This document shows, piece by piece, positions 1 through 49,092 of a stretch of 49,092 nucleotides of DNA (positions are counted from its first letter, which is position 1; the number at the start of each line of letters is the position of its first letter). The stretch is taken from assembly GCF_000818175.1 (NCBI RefSeq), contig NZ_JTIY01000001.1, positions 4,693,259 through 4,742,350 of the forward strand, given 5' to 3'. Made by a program: the position numbers and the translations under genes. Source of the stretch: Streptomyces sp. AcH 505. Its GTDB lineage: Bacteria > Actinomycetota > Actinomycetes > Streptomycetales > Streptomycetaceae. The notes below the pieces were generated by a model. The model was not told where the DNA came from and ran no database searches. It saw nothing but the letters and a program-made list of their open reading frames with translations.

Positions 1-100
1 CCGCCAGCGCCCCCGCCGCCGCGGTCGCGCCGCCCGCCGCCAGCAGGCCCCGCCGGGAAAGATTCGTACCGCTGCCTCGGTTGCTCGCGCTGTCTGTCAT
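1..100 (-). CDS. Tat-exported protein, N-terminal fragment (leaves the window)
   Basis: Only the first 33 codons are present, read leftward from an ATG at 98-100. They encode a short polar N-region, a twin-arginine motif (SRRGLLAAG, about residues 15-23) and a long Ala/Gly-rich hydrophobic stretch. This is a standard twin-arginine signal peptide, so the mature protein is probably folded, and possibly cofactor-loaded, before export. The mature domain lies outside the window and its function cannot be told. It is divergent from the SDR operon that starts at 257. Confidence 0.7.
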   Translation of the reverse strand, partial: MTDSASNRGSGTNLSRRGLLAAGGATAAAGALA

Positions 101-180
101 GCCCACGCACGGTAGTACCCGTCACCGTGCCGGGGAACGAAGCGGCGCCGACGGGGCGCATCCCGGCCCTTCCCCTGCAA

Positions 181-197
181 CATACCGACTGGTTAGT
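181..197. promoter_or_regulatory. candidate TetR operator, copy 1
   Basis: CATACCGACTGGT followed by TAGT upstream of the SDR gene at 257. The core ACCGAC-TG-GTTAGT is an imperfect inverted repeat of the size TetR regulators bind. The same 13-mer occurs on the opposite strand at 6161-6173, upstream of the phosphotransferase/acyl-CoA dehydrogenase pair. The TetR gene at 2717 is the likely binder (inference). Confidence 0.5.
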
Positions 198-256
198 CTG
201 CTGGGGACCGGCTGTGGTTGACCGCGGTCGGCGACGAACCGGAAGGGCAGGTGCCG

Positions 257-1021
257 ATGGGTACGGTGCAGGGCGCGGGGGTTGTCGTGACAGGAGCCGG
301 AGGGGGCATCGGCGCCGCACTCGCCCGCCGGTTCGCCGCCGAAGGCGCTCGCGTGGTGGTCAACGACCTCGACGCGGCCAAGGCCGCTGCCGTCGCCGAG
401 GAGACCGGCGCCATCGCCGTCCCCGGGGACGCCTCCCTGATCGTGGACGCCGCGCGCGAGGCGCTCGGCGGCACCGTCGACATCTACTGCGCCAACGCGG
501 GCGTCGGCTCGGGCGGCGACGAACAGGCGCCGGAAGACGTCTGGGCGCTCGCCTGGGACGTCAACGTGATGGCGCACGTACGGGCGAGCAAGGCCCTGCT
601 CCCCGGCTGGCTGGAGCGCGGCAGCGGCCGCTTCGTCTCCACCGTCTCCGCCGCCGGACTGCTCACGATGATCGGCGCGGCGCCGTACAGCGTCACCAAG
701 CACGGCGCCCTGGCCTACGCGGAGTGGCTCTCCCTCACCTACCGGCACCGCGGCATCAAGGTCCACGCCATCTGCCCGCAGGGCGTACGCACCGACATGC
801 TGACCGCCTCCGGCACAGCGGGCGACCTCGTCCTCGCGCCGACCGCCATCGAACCGGAGGCCGTCGCCGACGCCCTCTTCGCGGCCATGGCCGACGACCG
901 GTTCCTGGTCCTGCCGCACCCCGAGGTCGCCGGCTACTACCAGGCACGCGCCGGGGACCCCGACCGCTGGCTGTCCACCATGAACCACATCCAGCAGAAG
1001 TGGGAAGGAGCCGCGGAATGA
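257..1021 (+). CDS. short-chain dehydrogenase/reductase (classical SDR)
   Basis: A 254-residue classical SDR. It shows the TGAGGGIG nucleotide-binding motif near the N-terminus, a NAG motif (YCANAG), a Ser in the STVSAAG segment and the catalytic YSVTK. It would be an NAD(P)-dependent alcohol or hydroxyacyl dehydrogenase; the substrate is not evident. The ATG at 257 is preferred over the upstream start at 218 because GGAAGGGCAGG lies just before it and the fold begins at once. The stop overlaps the start of the acyl-CoA ligase (ATGA at 1018-1021), so the two are translationally coupled. The TetR gene follows, giving a three-gene unit that probably oxidises an activated hydroxy acid. Confidence 0.85.
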   Translation: MGTVQGAGVVVTGAGGGIGAALARRFAAEGARVVVNDLDAAKAAAVAEETGAIAVPGDASLIVDAAREALGGTVDIYCANAGVGSGGDEQAPEDVWALAWDVNVMAHVRASKALLPGWLERGSGRFVSTVSAAGLLTMIGAAPYSVTKHGALAYAEWLSLTYRHRGIKVHAICPQGVRTDMLTASGTAGDLVLAPTAIEPEAVADALFAAMADDRFLVLPHPEVAGYYQARAGDPDRWLSTMNHIQQKWEGAAE

Positions 1022-2673
1022 CGCCGTCGATCTATGCGGCCAAGCCCTGGCTCGGCCTGCTCAGCGAGGTCCAGCGGGCCGACATCCACCCGGCGGCCGG
1101 AGTCGTGGACGCGTTCAGGGCGTCGGCCGGGCGCGCCCCCGACAGGACCGCGCTCGTCTACTTCGACGGCCGGCTCACCTACCGCGAGACCGACCAGCTC
1201 TCCGACTCGGTGGCGGGACATCTCGCCGCCCGTGGCCTGGAGCGCGGCGACCGGGTCGCGATCATGCTCCAGAACAGCCCGCACTTCGTGCTCGCGCTGC
1301 TCGGGGCCTGGAAGGCCGGCGCGATCGTCGTACCGCTCAACCCGATGTACAAGTCGGCCGAGGTCGGGCACGTCCTGCACGACGCCGAGGTGACGGCGCT
1401 GATCTGCTCGGACCGCGCCTGGGAGGGGTATCTGCGCGACACGGCCGCCGCCTCGCCCGTACGGATCGCCGTCACCGCCGACGAACACGGGCTCCAGACC
1501 CGCGACGACCCGCGCGTCCTCGGCTCGGCGAAGCTGCCGAAGCCGGACGACACCGACGATCTGCTCGCCGTCGCCCGCCGCGGTCTGCCCGCGCCCGCCG
1601 AGCGTGACCCCGGCACCGACGACGTGGCACTGATCAGCTACACCTCGGGCACCAGCGGCAAACCCAAGGGCGCCATGAACGCCCACCGCAACATCATGGT
1701 CAACGCCGAACGCCAGCGCACCGGCCAGGGCATCACCGAGGGAGCCTGCTACTTCGCCCTCGCACCGCTCTTCCACATCACCGGCATGGTCTGCGAACTC
1801 GCCGCCTGCTTCGCCAACGCGGGCACCCTCGCCCTCGCCTACCGCTTCGAGTCCGGTGTCGTCCTCGACGCCTTCGCCGAGCACCGCCCCGCGTACACCG
1901 TCGGCCCCTCCACCGCCTTCATGGCGCTCGCCGCGCACCCGGACGTCACCCCGGAGCACTTCAGCTCCTTCCAGCAGATCTCGTCCGGCGGCGCGCCGCT
2001 GCCGCCCGCCCTGGTGGAGAAGTTCCGGGCCGGCTTCGGCCCGTACATACGCAACGGCTACGGCCTCACCGAGTGCACGGCGCCCTGCGCCTCCGTACCG
2101 CCCCAGCTGGAGGCCCCCGTCGACCCGGCGTCCGGGACGCTGTCGGTCGGCGTGCCGGGCCCCGACACGGTCGTACGGATCATCGACGACAACGGCGACG
2201 ACATGCCCTTCGGCGAACAGGGCGAGATCGCCGTACGCGGCCCGCAGGTCGTCGCCGGCTACTGGCGGCTGCCCACGGCCACCGCCGACGCGTTCCCCGA
2301 CGGCGAACTGCGCACCGGCGACATCGGGTTCATGGACACCGACGGCTGGCTCTACGTGGTCGACCGCAAGAAGGACATGATCAACGCGTCGGGGTTCAAG
2401 GTCTGGCCGCGCGAGGTCGAGGACGTCCTCTACACCCACCCCCAGGTGCGGGAGGCGGCCGTCGTCGGCATCCCCGACCCGTACCGGGGCGAGAGCGTCA
2501 AGGCCTATGTCAGCCTGCGCCCCGGCGCGACGGCGACCCCCGAGGAACTGGCCGGCTACTGCAAGGAACGCCTCGCCGCTTACAAGTACCCGCGCGTGGT
2601 CGACATCCTGCCCGAGCTGCCCAAGACCACGAGTGGGAAGATCCTGCGCAGGGAACTGCGTTCCCTGACGTAA
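1018..2673 (+). CDS. AMP-forming acyl-CoA synthetase
   Basis: A 551-residue ANL-superfamily ligase that activates a carboxylic acid to its CoA thioester through an acyl-adenylate. The P-loop-like motif YTSGTSGKPKG lies near residue 207. GYGLTE, the ATP-binding ELRTGDIGFMDTDGW, the hinge VDRKKDMINASG and the C-terminal catalytic lysine in TTSGKILRRE are all present, so it looks active. The start overlaps the SDR stop by 4 bp. Medium- or long-chain fatty acid, or a branched or hydroxy acid, is possible; sequence alone does not decide. It lies between an SDR and a TetR regulator whose putative operator is also found before an acyl-CoA dehydrogenase gene, which supports a catabolic role. Confidence 0.88.
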   Translation: MTPSIYAAKPWLGLLSEVQRADIHPAAGVVDAFRASAGRAPDRTALVYFDGRLTYRETDQLSDSVAGHLAARGLERGDRVAIMLQNSPHFVLALLGAWKAGAIVVPLNPMYKSAEVGHVLHDAEVTALICSDRAWEGYLRDTAAASPVRIAVTADEHGLQTRDDPRVLGSAKLPKPDDTDDLLAVARRGLPAPAERDPGTDDVALISYTSGTSGKPKGAMNAHRNIMVNAERQRTGQGITEGACYFALAPLFHITGMVCELAACFANAGTLALAYRFESGVVLDAFAEHRPAYTVGPSTAFMALAAHPDVTPEHFSSFQQISSGGAPLPPALVEKFRAGFGPYIRNGYGLTECTAPCASVPPQLEAPVDPASGTLSVGVPGPDTVVRIIDDNGDDMPFGEQGEIAVRGPQVVAGYWRLPTATADAFPDGELRTGDIGFMDTDGWLYVVDRKKDMINASGFKVWPREVEDVLYTHPQVREAAVVGIPDPYRGESVKAYVSLRPGATATPEELAGYCKERLAAYKYPRVVDILPELPKTTSGKILRRELRSLT

Positions 2674-2716
2674 CAGCGACTGCGGACGGCACGAAGAGAC
2701 AAGGCGGTGGCGGCAC

Positions 2717-3310
2717 ATGGCCAGGACGACGGAGGGCAACGGCACGCCCGTCCCCCAGCGGCTGCTGGCCGCCGCCACCCGGCTCTTCGCCGAGCAGGGC
2801 TACGACCGGACCTCGGTCCAGGAGATCGTCGAGGCGGCTGGCGTCACCAAGGGCGCCCTCTACCACTACTTCGGCTCCAAGGAAGACCTCCTCCAGGAGG
2901 TCTACGCGCGGGTGCTGCGCCTCCAGCAGGAGCGGCTCGACGCCTTCGCGGACGCCGACGAACCGGTGGAGCAGCGGCTGCGCGCGGCCGCAGCCGACGT
3001 GGTCGTGACGACGATCGAGAACCTGGACGACGCGGCCATCTTCTTCCGCTCGATGCACCATCTGAGCCCGGAGAAGAACAAGCAGGTGCGGATGGAGCGG
3101 CGGCACTACCACGAGCGGTTCCGCGCGCTGGTCGAAGAGGGCCAGCGCAGCGGGGTGTTCTCCACGGCGACCCCGTCCGACCTGGTGGTGGACTACCACT
3201 TCGGGTCCGTCCACCACCTGTCGACGTGGTACCGCCCGGCGGGCCCGCTCACCCCGCAGCAGGTGGCCGACCACCTGGCCGACCTCCTGCTGCGGGCGCT
3301 GCGCCCCTAG
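2717..3310 (+). CDS. TetR-family regulator of an acyl-CoA locus
   Basis: A 197-residue TetR-type repressor. The N-terminal helix-turn-helix (about residues 15-60) carries FAEQGYDRTSVQEIVEAAGVTKGALYHYFGSKEDL, typical of regulators such as FadR and KstR2. The C-terminal ligand domain (about 70-197) is helical. It is 43 bp downstream of the acyl-CoA ligase and on the same strand. It probably senses an acyl-CoA and represses both its own operon and the opposite-strand unit at 3847-6114, since a shared 13-bp motif lies before each (inference). It converges with the secreted protein gene at 3315 with only 4 bp between stops. Confidence 0.85.
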   Translation: MARTTEGNGTPVPQRLLAAATRLFAEQGYDRTSVQEIVEAAGVTKGALYHYFGSKEDLLQEVYARVLRLQQERLDAFADADEPVEQRLRAAAADVVVTTIENLDDAAIFFRSMHHLSPEKNKQVRMERRHYHERFRALVEEGQRSGVFSTATPSDLVVDYHFGSVHHLSTWYRPAGPLTPQQVADHLADLLLRALRP

Positions 3311-3314
3311 GTCG

Positions 3315-3689
3315 TCAGCATTCGCCGCGCCACACCACCTTCGTCAGCGTGATGCTGTCGAAGTCCGCCTTGTACTCCCCGGGGCCCGGGTTGTAGTGGA
3401 AGCAGTTGCCCCAGCTGCTGCCGTTGTAGTTCCAGGACGCCTGGACATGGTCGGCGCCGGCGAACTTGACGCCGTTGTTGAAGAAGGACTTCACGCCCGG
3501 GATGTTGCCCGACCAGTTGCCCGCCGTCTTCAGCAGCAGCCGGCCGGACTCGCCTTCGCCGGAGTACGCGCAGAAGTACTGCTTCGGGCAGCCGGCCGGG
3601 TTGGCCTCGGCGGACGCGGTGGGTGCGGTGGCGAGGACGCCGACGAACGCGGCGGCCACGGCCAGAACGGTGACGGAACGCTTACGCAT
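3315..3689 (-). CDS. secreted peptidase-inhibitor I36-like small protein
   Basis: A 124-residue protein starting at ATG 3687-3689 after a good GGGGGAA ribosome site; a longer reading frame upstream lacks one. Residues 1-28 are a Sec signal peptide (MRKRSVTVLAVAAAF..., cleavage near ASA-EA). The mature part has paired cysteines in CPKQYFCAYSG, a further Cys in GNCFHYNPG and a C-terminal WRGEC. This is the beta/gamma-crystallin-like pattern of Streptomyces I36 inhibitor relatives. An extracellular role as inhibitor or small structural protein is likely; inhibitory activity is not established by sequence. Confidence 0.78.
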   Translation of the reverse strand: MRKRSVTVLAVAAAFVGVLATAPTASAEANPAGCPKQYFCAYSGEGESGRLLLKTAGNWSGNIPGVKSFFNNGVKFAGADHVQASWNYNGSSWGNCFHYNPGPGEYKADFDSITLTKVVWRGEC

Positions 3690-3792
3690 GGGTGATTCCC
3701 CCTGTGGTGGAGTCGACAAAGCGATGACGACGCTAGCCAGGGGAGGAGCCGAGATGTCTGCTCTCGGGGTGATTGTCACTGGAATAGCTGAA

Positions 3793-3818
3793 ATGGGTGG
3801 CGAATGGTCGCCACCCAT
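3793..3818 (-). terminator. hairpin terminator of the acyl-CoA dehydrogenase unit
   Basis: A perfect 11-bp stem, ATGGGTGGCGA paired with TCGCCACCCAT, around a 4-nt loop. It sits about 30 bp beyond the stop of the acyl-CoA dehydrogenase gene. There is no U-tract, as is common in Streptomyces. It also lies upstream of the secreted protein gene and would insulate it. Confidence 0.6.
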
Positions 3819-3846
3819 CCCCGCTATCGACCGCCGCTCCCGGGGG

Positions 3847-5061
3847 TTATAGGTACTTCTTCAGCTCCCGCCGGGCCAGCGACCGCTGATGCACCTCGTC
3901 GGGCCCGTCGGCCAGCCGCAACGTCCGCGCCGCCGCCCACAGTTCGGCCAGCGGGAAGTCCTGGCTGACCCCGCCCGCGCCGTGCAGCTGGACCGCGCGG
4001 TCGATGATGTCGACCACCGCGCGCGGCGTGGCGATCTTGATGGCCTGGATCTCGGTGTGCGCGCCCCGGTTGCCCGCCGTGTCCATCAGCCAGGCCGTCT
4101 TGAGCACGAGCAGCCGCAGCTGTTCGACCGTCACCCGGGCGTCCGCGATCCAGTTCTGCACGACGCCCTGCTGGGCGATCGGCCGGCCGAAGGCCGTACG
4201 GGACACCGCGCGCCGGCACATCAGCTCGATGGCCCGCTCCGCCATGCCGATCAGCCGCATGCAGTGGTGGATCCGGCCGGGACCGAGCCGCGCCTGCGCG
4301 ATGGCGAAACCGCCGCCCTCCTCACCGACCAGATTCGCGGCGGGCACCCGCACGTCGTCGAAGACCACCTCGGCGTGGCCGCCGTGGAAGTGGTCCTCGT
4401 AGCCGTACACCTGCATGGCGCGCCGCACCTCGACGCCCGGTGTGTCGCGCGGGACCAGCACCATCGACTGCTGGCGGCGGACGTCCTCGCCGTCCGGGTC
4501 GGTCTTGCCCATCACGATGAAGATCTTGCAGTCCGGGTTCATCGCCCCGGAGATGTACCACTTGCGCCCGTTGACGACGTAGTCGTCGCCGTCCCGGTCG
4601 ATCCGGGTCCGGATGTTCGTCGCGTCCGACGAGGCCACCTCGGGCTCCGTCATCGCGAAGGCGGACCGGATCTCGCCCGCCAGCAGCGGCTCCAGCCACT
4701 GCTTCTTCTGCTGCTCGGTGGCGAACTGGGCCAGCAGCTCCATGTTCCCGGTGTCGGGGGCCGCGCAGTTCAGCGCCGTCGGGGCGAGCTGCGGGGAGCG
4801 GCCGGTGATCTCGGCGAGCGGCGCGTACTGCAGATTGGTCAGCCCCGCGCCGTACTCGGCGTCCGGCAGGAAGAGGTTCCACAGGCCCTGCCTGCGGGCC
4901 TCGGCCTTGAGTTCCCCCACGATCGCGGGGGTGTCCCAGGGGCTCGCCAGCTCGGCGCGCTGCGCGTGCGCGACCTCCTCGGCCGGGTGCACGTGCTCGT
5001 CCATGAAGGCGAGCAGCCTCTCCCGCAGCTCTTCGGTGCGGGCGTCGAATGCGAAGTCCAT
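3847..5061 (-). CDS. acyl-CoA dehydrogenase, ACAD10/11-like
   Basis: A 404-residue FAD-dependent acyl-CoA dehydrogenase. It has the N-terminal helical domain, the FAD/substrate segment FAMTEPEVASSDATN, the strand GRKWYISG, and the C-terminal domain with RTAFGRPI and VQLHGAGGVSQDFPLA. The ending LADGPDEVHQRSLARREL resembles the ACAD10/11 branch. The gene starts 9 bp after the stop of a phosphotransferase-fold gene. In vertebrate ACAD10/11 the same two domains are fused and are reported to act on 4-hydroxyacyl-CoAs by phosphorylation and elimination, so this pair may do the same (inference). The unit ends at the hairpin at 3793. Confidence 0.87.
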   Translation of the reverse strand: MDFAFDARTEELRERLLAFMDEHVHPAEEVAHAQRAELASPWDTPAIVGELKAEARRQGLWNLFLPDAEYGAGLTNLQYAPLAEITGRSPQLAPTALNCAAPDTGNMELLAQFATEQQKKQWLEPLLAGEIRSAFAMTEPEVASSDATNIRTRIDRDGDDYVVNGRKWYISGAMNPDCKIFIVMGKTDPDGEDVRRQQSMVLVPRDTPGVEVRRAMQVYGYEDHFHGGHAEVVFDDVRVPAANLVGEEGGGFAIAQARLGPGRIHHCMRLIGMAERAIELMCRRAVSRTAFGRPIAQQGVVQNWIADARVTVEQLRLLVLKTAWLMDTAGNRGAHTEIQAIKIATPRAVVDIIDRAVQLHGAGGVSQDFPLAELWAAARTLRLADGPDEVHQRSLARRELKKYL

Positions 5062-5070
5062 GGGGTGTAC

Positions 5071-6114
5071 TCAGCCTTCCTGGAGGGTGGTGAGCCCGTG
5101 CTGGATGAACAGGGGGACGAGATCGCCGATCTGGTCGAAGCCGGGGCCGACCGTCTGACCGAGCGTGTAGCGGTAGTGGATGCCCTCCAGGATCACGGCG
5201 AGCTTGAACCAGGCGAACGCCGTGTACCAGTTGATGGCGGTGGCGTCCCGGCCCGACCGGCTCGCGTACCGCTCGATCAGCTCGCCCGGCGTCGGATGGC
5301 CCGGCGCGCCCGCCGTCGTGCTGATCGGGGAGCCGACCAGTTCGAGCCGGGCGCTGTACATCACCAGCAGGCCCAGGTCGGTGAGCGGGTCGCCGAGCGT
5401 CGACATCTCCCAGTCGAGCACCGCCTTGATCCGGTCGTCGTCGCCGAGCAGGACGTTGTCGAGCCGGTAGTCGCCGTGGATCACCGTCGGCGCGGGGGAG
5501 TCGGGCAGTGCCCGGCCGAGGGCCGCGTGCAGCTCGTCGATGCCGGGCAGCTCGCGGTTGCGGGACCCGTCGAGCTGCTTGCCCCAGCGGCGCAGCTGCC
5601 GGTCGAGGAAGCCCTCGGGCCGCCCGAAGTCCCCGAGGCCCACCGACGCGGGGTCCACGGCGTGCAGCTCGACGAGCGTGTCGACCAGCGCCAGGACGGC
5701 GGCGCGGGTCCGCTCCGGGCCGAGCGGGGCGAGCTGTTCGGCGGTGCGGTACGGCGTGCCCGCCACGTACTCCATGACGTAGAACGGCGCGCCGAGCACC
5801 GCGTCGTCCTCGCAGAGCAGCAGCGGCTCCGGCACCGGGACGGCCGTCGGGTGCAGCGCGCTGATCACGCGGTACTCGCGCTTCATGTCGTGCGCCGTGG
5901 CCAGCACATGCCCCAGCGGCGGCCTGCGGACCACCCAGCGGCCCGCGCCGTCCGTCACGCTGCCGGTATCGTCCGTGACGACGTATGTCAGGTTCGACCG
6001 GCCGCCCTGGAACATGCGGGCACTGAGCGGTCCGCCCACCAGTCCGGGGCGTTCGCGGTCGAGATGGCCGCGCAGCCGCTCGGGGTCGAGTCCTGGCGGG
6101 GGAGCTGAGCTCAT
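5071..6114 (-). CDS. aminoglycoside-phosphotransferase-fold kinase (acyl-CoA-associated)
   Basis: A 347-residue APH/choline-kinase-fold protein. The Brenner motif is VIHGDYRLDNVLLGDD, followed by the metal-binding VLDWEMSTLGDPLTDLG, both intact. An N-terminal lobe carries NLTYVV and the lysine-containing RRPPLG. Start chosen at ATG 6112-6114 because GGAGG lies 8 bp before it. Members next to acyl-CoA dehydrogenases are not antibiotic kinases; the related LvaA phosphorylates 4-hydroxyvaleryl-CoA. Its product would be passed to the acyl-CoA dehydrogenase encoded 9 bp downstream. A candidate TetR operator lies upstream at 6157-6173. Confidence 0.84.
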   Translation of the reverse strand: MSSAPPPGLDPERLRGHLDRERPGLVGGPLSARMFQGGRSNLTYVVTDDTGSVTDGAGRWVVRRPPLGHVLATAHDMKREYRVISALHPTAVPVPEPLLLCEDDAVLGAPFYVMEYVAGTPYRTAEQLAPLGPERTRAAVLALVDTLVELHAVDPASVGLGDFGRPEGFLDRQLRRWGKQLDGSRNRELPGIDELHAALGRALPDSPAPTVIHGDYRLDNVLLGDDDRIKAVLDWEMSTLGDPLTDLGLLVMYSARLELVGSPISTTAGAPGHPTPGELIERYASRSGRDATAINWYTAFAWFKLAVILEGIHYRYTLGQTVGPGFDQIGDLVPLFIQHGLTTLQEG

Positions 6115-6156
6115 CGTGCGTACCTCCGAAGACGGTGGGTGATCCGATCTCATGAT

Positions 6157-6173
6157 GCCGACCAGTCGGTATG
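6157..6173. promoter_or_regulatory. candidate TetR operator, copy 2
   Basis: GCCGACCAGTCGGTATG. On the - strand it reads CATACCGACTGGT followed by CGGC, identical over 13 bp to 181-193. Half-sites ACCGAC and GTCGGC match at 5 of 6 positions around a 2-bp centre. It lies 43 bp upstream of the phosphotransferase start, a repressor position. Confidence 0.55.
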
Positions 6174-6229
6174 TAGTCCAGCCTCTGGCCGGTGCGGACC
6201 GAGGACCCTCTGGTCTACGGGTCGTGTCT

Positions 6230-6246
6230 ATGAATACAGTTCATGT
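6230..6246 (+). promoter_or_regulatory. leaderless promoter and palindrome before gudD
   Basis: ATGAA-TACAG-TTCAT (6230-6244) is a 5-bp inverted repeat. It contains TACAGT (6235-6240), a TANNNT -10-like hexamer only 6 nt before the gudD ATG. No purine-rich ribosome site precedes that ATG, so leaderless transcription is likely. TGAATAC occurs at 6231-6237 and again at 6248-6254. Confidence 0.4.
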
Positions 6247-7536
6247 ATGAATACCGCGCTGCTCATCGACCAGGTCCGGCTCACCCCGATCCTCATCGCC
6301 GATCCGCCCCTGCTCAACACCCAGGGCGTGCATCAGCCGTACACGCCGCGGCTCATCGTCGAGGTGATCACCCGGGACGGGGTCACCGGCGTCGGCGAGA
6401 CGTACGGCGACGGGAAGTATCTGGACCTCGCCCGGCCGCTGGCCGAGGCGCTGCCGGGCCGGCAGGTCAGCGACGTGAACGGCCTGTTCGAGCTGGCCGC
6501 CGAGGTCTGCGGCGACCCGGGCAGCACCGACGGGCGGGTCGACGCGGGCGGTCTGCGCGGGGTGCAGACGGCGGACAAGCTCCGGCTCTCGGTCGTCTCC
6601 GGCTTCGAGGTCGCCTGTCTCGACGCGTTCGGCAAGACGCTCGGGCTGCCGGTGCACGCCCTGCTCGGCGGCAAGGTCCGCGACACCGTCGAGTACAGCG
6701 CGTATCTCTTCTACCGCTGGGCCGCGCATCCCGAGGGCGGCGAACAAGACGGCTGGGGCGCCGCGGTCGACCCGGCCGGGGTCGTGGCCCAGGCCCGCAG
6801 GTTCGCCCAGGAGTACGGCTTCTCGTCGTTCAAGCTCAAGGGCGGCGTCTTCGCACCCGAGCAGGAGATCGCCGCCGTCCGCGCACTCGCCGAGGCGTTC
6901 CCCGGGCAGCCGCTGCGGCTCGACCCCAACGGCGCCTGGTCGGTGCCGACTTCGCTGTACGTCGCCGAGCAGCTGGCCGACGTGCTCGAATACCTGGAGG
7001 ACCCGGCGACCGGCACGGACCGGATGGCCGAGGTGTCGGCCGGCACGTCGGTCCCGCTGGCCACCAACATGTGCGTGACCACCCTCCCGGAGATCGCCGA
7101 CGCCTTCGCCCGCGACGCCGTCCAGGTCGTGCTCTCCGACCACCACTACTGGGGCGGCCTGCACCGTACCCGCGAACTCGCCGCCATCTGCCGCACGTTC
7201 GGCGTCGGCCTCTCCATGCACTCCAACACCCACCTGGGCATCAGCCTGGCGGCGATGACCCATGTCGCGGCGACCGTACCCAACCTCGACTACGCCTGCG
7301 ACAGTCACTACCCCTGGCAGACGGAGGACGTGATCACCGCCCGGCACACCTTCGAGGACGGCCGGCTCACGGTCTCCGACACTCCGGGCCTCGGCGTCGA
7401 ACTCGACCGCGCCGCACTGGACCGCCTGCACCGCCGCTGGCTGGACGACGACGGCACGATGCGCGAACGCGACGACGCGGCGGCGATGCGCAAGGCGGAG
7501 GCGGACTGGGTGACACCGACGATCCCGCGCTGGTGA
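6247..7536 (+). CDS. gudD: glucarate dehydratase-like enolase-superfamily enzyme
   Basis: A 429-residue enolase-superfamily protein that matches the glucarate dehydratase subgroup throughout. Seen are PPLLNTQGVHQPYTPR at the N-terminus, LLGGKVRDTVEYSAYLFYRW, the catalytic KLKGG, the metal ligands in RLDPNGAWS, the LEDP segment, LATNMCVT, and the C-terminal SMHSNTHLGISLAAMTH with its catalytic His. It should dehydrate D-glucarate to 5-keto-4-deoxyglucarate. The start at ATG 6247 gives the family N-terminus; a longer upstream frame has no family match. No aldolase or glucarate permease is adjacent, so it stands alone here. Confidence 0.88.
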   Translation: MNTALLIDQVRLTPILIADPPLLNTQGVHQPYTPRLIVEVITRDGVTGVGETYGDGKYLDLARPLAEALPGRQVSDVNGLFELAAEVCGDPGSTDGRVDAGGLRGVQTADKLRLSVVSGFEVACLDAFGKTLGLPVHALLGGKVRDTVEYSAYLFYRWAAHPEGGEQDGWGAAVDPAGVVAQARRFAQEYGFSSFKLKGGVFAPEQEIAAVRALAEAFPGQPLRLDPNGAWSVPTSLYVAEQLADVLEYLEDPATGTDRMAEVSAGTSVPLATNMCVTTLPEIADAFARDAVQVVLSDHHYWGGLHRTRELAAICRTFGVGLSMHSNTHLGISLAAMTHVAATVPNLDYACDSHYPWQTEDVITARHTFEDGRLTVSDTPGLGVELDRAALDRLHRRWLDDDGTMRERDDAAAMRKAEADWVTPTIPRW

Positions 7537-7544
7537 GCGCGGGA
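7523..7544 (+). terminator. hairpin overlapping the gudD stop
   Basis: TCCCGCGCT-GGTG-AGCGCGGGA, a perfect 9-bp stem that includes the gudD stop codon. It lies between convergent genes and could terminate either strand. Confidence 0.45.
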
Positions 7545-7575
7545 CCGCCGAGGTGCGGGGGGCTGCCGGGGCCGG

Positions 7576-8403
7576 TCAGCCGCGGGCGAATTCGAGGAGG
7601 TCCTTGTTGAAGACGTCCGCGAACACCGGGACCATCGCGAGGCCGTGCGGGGCGCCCGGGTAGACCTTGTAGGTCACGTCCTTGACGATCTTGGAGGACT
7701 TGGCTCCCGCGGCCACGATCGGCACGATCTGGTCGTCGTCGCCGTGCACGATCAAGGTGGGCACGTCGAACTTCTTCAGGTCCTCGGTGAGGTCGGTCTC
7801 GGAGAACGCCTTGACGCAGTCGTACGCGCCCTTGATGCCGACCGTCATCGACCAGAGCCAGAACTGGTCACGGATGCCCTGGGTGACGGTCGATCCTTCG
7901 CGGTTGGCGCCGTAGAACGACTCGCTGAGGTCCTGGTAGAACTGCGAGCGGTCGTTCGCGACGCCCGCCCTGATCTGGTCGAAGACCTCGATCGGCAGCC
8001 CCTCGGGGTTCGCCTCGGTCTTGAGCATCAGCGGCGGGATCGCGCCGAGCAGTACGGCCTTGGCGACGCGTCCTGTGCCGTGCCTGCCGATGTAGCGGGT
8101 GACCTCGCCGCCGCCCGTCGAGTGGCCGACCAGGATGACGTCGTGCAGGTCGAGCTTTTCGATGACCGCCGCCAGGTCGTCGGCGTACGTGTCGAGGTCG
8201 TTGCCGTCCCAGGTCTGCCCGGAGCGGCCGCCGCCGCGCCGGTCGTGGGCGATGGCGCGGAAGCCGTTGTCGGCCATGAACTGCAGCTGGGCGTCCCAGG
8301 CGTCGGCGTTCAGCGGCCAGCCGTGCGAGAACACGACGGGCTGTCCCGAGCCCCAGTCCTTGTAGTAGATGTCGGTGCCGTCTTGGGCGGTCGCGAAGGG
8401 CAT
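7576..8403 (-). CDS. alpha/beta hydrolase of the non-heme chloroperoxidase/esterase type
   Basis: A 275-residue alpha/beta hydrolase, the usual length of bacterial cofactor-free haloperoxidases/aryl esterases. It has the oxyanion strand [15 protein letters not shown], the nucleophile elbow GHSTGGGE, the acid in HGDDDQIVP and the terminal His in [10 protein letters not shown]. It begins with the family-typical [23 protein letters not shown] 8401-8403 is preceded by AAAGGA; an upstream extension is not family-like. It is cytoplasmic, hydrolyses small esters and may form peracids. No operon partner is evident. Confidence 0.87.
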
Positions 8404-8573
8404 GACGCGGATTCCTTTCGAGCGTCCGGCCGGAATGTGGACGTGGACGTCACGCCGCCGACGGTTCGAAAGCGCCGGAGATCGACGGAGAGGCCGGCGG
8501 CGGAAGGCGACCGGATGGGTTATGTCCTGCTCTGTCCTGCGAGTCACGCTACCCGAGATGGCGTGGTTCAGCG

Positions 8574-8610
8574 CGTCGTCCCGACGGGGCTCCGCCCGGC
8601 CGGGACGACG
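8574..8610 (-). terminator. hairpin terminator of the mycothiol-formaldehyde unit
   Basis: CGTCGTCCCG at 8574-8583 pairs perfectly with CGGGACGACG at 8601-8610 around a 17-nt GC-rich loop. It lies 15 bp after the metallo-hydrolase stop. Confidence 0.5.
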
Positions 8611-8625
8611 TGCCGAACCGCCCGC

Positions 8626-9255
8626 TCAACTGCCGCGCTGAATCCATTCGTCCAGGTGCGGTGACTCGTCGCCGATGGTGGTCGAATCGCCGTGCCCGGT
8701 ACGTACGACGGTCTCGGGCGGGAGCGTGAACAGCCGGTCGCGGATCGAGTTGATGATCGTCGGGAAGTCCGAGAAGGACCGTCCCGTCGCGCCGGGGCCG
8801 CCCTGGAACAGCGTGTCGCCGGTGAAGACCGTGCCGAGTGCGGGCGCGTAGAGGCAGATCGCGCCCGGTGTGTGGCCCGGTGTGTGCAGCACGGTCAGGG
8901 TCGTGCCGCCGATGGTGATGGTCTGCCCGTCGGACAGTTCCTCGTCCGGGGCGAGACCCGGGTGGGTCTGCTTCCAGAGCTGGAGGTCGTCGGGGTGGAG
9001 CATGACGGGCGCGTCGGTCATCGCGGCCAGTTCGGGGGCCGCGTCGATGTGGTCGTCATGGCCGTGGGTGGAGATGATCGCGCGCAGGACGCGGCCGCCG
9101 AGCGCCGTCTCGATGCTGCCGGCGTCGTGCGCGGCGTCGATGACGATCGCCTCGGAGTCGTCCCCGACGATCCAGACGTTGTTGTCGACGTCCCAGGTGC
9201 CGCCGTCGAGGGAGAAGGTGCCTGAGGTGACGAGGTGGTCGATACGGGCAGCCAT
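8626..9255 (-). CDS. MBL-fold metallo-hydrolase, probable S-formylmycothiol hydrolase
   Basis: A 209-residue metallo-beta-lactamase-fold hydrolase. The two-metal motif is STHGHDDHIDA, with further ligands in LHTPGHTPGAICLY, FTGDTLF and GHGDST, all glyoxalase II-like. Its start overlaps the stop of the mycothiol-dependent formaldehyde dehydrogenase (ATGA at 9252-9255 as read on -). The same pair occurs in mycobacteria (Rv2259/Rv2260). The expected role is hydrolysis of the S-formylmycothiol made by the dehydrogenase, giving formate and free mycothiol. That substrate is inferred from the pairing. Confidence 0.82.
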   Translation of the reverse strand: MAARIDHLVTSGTFSLDGGTWDVDNNVWIVGDDSEAIVIDAAHDAGSIETALGGRVLRAIISTHGHDDHIDAAPELAAMTDAPVMLHPDDLQLWKQTHPGLAPDEELSDGQTITIGGTTLTVLHTPGHTPGAICLYAPALGTVFTGDTLFQGGPGATGRSFSDFPTIINSIRDRLFTLPPETVVRTGHGDSTTIGDESPHLDEWIQRGS

Positions 9256-10340
9256 CAGAGCATCACGACCGAACGCAGCACATCGCCGTCGCCCATGCGG
9301 GAGAACGCCGACTCGACGTCGCCCAGGCCCACCTTCTCGGTGACGAACGCCTCCAGATCGATCCTGCCTTGCTGGTGCAGATCGATGAGCATCGGGAAGT
9401 CCCGGGACGGCAGACAGTCGCCGTACCAGGACGACTTGAGCGCGCCGCCGCGGCCGAAGACGTCCAGCAGCGGCAGTTCGAGCGTCATCTCCGGGGTGGG
9501 CACCCCCACCAGGACGACGGTGCCGGCCAGATCGCGGGCGTAGAACGCCTGCTTGTACGTCTCGGGGCGGCCGACCGCCTCGATGACGACATCGGCGCCG
9601 AACCCGCCGGTGAGGGCGCGGATCGCCTCGACGGGATCCGTCCCCGACGAGTTGACGGTGTGGGTGGCGCCCATCGTCCTGGCCGTGGCCAGCTTCCGGT
9701 CGTCGACGTCGACGGCGATGATCCGGGCGGCGCCCGCGAGGCGCGCGCCGACCACGGCCGCGTCACCGACCCCGCCGCAGCCGATCACGGCGACCGTGTC
9801 GCCCCTGCCGACCTGGCCGGTGTTGATCGCGGCGCCGATGCCCGCCATCACCCCGCAGCCGAGCAGTCCCGCCACGGCCGGGGAGACGGTCGGGTCGACC
9901 TTCGTGCACTGCCCGGCGGCGACCAGGGTCTTCTCCGCGAACGCGCCGATACCGAGCGCCGGCGACAGCTCCGTGCCGTCGGTCAGGGTCATCTTCTGCT
10001 TCGCGTTGTGGGTGTTGAAGCAGTACCAGGGCCTGCCGCGCAGACAGGCACGGCAGTTGCCGCACACGGCGCGCCAGTTGAGGACGACGAAATCGCCCGG
10101 TGCCACGTCCGTGACACCTTCGCCGACCGATTCGACCAGACCCGCCGCCTCGTGCCCGAGCAGGAACGGGAACTCGTCGTTGATCCCGCCCTGCTTGTAG
10201 TGCAGATCGGTGTGGCAGACGCCGCACGCCTGCACCTTCACCACGGCCTCGCCGGGGCCGGGATCCGGTACAACGATCGTCTCGACCCGCACCGGCTCGT
10301 TCTTTCCGGGTGCGACGACCCCTTGTACCTGTTGCGACAT
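9255..10340 (-). CDS. mscR: S-(hydroxymethyl)mycothiol dehydrogenase / S-nitrosomycothiol reductase
   Basis: A 361-residue zinc-dependent medium-chain dehydrogenase. Catalytic zinc ligands are in [11 protein letters not shown] and GHEAAG. The structural zinc cluster is [15 protein letters not shown]. The NAD-binding motif is [19 protein letters not shown]. Length and the C-terminus [13 protein letters not shown] match the actinobacterial MscR/AdhE2 group. It oxidises the mycothiol-formaldehyde adduct with NAD and can also reduce S-nitrosomycothiol. It is translationally coupled to the MBL-fold hydrolase, forming a formaldehyde detoxification pair. Confidence 0.9.
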
Positions 10341-10410
10341 CCCAGGACCTGCCTTTCCTCACGCCTACGCACGCACTTCGTCCGCACCCACTATCCCGTG
10401 CCGCGGTGGT

Positions 10411-11112
10411 TCAGGGCGCGAGGACATCCAGTTCGTGCAGGGCGCCGACGGCGATCTGCCGGGTCAGCTCCTCGGCCCTGGCCGCCTCGCCCTCCCTGAC
10501 CGCCTCAGCGAGCCGTACGTGCAGGGTGACCGCAGCCGGGTCGGGGTCGTCGAACATCACCTGGTGGTGGGTGCGTCCCGCCAGGACCTCGGCCACCACA
10601 TCACCGAGCCTGGCGAACATCTCGTTGCCGGACGCGTTGAGCACCACCCGGTGGAAGGCGATGTCGTGGACCAGGTACTCCTGGAGCCTGCCGCCCCGGG
10701 AGGTGGCGACCATGCCGAGGGCCTGCTCGGTGAGTTCGGCGCACTGCTCAGGCGTGGCGTTGACGGCGGCGAGCCCGGCGGCGACCGGTTCGACCGCGGA
10801 GCGCAGCACCGTCAGCGAGCGCAGCTGGCGCGGCCGGTCGGAGCCCGCGAGGCGCCAGCGGATGACGCGCGGGTCGTAGACGTTCCACTCCTCGGTGGGG
10901 CGTACGGTCACGCCCACCCGGCGCCGGGACGCGACGAGTTGCATCGATTCGAGGACGCGGACCACTTCCCGTACCACGGTGCGGGACACATCGAACCGCT
11001 GCGCGACTTCGTCCGTGCGTACGACGCTGCCCTGCGGGTATTCGCCCGCGGTGATGGCGAGGCCGAGGGCGTCCAGCACACGGGTATGCAGGCCCTGGCC
11101 TTCTGTGGTCAT
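10411..11112 (-). CDS. gntR: GntR-family (FCD domain) regulator, probable gluconate repressor
   Basis: A 233-residue regulator. The N-terminal winged helix (about 8-75) includes VVRTDEVAQRFDVSRTVVREVVRVLESMQLV. The C-terminal all-helical FCD ligand domain carries histidines in HDIAFHRVVLNASGN and HVRLAEAVREG that usually bind a metal and an organic acid. It is divergent from gntK and gntP, the standard arrangement for a gluconate-responsive repressor in Streptomyces. The 140-bp shared promoter contains TGAATAC at 11173-11179, also found before gudD. Confidence 0.85.
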   Translation of the reverse strand: MTTEGQGLHTRVLDALGLAITAGEYPQGSVVRTDEVAQRFDVSRTVVREVVRVLESMQLVASRRRVGVTVRPTEEWNVYDPRVIRWRLAGSDRPRQLRSLTVLRSAVEPVAAGLAAVNATPEQCAELTEQALGMVATSRGGRLQEYLVHDIAFHRVVLNASGNEMFARLGDVVAEVLAGRTHHQVMFDDPDPAAVTLHVRLAEAVREGEAARAEELTRQIAVGALHELDVLAP

Positions 11113-11252
11113 GGGGCAAGCCTACGGGGCGACCGGCGGTGGAGAAAGTACGACGTTTTCATCACAGCCTCTTGAATACGTCATACCTAATGAGGTTCAG
11201 TGACCCGACACACCGATCGTGACCGACTGAGGTCGAGACAGCGAGGCACGCA

Positions 11253-11762
11253 ATGAGCACCCCCCACGTCGTCGTGGTGATGGGAGTGGCAGGGACAGGG
11301 AAGACCACGATCGGCCCGCTCGTCGCCACCGAGCTGGACGTCCCGTACGCCGAGGGCGACGACTTCCACCCCCCGGAGAACGTCGCCAAGATGTCGGCCG
11401 GCACCCCGCTGGACGACGCGGACCGGTGGCCCTGGCTCGACGCGATCGGCGCGTGGGCACACCACCGCGCCGGACTCGGCGGGGTGGTCAGCTGCTCGGC
11501 GCTCAAGCGGTCCTACCGCGACCGGCTGCGGGCGGCGGCGCCCGGCGTCGTGTTCCTGCACCTGACCGGTGACCGGTCGCTCATCGAACGCCGGATGGCC
11601 GAGCGCAAGGGCCACTTCATGCCGTCGGCGCTGCTCGACTCGCAGTTCGCGACGCTCCAGCCGCTGGGGGACGACGAGGCGGGCGTCGCCGTCGACGTGT
11701 CCGGCGGCCCCGAGGAGATCGCCGCACGGGCCGTCGCCGCGCTGCGCAGGACCGGCCCCTGA
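11253..11762 (+). CDS. gntK: gluconokinase
   Basis: A 169-residue GntK-type kinase that phosphorylates D-gluconate to 6-phosphogluconate. Walker A is GVAGTGKTT. The family signature EGDDFHPPENVAKMSAGTPLDDADRWPWL follows, then CSALKRSYRDRLR, and the lid segment RRMAERKGHFMP. ATG 11253 begins directly at the P-loop strand. It is followed after 80 bp by the gluconate permease gene on the same strand and faces the GntR regulator. Function is secure. Confidence 0.95.
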   Translation: MSTPHVVVVMGVAGTGKTTIGPLVATELDVPYAEGDDFHPPENVAKMSAGTPLDDADRWPWLDAIGAWAHHRAGLGGVVSCSALKRSYRDRLRAAAPGVVFLHLTGDRSLIERRMAERKGHFMPSALLDSQFATLQPLGDDEAGVAVDVSGGPEEIAARAVAALRRTGP

Positions 11763-11842
11763 ACGGACCCCCCGCCGCACTGCCCCACCCCGTCGGCAGT
11801 GCCCCCACCGCCCCGACCCCCACAGCCTAAGGAAGTACCCCC

Positions 11843-13240
11843 GTGAGCCATCTCAGCGTGGAGATGCTGGCAGCGGATGCCCCGGAGCCGATCTCGTCGG
11901 CGGGCAACGCACAGCTCGGCATCGCCGTCCTCGTCGGCATCGCCGTCATCGTCGTCCTCATCACCGTCTTCAAACTGCACGCCTTCCTGTCCCTGACCAT
12001 CGGTTCGCTGGCGCTCGGCGCCGTGGCCGGTGCGCCGCTGGACAAGGTCATCACCAGCTTCACCACAGGACTCGGCTCCACGGTCGCGAGCGTGGGTGTG
12101 CTGATCGCGCTCGGCGCGATACTCGGCAGGCTCCTCGCCGACTCGGGAGGGGCCGACCAGATCGTCGACACGATCCTGGCGAAGGCCAGCGCCCGGTCCA
12201 TGCCGTGGGCGATGGTGCTGATCGCCTCGATCGTCGGGCTGCCGCTGTTCTTCGAGATCGGCATCGTGCTGCTGATACCCGTGGTGCTGCTGGTCGCCAA
12301 GCGCGGCAACTACTCGCTCATGCGCATCGGCATCCCGGCCCTCGCCGGTCTCTCCGTGATGCACGGCCTGATCCCGCCGCACCCCGGTCCGCTCGCCGCG
12401 ATCGACGCCCTGCACGCCAACCTCGGTGTGACGCTGGCGCTCGGTGTGCTGGTCGCCATCCCGACCGTGATCATCGCCGGGCCGCTGTTCTCGAAGTACG
12501 CGGCGCGCTGGGTCGACGTCGAGGCGCCCGAAGGCATGGTGCCGCAGCGCGCCTCCGAGGACCTGGAGCACCGGCCGAGCTTCGGGGCGACGGTCTGCAC
12601 CATCCTGCTGCCCGTCGTGCTGATGCTCGGCAAGGCGCTCGTGGACGTGGTGATCGACAACCCCGACAACACGGGCCAGCGCGTCGCCGACGTCGTCGGA
12701 TCCCCGCTGATCGCGCTGCTCATCGCCGTACTCGTCGCCCTGTTCACGATGGGCAGGGCCGCCGGATTCACCAAGGACCGGCTCGCCACGACCGTGGACA
12801 AGTCACTCGCGCCGATCGCCGGTGTGATGCTGATCGTCGCCGCGGGCGGCGGCTTCAAGCAGACGCTGGTCGACGCGGGCGTGGGCCAGATGATCCTGGA
12901 CATCTCCAAGGACTGGTCGATACCCGCCCTGCTGCTGGCCTGGCTGATCGCCGTGGCGATCCGGATCGCCACCGGGTCCGCGACCGTCGCCACCATCTCG
13001 GCCGCGGGACTTGTGGGCCCGCTCGCCGCCGACATGTCGACCACGCATGTGGCCCTGCTGGTGCTGGCGGTGGGCTGCGGCTCGCTCTTCTTCAGCCATG
13101 TCAACGACGCCGGATTCTGGCTGGTGAAGGAGTACTTCGGGATGAGCGTCGGGCAGACGGTCAAGACCTGGTCGCTGATGGAGACGATCATCTCCGTGGT
13201 CGGCCTCGGCTTCGTCATGCTGCTGTCGCTGATCCTGTAG
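11843..13240 (+). CDS. gntP: gluconate:H+ symporter, GntP family
   Basis: A 465-residue polytopic membrane protein with about 12 hydrophobic segments. Family signatures include GLPLFFEIGIVLLIPVVLLVA, the GLSVMHGLIPPHPGPLAAI loop and the C-terminal CGSLFFSHVNDAGFWLVKEYFGMS. It imports gluconate with protons. With gntK it forms the uptake and phosphorylation unit under the divergent GntR regulator. The ATG at 11843 is GTG-preceded by AAGGAAGTACC, a good ribosome site. Confidence 0.95.
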   Translation: MSHLSVEMLAADAPEPISSAGNAQLGIAVLVGIAVIVVLITVFKLHAFLSLTIGSLALGAVAGAPLDKVITSFTTGLGSTVASVGVLIALGAILGRLLADSGGADQIVDTILAKASARSMPWAMVLIASIVGLPLFFEIGIVLLIPVVLLVAKRGNYSLMRIGIPALAGLSVMHGLIPPHPGPLAAIDALHANLGVTLALGVLVAIPTVIIAGPLFSKYAARWVDVEAPEGMVPQRASEDLEHRPSFGATVCTILLPVVLMLGKALVDVVIDNPDNTGQRVADVVGSPLIALLIAVLVALFTMGRAAGFTKDRLATTVDKSLAPIAGVMLIVAAGGGFKQTLVDAGVGQMILDISKDWSIPALLLAWLIAVAIRIATGSATVATISAAGLVGPLAADMSTTHVALLVLAVGCGSLFFSHVNDAGFWLVKEYFGMSVGQTVKTWSLMETIISVVGLGFVMLLSLIL

Positions 13241-13265
13241 CGCCCCGCCCTGGTGGAGCGGGAGT

Positions 13266-13946
13266 TCACTCCTCGGGCGGGTCGCCGTCCTTCCACAGCG
13301 GGTGCTCCCGCTCCGCCCAGTCGCGCTCCACCTCGCCGGTGCGCATCCCGCGCCTGGCCTGCGGGTCGTTGAACGCCATGCCGATATGACCGAACAGCAC
13401 GATCCCGATGGCCAGCGCCAGCCAGTCGTGGATGAACGTGGCGCTGGTGCGCCACACGATCGGGGCGAGCCCGGTGAACCACATCAGCAGCCCCGTGGCG
13501 ACCATCACGAGCACCGCCCCCGCGATCCAGGCCGCGTAGAGCTTCTGCCCCGCGTTGAACTTGCCCGCGGGCCGCGCGCCCGGCCACGCCCAGCGCTTGC
13601 GGACGGCGCGCAGCCACTCCCGGTCCTCGGGGATGAAGCGGTTCAGCCGCTCCAGGTCCTTGCGGAAGGCGCGGGAGACGAGCCCGGCGAGGAACGGCAC
13701 CGGGATCAGGATGCCGGACCACTCGTGGACGGTGACCACGAGATAGCGCCGGCCGACGAGTTCGGCCAGCTGCGGGACGTACAGGAAAGCCGCGGTGACG
13801 ACGCACGTCATCATCAGCCAGGCGGTGCTCCGGTGCACCCAGCGCTCGGCGCGGGTGAAGCGGCGCAGCCGGCCAGGGCCGCGCCGCTCAGACGGTGGGG
13901 GTGTCGTCGCGCCCGTTGGACCTGCCGACCCAGCCGTCGACGTCAT
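13266..13946 (-). CDS. di-heme cytochrome b561-type membrane subunit
   Basis: A 226-residue membrane protein with four hydrophobic helices. Candidate heme-ligand histidines are in AERWVHRSTAW, VVTVHEWSG, FIHDWLALAIG and FGHIGMAF. This is the cytochrome b subunit type found with formate dehydrogenases, hydrogenases and sulfite-oxidase-like enzymes. Its start lies 59 bp inside the end of the molybdopterin oxidoreductase gene, so the two overlap strongly and are surely co-expressed. It would link that enzyme to the quinone pool or bring electrons to it. A shorter start would remove the first heme helix, so the long overlap is kept. Confidence 0.82.
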   Translation of the reverse strand: MTSTAGSAGPTGATTPPPSERRGPGRLRRFTRAERWVHRSTAWLMMTCVVTAAFLYVPQLAELVGRRYLVVTVHEWSGILIPVPFLAGLVSRAFRKDLERLNRFIPEDREWLRAVRKRWAWPGARPAGKFNAGQKLYAAWIAGAVLVMVATGLLMWFTGLAPIVWRTSATFIHDWLALAIGIVLFGHIGMAFNDPQARRGMRTGEVERDWAEREHPLWKDGDPPEE

Positions 13947-14631
13947 AGCCGTACCCCTCCCAGTAGCCGGGCTTGACCTCGGAGGTGACCGAGATCCCGG
14001 AGAGCCATTTCGCCGACTTGTAGAAGTACATGGGGGCCACGTAGAGCCGCACCGGACCGCCGTGCGCGTGCGATATCGGCTTGTCCTGCATCTTCAGCGC
14101 CACCAGGACGTCGTCGCGGCGGGCCTGCGAGAGCGTGAGGCTCTCGCTGTACGTGCCGTCGAAGCAGGTGAAGCGCAGCGCCTTGCCCTCGGGGCGCACC
14201 CCGGCGGCTTCCAGGAGGTCGGAGACCCGGACACCCTCGAACGGTGTCTTGGGCACCCGCCATCCCGTGACGCACTGCACATCACGGACGATCCGGGTCT
14301 GCGGCAGTTTCCGCAGCGCGTCCAGCGTGTAGGTGCCGGGCCGGTCGACCAGCCCGTCGATCTTCAGCTGGTAGTTGCTCGCGTCCTTGTTCGGGACGGA
14401 AGCGGCGACGTTGTAGAAGCGGAAGCCGCCGCCGTTGGGCAGCAGTCCGGTGATTCCGGTCGGATCCTTCTCGGCGGCCGCGCCCAGGAACGATTCGAGG
14501 CCGTGCTGCAGATGCGGTGCGAGGACGATCCCGGCGGCGCCGACGCCGACCATGGAGAGCACCACCCGGCGCCCCACCGGCGCGCCCTTGGGCGCTTCGG
14601 GCGCTCCGTTGCCGCTTGGTTGATGGTTCAC
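13888..14631 (-). CDS. exported sulfite-oxidase-family molybdopterin oxidoreductase
   Basis: A 247-residue protein of the sulfite oxidase/MsrP molybdopterin fold. The N-terminus has a twin-arginine-like GRRVVLSMVGVGAAGIVLA, implying export by Tat and probably a retained membrane anchor. The molybdenum-ligating cysteine is in RDVQCVTGWRVP. Other family segments are the Moco-binding HAHGGPVRLYVAPMYFYKSAKWL and YWEGYGY. The gene runs directly into the cytochrome b gene, so the pair forms a membrane redox complex. Whether it oxidises sulfite or repairs oxidised methionine is not decided; no MsrQ homologue is seen, only the b561-type subunit. Confidence 0.85.
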   Translation of the reverse strand: MNHQPSGNGAPEAPKGAPVGRRVVLSMVGVGAAGIVLAPHLQHGLESFLGAAAEKDPTGITGLLPNGGGFRFYNVAASVPNKDASNYQLKIDGLVDRPGTYTLDALRKLPQTRIVRDVQCVTGWRVPKTPFEGVRVSDLLEAAGVRPEGKALRFTCFDGTYSESLTLSQARRDDVLVALKMQDKPISHAHGGPVRLYVAPMYFYKSAKWLSGISVTSEVKPGYWEGYGYDVDGWVGRSNGRDDTPTV

Positions 14632-14642
14632 GGTTCAATTGA

Positions 14643-14679
14643 ACACCCGCGGCCGTGTGAAGCAGGCGGCCGCGGGTGT
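14643..14679. terminator. hairpin terminator after the APC permease
   Basis: ACACCCGCGGCCG pairs perfectly over 13 bp with CGGCCGCGGGTGT, with an 11-nt loop. It lies 40 bp past the permease stop and just upstream of the molybdopterin gene. Confidence 0.65.
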
Positions 14680-14718
14680 CCGTAAGGCTTTCGTCAGACT
14701 CTTCGACTCAGCGTCCCG

Positions 14719-16266
14719 TCAGACGCGCGGAGCCGCCTCGGCCGTCTGCGACTCGGCGGCCTTCTCCAGCTCGAACGCCTCGTTGCCGAGCCCGATCCTG
14801 GCGTGCACCTCGGGCTTGGTGGCGCGCAGGACGAGTCCGAGGACAAGGCCGCCGACCAGCACCACACCGATGATCGCGGGCAGGATCCAGCTCAGCGAGG
14901 AGCCGGGGCCCGCACCGACGAGGACGTCGAAGTCCTTGACCGTGTAGACGGCCACGACCACCAGCGCGATACCGGCGAGGCCCGAGGAGATCAGCCGCCA
15001 CGCCTGCGCGCCGCCCGCGCCGCGCTTGACGAAGAAGGCGATCACGGCGAACGCGGCGGCGGCCATCAGCAGGATGACGCCGAACGCCCCGATGTTGCCC
15101 ATCCAGGTGAACAGGTGCAGCACCGGCGCCGTCGGGTCACCGACCGGCTTGTCGTCGGTCAGCGCGAAGATCAGGATGACGACGATGGAGAACACCGACT
15201 GCAGCACGGAACCCGCCGACGGCGCGCCGCTGGACTTGCTGGTGCGGCCGAAGCGGGCGGGCAGCAGCCCCTCGCGGCCCATCGCGAAGGCGTACCGGGC
15301 GACGACGTTGTGGAAGCTCAGCATCGCGGCGAACATGCCGGTCACGTACAGGACATGCAGCACATCGGTGAACGTCTTGCCGAGCAGCCCCTCGGTCAGC
15401 CCGAACAGCAGGTTCGGCCCTTCCTTGCCCGAGGCGGCGACGATCGAGGAGGGCCCGGCGGCCAGGGACAGCGCCCAGGCGCCGATGGCCAGGAACAGGG
15501 CCGAGATCCCGACGCCCAGGAACATCACGCGCTGCACGATGACGTGCGGGCGGTTGGTCTCCTCCGCGTACACCGGAGCCTGCTCGAAGCCGACGAAGGC
15601 GGCGATGCAGAAGCAGAGCGCGGTGCCGAACCCGGCGCCGGTGAGCGTGTCCGGGTTGAACGCGTGGAGGGACAGGCCCTCCTTGCTCGGGTCGGCGACG
15701 GCGGAGACGTCGAAGATCAGGACCAGGGTCACCTCGATGAGCAGCAGGACACCGAGCACCTTGGCGTTGAGGTCGATCTTCAGCCAGCCGAGGACGGCGA
15801 CGAGCACGGCGCCGGCGAGCGCGGGGATCCACCAGGCCACGCTCGTGTCGAGGTAGGTGCCGAAGAGGTTCGAGACCTCGAAGCCGAACAGGCCGTAGAT
15901 ACCGACCTGCATGGCGTTGTACGCGACGAGCGCGACGAGCGAGGCCCCCGCGCCCGCCGTCGGGCCGAGACCGCGCGCGATGTACGCGTAGAAGGCACCC
16001 GCGTTGTGCACGTGCCGGCTCATCTCGGCGTAGCCGACGCTGAACAGCACCAGGACCACGCCGAGGATGACGTAGAGCAGCGGCTGACCGACGATGCCCA
16101 TGACCCCGTAGACGGTGGGCATGACCCCCGCCACCGTCATCAGGGGCGCGCTGGCCGCCAGCACGGACAGCAGCAGCCCGGCGGTGCCGAGCCGGTTCGC
16201 GCGGAGCGCTCTCTCCTGCCCCTTGTAAGTGTTTATCTCGCTCGTGGTCGAACTGCCCGTCGACAT
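14719..16266 (-). CDS. APC-superfamily amino acid/polyamine permease
   Basis: A 515-residue protein with 12 or so hydrophobic segments. Helix 1 carries GTAGLLLSVLAASAPLMTVAGVMP, with the APC unwound-helix Gly/Ser pattern, and AFVGFEQAPVYAEETNRPHVIVQRVMF is the signature helix-6 and loop of the group. It is a probable secondary importer of an amino acid or amine at the plasma membrane. Its gene follows the 321-residue protein at 16303 by 36 bp on the same strand, so the two are probably co-transcribed. A strong hairpin follows. The substrate is unknown. Confidence 0.86.
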   Translation of the reverse strand: MSTGSSTTSEINTYKGQERALRANRLGTAGLLLSVLAASAPLMTVAGVMPTVYGVMGIVGQPLLYVILGVVLVLFSVGYAEMSRHVHNAGAFYAYIARGLGPTAGAGASLVALVAYNAMQVGIYGLFGFEVSNLFGTYLDTSVAWWIPALAGAVLVAVLGWLKIDLNAKVLGVLLLIEVTLVLIFDVSAVADPSKEGLSLHAFNPDTLTGAGFGTALCFCIAAFVGFEQAPVYAEETNRPHVIVQRVMFLGVGISALFLAIGAWALSLAAGPSSIVAASGKEGPNLLFGLTEGLLGKTFTDVLHVLYVTGMFAAMLSFHNVVARYAFAMGREGLLPARFGRTSKSSGAPSAGSVLQSVFSIVVILIFALTDDKPVGDPTAPVLHLFTWMGNIGAFGVILLMAAAAFAVIAFFVKRGAGGAQAWRLISSGLAGIALVVVAVYTVKDFDVLVGAGPGSSLSWILPAIIGVVLVGGLVLGLVLRATKPEVHARIGLGNEAFELEKAAESQTAEAAPRV

Positions 16267-16302
16267 GGCAGAGGTTCCTTCCGGGAATCGGTGGTGCGTC
16301 GG

Positions 16303-17268
16303 TCAGGCGGAGCCGAGCGCGGCACTGCGCGCGGCGAGAAACGCTTTGTGGGGGTCTCGGTCCGGATAGGACCAGGGAGCGGGGGTGTTGTGCTCGCCGA
16401 TGCGGTTGAAGAGCGCTGCCGCCTCGGCCACCCTCCCCTCGTAGAACTGGGCGTGGGCAAGGAAGTTGAGGTCGACGCGGTTGCGCGGGTGCGCCTGCTC
16501 CTCGTACCCCCACTCCAGCCACCAGTCGAACGCGGTCTTGAGCACCTGATGGGCGCGACGGCTGCGCCAGTGGGGCGACTCAGCGGGGTCGCCCGGTTCC
16601 CGGCCGGAAGCGGCCAGCACCCGGTAGCGCTCGGCGTGCGCGACGACGGGCAGCACGGCGAGCGGTGAGTCGGCCGGGGCCTGTTCGGCGGCCCAGGACG
16701 CGAAGTCGTAGACCTCGTGGAGCGGGTCCTGCCCCACCTCGGCATGGCGCTCGGCGAGCCGGGCCACCATCAGATGGTGCGCGTGGTGGTGTTCCGGGTG
16801 CCGGGTGCGGACCTCGTCGAAGAGCTGCATGGTCTCTTCCTCCGTGCCCAGCGTGCGGGCGAGGAGCAGCAGACCGAGCCAGGGGGTGGGGTCGGCGGGG
16901 GCGCGTCTGATCGCCTCACGGCAGGTGTCACGCGCCCGGTACTCGGGCTCCTTGCCGCGCAGCGCCGCGATGACGTTGGCACAGGCGAAGAGCGTCGCCG
17001 CGTCGCTGCTCCGGGGTTCGACGACGAGCCAGTCGCGGGTCCAGGCGACGGCGCCCGACGCCTGCGCGAGGACGATGGCGCGGTGGCCGCGGCGGTCCCA
17101 GTCGTCGCCGGTCGCCGCGAGCAGGGTACGCGCCTCGGACCAGCGGCCCTGGGCCAACTGATCGCGTACGCCTGCGAGTTCGACGTCGTCGAGGGCCGGA
17201 TCGAAGTGCTGGTCGGAGCGTGAGCCCCGTCTTCGGGAACGGCCCAGGGGCGGCGGAGGCGGAGACAT
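16303..17268 (-). CDS. tetratricopeptide-like protein of unknown function
   Basis: A 321-residue soluble protein rich in Ala, Arg and Glu, built from helical pairs that resemble degenerate TPR repeats (for example AREAIRRAPADPTPWLGLLLLARTLG-like and the DEVRTRHPEHHHAHHLMVARLAE region). Similar proteins are annotated as hypothetical in Streptomyces. The start at 17266-17268 is preceded by GGAGGA at a good distance; a longer frame upstream is less likely. It is located 36 bp before an APC permease, which hints at a shared role, but no catalytic motif is visible. Confidence 0.7.
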   Translation of the reverse strand: MSPPPPPLGRSRRRGSRSDQHFDPALDDVELAGVRDQLAQGRWSEARTLLAATGDDWDRRGHRAIVLAQASGAVAWTRDWLVVEPRSSDAATLFACANVIAALRGKEPEYRARDTCREAIRRAPADPTPWLGLLLLARTLGTEEETMQLFDEVRTRHPEHHHAHHLMVARLAERHAEVGQDPLHEVYDFASWAAEQAPADSPLAVLPVVAHAERYRVLAASGREPGDPAESPHWRSRRAHQVLKTAFDWWLEWGYEEQAHPRNRVDLNFLAHAQFYEGRVAEAAALFNRIGEHNTPAPWSYPDRDPHKAFLAARSAALGSA

Positions 17269-17485
17269 CCGCGGAGTTCCTCCAGACCACGTGAATGAGC
17301 AATGATCGCGCACAGCAAAGCGGTACCCAAGGCCCTACGTCAAGAGCCGATTCGTTGTAATTGGACGTCAACTGTCACCTCGGTGACCTGGGTTGACCCG
17401 TCCCGAGACGCCGCCAAACATCGCTCCCGGGTGCTTCTGCCCAGATGGGACGCCTTTCGGCCATCCTGGCTCGTAAGCTGACGTC

Positions 17486-17920
17486 ATGGAGAAACCCGAA
17501 CCGCTCCCGCCATATTTGCTCGCGTTTCCCGGGCCGACACGCGACCGGCTGGTCGCCGCGGTCCTCAGCGGCGAGAAGGTTTCGACCACCGGACTGCTCG
17601 CCGAGTTCGAGGCGGAACGGGAGGAACTCCCGCCCGTGGGCGAGCGGTCGGCGCTCATCGACTCGGCGGGCCGGGAGATCGCGGTGATCGAGCTGACCGA
17701 GGTACGGGTGCTGCCGCTGGGCGACGTCGACCTGCGGCACGCGCTGGACGAGGGCGAGGGCCACACGTCGGTCGCCGAATGGCGCGCGGCCCACGAGCGG
17801 TTCTGGCACAGCGACGAGATGCGCGAGGCGCTGGACGACCCGGAGTTCACGGTGGACGACACGACGCTGGTGGTCGCGGAGCGGTTCCGGGTGGTGCAAC
17901 TACTGGGCGACGAGGGCTGA
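17486..17920 (+). CDS. ASCH-domain protein
   Basis: A 144-residue protein. The segment PPYLLAFPGPTRDRLVAAVLSGEKVSTTGLLAEFE, followed by VGERSALIDSAGREIAVIELTEVRVLPLGDVD and GEGHTSVAEWRAAHERFW, matches the ASCH fold (PUA-like beta-barrel) found in Streptomyces. ASCH proteins bind or process RNA or nucleosides; some relatives are amidohydrolases of N4-acetylcytidine. The GEGHTSVAEWR segment is the part most conserved in relatives. It stands alone, between two minus-strand genes. Confidence 0.82.
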   Translation: MEKPEPLPPYLLAFPGPTRDRLVAAVLSGEKVSTTGLLAEFEAEREELPPVGERSALIDSAGREIAVIELTEVRVLPLGDVDLRHALDEGEGHTSVAEWRAAHERFWHSDEMREALDDPEFTVDDTTLVVAERFRVVQLLGDEG

Positions 17921-18020
17921 AGGGGGTCGTGCAGGGGTGGTGTCCGGAGCGTAGAGCGTGATTTGTGGCGCATCTCGGCGGTGGCTCCGCGTCAGACGAG
18001 TACGCGCCGTAAATCATGCA

Positions 18021-18128
18021 GCGCAGGACACGACCCCGGAACGGCACCCGGCGACAACCGCAACCAAGACCCGCAACCCCGAACCGCGCCGGACGGCGAC
18101 ACCGCGCAGGACACGACCCCGGAACGGC
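18021..18128. repeat. two 25-bp direct repeats, 83 bp apart
   Basis: A 25-bp sequence beginning GCGCAGGACACGACCCCGGA is exactly repeated at 18021-18045 and 18104-18128. It lies in the 252-bp gap between the convergent ASCH and FAD dehydrogenase genes. No gene is seen there. The repeat may be a decayed duplication or a termination region. Confidence 0.7.
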
Positions 18129-18172
18129 CCCGCCGACCACCGCAACCGAGAGCACCGCACCCCGCGCGGAGA

Positions 18173-19831
18173 TCAGCCGACCGCCCGCGCCGCCGCCCGG
18201 CCCGCCACCCGCCCCGAGAAGATGCAGCCGCCCAGGAACGTGCCCTCCAGCGAGCGGTAGCCGTGCATCCCGCCGCCGCCGAACCCCGCCGCCTCGCCCG
18301 CCGCGTACACGCCCGGCAGCGGCTCGCCGCCCTCGGTCAGCACCCGCGAGGACAGGTCGGTCTCAAGTCCGCCCAGCGACTTGCGCGTCAGGATGTTCAG
18401 CCGTACGGCGATCAGCGGTCCGGCCGCCGGGTCCAGGATCCGGTGCGGCGCCGCCGTACGGATCAGCCGGTCGCCGATGAACTTCCTGGCGCCCCTGATG
18501 GCCGTCACCTGGAGGTCCTTGGTGAACGGGTTGGCGATCTCCCGGTCCCGCGCGGTGATTTCGCGGCGCAGCTCCGCCTCGTCGATCAGCGGCTCGCCGC
18601 CCGCGAGCGCGTTCATGCCGCGCACCAGCGCGCCCAGGTCGTCCTCCACCACGAAGTCGACGCCCTTGTCCATGAACGCCCGTACCGGGCCCGGCACATC
18701 GGCCCGCGCCCGGCCGATCACGTCCCGTACGGACTTCCCGGTCAGGTCCGGGTTCTGCTCGGAGCCCGAGAGCGCGAACTCCTTGCCGATGATCCGCTGG
18801 TCGAGGACGAACCAGGTGTACTCGTAACCGGAACGCATGATGTGTTCCAGAGTGCCCAGCGTGTCGAAGCCGGGGAACAGCGGCACCGGCAGCCGCTTGC
18901 CGCGCGCGTCCAGCCACAGCGACGAGGGTCCCGGCAGGATCCGGATGCCGTGCCCCGGCCAGATCGGGTCCCAGTTCTGGATGCCCTCGGTGTAGTGCCA
19001 CATCCGGTCACGGTTGATGTGGTGGGCGCCCGCCTCCTCCGTGACACCGATCATCAGCCCGTCGACATGCGCGGGCACGCCGGTCAGCATGGTGCGCGGC
19101 GGGGTGCCGAGCCGCTCGGGCCACTGGGCGCGTACGAGGTCGTGGTTGCCGCCGATGCCGCCGGAGGTGACGATCACGGCCTGCGCCCGGAGCTCGAAGG
19201 CACCGGTCGCGGTACGGCCGCTCGTGACGCCGCGCGCGACGTCGCTCGGCTCCAGCACCTCGCCCGTGACGGTGTCCACGGCGCCGGCCGTCCGGCCGAG
19301 GCCAGTCACCCGGTGCCGGAAGCGGAAGGTCACCAGGCCCTTGGCGACCCCTTCCCGCACCCGCCGTTCGAAGGGGGCGACGACACCAGGGCCCGTGCCC
19401 CAGGTGATGTGGAAGCGCGGCACCGAATTGCCGTGCCCCGTCGCGTCGTACCCGCCGCGCTCCGCCCAGCCGACGACGGGGAAGAACCGCATTCCCTGCC
19501 GGTGCAGCCAGTCGCGCTTCTCGCCGGCCGCGAAGTCGACGTACGCCTCGGCCCACTTGCGCGGCCAGTGGTCCTCGGCCCGGTCGAACCCCGCGGTGCC
19601 GAGCCAGTCCTGGGTCGCCAGCTCATGGCTGTCCTTGATCCGCATCCGGCGCTGCTCGGGCGAGTCGACGAAGAACAGCCCGCCGAAGGACCAGTGCGCC
19701 TGCCCGCCGAGCGCCTGCTCGGGCTCCTGGTCGACGACGATCACGGAGCGTCCCGCGTCCACCAGTTCGGCGGTGGCGACGAGCCCCGCGAGGCCGGCCC
19801 CGACCACGATCACATCGGCGTCGTACGCCAT
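18173..19831 (-). CDS. FAD-binding dehydrogenase, fumarate reductase/ketosteroid-dehydrogenase fold
   Basis: A 552-residue flavoprotein. The N-terminal dinucleotide motif VIVVGAGLAGLVATAELVDAGRSVIVVDQE and the C-terminal FAD segment LPGVYAAGEAAGFGGGGMHGYRSLEGTFLGGCIFSGR are intact. The family is the actinobacterial FAD-binding dehydrogenase group related to 3-ketosteroid-delta1-dehydrogenase and Rv0785. It would introduce or remove a C=C bond; the substrate is unknown. It is divergent from the Nudix gene, with a 70-bp shared promoter region that is more AT-rich near the Nudix gene. It is a single gene with no catabolic neighbours. Confidence 0.85.
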   Translation of the reverse strand: MAYDADVIVVGAGLAGLVATAELVDAGRSVIVVDQEPEQALGGQAHWSFGGLFFVDSPEQRRMRIKDSHELATQDWLGTAGFDRAEDHWPRKWAEAYVDFAAGEKRDWLHRQGMRFFPVVGWAERGGYDATGHGNSVPRFHITWGTGPGVVAPFERRVREGVAKGLVTFRFRHRVTGLGRTAGAVDTVTGEVLEPSDVARGVTSGRTATGAFELRAQAVIVTSGGIGGNHDLVRAQWPERLGTPPRTMLTGVPAHVDGLMIGVTEEAGAHHINRDRMWHYTEGIQNWDPIWPGHGIRILPGPSSLWLDARGKRLPVPLFPGFDTLGTLEHIMRSGYEYTWFVLDQRIIGKEFALSGSEQNPDLTGKSVRDVIGRARADVPGPVRAFMDKGVDFVVEDDLGALVRGMNALAGGEPLIDEAELRREITARDREIANPFTKDLQVTAIRGARKFIGDRLIRTAAPHRILDPAAGPLIAVRLNILTRKSLGGLETDLSSRVLTEGGEPLPGVYAAGEAAGFGGGGMHGYRSLEGTFLGGCIFSGRVAGRAAARAVG

Positions 19832-19914
19832 CGGCTTTCCATCCTTAGCTGAGCGGTACGGAACCTCCGATACTCGGTACGCGCGAGTAACTAGTCAACT
19901 GATTGGATGGAGCC

Positions 19915-20442
19915 ATGACCCCGGAAGAGGAAATCCTGGACGTCGTCGACGAGCACGACCACGTCGTCGGGCAGGCCCCGCGCGGCGAGGTCTATGCGAA
20001 GGGGCTGCGCCACCGCGCTGTCTTCATCCAGGCCAGGGACGCGGAGGGCCGGATCTTCGTGCACCGCAGAACGCCGGTCAAGCTGATCTTCCCCTCGCTG
20101 TACGACATGTTCGTCGGCGGTGTCGTCGGGGCGGGCGAGAGCTACGACGACGCGGCGCTGCGCGAGGCCGAGGAGGAGCTGGGGGTGTCCGGACTGCCCA
20201 CGCCCGTACCGCTGTTCAAGTTCCTCTACGAGTCGGCCCCGCACGGGTCGGCGCAGGGCGGCCAGAGCTGGTGGTCGTCGGTCTACGAGGTCCGCTGCGA
20301 GCTGCCGGTGAACCCCCAGACCGAGGAGGTCGCCTGGCACGACTTCCTCACCGACGGCGAACTGGAGCGCAGGCTCGGCGAGTGGGAGTGGGTGCCGGAC
20401 GGTCTCGCGGCGTACGAGCAGCTCAGAGCCCGCCGCGCGTAG
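19915..20442 (+). CDS. Nudix hydrolase (IPP-isomerase-like fold)
   Basis: A 175-residue Nudix protein. The box G-x5-E-x7-REAEEELGV is complete in GVVGAGESYDDAALREAEEELGV. The N-terminus EEEILDVVDEHDHVVGQAPRGEVYAKGLRHRAVFIQARD resembles the YfcD/IPP isomerase-type Nudix group, which has a hydrolase box but lacks the isomerase Cys. It should hydrolyse a nucleoside diphosphate-linked compound. ATG 19915 is chosen; an in-frame ATG at 19903 is possible because GGAG lies only 2 bp before 19915. The DUF202 genes follow closely on the same strand. Confidence 0.88.
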   Translation: MTPEEEILDVVDEHDHVVGQAPRGEVYAKGLRHRAVFIQARDAEGRIFVHRRTPVKLIFPSLYDMFVGGVVGAGESYDDAALREAEEELGVSGLPTPVPLFKFLYESAPHGSAQGGQSWWSSVYEVRCELPVNPQTEEVAWHDFLTDGELERRLGEWEWVPDGLAAYEQLRARRA

Positions 20443-20452
20443 GGTGCCGCTG

Positions 20453-20845
20453 GTGAGCGACTTTGCACGGAGCCTGCGGCTGTGGTTCACGCCGCAGCGG
20501 ATGGGCGACGAGGGCGAGACCCCCGACTACCGCTTCTCGCTGGCCAACGAGCGCACGTTCCTGGCGTGGATCCGTACCGCGCTCGCCCTGGTCGGCGGCG
20601 GCTTCGCGGTCGACCAGTTCCTGCCGCGTCTGGGCGGCGGCGTGCGGGCCGGGCTGGCCGTCGCACTGCTCGCTGTCGGCGCGCTGTCCGCGCTGCGGGC
20701 CGTCAACCACTGGGTACGTTGCGAGCGCGCGATGCGGCGCGGCGACGATCTGCCGGTGACCCGCTTCCCGACGCTGCTGAGCCTGGCGGTCGGGGTGGTC
20801 GCCGTGGCGATGCTGATCGTCGTACTGCTGGGCCGGGCCGGCTGA
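20453..20845 (+). CDS. DUF202/YidH-family membrane protein
   Basis: A 130-residue protein with three hydrophobic helices and the YidH/DUF202 signature FSLANERTFLAWIRTALALVGGGFAVDQF near residue 30. It begins at GTG 20453, with AGGG 8 bp upstream; GTG 20444 is an alternative. It is an inner-membrane protein of unknown function. It follows the Nudix gene by 10 bp and overlaps the next DUF202 gene by one base. Confidence 0.82.
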   Translation: MSDFARSLRLWFTPQRMGDEGETPDYRFSLANERTFLAWIRTALALVGGGFAVDQFLPRLGGGVRAGLAVALLAVGALSALRAVNHWVRCERAMRRGDDLPVTRFPTLLSLAVGVVAVAMLIVVLLGRAG

Positions 20846-21174
20846 TGGCGGACGTGCCCGCCGGGGGCCGGGAGGGCGCGGACCCCGGGCTCCAGCCGGA
20901 ACGCACCCGGCTGGCCTGGCGGCGCACGACGCTCTCGTACACCGTGGCCGCCGTACTCGCCGTCCGGCAGGTGCTCCACCAGGGCGGTACGGCGGCCGGT
21001 ATCGCGGCGACCGCGCTGAGCGCGCTCGGCTGGGTGGGTTTCCTGGCGGTGGCCCACCGCCGGGTCCTCGCGCTCAGCACGGCCCGGCCGAGGCCGATCC
21101 GGCTGCGCGCCGCCGTCACGGCCACGGTCTGCACGGTGGCGCTGGCGGCGTTCGGTGTGACGGCGCTGTTCTGA
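20845..21174 (+). CDS. second DUF202-family membrane protein
   Basis: A 109-residue protein whose ATG shares a base with the stop of the previous gene (TGATG). It contains GLQPERTRLAWRRTTLSYTVAAVLAV, a DUF202-type segment, followed by two more hydrophobic helices. Paired DUF202 genes of this kind are common in actinobacteria and may form a heteromer. Function unknown. Confidence 0.8.
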   Translation: MADVPAGGREGADPGLQPERTRLAWRRTTLSYTVAAVLAVRQVLHQGGTAAGIAATALSALGWVGFLAVAHRRVLALSTARPRPIRLRAAVTATVCTVALAAFGVTALF

Positions 21175-21187
21175 CTGCTCCTACCGC

Positions 21188-21457
21188 TCAGCTCGTGGCG
21201 AGGGCGAACGGCGGCAGCATCGCCCGCGGGTCCTGGCCGGTCCGCCACAGCCCGATGAGAAAGGCGGTGGCGGCCTCCAGCAGATCGGCCCGCGCGAGCC
21301 CGCCCCCGTCGTACGGGACACAGCCGGTATCGCGTACGAGCACGCGGACGACCTCCAGCGCGCCCTCGTCGTCACCGCACAGCGGCACGGCCAACGGCCC
21401 CTCGGGCCCCGCCGGGACCCGCCCGCGCCGGCCCAGAACCGGGACGCCGACTGACAC
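21188..21457 (-). pseudogene. C-terminal remnant of an NADPH-F420 reductase-like protein
   Basis: An 89-codon frame that resembles only the C-terminal part of NADPH-dependent F420 reductase-type proteins: GPLAVPLCGDDEGALEVVRVLVRDTGCVPYDGGGLARADLLEAATAFLIGLW ending DPRAMLPPFA. The N-terminal Rossmann domain of about 130 residues is missing. Immediately upstream, 21 bp away, lies the stop of the NmrA-like gene, so the break falls between 21457 and 21479. A GTG with an upstream GGAGGG could still allow translation, but the product would lack the nucleotide-binding domain. Confidence 0.55.
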
Positions 21458-21478
21458 GCGGCGCGTCTCCCTCCGGGG

Positions 21479-22390
21479 TCAGGACGCCGGAGCGGCCAGG
21501 TAGTCGCCGTGCTTGAGATCGTCGAGCAGTGTCGGGTGGGTGGGCGACCAGCCGAGCAGTTCCCGCGTGTGAGTGCTGGAGACCGGCGCGTCGAAGCCGT
21601 AGACCCTGGCCATGAACGGGCCGGCGTAGTGCCCGGCAGCCTGGTCGGGCGTCAGCGAGACCGTCGGCAGGTCCAGGCCACGGGCGATCGTCTGCGCGAT
21701 GTCCTTCATGGTGACGCCGTTTTCGGCCACTCCGTGCAGCACGCTGCCGGCAGGAGCCTTCTCCAGCGCCAGCCGGAACAGGACCGCGGCGTCGAGCCGG
21801 TGTACCGCGGGCCACCGGTTGGTGCCGTCGCCCACATAAGCCGAGACGCCGGTCCTCCGTGCGGTGGCGACGAGCATGGGAATGAAGCCGTGGTCCTCGG
21901 GGCCATGGACGGTAGGAGCGAGGCGAACCACGCTCGCGCGTACGCCCAGAGCGGCGAAGTCCAGACAGGCTCGCTCGCCCGCGATGCGGAAGGCGGCGAT
22001 GCCGGTCGTGTCTGGCTCATCCTTCTCGGTGCTCTCCCGGCCTGCGGGCATGACCAGCGTGCCCGAGGTGACGACGAGCGGCTTGCCCGAGTGTTCCAAC
22101 GGTTGGCCGAGCGCCTCGATCGCGGTCCGGTCGCGCCTCATCATGTCGTCGAGGTCGGAGAAGTCGCCGCCGTAGGCCATGTGCAGAACGCCATCGGCTG
22201 CTTCGGCGCCGCGGCGCAGGCTGTCGTGGTCGTCCAGGGAGCCGTGGTGCGGTGTGGCGCCGAGCGACTCAAGCCGCGCGGCGGCGGTGCCGGAGCGCGC
22301 CAGACCAGTGACGTGGTGGCCGGCCGCGACGAGCTCGGCGACGACGGCGGGACCGGTCTGGCCGGAACCACCAGTGACGAAAATATGCAT
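21479..22390 (-). CDS. NmrA-like/extended SDR oxidoreductase
   Basis: A 303-residue NAD(P)-binding protein. It has the N-terminal MHIFVTGGSGQTGPAVVAELVAAGHHVTGLARS, and an atypical SDR active-site region (VVTSGTLVMPAG, IAGERACLDFAALGVRASVVRL). It is similar to NmrA-type proteins and NAD-dependent epimerase/dehydratases. It starts at ATG 22388-22390. It is divergent from the TetR gene at 22565 across the four 23-bp operator-like repeats, so it is the expected target of that regulator. Divergent TetR/NmrA-like pairs often respond to quinones or other electrophiles; that is inference here. Confidence 0.83.
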   Translation of the reverse strand: MHIFVTGGSGQTGPAVVAELVAAGHHVTGLARSGTAAARLESLGATPHHGSLDDHDSLRRGAEAADGVLHMAYGGDFSDLDDMMRRDRTAIEALGQPLEHSGKPLVVTSGTLVMPAGRESTEKDEPDTTGIAAFRIAGERACLDFAALGVRASVVRLAPTVHGPEDHGFIPMLVATARRTGVSAYVGDGTNRWPAVHRLDAAVLFRLALEKAPAGSVLHGVAENGVTMKDIAQTIARGLDLPTVSLTPDQAAGHYAGPFMARVYGFDAPVSSTHTRELLGWSPTHPTLLDDLKHGDYLAAPAS

Positions 22391-22462
22391 GAAACGCTCT
22401 CTCTGGGGGGTGTGCGCACGGGTCGCCGCACCAGCGACACCGGGCAGAAGACTTCCGTTAAC

Positions 22463-22544
22463 GCCAGCCACTGGCACTAAGTGGCGCCAGTCACTGACAT
22501 TACGTAGCGCCAGTCACTGACGTCAAGCCATGTCAGTCGCTGGC
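22463..22544. promoter_or_regulatory. four operator-like repeats at exact 23-bp spacing
   Basis: Four 13-bp imperfect palindromes start at 22463, 22486, 22509 and 22532: GCCAGCCACTGGC, GCCAGTCACTGAC (twice) and GTCAGTCGCTGGC. The consensus is GYCAGYCRCTGRC with arms of 5 bp around a 3-bp centre. Spacing from start to start is 23 bp each time. They occupy most of the divergent promoter between the NmrA-like and TetR genes; the last copy lies just upstream of the TetR -10. Probably a cooperative TetR operator. Confidence 0.75.
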
Positions 22545-22552
22545 GTGTGCGG

Positions 22553-22564
22553 TATCTTCGGGGG
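22553..22564 (+). promoter_or_regulatory. leaderless -10 element of the TetR gene
   Basis: TATCTT at 22553-22558 matches the TANNNT -10 form and ends 6 nt before GTG 22565. There is no separate ribosome site, so the TetR mRNA is probably leaderless from this promoter, which the fourth operator copy adjoins. Confidence 0.4.
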
Positions 22565-23149
22565 GTGCCACGAAGCGGAGCAGAAGCGCGCCGCCGCCTT
22601 CAGCAGGCGGCTCTGGAGCTGTACCGGGAGCGCGGGTTCGACCGGACCACCACGGCCGAGATCGCCGCCCGAGCAGGCATCAACGAGCGCACGTTCTTCC
22701 GGCACTTCCCGGACAAGCGTGAGGTGCTCTTCGACGGCGAAGCCGACCTGCGCGCCGCGCTGGTCCAAGAGGTCGCCGACGCCCCCGACGGCCTGCAGCC
22801 GCTCGGTATTCTGCTGTGCGCCTTCCGCAAGGCCGGCCGGATCCTTGAGGAAAACCGCCCGTTCTCCGAGCCGCGATTGGCGGTCATCGCCAGGACGCCG
22901 GCGCTCCGGGAACGCGACTTGGCCAAGGGCGCAGCCCTCACGGAAGCCATGGCGGAGGCGCTACGCCGGCGCGATGTCCCCGCCGGGCTGGCCGATCTGG
23001 CCGCACATACCGGCTGGGCCACCTTCCACCACGCGGCCCAAGCCTGGATCGACGACCCCGCACAGCCCTTGGACGCACACCTCCTTCAAGCGTTCAACGA
23101 TCTGCACACCCTGGCCGCGCCCGCCCCGGTCGCCGACCGGACCTCCTGA
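22565..23149 (+). CDS. TetR-family repressor divergent from an NmrA-like gene
   Basis: A 194-residue TetR protein. The DNA-binding domain (about residues 8-53) includes LELYRERGFDRTTTAEIAARAGINERTFFRHFPDKREVLF. The C-terminal part is the TetR_C-type all-helical domain. The start at GTG 22565 follows a -10-like TATCTT at leaderless spacing; GTG 22547 is an alternative. It very probably binds the four 23-bp repeats upstream and represses itself and the NmrA-like gene. It is the strongest local regulator-operator pair in the window. Confidence 0.85.
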   Translation: MPRSGAEARRRLQQAALELYRERGFDRTTTAEIAARAGINERTFFRHFPDKREVLFDGEADLRAALVQEVADAPDGLQPLGILLCAFRKAGRILEENRPFSEPRLAVIARTPALRERDLAKGAALTEAMAEALRRRDVPAGLADLAAHTGWATFHHAAQAWIDDPAQPLDAHLLQAFNDLHTLAAPAPVADRTS

Positions 23150-23195
23150 CGATCCGCGTACCCCGCGAGAAGCGCGCCGACTGACGCGCGCGGGC

Positions 23196-23888
23196 TCAGT
23201 CGGTGCGGTGGTGGGCCAGGAGCCAGGTGTAGAGGTCGGGGTTGTCGTAGGTCCGGGTCCAGGAGTCGTGGCCGACGCCCTCGTACCGGGTGAAGCGGAC
23301 GTCCGCGTCCAGCGCTTTGAGGCCTGCCACGATCTCTTCGGTCAACTCGATCGGGACGGTCTTGTCCTCCTCGCCGTGGAACGCCCAGACCGGCAGGTGG
23401 CGGATGGGGTCGACGTCCTGCAGCCACAGGCCTCCGCAGACCGGGGCGATGGCGGCGAAGCGTTCGGGGTAGCGGACGGCCAGGCTCCAGGTGCCGAAGC
23501 CGCCCATGCTCAGGCCGGTGGCGTAGACGCGGGACGGGTCGATGCGGTAGTCGGCGGTGACGTCGTCCAGCAGCCCGGCGAGCGTGGTCAGTTCGGCGAC
23601 CCATTGGCTGGATGCGGGGCATTGTGGCGTGGCTATCACGAAGGGGAACTCGCGGCCGGCCTCCGCCAGTTTCGGTATGCCGTGGACCGTTGCCGAGTCC
23701 AGGTCGGAGCCGCGTTCGCCGGCGCCGTGCAGGAACAGCACCAGCGGCCAGCTGCCCCCGGAGTCGGCGTCGTAGTCCTCCGGCAGATGGACGAGGTAGG
23801 GCAGGACGTCGGCAGGGGCGGGGCCGGGGGCGCTGTCGGGCAACTCGTGCTTGCGCGCGGCCGGGGTGACGCTTCGGACCTTGCGCAT
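23196..23888 (-). CDS. alpha/beta hydrolase, phospholipase/carboxylesterase type
   Basis: A 230-residue cytoplasmic esterase of the dienelactone/phospholipase-carboxylesterase group. It has PLVLFLHGAGERGSD at the oxyanion turn, the nucleophile in YATGLSMGGFGTWSLAV, the Asp in FHGEEDKTVPIE and the His in EGVGHDSWTRTYD. Start at ATG 23886-23888, with GAGG 8 bp before it; GTG 23891 is possible. It has no evident operon partner. Substrate is unknown. Confidence 0.83.
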   Translation of the reverse strand: MRKVRSVTPAARKHELPDSAPGPAPADVLPYLVHLPEDYDADSGGSWPLVLFLHGAGERGSDLDSATVHGIPKLAEAGREFPFVIATPQCPASSQWVAELTTLAGLLDDVTADYRIDPSRVYATGLSMGGFGTWSLAVRYPERFAAIAPVCGGLWLQDVDPIRHLPVWAFHGEEDKTVPIELTEEIVAGLKALDADVRFTRYEGVGHDSWTRTYDNPDLYTWLLAHHRTD

Positions 23889-23927
23889 CACAGGTACCTC
23901 GATCGAGTCGTGGGGGTCGGGGCCGTA

Positions 23928-24869
23928 TCAACTATCGGCCGAAGGCCCGGCGAGCCGCCAGCCGCTTTCGAAGCGCAGTTGTCCGCCGGTCACCGGGTCC
24001 CTGAACTCCAGCACCCTCGCCAGCAGCCGCAGCGGGCGGCTGTAGTCGTCCGGGGCCGGTGGGAGGACCGTCGGGTACAGCGGGTCGTCCAGCAGGGGGA
24101 GGCCCAACGCGTTCATGTGGACGCGCAGTTGGTGCGTGCGGCCGGTGGTGGGCAGCAGGCGGTAGCGGGCGTGGCCGGCGTCGGCGTCGTGGGACAGCAG
24201 CTCGATCCGGCTCTCGCTGTTGGGCTCGCCCGGCACCTCACGGGCCGTCAGTACCCCGCGCTCCTTCTCGATGCGGCTGCGGACCGTCGTCGGCAGGGGC
24301 ACTGCCGGGTCGTACGGGGCGACGGCCTCGTACTCCTTGCGCACCAGCCGGTCCCGGAACAGGGTCTGGTAGGCGCCGCGCAGCTCGGGGCGTACCACCA
24401 GCAGGACGAGGCCCGCCGTCAGGCGGTCCAGGCGGTGGGCCGGCTGGAGGGCGGGGAGGTCCAGTTCGTGGCGGGCCCTGGCCACCAGCGTCTCGGTGAC
24501 ATGGCTGCCGCGCGGGGTCGTCGCCAGGAAGTGCGGTTTGTCGGCGATCACGATCCGGTCGTCGCGGTACACCACCCCGATCTCGAACGGCACCCGCTCC
24601 TCGGGGGCCGCGTCCCGGTGGAACCACAGCCAACGGCCTACGGTGTACGGCTCCCCGGGCGCGACGGACCGCCCGTCCGCGTCCACGAACCGTCCGTCGC
24701 GGAACATGCCGTCGACCTCCGGCACCCCGACGGCCCCGGCGAACCGTGCGACCAGATGGTCCCGCACGGTGGGCCAGGCCCCCGCGGGGTCGGCCGGGAG
24801 CCGCAGCCGCACCGGGTCGACCCCGTTCCGCTGGGGCAGCGGCGCGGCCGGGATTCGTTTTCTGCGCAC
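23928..24869 (-). CDS. RluA-family pseudouridine synthase
   Basis: A 313-residue RNA pseudouridine synthase. The catalytic Asp lies in PAHRLDRLTAGLVLLV. Other family blocks are IVIADKPHFLATTPRG, KEYEAVA, the EPNSESRIELLS segment and LPTTGRTHQLRVHMNALGLPLLDDPLYP. It isomerises uridine in rRNA or tRNA; the exact site cannot be told. The N-terminal 90 residues are a divergent S4-less domain. It is divergent from the transporter gene at 24989. Confidence 0.86.
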   Translation of the reverse strand: MRRKRIPAAPLPQRNGVDPVRLRLPADPAGAWPTVRDHLVARFAGAVGVPEVDGMFRDGRFVDADGRSVAPGEPYTVGRWLWFHRDAAPEERVPFEIGVVYRDDRIVIADKPHFLATTPRGSHVTETLVARARHELDLPALQPAHRLDRLTAGLVLLVVRPELRGAYQTLFRDRLVRKEYEAVAPYDPAVPLPTTVRSRIEKERGVLTAREVPGEPNSESRIELLSHDADAGHARYRLLPTTGRTHQLRVHMNALGLPLLDDPLYPTVLPPAPDDYSRPLRLLARVLEFRDPVTGGQLRFESGWRLAGPSADS

Positions 24870-24988
24870 CCGCCGTGTTCCTCACTCGCCGGTTCCGGAC
24901 CGCTGGAACGTACCTCATTCGGACCGTGCGGGCGGCCTCGGCCAGGTCCGGCGCCGGTTCCCGGCGCCCCGACCCGCATGATGGTGCG

Positions 24989-25861
24989 GTGATCAGTGTC
25001 CTGTTCGCCGTGCTGACCGCCATCAGCAACGGCTCCGCATCGGTGCTCCAGCGCCGCGCCGCTTCCACCGTCCCCGACAAGGAGGCGATGCATCTGTCGC
25101 TGATCGGGCATCTGCTGCGGCAGAAGGTGTGGCTGGCGGGGATCGGCCTGGTGATCGTGGCAGCCGCCTGCCAGGCCATCGCCCTCGCCACCGGCGCCAT
25201 CGCCGTGGTCCAGCCGATCTTCGTCATCGAGCTGCCGTCGACCCTGCTGATCGCCGGCTACGTCTTCCACACCAAGCTGCCACGCTCGGCCTGGTACGGC
25301 GTCGCCGCCGTGACCTTCGGGCTGGCGCTGGGGATGGCCAGCGCGGCGCCGGGCGGTGGCAGCGAGACCGTGAGCGGGGTCGCCTGGATCCCCGCGCTGA
25401 TCATCACCGTGGGGTTCGAGGCCGTACTGATCTCGGTGGCCGTGCGGGTGCGCGGCAATCCGCGGGCCGCGCTGTTCGGGCTCGCCGCCGCCTGTGGGTA
25501 CGCGCTGACGGCCGCCCTGATGAAGGACGCGGTGGCGCGTCTTGAGGACGGCGACGGCATCGTCGCGCTGTTCGCCTCCTGGCAGCTGTACGCCACGGCC
25601 GTCGCCGGGGTCGGCGCGCTGTTCCTGCTGCAGAACGCCCTGCAGGCCGGGTCGCTGGTGGCGTCCCAGCCGATGCTCACCCTCGGCGACGCGCTCATCA
25701 GCATCACCTACGGCGTGACGCTCTTCGGCGAGACCCTGCGCACCGGCTGGTGGCTGCTGCCCGAGCTGGCGGGGCTCGGGCTGGTCGCCGCCGGGTGCGT
25801 GGAGCTGGCGCGCTCCCCGCTCGTCTCGGGAAACGCGCCACAGCCACGGCGGGTCCGCTGA
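24989..25861 (+). CDS. DMT-superfamily (EamA-like) transporter
   Basis: A 290-residue protein with about nine hydrophobic helices and two EamA-like halves. GTG 24989 is the first start matching the family N-terminus (ISVLFAVLTAISNGSASVLQRRAA). The second half shows the repeated pattern ALFGLAAACGYALTAALMK and VASQPMLTLGDALISITYGVTLFGE, typical of the multidrug/metabolite exporter group. It is an inner-membrane protein and the substrate is unknown. It stands alone, convergent with the acyl-CoA ligase gene at 25889. Confidence 0.82.
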   Translation: MISVLFAVLTAISNGSASVLQRRAASTVPDKEAMHLSLIGHLLRQKVWLAGIGLVIVAAACQAIALATGAIAVVQPIFVIELPSTLLIAGYVFHTKLPRSAWYGVAAVTFGLALGMASAAPGGGSETVSGVAWIPALIITVGFEAVLISVAVRVRGNPRAALFGLAAACGYALTAALMKDAVARLEDGDGIVALFASWQLYATAVAGVGALFLLQNALQAGSLVASQPMLTLGDALISITYGVTLFGETLRTGWWLLPELAGLGLVAAGCVELARSPLVSGNAPQPRRVR

Positions 25862-25888
25862 GGCCGCGCTGAGGTCCCCGGACACGAC

Positions 25889-27577
25889 CTAGCCCAGGCG
25901 CTCCAGCAGTCCGGCCGCCGCGTCCGCCGCCACCTGCTCGCGCAGCTGGTAGTGGATCTTCTTGCCGGTCGCCGTGGTCGGCAGCGCGTCCACGAACCGG
26001 TAGGCGCGCGGCCGCTTGTACGGGGCCAGCATCGGGTGCGAGCGGCAGTGCTTCTCGCAGTCCTCGGCGGTCAGGGCGGGGTCCTTGCGCACCACGTACG
26101 CCGTGACCAGCTGCCCCCACTCCGGGTCGGGCAGCCCCACCACCGCCGAGTCCGCGACGCCCGGCAGCTCGCCCAGGATCTCCTCGACCTGGACGGGGTG
26201 CACGTTCTCGCCGCCCGACAGGATCATGTCGTCACGGCGGCCGACGATCGTGACGTACTCGTCCTCGTCCCAGGTCGCCAGGTCCCCGATGTAGAGCCAG
26301 CCGTCCCGGAAGTTCTCCGCCTCCTCGTCAGGCCGTCCGATGTAGCTGTACCCGGACTTGGGGGAGCGGACGATCACCTCGCCGATCTCCTGGCCGTCCT
26401 TCGCCGCCAGGTCGTCCGGCGCCGCCCTGCGGTCCTCGTAGACCTTGACGATCGCCACGTCGTCGTCGGTGGAGGCGCGCCCCGCGCTGCCCGCGTGCTC
26501 CGGCAGGTCCACCGGGCGCAGGAAGGTGTTCCAGAACGCCTCGGTCGTGCCGTAGCCGTTGAAGATCCGCGGGGTGAGCACCCGCTGGTAGCGCAGGGCG
26601 GCGGCGCGGTCCAGCGGGGCGCCCATGGTGACGATGCCGCGCAGCGTCGACAGGTCGCGCTCCGACCGCTCCTGCGCGTCGGCCAGCCGCTCCAGATTGG
26701 TCGGCGCCCCGATCAGGAAGGTGAGACCCCGCTCCTGGACCAGGTCGAGGACGGTGTCCGCGTCGAAGTGGCGCAGCGGCACCACCTCGCCGCCGGCGTA
26801 GAACACCGGGTTGGGGCCGCCCGCGTACAGACCGCCCCGGTGGAACCACGGCGTCATGTTGAGTGTGCGGTCCTCTGGCGACAGCGGGAAGTGCATGATC
26901 ACGTCATGCGCGGAGAGCACCTCGGTGGCGTTGTTGAGCGGTACGCCCTTGGGCAGTCCCGTGGTGCCGGAGGTGTAGAGCCGGGTGGTCTCCGTGTAGA
27001 TACCGCCGGCGGGTTCGGGCAGGGGCGCCAGGTCCGCGCCGCTCGCGGCCAGTTCGGCGAACGGTACGGAGCCCGGCAGTGGCCGGTCGTCGGGGGCGCC
27101 CGACTCGACATGGGCGACCAGCGCCGGGGTGTGCCCGGCGAGCGACAGCGCGCGGCCCGCGTTCTCGGCGACGGCCGTGTCGTACACGAAAGCGGCGGGG
27201 CGCCCGCTGTCCAGCACATGGGCCGTCTCGCCGGGCGCGAGCCGGAAGTTGACGGGTGAGCCGATCGCGCCGAGCCGCTGGGTGGCCAGATAGAGCAGCG
27301 CGAACTCGGGCCCGTTGAAGAGCTGGTACGCTACCAGGTCACCCGCCCGCACCCCGGCGGCGGCGAGCCCCGCGGCGCAGCGCTCGGTCTCGGCCGCCAG
27401 CTCGGCGTACGTCCAGCTCCGCCCGGTCGCCGGGTCGGACATGGCGGTCGAGCGCGCGTACCGGTGGGCGTTGCGCCGGAAGCCGGACCAGTACGTGAAC
27501 TGCCGCTCGAAGACGGCGCGGAAGGCGGCCGGGTCGTAGCCGGGTGGAGGGGTGTCTATCGGATCCGGGGTGTTCAT
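25889..27577 (-). CDS. AMP-forming acyl/aryl-CoA ligase at the end of the CHC cassette
   Basis: A 562-residue ANL ligase. It has RLYTSGTTGLPKGVPL, NGYGTTEAFW, LYIGDLATWDED, the hinge VGRRDDMILSGGENVHP and the terminal lysine segment TTATGKKIHYQLRE, so it should be active. It is the last gene of the six-gene minus-strand run from 36244. Three copies of the purine-rich AAGGAAC precede its ATG (27584-27610). It may activate cyclohexanecarboxylate or a linked acid for the ketosynthase encoded just upstream, or be an unrelated fatty acyl-CoA ligase; sequence does not decide. Confidence 0.85.
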   Translation of the reverse strand: MNTPDPIDTPPPGYDPAAFRAVFERQFTYWSGFRRNAHRYARSTAMSDPATGRSWTYAELAAETERCAAGLAAAGVRAGDLVAYQLFNGPEFALLYLATQRLGAIGSPVNFRLAPGETAHVLDSGRPAAFVYDTAVAENAGRALSLAGHTPALVAHVESGAPDDRPLPGSVPFAELAASGADLAPLPEPAGGIYTETTRLYTSGTTGLPKGVPLNNATEVLSAHDVIMHFPLSPEDRTLNMTPWFHRGGLYAGGPNPVFYAGGEVVPLRHFDADTVLDLVQERGLTFLIGAPTNLERLADAQERSERDLSTLRGIVTMGAPLDRAAALRYQRVLTPRIFNGYGTTEAFWNTFLRPVDLPEHAGSAGRASTDDDVAIVKVYEDRRAAPDDLAAKDGQEIGEVIVRSPKSGYSYIGRPDEEAENFRDGWLYIGDLATWDEDEYVTIVGRRDDMILSGGENVHPVQVEEILGELPGVADSAVVGLPDPEWGQLVTAYVVRKDPALTAEDCEKHCRSHPMLAPYKRPRAYRFVDALPTTATGKKIHYQLREQVAADAAAGLLERLG

Positions 27578-27583
27578 CGCGTT

Positions 27584-27610
27584 GTTCCTTCGTTCCTTGT
27601 GGTGTTCCTT
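27584..27610 (-). promoter_or_regulatory. triplicated ribosome-binding-like motif
   Basis: AAGGAAC occurs three times (on - strand at 27604-27610, 27592-27598 and 27584-27590) ahead of the acyl-CoA ligase start at 27577. The nearest copy is at usual ribosome-site distance. The others may be tandem duplication. Confidence 0.45.
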
Positions 27611-27626
27611 GTGGGCGGGGGGGGCG

Positions 27627-28877
27627 TCAGACGGCTTTCAGCACGGCCACGCAGTTCTGGCCGCCGAAGCCGAAGGCGTTGACCGCGGCTGCCCGTACCC
27701 CGGTCTTGCGCGCCGTGCCGGGCACGTAGTCGAGATCGCACTCCTCGCCCGGCGTTTCGAGATTGATCGTCGGCGGTACGACCCCGTCCCTGATGGCCAG
27801 CGCGCACACCATCGCCGACAGCGCGCCGGCGGCGCCGATGAGATGGCCGACCATCGACTTCGGCGAGCTGATCGCCGTGTCGTAGGCGTGCGTCCGGTAG
27901 ACCTCCTTGATCGCCCGGGTCTCGGCGAGGTCGTTGATCCGGGTGCTGGTGCCATGGGCGCAGATGTAGTCCACGTCGGCCGCCTCGGTGCCCGACGAGC
28001 GCAGCGCCCCGCGCATCGCCGCCACCGCGCCCGCGCCGCTCGGGTCGGGCGCGCTGACATGGAACGCGTCCGAGGTCAGCGCGCCGCCCGCGATCTCCGC
28101 GTACGCCCGGACGCCACGCGCGCGTGCGTGCTCGGCCGATTCCAGGACACAGACGACGGCGCCCTCGCCGAAGACGAAGCCGTCCCGGTCGGCGTCGAAC
28201 GGCCGGCTGGCACGGGCCGGGTCGTCGTTACGGCGGGACAGCGCGCCCATGTTGGACAGGCCGGTGAACATCACCGGCGTGATCGCCGAGTCGGTGCCGC
28301 CCGCGATCACCACGTCGGCCTCGCCCGACAGGATCAGCCTGCGCGCCTCCAGCAGGGCGTAGATCCCGCTGGCGCAGGCCAGCGCGCTCGCCGTGACCGG
28401 GCCGCGCACACCGAGGTCGATGGCGACCTCGCAGGCCGGCATGTTCGGGATGACGGACGACACGAAGTACGGGGACACGCCGCGCGGATCGGCGTGCATC
28501 AGGTCGACGGCCGCCTCGACGCCGTCCATCCCGGCGACCGCGTTGTTCAGGACGATCCCGACGCGCTCGGCGTCGATGCCGCCGTCCGCCGCGCCGACCG
28601 TGAGGCCGGCGTCGGCCACGGCCTCCCGCGCCGCCGCCACGGCCAGCTGTGAGAAGCGGGCCGAGCGGCGCTGCCGCTTGCGGTCGAAGAGGTCGGCCGG
28701 GTCGAAGCCCTTGACCTCGCCGGCGATCCCGGTCGCCATCCCCGACGCGTCGAAGCGCGTGATCGGGGCGATCCCCGACGTGCCCGCGAGGAGCGCCTGC
28801 CAGGTGCTTTCCCGGTCGTTGCCGACGGGGGTGAGGGCGCCGAAGCCCGTCACCACGACTTGCTGGTTGTTCTGCAC
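27627..28877 (-). CDS. beta-ketoacyl-ACP synthase II (FabF-like)
   Basis: A 416-residue ketosynthase. The Cys-His-His triad is intact: the nucleophile in TASALACASGIYALLEA, HGTSTRINDLAET and SPKSMVGHLIGAAGAL. It would perform decarboxylative Claisen condensation of acyl thioesters with malonyl-ACP in the cytoplasm. It sits between the dienoyl-CoA reductase and the acyl-CoA ligase of the CHC cassette, with gaps of about 47-49 bp, so probably one transcript. It may elongate a CHC-primed chain. No dedicated ACP, FabH-type starter ketosynthase or thioesterase is adjacent, so it would rely on others. Confidence 0.88.
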   Translation of the reverse strand: MQNNQQVVVTGFGALTPVGNDRESTWQALLAGTSGIAPITRFDASGMATGIAGEVKGFDPADLFDRKRQRRSARFSQLAVAAAREAVADAGLTVGAADGGIDAERVGIVLNNAVAGMDGVEAAVDLMHADPRGVSPYFVSSVIPNMPACEVAIDLGVRGPVTASALACASGIYALLEARRLILSGEADVVIAGGTDSAITPVMFTGLSNMGALSRRNDDPARASRPFDADRDGFVFGEGAVVCVLESAEHARARGVRAYAEIAGGALTSDAFHVSAPDPSGAGAVAAMRGALRSSGTEAADVDYICAHGTSTRINDLAETRAIKEVYRTHAYDTAISSPKSMVGHLIGAAGALSAMVCALAIRDGVVPPTINLETPGEECDLDYVPGTARKTGVRAAAVNAFGFGGQNCVAVLKAV

Positions 28878-28923
28878 GGCATTCCTCCTGCTCGGACCAC
28901 GATCCGGCCGTGGCTCTGAAAAA

Positions 28924-31092
28924 TCACCGGTTCTGCGCGATCCGGTTCTGCGCGCTCGCGTTCCGCGCGATCCCGTTCCGCCCGTCCCGGCCGTTCCGGT
29001 TCTGCTGTCGCGGGCTCCGGTTCCGCGCGATGCGATGCGCGGCCCGCAGCCCTTCCGCCGTGGCGCGCACGGCGTTGAGTCCTTCGGTGCCCGCGGCGCC
29101 GCCCGCCGTCTCGAACGGGATGCCGGCCGCGCTCAGCAGGGCCGCCGCGTCACGCTCCGGTTCCTGTCCCGCCGCGAGCACCACGTGGTCGGCCGCGACG
29201 AGCTGCGGCTGCCCCTCGGCGTCCACGATCCGTACGCCGTCGCGGGTGATCTCCTCGTACCGCACCCCGGTGAGGGTGCGGACCCCGGCCGAGCGCAGCT
29301 CCGCCATGACCACCCAGCGGGTGCTCGGACCGATGCCCGCGCCGATCCGGCCGGTCCGCCGCATCAGGGTCACCTCGCGCGGGCCGCGCCCCGGGCGGTG
29401 CTCGGCCCGCGTCGCCGCAGCGGTAATCCGCGGCGCTGTCAGGTCGTGCGCCGCCAGGAACTCCTCCGGTGTCACCTTCGCGTACGGATCGCCGGTCAGC
29501 AGATGCGCCAGGTCCACCGCGATCCCGCCGCCACCGACGATCGCGACCCGGGGGCCGAGCGTGTGGGGGTCGGCGAACGCCTTCGGGTAGTCGACGACAT
29601 GGGGGAGCGCCAGGCCGGGCAGCGTCGGCAGGCACGGCACGACACCGGTCGCCAGCACCACACCGTCCAGCTCCCGCAGCGCCGCGAGGTCGCCGTGCCC
29701 GATCCGGTGGCCGAGCCGCAGCGGTACGCCCAACTCGGCCAGTTCCCTGACCCGGTGGCGCACGGTCTCGCCGAACTCGGCCTTCCCCGGCACCCGGGCG
29801 GCCAGCCGGAACTGGCCGCCGGGCTCGGCCGCCGCCTCGAAGACCTCGACCTGATGGCCGAGCCTGGCCAGCGTTCTGGCCGCCTCAAGTCCTGCGGGCC
29901 CGGCCCCGATCACGGCGTACCGGCCGGCGCCGCCGGGCGCGGGCCGTGCCCGCGCCGGGAACTCCCGCTCGTACCCCGCACGCGGGTTGACCAGGCAGGA
30001 CACCCGTTCCGTGCCGAAGGAGCGGTCGATGCACGCCTCGTTGCAGGCGATACAGATGTCCACCGAATCGCCCCGCCCCGCACCGGACTTGGTGACGATC
30101 TCGGCGTCGGCGAGGAACGGCCTGGCCAGGGCGACGAAGTCGACCTCGCCGCCCGCCAGCACCTCGTCGGCCTGGGCGAGCCGGTTGAAGCGGTTGGACG
30201 CGATGACGGGCACCGCGCCGTGGCCGGCGGCCCGCAGCGCCCGCTTGATCTCCTTGGCGTGCACCGCCCAGGTACCGGCCGGCACCTGCGCCTGCACCGT
30301 GGGCACCTGCGACTCGTGCCAGCCGACCCCCACGGCCAGCGCGTCGGCGCCCGCCCCGGCGAGGGCCACGGCCAGCGCGGCCGTCTCCTCGCGGGGTGTG
30401 CCGTCCGGCACCAGATCGGCGCCGGACATCCGGAACAGCACGGGGAAGTCCGGTCCGACCTCGGCCCGTACGGCGCTCAGCACCGCGACCGGGAAGCTCC
30501 TGCGCCGCTCCGCGTCGCCGCCCCACGCGTCACCGCGCCGGTTGGTGAGCGGCGCGGTGAACTGGTTGATCAGATAGCCCTCGGAGCCCATCACCTCGAC
30601 GGCGTCGAAGCCCAGCTCACGCGCCACCCCCGCGCCCCTGGCGAAGTCGGCGACCGTCGCCAGGATCTCCTCGTGCGTCAGCTCCCGCGGAGTGACGCGG
30701 GCGAAGCGGCTGAAGACGGCCGACGGCGCGACCGGTGGGCCGCCGTCGGTGCCGGGCGCGCCGGGCAGCGCGTACCGCCCGGCGTGGAAGAGCTGGAGGG
30801 CGATCAGACCGCCCGCCTCGTGCACCGCGTCCGCCGCCCGGCGCAGCGCCGCCCGGTGGCCCGGGTCGTCGGCCATGCCGTACCCGGGCCCGCCCGCGCC
30901 GGCCGGACTCACCGCCGTACCGCCGGTGACGATCAGCGCGGCCCCGCCCCTGGCGCGCTCCTGGTAGAAGGCGGCGAGCGCGGCGCCGTCGTCGTCCAGG
31001 GTCTCCAGGTTGAGGTGCATGGCCCCCATGACGACGCGGTGCGGCAGGGTCAGGCCTCCGATGGCGCCGGGCCGGAAGACGTGGTCGAACAC
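28924..31092 (-). CDS. 2,4-dienoyl-CoA reductase/NADH:flavin oxidoreductase (AnsM/PlmM-like)
   Basis: A 722-residue two-part flavoenzyme like FadH. Residues about 1-360 form an OYE-type TIM barrel (VFDHVFRPGAIGGLTLPHRVVMGAMHLNLE, GFDAVEVMGSEGYLINQFTAPLTNRR). The cluster CIACNEACIDRSFGTERVSCLVNPRAGYE is the iron-sulfur binding part. The C-terminal half is an FAD/NAD(P) domain (YAVIGAGPAGLEAARTLARLG; VAIVGGGGIAVDLAHLL). GTG 31092 follows AGGAGAGGG. In CHC-CoA biosynthesis this family is proposed to reduce a cyclohexadiene-carbonyl-CoA intermediate. The last about 33 residues are an odd Asn/Arg-rich repeat tail. Confidence 0.87.
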   Translation of the reverse strand: MFDHVFRPGAIGGLTLPHRVVMGAMHLNLETLDDDGAALAAFYQERARGGAALIVTGGTAVSPAGAGGPGYGMADDPGHRAALRRAADAVHEAGGLIALQLFHAGRYALPGAPGTDGGPPVAPSAVFSRFARVTPRELTHEEILATVADFARGAGVARELGFDAVEVMGSEGYLINQFTAPLTNRRGDAWGGDAERRRSFPVAVLSAVRAEVGPDFPVLFRMSGADLVPDGTPREETAALAVALAGAGADALAVGVGWHESQVPTVQAQVPAGTWAVHAKEIKRALRAAGHGAVPVIASNRFNRLAQADEVLAGGEVDFVALARPFLADAEIVTKSGAGRGDSVDICIACNEACIDRSFGTERVSCLVNPRAGYEREFPARARPAPGGAGRYAVIGAGPAGLEAARTLARLGHQVEVFEAAAEPGGQFRLAARVPGKAEFGETVRHRVRELAELGVPLRLGHRIGHGDLAALRELDGVVLATGVVPCLPTLPGLALPHVVDYPKAFADPHTLGPRVAIVGGGGIAVDLAHLLTGDPYAKVTPEEFLAAHDLTAPRITAAATRAEHRPGRGPREVTLMRRTGRIGAGIGPSTRWVVMAELRSAGVRTLTGVRYEEITRDGVRIVDAEGQPQLVAADHVVLAAGQEPERDAAALLSAAGIPFETAGGAAGTEGLNAVRATAEGLRAAHRIARNRSPRQQNRNGRDGRNGIARNASAQNRIAQNR

Positions 31093-31133
31093 GTGTCTTT
31101 TCCCTCTCCTCAGTAGCTCCCCGGCAGTCGCTG

Positions 31134-31976
31134 TCAGGCGTCGCGCGTCGGGCGCGGCGGCAGCGACAGCGGGCCACCGGTCTCGGAGTGGAACGGCGGC
31201 GCGACGATGCTCAGCCCGCCGTCGACCACCAGCGTCTGTCCCGTGATGTAGCCGGACCCGGCGCCGAGCAGGAACAGCACGGTGTCCGCCATCTCCTGCA
31301 CCGTGCCCGGCCGGTTCGCCGGGATCCGGTCGAGGACGCTGTCCATCGGCGCCATGCCCTCGACCTTGTTGTAGAAGTAGTCCAGCGAGTCGGAGTCGAT
31401 GAGCCCGCCGTTGACCCCGTTGACGTTGATGCCGTACGGCGCGAACTCCACCGCCATGTACCGCACCCACGACTCGATGGCGGCCTTCATCCCGCCGAGC
31501 ATCGCGTACGTCGGATAGGCGCGGACCGAGCCGTACGACGACAGCGCGACGATCCGGCCGCCGTTGTCCATCAGCTTCACCGCCTCCTGCGCGCCCAGCA
31601 CGAAGGGCCGCAGATTCATCGCGTACGACCGGTCGAGGTGGTGCGGACCGACGTCGACGATGTTCTTGAACGCGCTCGCCGCCGCGTTCGACACGAAGTG
31701 GTCGAGCCGCCCGCAGCGCCGCGCCACCTCGTCGAACAGCGCCTTGACGCCCTCGGTCGTCTCGACGTCCGCCTGGACGGCGAAGCCGCTGCCGCCCGCC
31801 TCCTCGACGTCGGCGACGGTCTTCTCCGCCAGATCGGCGTTCTTCTTGTAGTTGACGACGACCGTGCCGCCCTGCCGGGCGAGGGTGAGGGCCAGGGCGC
31901 GGCCGATACCGCGCGAGGCCCCCGTGATCAGCGAGACCTGCTCGCTGCCGCCGTTGCCGCCCTGCTGCCTGCTCAT
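31134..31976 (-). CDS. chcA: 1-cyclohexenylcarbonyl-CoA reductase (ChcA-like SDR)
   Basis: A 280-residue SDR. It shows TGASRGIGRALALTLARQGG, the NAA motif in FVSNAAASAFKN, and catalytic YAMLGGMK, which is Tyr-x6-Lys as in FabI/FabL enoyl reductases rather than the Tyr-x3-Lys of ordinary SDRs. NVNGVNGGLIDSDSLDYFYN and the end PLSLPPRPTRDA agree in length and layout with ChcA of Streptomyces collinus, which reduces 1-cyclohexene-1-carbonyl-CoA to cyclohexanecarboxyl-CoA with NADPH. The start overlaps the stop of the acyl-CoA dehydrogenase gene (ATGA), so they are coupled. It is central to the CHC-CoA assignment. Confidence 0.86.
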   Translation of the reverse strand: MSRQQGGNGGSEQVSLITGASRGIGRALALTLARQGGTVVVNYKKNADLAEKTVADVEEAGGSGFAVQADVETTEGVKALFDEVARRCGRLDHFVSNAAASAFKNIVDVGPHHLDRSYAMNLRPFVLGAQEAVKLMDNGGRIVALSSYGSVRAYPTYAMLGGMKAAIESWVRYMAVEFAPYGINVNGVNGGLIDSDSLDYFYNKVEGMAPMDSVLDRIPANRPGTVQEMADTVLFLLGAGSGYITGQTLVVDGGLSIVAPPFHSETGGPLSLPPRPTRDA

Positions 31977-33142
31977 CGGGCCGTTCCTTCCGTGTCGTCG
32001 GCCGCCGCGCGCTGGAGCAGCTCACGGAAGACCACTGCCTTCTGCACCTCGTTGGTGCCTTCCTCGAAGCGCTGCGCGCGGGCGTCCCGGTAAACGCGTT
32101 CGATCTTCTGGGACTTCCAGTAGCCGAGCCCGCCGTGGATCTGCAGCGCCTTGTCCGTGACGTTCGTCAGCATCGTCACGGCGTGCATCTTGGCCATGGA
32201 GGACTGCAACGACGCGTCGTCGGCGCCCTCCTCGAAGCGGCGCGCCGCGTGCAGGACGAGCTGCCGCGCCGCCTCGATGTCGGCGGCGTTCTCGGCGAGC
32301 ATGAACTGGATGGCCTGGCGCTGGGTGAGGGACTTGCCGAAGGTCACCCGGCTGCGCGCGTAGTCGATCGCGAGCGACTGCGCCCGCTGCGCGAGCCCCA
32401 CACAGCTCATCGCGACGGAGATCCGCGAGGGGGTGAGGAAGCCGCCGAGGAAGACCTCAAGTCCCTGCCCCTCGGCGCCGAGCCGGTGGTCGACCGGGAC
32501 CGGCGTACGGTCGAAGGTCAGCGAAGCGTGGTCCGTGCCGGTGACGCCCATGGTGTTCGAGGTGTCCTCGGCGGTGAGCCCCGCCGCGTCGCGCGGCACC
32601 AGCAGCGCGACGGTGCCTTCGTGACCGGAGCTGCCCTCGACCCGGGCGGCCAGCAGGTAGTAGTCGCAGCGCATCCCGAAGGTGATCAGGTGCTTGCGGC
32701 CCGACAGGTAGTACGTGTCGCCCTCCCGCACCACGGACGTGGTGATGTCGGCGCCGGTGCCGTTGCCCGGCTCGGTCAGCGTGAAGGCGATCTTGATCTC
32801 GCCGGTGACCGAGGGGATGACGAAGCGCTTGCGCTGCTCGTCGGAGGCGTGGCCGTCCATGGACCGCCAGATGCCGTTGACGACGTGCACGATCATCCGG
32901 ACCGAGCCGTGGGAGCGGGAGAAGACCTCCATCAGCTCCATCCACCGCGCGAAGCCCAGCCCCGCACCGCCGTACTCGCGGGGCGCCGCGATCCGCAGGA
33001 ACCCCAGGCTGTTCAGCTCGGCCCACAGCTCCTCCGGTACCTCCCCGGTCTCCTCGATCCGCTCGGCCCAGCGTTCGCCGGGCCCCTCCACCCACCGCTC
33101 GACCTGCTCGCGGAGCTGGGGGAACCGCTCTTCTCGCGTCAT
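31973..33142 (-). CDS. acyl-CoA dehydrogenase of the CHC pathway (AnsL/PlmL-like)
   Basis: A 389-residue FAD-dependent acyl-CoA dehydrogenase. It has ELNSLGFLRIAAPREYGGAGLGFARW, IAFTLTEPGNGTGADITTSV, the domain-joining SGRKHLITFG, RSRVTFGKSLTQRQAIQFML and LQIHGGLGYWKSQKIERVYRDARAQRFEEGTNEVQ; the Glu in the last block is at the catalytic-base position of common acyl-CoA dehydrogenases. In the ansatrienin and phoslactomycin CHC clusters an acyl-CoA dehydrogenase homologue accompanies chcA, and this gene is coupled by ATGA to the ChcA-like gene. In a reductive pathway it may catalyse an isomerisation, dehydration or reverse reaction; the exact step is unproven. Confidence 0.85.
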   Translation of the reverse strand: MTREERFPQLREQVERWVEGPGERWAERIEETGEVPEELWAELNSLGFLRIAAPREYGGAGLGFARWMELMEVFSRSHGSVRMIVHVVNGIWRSMDGHASDEQRKRFVIPSVTGEIKIAFTLTEPGNGTGADITTSVVREGDTYYLSGRKHLITFGMRCDYYLLAARVEGSSGHEGTVALLVPRDAAGLTAEDTSNTMGVTGTDHASLTFDRTPVPVDHRLGAEGQGLEVFLGGFLTPSRISVAMSCVGLAQRAQSLAIDYARSRVTFGKSLTQRQAIQFMLAENAADIEAARQLVLHAARRFEEGADDASLQSSMAKMHAVTMLTNVTDKALQIHGGLGYWKSQKIERVYRDARAQRFEEGTNEVQKAVVFRELLQRAAADDTEGTAR

Positions 33143-33200
33143 GTGCTGCTTCTGCCTTCTTCTTCCGTCATAACTGAGTGGTACCCGGCCGGTGCCGGAG

Positions 33201-33250
33201 CGCGTCAGGGCTTGTCAGGGCTTGTCGGTGGTTGTCGGTGCTTGTCAGTG
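33201..33250. repeat. 10-bp tandem repeat across the stop of the fusion gene
   Basis: Five consecutive 10-bp units of the form CTTGTCRGKG (cgcgtcaggg, cttgtcaggg, cttgtcggtg, gttgtcggtg, cttgtcagtg) occupy 33201-33250 and include the stop codon of the 999-residue gene at 33245. They sit in the 102-bp gap before the acyl-CoA dehydrogenase start. Likely a slippage minisatellite. Confidence 0.65.
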
Positions 33251-36244
33251 GTTCTCTTCGGTGTGCGGCCGCAGCCCGCGGGCCCGCTCGCGCAGTTCGA
33301 ACTTCTGGACCTTGCCGATGGGGTTGCGGGGGAGCGTCGCGATCGGCTCCAGCCGCTCGGGCCAGTACTGCTTGGCGACCTGGTGTTCGTCGAGATAGCG
33401 GCACATCGCATCGAATCCCAGCTCGGCGCCGTTTTTGACGACCACGAACGCGCAGGCCCGCTCGCCCAGCCGTTCGTCGGGCATCGCCACCACGGCGACG
33501 TCGTCGACCGCCGGGTGCGCGAACAGCAGTTGCTCGATCTCGGCGACGGGGATCTTCTCGCCGCCCCGGTTGATCACGTCCTTGACGCGTCCGGTGATCC
33601 GCAGGAAACCGGAGCCGTCGATGGTCGCCAGGTCGCCCGTGCGGTACCAGCCGTCCTCGGTGAAGACCTCGGCCGTCAGATCGGGCCTGCCCAGATAGCC
33701 GTCGAACACGGTGGGGGAGCGCAGTTCGAAGTTGCCCTCCTCGCCCGCCGGCAGCACCCGGCCCACTTCGTCGGTGACGCGCAGCTCGATGCCGTCCAGC
33801 GCGCGGCCGTCGGAGCCCCAGCGCTGTCCCGGCTCGTCGGACGGCGCCGACAGCGCGCCGAGACACGTCTCCGTCGTACCGAAGGCCCCGCACACGTCGG
33901 CGCCGAGCACCCGCCCCGCCCGCTCGGCCAGACCGCGCGGCACGGTCGCGCCGGTGGCCACGAAGATCCGCAGGGAGCGGGGTGTGTCGCCGCTCTCCTC
34001 CACCGTCCTGACCAGGTCGGAGAGGAACGGCGTCGCCGCCTGTACGAAGGTCGCGCCGTGCTCGTTCAGCGACCGCACGGCCCGCTCCGGGTCCCACTCG
34101 GACTGCAGGATCTGCGGTACGCCGAGGACGGTCGCCAGCACCATCCCGTACAGGAACCCGGTTTGGTGGGCGAGCGGCGACGGCACCCAGATCGCGTCGT
34201 ACGCGCCGAGCCCGAGGTGTCTGATCTCCATGGACGCGGCTCTGACCAGGTTCGCCGACGGCTGGGTCACGCCCTTGGGCTCGCCGGTGGTGCCCGAGGT
34301 GAACAGCAGCTGCGCCGTCATCGCGGGGGTGGGTTCGACCGCGTCGAGAGCCGCCCTGTCGATCGTCGTGTCCGCGAGCGCCTGCTCCCAGTCGTGTACG
34401 GCGGGGCCGCCGGCCGGGAAGTCCGGCAGCCGCGCGGGGCCCTTGGCCGAGGGGAGTACGACGACGTGTTCGAGCGCGGAGCTGTCCTCGGCCGGCAGGC
34501 CCACCAGCTCGTCGGCCGGGCGGCGCGAGCGGTAGCTGTCGGCCACCACCAGGACTCTGGCCCGCGAGCGGCGCAGTACGTGTCCGACCTCGCGCTCCCG
34601 GAAGAACGGGATGATCGGGCAGCACACCGCGCCGATCCGCAGGCACGCCAGGGACAGCACCACGAACTCGGCCCGGTTGGGGAGCTGGTAGGCGACGTGC
34701 TCACCCGGCCGCACCCCGAACCTCAGCAGTGTCGCCGCCGTCCGCTCGACCCGCTCGGCCAGCTCCCGCCAGCTGACGGTCTCGTCGCCGTCGGGCCGTA
34801 CGTCCACCACGGCGGTGTCCTCGGGGCGGGCGGCGGCCCGCCGCGCCAGCCACTCGGGCAGCGTGATCCGCGCCGCCAGCTCCGGCTTGCCGACTTCCTT
34901 CTCCAGCCGCCGGACCGCGGCCCTGCCGGGCCGGGTCCCGCCGTCCTCGACGGACATGGGCACTCCCAGGGTGTTCATCGCGTCGAGGAACGTCGGATAC
35001 GAGATCCGGTACGCGTTCGGGTAGGTGAGGGTCGAGTGGCCGCGGGCCCGGGAGGACGCCACGGCCAGCGACATCAGCACCCGGTGGTCGTTGAACGACG
35101 ACAGCTTCGCGCCGACCAGAGCGCCCACCCCGCGCACCCGCAGCGCGTCGCCGGACAGCTCCAGGTCGCCGCCCATGGCGTTGAGCTGGAGCATCGCCGC
35201 CGCCCTGTCGGACTCCTTGAGCCGGGTGTGCGCGATGTTCTCGAACACCGACTCGCCGTAGGCGAAGGTGCTGAGCGTGGCCAGGACCGGCAGCATGTCG
35301 GGCACGTCACGGCAGTCGACGGTGACGGCCTTCAGCTCGGGCGCCCGCTGCCTGATCCGTACCCCGCCCGCCGCCTCGTCCAGCTCCATGGGCACGCCCA
35401 TGGCCCGGGCGATGTCGAGGAAGTGGAACTCGGGGTGGTCGGCGGGGCCGCCTTCGAGCCGGTCCATGCCGCGCAGCAGCACGTCGGACGGGTGCAGGGC
35501 GGCGGCGGCGATGCCGAAGGCGGCCGAGCCGATGTCGGGCGGCAGCGTCAGCTCGGTGGGCGTGGCCTCCTGCCCGGGGGCGATGTCGAAGCGCCGCCAG
35601 TCGGCGGAGACGCTCACCTCAAGGCCGAACTGCCGCATCATCGCGACGGTCAGCTCCAGGTAGGAGCGCTCGTTCAGCTCGCCCTCGACCTCGATGGTGG
35701 TGGGCCCCGTCGCGAACGGCGCGAGCAGGATCAGCCCCGAGATCCACTGCGAGAGCGTCCCGGCGATCCGGACATGGCCACCGGCCGGCCGGCTGCCCCG
35801 GACATGCACCGGCGGGCAGTCGTCGGCCGACTCCAGCTCGACCCCGAGCTGCCGCAGCGCCGTCAGCAGCGGACCGACGGGCCGGCGCCTGAAGTACTTC
35901 TGGCCGGTCACGGTGACCGGCCGGTCGGAGAGCGCGGCGAGGCCGATCATGAAATAGAGGGTGGTGCCGGAGCTGCCCGCCGACACGGCGGCGCGGCGGG
36001 GCCGGTAGCGGCCGCCGAGCCCGTGCACCACGAACGTGTCACCGTCCGTCGTGATCTTGACACCGAGGCCGCGCAACAGCCCCACGGTGTACTGGACATG
36101 CCGGGCGTCGGAGAGCCCGTGCACCCGGCTGACCCCGTCGGCGAGCGAGGCGAGGATCAGCGCGCGGTGCGCGTGGTACTTGGAATTGGGGACGAGGACT
36201 TCACCGGTCAGCTGGTGCTGGATCCCCTTGACGAGAAGATGCAT
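33245..36244 (-). CDS. EPSP-synthase-like/acyl-CoA ligase fusion of CHC-CoA biosynthesis (PlmJK-like)
   Basis: A 999-residue two-domain protein. Residues about 1-430 have the EPSP synthase fold: K22 and R27 in SKYHAHR, SSGTT at 91-95, RRRPVG at 119-124, SQW at 165-167, PD at 315-316, RLKESDR at 341-347 and NDHR at 385-388. The usual Arg in TAMR is Tyr97 and the Lys before TFP is Ile, so it may not make EPSP. Residues about 455-999 are an ANL ligase with TSGTTGEPKG at 649-658, YRTGDLATIDGSGF and GRVKDVINRGGEKI. The same activities start the route from shikimate to cyclohexanecarboxyl-CoA in ansatrienin/phoslactomycin clusters. First gene of the six-gene - strand run. Confidence 0.87.
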   Translation of the reverse strand: MHLLVKGIQHQLTGEVLVPNSKYHAHRALILASLADGVSRVHGLSDARHVQYTVGLLRGLGVKITTDGDTFVVHGLGGRYRPRRAAVSAGSSGTTLYFMIGLAALSDRPVTVTGQKYFRRRPVGPLLTALRQLGVELESADDCPPVHVRGSRPAGGHVRIAGTLSQWISGLILLAPFATGPTTIEVEGELNERSYLELTVAMMRQFGLEVSVSADWRRFDIAPGQEATPTELTLPPDIGSAAFGIAAAALHPSDVLLRGMDRLEGGPADHPEFHFLDIARAMGVPMELDEAAGGVRIRQRAPELKAVTVDCRDVPDMLPVLATLSTFAYGESVFENIAHTRLKESDRAAAMLQLNAMGGDLELSGDALRVRGVGALVGAKLSSFNDHRVLMSLAVASSRARGHSTLTYPNAYRISYPTFLDAMNTLGVPMSVEDGGTRPGRAAVRRLEKEVGKPELAARITLPEWLARRAAARPEDTAVVDVRPDGDETVSWRELAERVERTAATLLRFGVRPGEHVAYQLPNRAEFVVLSLACLRIGAVCCPIIPFFREREVGHVLRRSRARVLVVADSYRSRRPADELVGLPAEDSSALEHVVVLPSAKGPARLPDFPAGGPAVHDWEQALADTTIDRAALDAVEPTPAMTAQLLFTSGTTGEPKGVTQPSANLVRAASMEIRHLGLGAYDAIWVPSPLAHQTGFLYGMVLATVLGVPQILQSEWDPERAVRSLNEHGATFVQAATPFLSDLVRTVEESGDTPRSLRIFVATGATVPRGLAERAGRVLGADVCGAFGTTETCLGALSAPSDEPGQRWGSDGRALDGIELRVTDEVGRVLPAGEEGNFELRSPTVFDGYLGRPDLTAEVFTEDGWYRTGDLATIDGSGFLRITGRVKDVINRGGEKIPVAEIEQLLFAHPAVDDVAVVAMPDERLGERACAFVVVKNGAELGFDAMCRYLDEHQVAKQYWPERLEPIATLPRNPIGKVQKFELRERARGLRPHTEENH

Positions 36245-36879
36245 GTGGGCGTGCTACTCCCTGGCCATGGGCGGGCACACCGCGTCACGGAGCGCAGGCG
36301 GCGGAGCCCCACGGCCGCCGGGCGCGGGGCGCCGGGGCAGCACGAACAGGGCCTCGGACGCCGGAGTGCCGTGGCTCGGTGTTGGAACCGTCCGCAAGAC
36401 GGCAGTGGTTACGTTATGAAACCGGGCGCGGTCAGACGTGTGACATCGCCGGTCGATCCGAGGAGTAGCCCATACGAGGGATGTCGGACCTGGCCGGTGC
36501 CTGCCGCTGGTTCGGGTGATGTGTGGGGAGCGCCGGGTGAGCGCTCGCGGGGGCTAATCGCCGTGCGCGGGTGGCGACATCCGGCGACGCGGGGAACAGA
36601 TCGGACGGCTGTCATGGCGCGGGGCCCGTGCGGTGGGGCCCACTGGTCGTGGCAGTTGCCGAGGTGCGCTCGTACGGTCCGGGCGGGACCGTACGGGGAA
36701 GAGCGTCCGGATGACGAGCCCGCGCGTGCCGGCGCCGGGGAGGCGGGGGCGGTGCAGAGGGTGCTCAGTCATACGAGCTTTATATCAATGCTTTGTACAT
36801 CTATCCATCCTGCCCCTGGTCCGGGCCGCGCGTAGGCTGCGGCCAGGGATTCCGTCGCTGGGTGAAGGGACGAGTAACC
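36245..36879. other. 635-bp divergent regulatory region between CHC cassette and mycofactocin-type SDR
   Basis: No convincing gene is seen in either strand. It must hold the promoter of the long minus-strand operon and that of the SDR at 36880. The segment 36765-36805 is markedly AT-rich (ATACGAGCTTTATATCAATG and following), unlike its surroundings, and is the likely promoter or operator zone of the SDR gene. A second AT-rich patch at 36408-36422 could serve the operon at 36244. Sites within are not resolved by eye. Confidence 0.5.
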
Positions 36880-37695
36880 ATGGCTGGACGACTGACCGGG
36901 AAGGTCGCATTCATCACCGGCGCCGCACGGGGGCAGGGCCGGGCGCACGCGGTGCGGCTGGCGAGCGAGGGGGCCGACATCGTCGCGGTCGACCTGGCGG
37001 GGCCGCTGCCGCACGTGCCGTACGATTCGCCGACTCCGGCCGACCTCGAAGAGACCGTACGGCTGGTCGAGGCGCAGGACCGGCGGATCGTCGCCGAGCG
37101 CTGCGACGTACGGGACCTCGAAGCGATGCGCGCCGCCGTCGACAGGGCCGTCGCCGAACTCGGCCGGCTGGACGTCGTGGTGGCCAACGCCGGCATCTGT
37201 ATCCCGGCGGCCTGGGACCGGACGACGCCCGCGGTGTTCCAGGACACGATGGACATCAATGTCGTCGGCGTCTGGAACACCGTCATGGTCGGAGCCCCGC
37301 ACCTGATCGCGGCAGGCGGCGGCTCGATCATCCTGACCAGCTCCTACGCGGGCAAGAAGATGCAGCCGTTCATGGTCCACTACACGGCCAGCAAACACGC
37401 CGTGACGGGCATGACCCGCGCCTTCGCCGCGGAACTCGGCCCGCACCGGATCCGGGTCAACAGCGTCCACCCCGGAGCGGTCAACACCCCGATGGGCTCG
37501 GGCCGGATGGTCGAGGAACTCGACGCGGCGTCGCAGACGAACCCGCCGCTCGCCGCGATGGGCACCCCGTTCCTGCCGCAGTGGTCGGCGGAGCCGGAGG
37601 AGATCGCTGCGACGGTGGCGTTCCTCGCCTCCGACGACGCGGGCTACATCACGGCCGAGCACATCAGCATCGACGGCGGCGCCCAGTACTACTAG
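36880..37695 (+). CDS. mycofactocin-type SDR oxidoreductase (copy 1)
   Basis: A 271-residue SDR with the pattern of mycofactocin-coupled enzymes: KVAFITGAARGQGRAHAVRLASEGADIVAVDL, then a long insertion, QDRRIVAERCDVRDLEAM, VVANAGI, SIILTSSYAG, catalytic YTASKHAV and the C-terminal YITAEHISIDGGAQYY. Such enzymes keep their nicotinamide bound and pass electrons to mycofactocin. Start at ATG 36880 after GAAGGGA. It converges with mftG, 12 bp between stops. Its substrate is unknown; the adjacent CHC cassette is divergent. Confidence 0.87.
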   Translation: MAGRLTGKVAFITGAARGQGRAHAVRLASEGADIVAVDLAGPLPHVPYDSPTPADLEETVRLVEAQDRRIVAERCDVRDLEAMRAAVDRAVAELGRLDVVVANAGICIPAAWDRTTPAVFQDTMDINVVGVWNTVMVGAPHLIAAGGGSIILTSSYAGKKMQPFMVHYTASKHAVTGMTRAFAAELGPHRIRVNSVHPGAVNTPMGSGRMVEELDAASQTNPPLAAMGTPFLPQWSAEPEEIAATVAFLASDDAGYITAEHISIDGGAQYY

Positions 37696-37707
37696 GGCCT
37701 ACTGGAC

Positions 37708-39270
37708 CTAAGGGCTGTCCGGACGGCGCATCGCGGCGGCCACGACCTCGCCCACCAGCACCGCCGTCGCCGCGGGGCCGCGCAGCGGGGCCGTCGGCAG
37801 GATCGATGTGTCCGCGACGCGCAGTCCGCTGACCCCGTACACCCTGCCGTACTGGTCGACGACCGCGCCCGGATCGTCCGGCGGCCCCATCGGCGCGCTC
37901 GCGCAGGCGTGCACCGACGTGCCGAGCCGGCCGGCGATCCACCGGTCGAGCGCGCCGTCGTCGGCGAGGATCCGCGGATCCGGTCCGGCCCGCCCCGCGG
38001 CGACGGCGCCGAACGCGCGCGACGCGATCACCGCAGCCGTCACCCGTACCGCCTCGCGCATCCTGCGCCTGCTGTCGGCCGTGGACAGATAGCCGTAGTC
38101 GATCCGCGGCGGCACCCCGGGGTCGGCGGACACCAGCCGCAGCTTCCCCACGGACTCCGGTGCCTGGACGGAGACGAGGAACGGCAGGGGTGCGCCCGGG
38201 ACCGCCGTCGTCCCGCCGACCAGGCCCGCCATCGGCACCAGCGACTGCAGGATCTCCAGATCGCCGGAGTGCCCGCCGTCCGACGACGACAGGTGGAGGC
38301 TCCCGCCCAGCCAGTTGCCTTCGGGCGCCGGCAGCTCGGACGAGGGAGCCCACTCGACGACGACCTGCGGATGGTCGCCGAAGCCCGCGCCCACGCCCGG
38401 GGCGTGCCGTACGACCGGCACCCCGAGCCGTTCGAGGTCGGCGCGCGGGCCGATGCCCGAGAGCAGCAGCAACTGCGGCGAGGCGAAGGCCCCGGCGCAG
38501 AGCACGACCTCACCGGCCCGTACGGTCTCCCGCCGGCCGGCGCGCTCCAGCTCGACGCCGACGGCGCGGGCGCCCGCCGTCCCGCCGCCCTCGACCAGGA
38601 CCCGCAGGACCGTGCTGTCGCCGCTGACAGCGAGGTTGGGCCGGGCAAACGCGTCGAGCAGATAGCTGAGACCGGTGTTCACCCGGACACCCGCGTCCGT
38701 GTTCGTCGGCACGGGACCGAAGCCGGGCGCGCCCTGGTCGTTCTTGTCGGGCTCGGCGGGAAAGCCCAGCTCGGCGGCGGCGGCGCCGAACGCGGCCGCC
38801 GCGGGGTGGCCGAGCGAGGTGCGCCGGACCCTGACCGGACCCGAACCGCCGTGCACCGCCGACGAGCCGTGGTCCAGGTCGGTCTCCAGGCCGCGCAGGA
38901 ACGGCAGGACCCGGTCGAAGGACCAGGCGTCGTTGCCGGCCGCCGCCCACCGGTCGAAGTCGGCGCGCCTGGCGCGGACGAAGTACCCGCCGTTGATCGT
39001 GGTCGAGCCGCCGAGGAACCGGCCCCTGACGACGGTGTACGGGCGCTCCGGCGTGAGGTGCGCCGGATACTCCGTACCGGCGGGGTGGCCCGGCCAGGCG
39101 CCCGGGACCAGCCGCCCGTCCAGCAGTCCGGGCCCGAAGCCGGCCGCGCGCAGCGGTACGGGTCCGGCCTCCACCAGCAGCACCCGGCGGTCGCCGTCCT
39201 CGCTGAGCCGCGCGGCGAGCGGCGCTCCGCTCGCCCCCGCGCCGACGACCACCACGTCGTGCCGGATCAC
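37708..39270 (-). CDS. mftG: GMC-family oxidoreductase, mycofactocin-associated
   Basis: A 520-residue GMC flavoprotein. The FAD motif is VVVGAGASGAPLAARLSEDG, then RGRFLGGSTTINGGYFVRA (GMC signature 1), LCAGAFASPQLLLLSGIG (GMC signature 2) and the C-terminal YGVSGLRVADTSILPTAPLRGPAATAVLVGE. It begins at GTG 39270, overlapping the mftR stop by 4 bp. MftG is the dehydrogenase thought to reoxidise reduced mycofactocin and link it to respiration. Its C-terminal HACASAPMG segment is the usual GMC active-site His region. It lies divergently from mftABC, head to head with the promoter at 39900-40000. Confidence 0.86.
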   Translation of the reverse strand: MIRHDVVVVGAGASGAPLAARLSEDGDRRVLLVEAGPVPLRAAGFGPGLLDGRLVPGAWPGHPAGTEYPAHLTPERPYTVVRGRFLGGSTTINGGYFVRARRADFDRWAAAGNDAWSFDRVLPFLRGLETDLDHGSSAVHGGSGPVRVRRTSLGHPAAAAFGAAAAELGFPAEPDKNDQGAPGFGPVPTNTDAGVRVNTGLSYLLDAFARPNLAVSGDSTVLRVLVEGGGTAGARAVGVELERAGRRETVRAGEVVLCAGAFASPQLLLLSGIGPRADLERLGVPVVRHAPGVGAGFGDHPQVVVEWAPSSELPAPEGNWLGGSLHLSSSDGGHSGDLEILQSLVPMAGLVGGTTAVPGAPLPFLVSVQAPESVGKLRLVSADPGVPPRIDYGYLSTADSRRRMREAVRVTAAVIASRAFGAVAAGRAGPDPRILADDGALDRWIAGRLGTSVHACASAPMGPPDDPGAVVDQYGRVYGVSGLRVADTSILPTAPLRGPAATAVLVGEVVAAAMRRPDSP

Positions 39271-39887
39271 CTGGGCGGGTCCTCGGCGAAGGTCTCGCTC
39301 AGCACGTCGAACGCCGACCACAGCAGCTCCCGCAGATCGCTGCCGTCCCGTCTGAGCCACTGCTCGTACGCGGACAGCGAGGCGGCCAGGAACGTCCAGG
39401 CGATCACCTGCGGCCGCAGATCGTCCTCGGACACACCGAGTCTGCGGGCGGCGTACTCGGCGACCACCTGCCGCCAGGACGCGTAGCGCAGCGTCGAGTG
39501 CGCGACCAGCGACGGCACGTTCAGCAGGAGGTCCATCCGGCGTTTGTGGTACTCGATCTCCTCGGCGGGGAACTGGTTGAACTCGACGATGGCGGAGCGC
39601 AGCGCGTCCAGCAGGGGGGTCTCCTGCGGGGTGGCGCGCAGATACTCGCGCATCTGCTCCACGAGGTCGTCGAAGTCGCCCCACGGGACGTCGTTCTTCG
39701 ACCGGAAGTAGCGGAAGAAGGTGCGCCGCCCGATGCCGGACGCGTTGGCTATGTCGTCCACCGTCGTCTCGGCGAAGCCGCGTTCCACGAAGAGCTGGAG
39801 CGCGACATGGCTCAGCTCGCCCACCGACGTCGATGGCTGTCTGCCGGCGCGCGCCGCAGGCCGTGGGACGCCGGCTGAGGAAGTCAC
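39267..39887 (-). CDS. mftR: mycofactocin-system TetR regulator
   Basis: A 206-residue TetR-type regulator. The helix-turn-helix lies in ALQLFVERGFAETTVDDIANASGIGRRTFFRYFRSKNDVPWGDF, a pattern specific to MftR (the RTFFRYFRSKNDVPWGDFD part). GTG 39885-39887 is chosen because GGGAAAG precedes it at the right distance. The ATG at 39923 falls inside the promoter palindrome and lacks a ribosome site. It is the first gene of the mftR-mftG pair and divergent from mftA. It probably represses both and may respond to acyl-CoA, as shown for mycobacterial MftR. Confidence 0.86.
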   Translation of the reverse strand: MTSSAGVPRPAARAGRQPSTSVGELSHVALQLFVERGFAETTVDDIANASGIGRRTFFRYFRSKNDVPWGDFDDLVEQMREYLRATPQETPLLDALRSAIVEFNQFPAEEIEYHKRRMDLLLNVPSLVAHSTLRYASWRQVVAEYAARRLGVSEDDLRPQVIAWTFLAASLSAYEQWLRRDGSDLRELLWSAFDVLSETFAEDPPR

Positions 39888-39918
39888 ATCTTTCCCTTTC
39901 TTCCATTTGACACCGGGT

Positions 39919-39932
39919 GCCATTACAGTGGC
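39919..39932. promoter_or_regulatory. palindrome in the mftR/mftA divergent promoter
   Basis: GCCATTACAGTGGC has 4-bp arms GCCA/TGGC around TTACAG. TTGACA at 39907-39912 is a good -35 box beside it for the mftA direction. Position between the two divergent transcripts makes it a candidate MftR operator. Confidence 0.4.
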
Positions 39933-39999
39933 GATTATCAGGCAGACAGGGACCGGCGGCCAGCCGGTACCGCGTCATCAAGCCGCAGAGGAGCATCGT

Positions 40000-40152
40000 A
40001 TGAACGACCTCCAGATTGTCCCTTCCGGCGAGCAGTCCAGCGCTTCCGACGCCGCCGCGACAGCCGACACCGCACCGCGTCCCGATTCCGTCATCGAGGC
40101 CGACGACCTCGTCGAGGAGATCTCGATCGACGGCATGTGCGGCGTCTACTAG
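40000..40152 (+). CDS. mftA: mycofactocin precursor peptide
   Basis: A 50-residue peptide that ends in IDGMCGVY, the invariant C-terminus of MftA whose last Val-Tyr is turned into the redox core. The leader is acidic and Ala/Ser rich, with EADDLVEEISIDG before the core. AGAGGAG precedes the ATG at 40000, a strong ribosome site, as expected for a peptide made in excess of its enzymes. MftB binds the leader and delivers it to MftC; both are encoded directly downstream. Function is secure. Confidence 0.96.
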   Translation: MNDLQIVPSGEQSSASDAAATADTAPRPDSVIEADDLVEEISIDGMCGVY

Positions 40153-40171
40153 CCGCCGCGCCGTGACCGGC

Positions 40172-40438
40172 ATGGACATCGATCGTCCCTGGGACCTGCA
40201 TCCGCAGGTCTCGGTACGGCCCGAACCCTTCGGTGCGCTGCTGTACCACTTCGGGACGCGCAAACTCTCGTTCCTCAAGGACCGCCGCCTGCTGACCGTC
40301 GTCCAGTCACTCGCGGACGCTCCCACCGCGCGGGCCGCGTGCACGGCCGCCGGTGTCGCCGAGCCCGAAGTGCCGCGCTACAGCCGGGCTCTCGCGACGC
40401 TCGCCCAGTCGTCGATGGTGGTGGAAAGGATCTCATGA
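40172..40438 (+). CDS. mftB: mycofactocin peptide chaperone
   Basis: An 88-residue PqqD-like RiPP recognition element. It contains WDLHPQVSVRPEPFGALLYHFGTRKLSFLKDRRLLTVVQSL, the conserved MftB core. It binds MftA and presents it to MftC. ATG 40172 is used; GTG 40163 is also possible. Its stop overlaps the mftC start (ATGA, 40435-40438). No enzymatic motif is expected. Confidence 0.93.
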   Translation: MDIDRPWDLHPQVSVRPEPFGALLYHFGTRKLSFLKDRRLLTVVQSLADAPTARAACTAAGVAEPEVPRYSRALATLAQSSMVVERIS

Positions 40439-41682
40439 CCGCGCTCCAGGACACTCCCACCCGCAGTGCGGGCAGCAAGCCGCTCGTCGACCTGTTCGAG
40501 TACGGGCTCGACGCGCCGATCTGTCTCACCTGGGAGCTCACGTACGCCTGCAACCTCTCCTGCACCCACTGCCTGTCCAGCTCGGGACGGCGCGACCCGC
40601 GCGAACTGAGCACGGCTGAGGCGAAGGCGGTGATCGACGAGCTCGAACGCATGCAGGTCTTCTACGTCAACATCGGCGGCGGCGAACCGACGGTACGCGC
40701 CGATTTCTGGGAGCTCGTGGACTATGCCACAGCCCATCACGTGGGCGTGAAATTCTCCACGAACGGCGTGAAGATCACCCCGGAGGTGGCCGAGCGGCTC
40801 GCCCGGAACTCCTACGTCGACGTGCAGATCTCCCTCGACGGCGCGACCGCCGAGGTCAACGACGCCGTACGCGGCCCCGGTTCGTACGACATGGCCCTGC
40901 AGGCCATGGCCAATCTCTCCGCCGCAGGGATGGAGAACTTCAAACTGTCCGTCGTCTGCACCCGGCACAACATCCCGCAGATGGACGAGTTCAAGGAGAT
41001 CGCCGACCGCTACGGGGCCCAGCTCAGGCTGACCCGGCTGCGCCCCTCGGGCCGCGGCGCCGACGTGTGGGACGAGCTGCACCCCACCCGCGACCAGCAA
41101 CGCGAACTGTACGACTGGCTCGTGGCGCACGGCGACAGCGTGCTGACCGGTGACTCGTTCTTCCACCTCTCCGCCTTCGGGGAGGCGCTGCCCGGGCTCA
41201 ACCTGTGCGGCGCCGGACGTGTCGTCTGCCTGATCGACCCGATCGGCGACGTCTACGCCTGCCCGTTCGCGATCCACGACGAATTCCTCGCCGGCAACAT
41301 CCGTACCCCGGGCGGCTTCACCGGCGTCTGGCGGCAGTCCGAGCTGTTCCAGCGGCTGCGCCAACCGCAGTCCGGGGGAGCCTGCGCCTCCTGCCAGTTC
41401 TTCGACACCTGCAAGGGCGGGTGCATGGCGGCGAAGTTCTTCACGGGCCTTCCGCTGGACGGCCCCGACCCCGAGTGCGTCCAGGGGTACGGCGAGCAGC
41501 TGCTCGCCGGCCGCACTTCACAGACTCCCGTCCCGAAATCCTCGGCGGATCACTCCCACCGCACCACCCGGGCCGCGCGCCCGGGTCCGGTGGCCCTGAC
41601 CCTCACCCGCCGCGCGGAGCTGGACGGGCCTCCGGTCAGCGACTGCGCCGAGAGCCCGCTCGCCGGGTTCCGGCCGGAGTAG
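40435..41682 (+). CDS. mftC: mycofactocin radical SAM maturase
   Basis: A 415-residue radical SAM enzyme. The [4Fe-4S]-SAM motif CNLSCTHC is at residues 39-46. NIGGGEPT follows, then the SPASM-type auxiliary cluster cysteines in LCGAGRVVCLIDPIGDVYACPF, CASCQFFDTCKGGC and DPEC near 270-350. MftC decarboxylates the C-terminal Tyr of MftA and links it to the penultimate Val, forming the core lactam. Translationally coupled to mftB. The C-terminus from about residue 360 is a poorly conserved basic extension. Confidence 0.95.
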   Translation: MTALQDTPTRSAGSKPLVDLFEYGLDAPICLTWELTYACNLSCTHCLSSSGRRDPRELSTAEAKAVIDELERMQVFYVNIGGGEPTVRADFWELVDYATAHHVGVKFSTNGVKITPEVAERLARNSYVDVQISLDGATAEVNDAVRGPGSYDMALQAMANLSAAGMENFKLSVVCTRHNIPQMDEFKEIADRYGAQLRLTRLRPSGRGADVWDELHPTRDQQRELYDWLVAHGDSVLTGDSFFHLSAFGEALPGLNLCGAGRVVCLIDPIGDVYACPFAIHDEFLAGNIRTPGGFTGVWRQSELFQRLRQPQSGGACASCQFFDTCKGGCMAAKFFTGLPLDGPDPECVQGYGEQLLAGRTSQTPVPKSSADHSHRTTRAARPGPVALTLTRRAELDGPPVSDCAESPLAGFRPE

Positions 41683-41780
41683 CCGGCCCCGGAGCAGCAC
41701 AACACCACAGCCCGCACAGGCGCGTTCGACGGGAACGCGTCTCTGCGCGATGGCGAAATATGATGAGAAAGGTGCACGTA

Positions 41781-42614
41781 ATGGGGCGTGTAGAAGGCAA
41801 GGTCGCATTCATCACGGGGGCAGCACGAGGACAGGGCCGCAGCCACGCGGTCAGGCTGGCGCAAGAGGGCGCCGACATCATCGCGGTCGATATCTGCGAG
41901 GACATACCCGGCGTGGTCTATTCAGGGGCCACCGAGGACGATCTCGCCGAGACCGTGCGCCAGGTGGAAGCCCTGGACCGCAGGATCGTGGCGCGGAAGG
42001 CCGACGTACGGGACCTCGCACAGCTCAAGGAGGCCGTCGGCCAGGGGGTCGCCGAGCTGGGGAAGCTCGACATCGTCTCGGCGAACGCCGGCATCCTCAA
42101 CACCCCGGCCCCGGCCGAGGACCTGGCCGAGGACAGCTGGGCCACCATGATCGACATCAATCTGACCGGCGTGTGGAAGACCTGCGCCGCGGCGATCCCG
42201 CATCTCAAGGCCGGCGGCAGCGGCGGCTCGATCATCCTCACCAGCTCCGAGGCGGGCCTGATCGGCTATCAGAACGTCGCGCACTACGTCTCTGCCAAGC
42301 ACGGCGTGGTCGGACTCATGCGCACCCTCGCGCTGGAGCTCGCGCCGGACAGCATCCGGGTCAACAGCCTCCACCCCACGCAGGTGGACACGGACATGAT
42401 TCAGAACGAGTCGACGTACCGGATGTTCAGCCCGGACCTCGACCACCCGACCAGGGACGACTTCGCCGTGGCCTCACAGGCCGTCAACGCCCTGCCGATC
42501 CCGTGGGTCGAGTCGGTCGACATCTCCAACGCCCTGCTGTTCCTCGCCTCGGACGAGGCGCGCTACATCACCGGCGTTCCGCTGCCGGTCGACGCCGGCT
42601 GCTTCCTCAAGTGA
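41781..42614 (+). CDS. mycofactocin-type SDR oxidoreductase (copy 2)
   Basis: A 277-residue SDR with MGRVEGKVAFITGAARGQGRSHAVRLAQEGADIIAVDICEDIPG, ALDRRIVARKADVRDLAQ, IVSANAGIL, IILTSSEAGL and catalytic YVSAKHGV, ending in PVDAGCFLK. It begins at ATG 41781 after GAAAGG. It is a tandem paralogue of the next gene, with very similar first 15 residues and long identical blocks. Both are of the type that keep NAD(H) bound and need mycofactocin as external acceptor. The substrate is unknown; an alcohol is usual. Confidence 0.88.
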   Translation: MGRVEGKVAFITGAARGQGRSHAVRLAQEGADIIAVDICEDIPGVVYSGATEDDLAETVRQVEALDRRIVARKADVRDLAQLKEAVGQGVAELGKLDIVSANAGILNTPAPAEDLAEDSWATMIDINLTGVWKTCAAAIPHLKAGGSGGSIILTSSEAGLIGYQNVAHYVSAKHGVVGLMRTLALELAPDSIRVNSLHPTQVDTDMIQNESTYRMFSPDLDHPTRDDFAVASQAVNALPIPWVESVDISNALLFLASDEARYITGVPLPVDAGCFLK

Positions 42615-42663
42615 CAGACCCGCACCCAGCACCACCGAAGACTTCAAGACAAGGAGACACGCA

Positions 42664-43500
42664 ATGGGGCGTGTAGAAGGCAAAGTAGCGTTCGTCACCG
42701 GCGCGGCACGCGGCCAGGGCCGCAGCCACGCGTTGCGCCTCGCCCAGGAGGGCGCGGACATCATCGCGATAGACATCGCATCCCAGATAGATTCCGTCCC
42801 GTACGCCATGGCGACACCGGACGACCTCGCCGAGACCGTACGCCAGGTGGAAGCCCTGGACCGCAGGATCGTCGCCACCCAGGCCGACGTACGCGACTTC
42901 GAAGCGGTGAAGCGGGCGGTCGACGACGGCGTCGCCCAGCTCGGCCGGCTCGACATCGTCTCGGCCAACGCCGGCATCTTCAGCTTCGGCACGATGGACG
43001 AACTCAGCGAGACCCAGTTCGCCGACATGATCGACGTCAATCTGACCGGTGTGTGGCGCACGGCCAAGGCGGCGATCCCGCATCTCAAGGCGGGCGGCAA
43101 CGGCGGCTCGATCATCCTGACCAGCTCGACGGCCGGGCTGATGGGCATGGAGAACATCGGCCACTACGTGGCGGCCAAGCACGGTGTCGTGGGGCTCATG
43201 CGGACCCTCGCGCTGGAGCTGGCGCCGGACAGCATCCGGGTCAACAGCGTGCACCCCACATCCGTCAACACCGACATGATCCAGAACTCGGCCGCCTACG
43301 AGCTGTTCTCGCCCGACCTCACCCCCGAGGAGCGGAACAGGGACGTCCTCGCACCGCGCTTCGCCGCGATGAACGCGCTGCCGATCCCGTGGGTCGAGCC
43401 GGTCGACATCTCCAACGCCGTGCTCTGGCTGGCCTCCGACGAGTCGCGTTACGTCACCGGCGTCACGCTGCCGGTGGACGCCGGACAGCTCACCAAGTAA
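42664..43500 (+). CDS. mycofactocin-type SDR oxidoreductase (copy 3)
   Basis: A 278-residue SDR, close paralogue of the preceding gene (shared MGRVEGKVAF, GAARGQGRSHA, RQVEALDRRIVA, HLKAG.GGSIILTSS, YVAAKHGVVGLMRTLALELAPDSIRVNS blocks). The active site is YVAAKHGV. It starts after AAGGAGA. The region between start and residue 60 differs most (IASQIDSVPYAMAT), where substrate or partner specificity may lie. Twin mycofactocin SDR genes inside an mft operon suggest two related alcohol substrates or subunits of one enzyme. Confidence 0.88.
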   Translation: MGRVEGKVAFVTGAARGQGRSHALRLAQEGADIIAIDIASQIDSVPYAMATPDDLAETVRQVEALDRRIVATQADVRDFEAVKRAVDDGVAQLGRLDIVSANAGIFSFGTMDELSETQFADMIDVNLTGVWRTAKAAIPHLKAGGNGGSIILTSSTAGLMGMENIGHYVAAKHGVVGLMRTLALELAPDSIRVNSVHPTSVNTDMIQNSAAYELFSPDLTPEERNRDVLAPRFAAMNALPIPWVEPVDISNAVLWLASDESRYVTGVTLPVDAGQLTK

Positions 43501-43511
43501 GCGACGCCACC

Positions 43512-44474
43512 ATGACAAGGACGAGGACGATTACCACGCAGCGGACAGCCCGGGAGACGTCGACCGCGACGGCCGGTGTGCTGGCGACCCGGGAGCGGAT
43601 CGCCTCGCGCCTTGTCGGCCGTGAGCGCGAGCTGGAACTCGCGCTCGCGGCGGTCGCCGCCGGGCGTGATCTCGTGCTGGAAGGCCCCCCGGGCACCAGC
43701 AAGACCACCATGCTCAGGGCGATCACCGACGAATGGGGCATCCCCCTGGTGTTCGTGGAGGGCAACGCCGATCTGACCCCGGCCAAACTGATCGGCCATC
43801 ACAACCCCTCGCGGGTGCTGCGGGAGGACTACAGCGCCGACAACTTCGTCGCCGGACCGCTGGTCGAGGCCATGAGCACCGGCGGCTTCCTCTACCTGGA
43901 GGAGTTCAACCGCGCCCCCGAGGACACCCTCAACGCGCTGCTCACCGCGATGGCGGACCGCACCATCCAGGTGCCGCGCGTCGGCCGGATCACCGCCCAG
44001 CCGTCGTTCCGGGTCGTCGCCTCGATGAACCCGTACGACAACGTCGGCACGACCCGGCTCTCCATGAGCGTCAGCGACCGGCTCAACCGGATCGTCGTGG
44101 ACTACCAGGACACCCGGGCCGAGGAAGGCATCCTCGCGCTGCGCACCGAACTCACCGGCGCACTCGCCGAGCGGATCATCGCCGACGCCGTCGCCGTCAC
44201 CCGGGCCACCCGCGTCCACCAGGACGTACGGCAGGGCAGCAGTGTGCGCGGAGCGATCGACTGCGCCCTCGTCGACCATGAACTCACCCTGCTGCGACAG
44301 CTCGCGGGACCGGCCGACGAGCGCTACCCCGAGACGTTCTACGACGCCATGACCGTCGCCCTGTCCGGCCGTATCCGCATCGACGAGGCGGCCGGGACGA
44401 CCCCGGAACGCGTCCTGCGCGAGATCTGGGAGAACCGCTTCGTGCTGGACCCGGCACGCGCCGAACCCGGCTGA
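43512..44474 (+). CDS. MoxR-type AAA+ ATPase within the mycofactocin operon
   Basis: A 320-residue AAA+ protein. Walker A is EGPPGTSKTTML near residue 58, Walker B is FLYLEEFNRAPED, sensor 1 is VVASMNPYD, and the arginine-finger region is SVSDRLNRIV. It ends in a helical lid. MoxR ATPases act with von Willebrand A-domain partners to insert metals or activate enzymes; CoxD/CoxE and NorQ/NorD are examples. The partner is the next gene, 6 bp away. The pair is not a core mft gene, so it may mature a mycofactocin-dependent enzyme or MftD/MftG (inference). Start at ATG 43512 has a weak ribosome site. Confidence 0.86.
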   Translation: MTRTRTITTQRTARETSTATAGVLATRERIASRLVGRERELELALAAVAAGRDLVLEGPPGTSKTTMLRAITDEWGIPLVFVEGNADLTPAKLIGHHNPSRVLREDYSADNFVAGPLVEAMSTGGFLYLEEFNRAPEDTLNALLTAMADRTIQVPRVGRITAQPSFRVVASMNPYDNVGTTRLSMSVSDRLNRIVVDYQDTRAEEGILALRTELTGALAERIIADAVAVTRATRVHQDVRQGSSVRGAIDCALVDHELTLLRQLAGPADERYPETFYDAMTVALSGRIRIDEAAGTTPERVLREIWENRFVLDPARAEPG

Positions 44475-44480
44475 AGAGCT

Positions 44481-45449
44481 GTGGCCGCCGACTCGCCGCT
44501 GCGCCGCGAGACGGCTCGCGCCACAGCCACGAGCAGGCCGCTGCGCCGTACCCCGAAGAAGCTGGACGAGGATCCGATGGTGTTCGAGACCGTGCCAGGC
44601 ACCGGCGGGGCCGTGCTGCGCGCCCAGCCGCGCGGCGGCACGGCGCGCGAGCGGCCCGCAGGCCCGGGAGCGGGCTTCACCGACGAGGAAGGACACCTGC
44701 TCACCGCCACCGACGAGGAAGCGGTCGACCCCGAGGTGCGGGCACGGGCCAGGGCCATCGCGGCCCGGCTCTCGCTGCCCAAGCCGAAGCGGGCCAGCAC
44801 CGCACGGCGCGCCACCGGCCGGCTCGCCAGCCTGCCCTACCGGGACAGGAGCGACGAGATCGACCTCGACCGCACCCTGGAGAGCCTGGCCGAGCACCCG
44901 GTGCCCGAGGACGAGGACATCTACGTCTTCGAGCGGGTCCACGCCCGCAGGTCCGTGGTCCTCGCCGTCGACCTGTCCGGCTCGATGAAGGGCGAGCGGG
45001 TCCGCACGGCGGCGGCGACCGTCGGCGCGCTCGCCGCCGAACTGGCGCAGGACGCCCTCGCCGTCATCGCGTTCTGGTCCGACGCGGCGATCCTCCTCGG
45101 CCTCGGCGAGCCGGTCCGGCCCGCCGAACTCCTCGACGCGATGCTGCGGCTGCCCGCCAGGGGACTCACCAACGTGGGCTTCCCGCTCCAGCTCGCCGCC
45201 CGGCAGCTCGCCGGAGTGCCCGAACCCGACGCGCGGGTCCTGCTGCTGTCCGACTGCGTGCACAACGCCGGCCCCGACCCACGGCCCGCCGCCGCCCGGC
45301 TGCCGAGGCTCGACGTGCTGCTCGACACGAGCGGCGAGAAGGACGTCGAACTCGGCACGGAGATGGCCCGGCTGGGCCGCGGCACCTTCCACGCCGTCCG
45401 CACCCACCACGATGTCGGGGCCGCGCTCGGCGACATCTTTCGCGCCTGA
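44481..45449 (+). CDS. von Willebrand factor A-domain protein (CoxE/NorD-like partner)
   Basis: A 322-residue protein. The first about 150 residues are basic and disordered-looking, rich in Arg and Pro. The C-terminal VWA domain has a complete metal-ion site: VVLAVDLSGSMKGERVR (DxSxS), the Thr in GLTNVGFPLQL and VLLLSDCVHN. It starts at GTG 44481, 6 bp after the MoxR-type ATPase stop. Together they form the chaperone pair described for CO dehydrogenase and NO reductase. No CODH or NOR subunit lies in the window. Confidence 0.85.
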   Translation: MAADSPLRRETARATATSRPLRRTPKKLDEDPMVFETVPGTGGAVLRAQPRGGTARERPAGPGAGFTDEEGHLLTATDEEAVDPEVRARARAIAARLSLPKPKRASTARRATGRLASLPYRDRSDEIDLDRTLESLAEHPVPEDEDIYVFERVHARRSVVLAVDLSGSMKGERVRTAAATVGALAAELAQDALAVIAFWSDAAILLGLGEPVRPAELLDAMLRLPARGLTNVGFPLQLAARQLAGVPEPDARVLLLSDCVHNAGPDPRPAAARLPRLDVLLDTSGEKDVELGTEMARLGRGTFHAVRTHHDVGAALGDIFRA

Positions 45450-45467
45450 CCCGGATAGGAAAGATCT

Positions 45468-46712
45468 ATGCCTAGGAATCCCTGGTTCGAGACCGTTGCC
45501 GAGGCGCAGCGCCGGGCCAAGAAGCAACTGCCCAGCTCGGTCTACGGGGCGCTGGTCGCCGGTTCCGAGCGCGGCCTGACCATCGACGACAACATCGGGG
45601 CCTTCGCCGAACTCGGCTTCGCCCCCCGGGTCGTCGGGCACCACGCCGAGCGGGATCTGTCGACCACCGTGCTCGGCGTCGAGACGGCGTTCCCCGTTCT
45701 CATCTCACCGACGGGCGTCCAGGCGGTGCATCCGGACGGCGAGGTCGCGGTCGCCCGCGCCGCCGCCAACCGGGGCATCATCATGGGCCTCAGCTCGTTC
45801 GCGAGCAAACCGGTCGAGGAGGTCGCGGCGGCCAACCCCAACACCTTCTTCCAGATGTACTGGACGGGTACGCGCGAGGCGATGACGCAGCGCATGGAGC
45901 GCGCCAGGGCGGCCGGGGCCAAGGCCCTCATCTCCACCCTCGACTGGTCCTTCTCCAACGGCCGCGACTGGGGCAGCCCGGCCATCCCCGACAAGGTCGA
46001 CCTCAAAACCATGCTGCGGTTCGCGCCCGACGTACTGCCGCACCCGCGCTGGCTCCTGCAGTTCGCGAAGACCCGCAGCATCCCCGATCTGACCACCCCC
46101 AACCTGCGGCCCCCGGGCGGTGTCGCGCCGACGTTCTTCGGCGCGTACGGCGAGTGGATGCAGACCCCGCCGCCCACCTGGGACGACGTGAAGTGGCTCC
46201 GCGAGGAGTGGGGCGGGCCCTTCCTGCTCAAGGGCGTCACACGGGTCGACGACGCGCGGCGCGCCGTCGACGCGGGAGTCTCGGCGATCTCCGTCTCCAA
46301 CCACGGCGGCAACAACCTCGACTCGACCCCCGGCACGATCCGCATGCTGCCCTCGATCGCCGAAGCCGTCGGCGACGAGATCGAGGTGCTGCTCGACGGC
46401 GGCATCCGGCGCGGCGGTGACGTGGCCAAGGCACTCGCGCTCGGCGCCGACGCCGTACTGATCGGCCGCGCCTATCTGTGGGGGCTCGCCGCCAACGGAC
46501 AGGGCGGGGTCGAGAACGTCCTGGACATCCTGCGCGGCGGCCTCGACTCCGCCGTACTGGGCCTCGGCCACTCCTCGGTCCACGAGCTGTCCCCCGACGA
46601 CCTGGTGATCCCGCCGGGCTTCACCAGGACCCTGGGCGGCGGTCTCGTGGCCGGGTCGGACAAGCCGAAGGCGGGCCCGACCACACCGCGCGACCAGGAC
46701 CCGATCGGCTAG
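45468..46712 (+). CDS. mftD: mycofactocin FMN-dependent dehydrogenase
   Basis: A 414-residue FMN enzyme of the lactate-oxidase/glycolate-oxidase family. It shows PVLISPTGVQAVHPDGEVAVARAAANRGIIMGLSSFAS, FLLKGVTRVDDARRAVDAGVSAISVSNHGGNNLDSTPGTIRMLP with the catalytic His, and VLLDGGIRRGGDVAKALALGADAVLIGRAYLWGLA. MftD oxidises the cleaved Val-Tyr-derived dipeptide to the alpha-keto premycofactocin. AGGAAAGATCT precedes its ATG. Its position after the VWA gene and before mftE agrees with other mft operons. Confidence 0.93.
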   Translation: MPRNPWFETVAEAQRRAKKQLPSSVYGALVAGSERGLTIDDNIGAFAELGFAPRVVGHHAERDLSTTVLGVETAFPVLISPTGVQAVHPDGEVAVARAAANRGIIMGLSSFASKPVEEVAAANPNTFFQMYWTGTREAMTQRMERARAAGAKALISTLDWSFSNGRDWGSPAIPDKVDLKTMLRFAPDVLPHPRWLLQFAKTRSIPDLTTPNLRPPGGVAPTFFGAYGEWMQTPPPTWDDVKWLREEWGGPFLLKGVTRVDDARRAVDAGVSAISVSNHGGNNLDSTPGTIRMLPSIAEAVGDEIEVLLDGGIRRGGDVAKALALGADAVLIGRAYLWGLAANGQGGVENVLDILRGGLDSAVLGLGHSSVHELSPDDLVIPPGFTRTLGGGLVAGSDKPKAGPTTPRDQDPIG

Positions 46713-46721
46713 CGGGCGCCC

Positions 46722-47504
46722 GTGTCGCAGGAACACACCGGCTCGTCGGAGCTGGCGCGGCTGGTGTGGCCGCGCGTTCCCGACGCCGTGACCGTCCTCG
46801 TACCGATCGGTTCGACGGAACAGCACGGCCCGCACCTGCCGTTCACCACGGACAGCGTCATCGCGCGGGCCGTCGCGGCGCGGGCGGCGGACCACCCGTC
46901 GCTCGCCCGGCCGCACCCGCCGCTGGTCGCGCCGACCATCACGTACGGATCCAGCGGCGAGCACGCGGGCTTCCCCGGCACGGTCTCCATAGGACGCGAG
47001 GCCCTGCTGGCGGTCGTCGTCGAGACGGTGCGCTCGCTGTCCCTGTGGGCAGGGCGGATCGTGTTCGTGAACGGCCACGGCGGCAATGTGCCGACCCTCG
47101 ACCAGGCCGTCGGCCGGCTGCGCGCCGAGGGGCACGACGTGGCGTGGACGCTGTGCGCGCCGCCGGGCTCCGACGCGCACGCCGGACGTGCGGAGACCTC
47201 CGTCATGCTCCATCTCGTCCCCGACGAGGTACGGGTCGAGGCCGCGACCGCGGGCGACACCCGGCCGCTCGCCGAGATCATGCCCGAGCTGATCGCCCAC
47301 GGCGTGCGGGCCGTCTCCCCGAACGGGGTGCTCGGCGACCCGACGGGTGCGTCGGCCGAGGAAGGCGCGGCGCTGCTGGACGCCATGGTGGCGAGCGCCG
47401 TACGGCGGATCGCCCGCTTCAGGGTGGACGCGCGCGGCCGGCTCACGGAGGAGACACCAACGGCAGCGGGGACACCAACGGCAGAGGGGACACCGGAAGA
47501 ATGA
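46722..47504 (+). CDS. mftE: mycofactocin creatininase-family peptidase
   Basis: A 260-residue creatininase-type metalloprotein. Metal ligands are in GSTEQHGPHLPFTTD, VNGHGGN and AHAGRAETS. MftE cleaves the modified peptide to release the Val-Tyr-derived core. It starts at GTG 46722, 10 bp after mftD. The last about 22 residues (ETPTAAGTPTAEGTPEE) are a low-complexity repeat, with the DNA repeated as well. The stop overlaps the mftF start (ATGA at 47501-47504). Confidence 0.92.
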   Translation: MSQEHTGSSELARLVWPRVPDAVTVLVPIGSTEQHGPHLPFTTDSVIARAVAARAADHPSLARPHPPLVAPTITYGSSGEHAGFPGTVSIGREALLAVVVETVRSLSLWAGRIVFVNGHGGNVPTLDQAVGRLRAEGHDVAWTLCAPPGSDAHAGRAETSVMLHLVPDEVRVEAATAGDTRPLAEIMPELIAHGVRAVSPNGVLGDPTGASAEEGAALLDAMVASAVRRIARFRVDARGRLTEETPTAAGTPTAEGTPEE

Positions 47505-48898
47505 CGCTCCCGCACGGCTTCGTCGTCCAACTCGACCGCAGGACCCGGGTCGTCGACGGCGGCAGGTCCCTGCTCGGCGGCTTCCCGACCCGGCTGGTGC
47601 GTCTGACCGAGCGCGCGAGGCCGCTTGTCACGGGCCGCCGTGTCGTGGTCAAGGACGCGGCGAGCGCGCTGCTCGCCGACCGGCTGCTGGAGACGGGCCT
47701 GGCCCACCCCGTCACCGCCGAACTCCCGCCCCACCCGGACCCGCGCTGGACCGTCGTCGTACCGGTACGCGACCGGCCGCGCGAACTCGACCGGCTGCTC
47801 ACCAGCCTCGGCACCGCGCACCCCGTGATCGTCGTGGACGACGCGTCGTACGAGCCGCAGGCCGTCGGCGCCGTGGCCGCCCGGCACGGCGCGCTGCTGG
47901 TGCCCCTCGACGTCAACGTGGGTCCGGCCGCCGCCCGGAACGCCGGGCTGCGGCTGGTCCGCACCCCCTACGTGGCCTTCGTGGACTCCGACGTCGTTCT
48001 CCCCGCCACGACGATCCCCACGCTGCTCGGGCACTTCGCCGACCCGAAGGTCGCCATGGCCGTCCCGCGGATCGCCGGGCTGCGCACCGAAGCTGCCCCC
48101 GGCTGGCTCACCCGCTACGAAGAGGCCCGCTCGTCCCTCGACCTCGGCGCGGAACCGGCGCAGGTCCGGCCGGGATCACCCGTCTCCTGGGCCTCCACGA
48201 CCTGTGTGCTGGCCCGGGTCGACGCGCTGGCCGAGGGGATCGGCGGGTTCGATGACGGGATGCGGGTCGGGGAGGACGTCGACCTGTGCTGGCGGCTCGT
48301 CGCGCGCGGACTGCGGGTGCGCTACGACCCCTCGGTCACCGCCGAGCACGAACACCGGGCCCGGCTGGGGGAGTGGTTCACCCGCAAGGCGTTCTACGGC
48401 ACCGGTGCCCACCCGCTCGCCGTACGGCACCCCGAGGCGATTGCCCCGGTCGTCCTCGCCCCCTGGAGCGCGGCGCTGATCGTCGCGCTGCTCGCCCAGC
48501 GCCGCTGGTCGGTCCCGGCGGTGGGCGCCCTCTGCGCCGTCACCACCGTACGGATCGCCCGCAAGCTGGACCGCGCCGACCACCCGCTGAAACTGGCCGC
48601 CCGGCTCACCGCGAACGGCACCGTCGGGGCGCTCTCCCAGGCGGGCAGCCTGCTGACCCGGCACTGGTGGCCGGCGGCGGCCGCCGGCTGCCTGGTCTCC
48701 CGCCGGGTGCGCAGAGCGGTCGCCGTGGCGGCCGTCACCGACATCGCCCTGGAGTACCGCAAGAACCACGGGCACCTCGACCCCGTACGCTTCGCCGTCG
48801 CCCGGCGCCTGGACGACCTCGCCTACGGCGCCGGCGTCTGGTACTCGGCGGCCAAGGGCCACTCGCTCGCGGCCCTGCGCCCGCGCGTCCGCGGCTGA
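47501..48898 (+). CDS. mftF: mycofactocin glycosyltransferase
   Basis: A 465-residue family-2 glycosyltransferase. The catalytic region is WTVVVPVRDRPRELDRLLTSL, VIVVDDASYEP, NVGPAAARNAGLRLVRTPYVAFVDSDVVLP (DxD) and FDDGMRVGEDVDLCWRL. A C-terminal part has hydrophobic stretches (PWSAALIVALLAQRRWSVPAVGALCAV) and may be membrane-associated. It adds beta-1,4-glucose chains to premycofactocin. It is coupled to mftE by a 4-bp overlap and ends before a perfect 15-bp hairpin, so it closes the mft operon. Confidence 0.93.
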   Translation: MTLPHGFVVQLDRRTRVVDGGRSLLGGFPTRLVRLTERARPLVTGRRVVVKDAASALLADRLLETGLAHPVTAELPPHPDPRWTVVVPVRDRPRELDRLLTSLGTAHPVIVVDDASYEPQAVGAVAARHGALLVPLDVNVGPAAARNAGLRLVRTPYVAFVDSDVVLPATTIPTLLGHFADPKVAMAVPRIAGLRTEAAPGWLTRYEEARSSLDLGAEPAQVRPGSPVSWASTTCVLARVDALAEGIGGFDDGMRVGEDVDLCWRLVARGLRVRYDPSVTAEHEHRARLGEWFTRKAFYGTGAHPLAVRHPEAIAPVVLAPWSAALIVALLAQRRWSVPAVGALCAVTTVRIARKLDRADHPLKLAARLTANGTVGALSQAGSLLTRHWWPAAAAGCLVSRRVRRAVAVAAVTDIALEYRKNHGHLDPVRFAVARRLDDLAYGAGVWYSAAKGHSLAALRPRVRG

Positions 48899-48925
48899 CG
48901 GTCCGGGCGCGGAACGCCGGAACGC

Positions 48926-48959
48926 GGAAGTGCCCGCCGGTCTCCCGGCGGGCACTTCC
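48926..48959. terminator. strong bidirectional hairpin terminator
   Basis: GGAAGTGCCCGCCGG pairs perfectly over 15 bp with CCGGCGGGCACTTCC around a 4-nt TCTC loop. It lies 27 bp after the mftF stop and could also terminate the tRNA transcript on the other strand. Confidence 0.85.
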
Positions 48960-49003
48960 CGTATCCGAACTGCTGTACCGCTCTGTACTGCTGTACCGCT
49001 CGG

Positions 49004-49088
49004 TGTCCGAGGGGGGACTTGAACCCCCACGCCCGATAAAGGGCACTAGCACCTCAAGCTAGCGCGTCTGCCATTCCGCCACCCGGAC
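49004..49088 (-). tRNA. tRNA-Leu (GAG)
   Basis: An 85-nt class II tRNA on the - strand. The acceptor arm GTCCGGG pairs with CTCGGAC (one G-T pair). The anticodon loop is TTGAGGT on a CTAGC/GCTAG stem, giving anticodon GAG for CTC/CTT. It has the long variable arm (TGCCCTTTATCGGGCG) and the T arm GGGGGTTCAAGTCCCCC. The 3' CCA is not encoded (CCG follows the discriminator A). No integrase or att duplication is seen in the window. Confidence 0.95.
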
Positions 49089-49092
49089 GAGG

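Follow-up and report, generated by a model that had tools for sequence, protein, structure and literature searches.

The closest described parallels to the gene pair analysed here are machines in which a MoxR-type AAA+ ATPase works with a VWA-domain partner. In the Rubisco activase CbbQ/CbbO, as in our pair, the genes for a MoxR AAA+ motor and a VWA adaptor follow those for a cytosolic enzyme, and mutants in the available part of one report support binding of the CbbO MIDAS to one surface carboxylate of Rubisco (PMC4660213). NorQ/NorD serves FeB insertion into NO reductase. CoxD/CoxE and MSMEG_0748/0751, which act in CO dehydrogenase maturation, are likewise MoxR/VWA pairs with an oxidoreductase alongside; MSMEG_0748/0751 is actinobacterial according to the accessible text of PMC12657314. 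RavA/ViaA, in the portion of its description at hand, is a MoxR/VWA chaperone also tied to a redox enzyme, its client differing from ours in being the fumarate reductase electron transport complex. A targeted full-text search of the literature found no description of a role for such a pair with mycofactocin dehydrogenases.

In the window (the whole stretch of 49,092 nucleotides analysed), a MoxR-type AAA+ ATPase of 320 aa (43512..44474, + strand, ATG start, TGA stop) is followed by a VWA-domain partner of 322 aa (44481..45449, + strand, GTG start, TGA stop). Genes, coordinates and the site between mycofactocin-coupled SDR genes and mftD agree with the initial annotation. Spacings read from the sequence are 11 bp from the SDR stop to MoxR, 6 bp from MoxR to VWA and 18 bp from VWA to mftD; these gaps suggest that the pair and its neighbours are co-transcribed. 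The pair sits inside a complete mft cluster. On the + strand are the precursor peptide gene mftA (40000..40152, C-terminus IDGMCGVY, stop at 40152), an ORF holding mftB (40016..40438, TIGR03967 match from residue 56), the radical SAM maturase gene mftC (40435..41682, TIGR03962, start read from the sequence), the pre-mycofactocin synthase gene mftD (45468..46712, TIGR03966, 699.3 bits, cut-off 470.85), mftE (46722..47504, TIGR03964) and the glycosyltransferase gene mftF (47501..48898, TIGR03965, start read from the sequence). The – strand carries the TetR regulator gene mftR (39267..39923, TIGR03968) and an ORF (37708..40344) with the GMC dehydrogenase mftG at residues 363–871 (TIGR03970, 418.8 bits, cut-off 387.45). 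MftB, MftC, MftE, MftF and MftR, like MftD and MftG, score above the curated NCBIfam cut-offs of their families. The mft cluster with the pair is sporadic in the genus of the window, and related loci occur in several actinobacterial families.

The MoxR protein matches AAA_5 (82 bits, cut-off 22) and AAA_3 (55.2 bits, cut-off 27), and has both Walker motifs expected of a MoxR-type AAA+ ATPase. Walker A (EGPPGT.K) and a Walker B-like YxEE.NR (E130, E131, N133, R134) are invariant across the family, YxEE standing in place of the usual DE; sensor and arginine motifs were assigned by eye only. Its AlphaFold2 model (pLDDT 91.2) has NorQ and CbbQ as top PDB matches, with NorQ the best solved match and CbbQ (6l1q) at rank 3, so that the predicted fold is that of the NorQ/CbbQ group. 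No NCBIfam equivalog for NorQD, CoxDE or GvpN was matched over its curated cut-off, the best being GvpN (79.5 bits against 266.8). Identity with MadB (NF047784) was rejected at 42.8 bits against 475, and no literature treating MadB, MadC and VWA together was found. A role in anti-phage defence was also rejected, as IetA was the sole PADLOC hit (20.1 bits across 57 residues), with none for the VWA protein. The PF20030 profile of the MoxR-vWA-beta-propeller ternary system reaches 29.1 bits (cut-off 27), and no beta-propeller third gene is present among the ORFs scanned in the window (25.9–49.0 kb).

The partner matches VWA_2 (40.6 bits, cut-off 27) and only just reaches VWA_CoxE (PF05762, 26.6 bits, cut-off 26.4). 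It has a complete DxSxS-T-D MIDAS formed by D164, S166, S168, T230 and D258, all invariant in both alignments. In its predicted model the first ∼80 residues are of low confidence, and NorD, which shares the intact MIDAS, takes ranks 2 and 4 in the Foldseek results, although its TM-scores are modest. The stretch at about 104–155, ahead of the MIDAS strand, may be comparable with the NorD finger, whereas a NorD-like N-terminal domain is not visible in the low-confidence first 80 residues. The two genes are adjacent or fused elsewhere: VWA lies downstream of MoxR in 77 of 80 loci (best 80 of 195 relatives), the other three contigs ending ≤0.5 kb after MoxR, and a single open frame spans both in 8 of 26 whole-genome regions.

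Our pair differs from CbbQ/CbbO in its clients, which here would be nicotinoprotein dehydrogenases, in the length of the VWA protein (322 aa compared with ∼770 for CbbO) and in that its function is predicted. It differs from NorQ/NorD in that these clients would be soluble NAD enzymes, the SDRs being without metal, and from CoxD/CoxE in client class, in the barely reached PF05762 and in having no CO dehydrogenase among the window ORFs scanned. The annotation's remark that the window lacks a metalloenzyme of the sort that MoxR/VWA pairs usually serve stands for ORFs between 25.9 and 49.0 kb, the extent of the scan. NO reductase and CO dehydrogenase genes are likewise absent from the scanned window ORFs; elsewhere only selected neighbours were named.

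The gene directly upstream of the pair is the feature that recurs. Loci from named genomes were taken from a genome-contig scan, as the best 80 of 195 relatives, and "directly upstream" means ≤500 bp between profile-matched ends on the same strand (250 bp in the 296-genome co-occurrence analysis). A mycofactocin-linked dehydrogenase is directly upstream of MoxR in 85 of 103 loci: 24 of 26 whole-genome regions, window included, and 61 of the 77 named-genome loci with enough upstream DNA (best 80 of 195 relatives, three contig-edge loci excluded). With the linked dehydrogenase there again and again, the arrangement is far from chance, and a MoxR/VWA pair beside mft genes is not a local oddity. 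The 85 partners (best 80 of 195 relatives included) comprise 45 Zn-ADHs and 40 SDRs. Among the matches listed, 45/45 Zn-ADHs match TIGR03989 at E≤1e-125, and at E≤1e-80 36 of the 40 SDRs match TIGR03971 and four TIGR04504, families being assigned by these E-values and not by member-by-member curated cut-offs. Dehydrogenases of two unrelated superfamilies are found with the pair, and on the MoxR tree the partner type switches twice among 85 labelled rows (matches listed). The idea that pair-linked Zn-ADHs form one clade was rejected, since their branches are scattered across the TIGR03989 tree (19 changes, shuffled mean 33.6; six duplicate rows in this tree were dropped in the later Glu238 analysis). 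In the remaining 16 of 77 loci (best 80 of 195 relatives), eight have a linked dehydrogenase elsewhere in the flank. ORFs of 14 of these 16 (not L146 and L170) were scanned and gave no third partner family; neighbours are mixed, including enoyl-CoA hydratase, OYE, RibBA, MFS, EAL/GGDEF, an FMN dehydrogenase, others, or ORFs with no Pfam match.

The window has three such SDRs, which match TIGR03971 over their full length at 426.6, 407.6 and 344.5 bits (curated cut-off 300) and have the NAD-site insertion segment. The one directly upstream of the pair (42664..43500, + strand, 426.6 bits) is the most likely client; the second (41781..42614, + strand, start read from the sequence) and third (36793..37695, + strand, the true start possibly lying inside the ORF) are likely clients. 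Among the best candidates scored per genome, these are the only TIGR03971 matches in the window genome, all in the mft cluster, and TIGR03989 has no match at E≤1e-110; these cluster SDRs are therefore the most likely clients here. The suggestion in the initial annotation that the pair matures a mycofactocin-dependent dehydrogenase is thus well supported as to the kind of client, but its placing of that enzyme elsewhere in the genome is probably wrong.

A survey of co-occurrence, proposed earlier as a check, gave a clear association. Across 296 actinobacterial genomes, 24 have the MoxR family (E≤1e-40), 36 have mftC and 21 have both; mftC is thus present in 21/24 genomes with the family and 15/272 others (Fisher p 1.3e-19, uncorrected for phylogeny). 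The MoxR family is missing from 15 of the 36 mftC genomes, including all eight of family f3. Seven of these eight have TIGR03989 or TIGR03971 enzymes, often several, and we conclude that mycofactocin-linked dehydrogenases can work without the pair. Among the best 80 of 195 relatives only one locus, L162, bears a name placed in a phylum other than Actinomycetota; this is Labilithrix, which we take to be outside that phylum. A plasmid search for other phyla with the ADH-type MoxR returned only the same two Rhodococcus plasmids discussed below.

Comparison of the SDRs points to one residue that may mark where the machine grips its client. Asp66 (numbering of the SDR upstream of the pair; codon GAC at 42859..42861, + strand, motif ALDRR) lies just after the NAD-covering insertion and may be the carboxylate on which the VWA MIDAS docks; the other two window SDRs have Asp at the same place. 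Among the matches listed, 35/35 TIGR03971 SDRs that sit directly upstream of MoxR and were scored carry it (truncated L118 unscored); in the first set of SDRs from pair-less genomes it is found in 1 of 40. In a fresh set, partly related to the first in that its 18 f86 SDRs resemble those of L114, Asp66 occurs in 39/40 SDRs of pair genomes compared with 8/40 of pair-less genomes, and is the best discriminator among 277 positions. Independent tree contrasts (n = 11) average 7.7 the same way, 0 opposite and 3.3 none (median p 0.008); without three Zn-type-locus rows, 6.7 of 10 contrasts go the same way and none the opposite way (median p 0.016, range 0.016–0.063). The correlation has exceptions. 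Gly is found at this position in SDRs in the mft clusters of two genomes with an SDR-linked pair (G237 and G053), and three SDRs within pair loci of the SDR type have a residue other than Asp. Asp is also absent from four TIGR04504 partners and seven other pair-locus SDR rows set aside as not TIGR03971; the SDR tree omits 15 of 155 rows (the four TIGR04504 and 11 judged by eye to be non-TIGR03971), of which 0/15 have Asp and 11/15 come from pair loci. Solved relatives have Gly (3T7C) or Asp (5EJ2) here.

For the Zn-ADHs no marker acid was accepted. Glu238 is found in 69/69 ADHs from loci or genomes that have the pair, compared with 9/27 others, but this residue was chosen after the fact on one set, with no second set, and tree contrasts give five pairs, too few. 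Asp171 and Glu242 are weaker markers. Glu238 of the TIGR03989 ADHs is a lead only; with Glu242 it is on a helix that perhaps matches the SDR Asp66 turn.

In the available text of PMC5264612, TIGR03971 SDRs hold a buried, non-exchangeable NAD whose adenosine half is covered by the insertion, and for relatives of the window SDRs this NAD, with mycofactocin as acceptor, is shown or proposed. The pair genes lie right behind mycofactocin alcohol dehydrogenase genes in many actinobacteria, and dehydrogenases with locked-in NAD therefore probably need a dedicated machine for loading, opening or repair. We infer physical contact between pair and dehydrogenase, docking on Asp66 and opening of the NAD site. 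MoxR would form the motor ring of an AAA+ remodelling machine; the VWA protein would plug the ring and use its MIDAS to bind the client. These clients would be nicotinoproteins, each with one buried NAD regenerated via mycofactocin, and the MIDAS metal would bind the Asp66 carboxylate, located on the turn that immediately follows the segment with the NAD-covering insertion. ATP hydrolysis could then pull the covering element open, so that NAD is loaded into a new enzyme or dead or damaged NAD(H) removed. Such a "nicotinoprotein activase" would follow a logic close to that of CbbQO on Rubisco and NorQD on NO reductase. That mycofactocin-linked dehydrogenases are the clients is very probable, and action at the NAD site has slightly less than an even chance; for the reading as a whole, a dedicated remodelling machine that docks its MIDAS on Asp66 and opens the NAD site, we estimate a probability of about 0.6. 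Only tentatively would we call it the first AAA+ nicotinoprotein activase, its MIDAS gripping a turn of the NAD-binding fold (Asp66 in the SDRs, perhaps Glu238/Glu242 in the ADHs) and the machine opening a lid above the adenosine half of NAD to load, swap or repair it, which would allow enzymes whose cofactor does not otherwise exchange to be produced and to stay active.

The same evidence for dehydrogenase clients would suit a general assembly or stability chaperone, one that helps tetramers to form or the enzymes to dock to membrane-bound MftG and does not act on NAD. RavA-ViaA associates with fumarate reductase, in the part of that work available, so that work on a cofactor site is not common to all MoxR/VWA pairs. 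On the other side, the client residue that best tracks the pair adjoins the NAD-covering insertion, which is weak evidence, and we know of no oligomer or membrane contact at the Asp66 region; we consider a general chaperone unlikely. Insertion of metal or a cofactor in the manner of NorQD or CoxDE, into the ADH zinc site or another metalloenzyme, might be expected from the closest solved relatives, which include NorQ/NorD, CbbQ and CobS/CobT, and from the 45 Zn-ADHs among 85 partners (best 80 of 195 relatives included). The other 40 are SDRs, however, and the window genome has no TIGR03989 match at E≤1e-110 among the best candidates scored. SDRs as a family need no metal and are not metalloenzymes, making metal insertion improbable as a shared task.

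The initial annotation also raised assembly of an MftD/MftG complex. A role there or in mycofactocin biosynthesis would fit the co-occurrence with mftC and the position of mftD directly after VWA in the window, but mftD is the next profiled gene in only 11 of the 77 loci where VWA is present. Moreover, 24 of the 50 named-genome loci whose 8-kb flanks are complete, and 40 of 80 overall, show no mft biosynthesis gene near the pair (all best 80 of 195 relatives). Stretches of two Rhodococcus plasmids also have the pair among coupled SDR genes (in one as SDR-MoxR-vWA, in the other with SDRs on both sides on the opposite strand) and no listed mft gene in an incomplete gene table, and 15 mftC genomes lack the pair. 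Pairs do, then, lie away from mft genes, which is one half of what the annotation named as a refutation, the other half being the lack of a conserved link; such a link is there, to the dehydrogenases. The full-flank loci tie the pair to these and not to MftD or MftG, and a role in biosynthesis or in an MftD/MftG complex is very improbable. Co-transfer of dehydrogenase and pair as a module with no direct action, Asp66 being a relic of shared descent, would accord with the sporadic cluster in the genus, with related loci across several families, and with the clustering of Asp66 on the SDR tree (18 changes, shuffled mean 40.7, those columns removed). Those 18 changes nevertheless remain, the contrasts run one way, the partners come from two superfamilies, and in f80 21 of 22 sampled SDRs have Asp although 20 of 22 lie at a long distance from the pair or on separate contigs. 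We regard co-transfer alone as quite improbable.

We know of no account of how a captive NAD gets into its enzyme, or of how the enzyme recovers once that NAD is spoiled. If the remodelling machine proposed here is real, it would fill a gap in the mycofactocin system and extend the MoxR/VWA machines to a new class of client. Thanks to the Asp66 signature, single substitutions can test the idea directly. A real machine would also tell engineers that helper genes may be needed for full dehydrogenase activity in a foreign host.

The mycofactocin cluster in the window is complete, as judged by profile matches and by reading of the sequence. The genes mftG and mftR lie on the minus strand, and mftA, mftB, mftC, two SDR genes, MoxR, VWA, mftD, mftE and mftF follow in this order on the plus strand; an additional SDR gene at 36.8–37.7 kb also belongs to the cluster. 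The MoxR gene (43512–44474) and the VWA gene (44481–45449), which the initial annotation had placed between the SDR genes and mftD, are confirmed as genuine genes: 11 bp separate the SDR gene from MoxR, 6 bp MoxR from VWA, and 18 bp VWA from mftD. Among the best candidates per genome, the 9.0 Mb genome has three TIGR03971 matches, each inside the cluster, and no TIGR03989 Zn-ADH match at E ≤ 1e-110. Eight congeners are among 296 genomes sampled across the phylum. None of them carries MftD, mftC or this MoxR, and the nearest relatives of the window MoxR in the MoxR tree come from one Microbacterium and two Streptomyces; this sporadic occurrence, together with these relatives, suggests that the cluster was acquired by transfer. 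Elsewhere in the window, a 999-aa minus-strand ORF (33245–36244) fuses an EPSP-synthase domain (residues 9–423) with an AMP-binding CoA-ligase domain (467–978), and adjoins genes for an acyl-CoA dehydrogenase, an SDR, an OYE-like protein, a ketoacyl synthase and a further ligase; the ensemble looks like an unusual biosynthetic cluster.

Family alignments show that the Walker motifs are kept in MoxR and that the MIDAS of the VWA protein is invariant. Neither protein reaches any NCBIfam cut-off. The closest structures to the AlphaFold2 model of MoxR (pLDDT 91.2) are NorQ and CbbQ, and its profile, run against PDB sequences, is topped by NorQ, the uncharacterised 2r44, CbbQ and CobS when the giant Midasins are set aside. 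For the VWA model (pLDDT 73.3 overall, residues 1–80 poor), NorD ranks second and fourth among many other VWA domains, with modest TM-scores (0.43–0.50); in the sequence profile search of the PDB NorD is fourth (E 2e-6), with CobT lower. Residues 114–153 of the model form a strand-helix-strand preceding the MIDAS strand, the place of the NorD finger, which is described as reaching into the pore of NorQ (PMC13036017, PMC9976466), and we infer that the window VWA protein may also have a NorD-like finger here. MoxR and VWA share one open frame in loci L065, L066, L067, L068, L070 and L079. Loci L063 (genome G237, 9628–12544) and L064 (genome G053, 7913–10800) have tandem MoxR genes behind coupled SDRs, the second in frame with VWA; the tandem proteins perhaps form a mixed ring. 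Five MoxR matches, in genomes G305, G324, G353 and G367 and in locus L037 (G053), are each interrupted by a single in-frame stop, TGA in four and TAG in the fifth, and may either overrun the gene end or represent broken copies.

In most loci the immediate upstream neighbour of the pair is a dehydrogenase linked to mycofactocin. In 24 of 26 regions annotated with local profiles (25 fetched MoxR regions and the window) such an enzyme is encoded directly upstream of MoxR, a Zn-ADH in 19 and an SDR in five, the exceptions being L086 and L087. From the genome_contigs collection, a pattern scan that found at least 195 relatives supplied 80 kept loci, a set that overlaps the first in part (L072 and L152 are nearly identical). 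Among the 77 with enough upstream DNA, the direct partner is an SDR in 35, a Zn-ADH in 26 and neither in 16; eight of these 16 encode a linked dehydrogenase at another position in the flank. In an NCBIfam scan each of the 45 upstream Zn-ADHs matched TIGR03989 (E ≤ 1e-125), and of the 40 upstream SDRs 36 matched TIGR03971 and four TIGR04504 (E ≤ 1e-80); TIGR03989 and TIGR03971 are both tabulated as mycofactocin-linked by Haft 2011 (PMC3023750). A VWA gene follows MoxR in 77 of the 80 kept loci, and in 11 of these 77 mftD is the next profiled gene past it. On two Rhodococcus plasmids the pair stands among coupled SDR genes, in the order SDR-MoxR-vWA on one and flanked on both sides by opposite-strand SDRs on the other. 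Fetched regions L072, L073, L075, L079 and L084 have a flavoenzyme family near the pair; the L072 member, when scanned, is the mycofactocin-system OYE TIGR03996.

Of the 296 genomes, 36 have mftC (TIGR03962), 29 have MftD and 24 have the MoxR family (E ≤ 1e-40). MoxR and mftC co-occur, with mftC in 21 of the 24 MoxR genomes (Fisher p 1.3e-19, not phylogeny-corrected). The pair is absent from 15 mftC genomes, including all eight mftC genomes of family f3. Matches to mftC, D, E or F are missing from 40 of the 80 kept loci; among the 50 loci whose flanks are full, 24 lack them. Of the three MoxR genomes without mftC, G173 is 89% complete and has TIGR03989 directly upstream of MoxR; G032 and G043 have the weakest-scoring MoxRs and no linked dehydrogenase directly upstream. 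At least 57 TIGR03989 genes exceed the cut-off in the sample, at least 30 of them in MoxR genomes; 19 of these 30 immediately precede MoxR. The type of partner, SDR or Zn-ADH, switches only twice among the 85 labelled rows of the MoxR tree (108 rows), whereas in the TIGR03989 tree, which includes six duplicate rows, pair-linked ADHs are scattered over many lineages, with 19 changes. The pair thus holds its partner type, yet is linked to many different ADHs.

The ligand of a MIDAS domain is an acidic residue of its client, and the SDRs carry a candidate at residue 66. When 38 pair-linked SDRs were compared with 40 TIGR03971 SDRs of pair-less genomes, residues 65–66 were distinctive, being Leu-Asp in 35 of the linked enzymes (the other three are TIGR04504), against Gly or Asn at residue 66 in 39 of the 40 unlinked. 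In the tally of all retained rows, made after 15 of 155 were dropped (none with Asp, 11 from pair loci), Asp and non-Asp numbered 90 and 3 in SDR-type pair loci, 0 and 3 in loci with a Zn-ADH-partnered pair, and 1 and 43 in regions or genomes with no pair in view. Genomes G237 and G053 show both kinds, since the SDRs adjoining the pair have Asp but the one in the mft cluster has Gly. All five plasmid SDRs have Asp.

A test set of 80 SDRs from 28 genomes new to the analysis was hand-picked from listed matches with the residue still unseen; it used 10 of 13 further pair genomes (G361 and G366 were left out, and G367 had no SDR match), and is partly akin to the first set, its 18 f86 SDRs resembling those of L114. 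Asp66 was present in 39 of 40 SDRs from pair genomes and 8 of 40 from pair-less genomes (Fisher p 9.7e-14, not phylogeny-corrected), and position 66 was the top discriminator among 277 positions. Kinship was addressed with a FastTree tree of 225 rows, built with residues 60–70 excluded, and independent contrasts on supported branches: of 11 contrasts, a mean of 7.7 ran in the expected direction, 0 in the opposite and 3.3 showed no difference (median p 0.008, range 0.008–0.07). Once the three Zn-type-locus rows were removed, 10 contrasts were left, and the corresponding figures were 6.7, 0 and 3.3 (median p 0.016, range 0.016–0.063). In family f80, 21 of 22 sampled SDRs have Asp, although only one of the 22 immediately adjoins the pair and a second lies ∼1 kb off on the other strand. 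Family f85, which is pair-less, has Asp in 5 of 24. Asp66 TIGR03971 SDRs from genomes with no detected pair (L311, L312, L316, L317, L328, L329, L332 and L341) may reflect a pair that has been lost or has diverged, or a different function of this residue.

In targeted searches of open-access full texts we found no description of a tie between mycofactocin and MoxR or VWA proteins, or between nicotinoproteins and MoxR; the one paper in which mycofactocin and MoxR both occur is unrelated. A word search of the main text of Haft 2011 (PMC3023750) and of the 2025 MftG paper gave no mention of MoxR or VWA. MoxR/VWA machines are known as a kind; the texts covered here describe none for this probable client class.

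In TIGR03971 enzymes Asp66 comes after the insertion segment, in what we presume is the turn after the helix of that segment, and a short way ahead of the DV pair, which in SDRs contacts adenine. In the Zn-ADHs the best marker is Glu238, which alignment with class I ADH, read with the general features of that fold, places on the helix past the NAD-ribose aspartate; the parallel in location with Asp66 is suggestive only. In solved TIGR03971 enzymes the insertion is reported to lie over the adenosine half of NAD, which was non-exchanging in NMR tests and whose release, according to the authors, would require a large conformational change (PMC5264612). For Rubisco, mutants are described as supporting binding of one surface carboxylate by the CbbO MIDAS, with remodelling of the active site by the motor as the presumed next step (PMC4660213). 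The task of MoxR/VWA may be NAD loading, removal of dead NAD, or folding help only. Taken together, this precedent and the position of Asp66 beside the NAD-covering insertion are most simply explained if MoxR/VWA grips its client next to the NAD lid and opens it.
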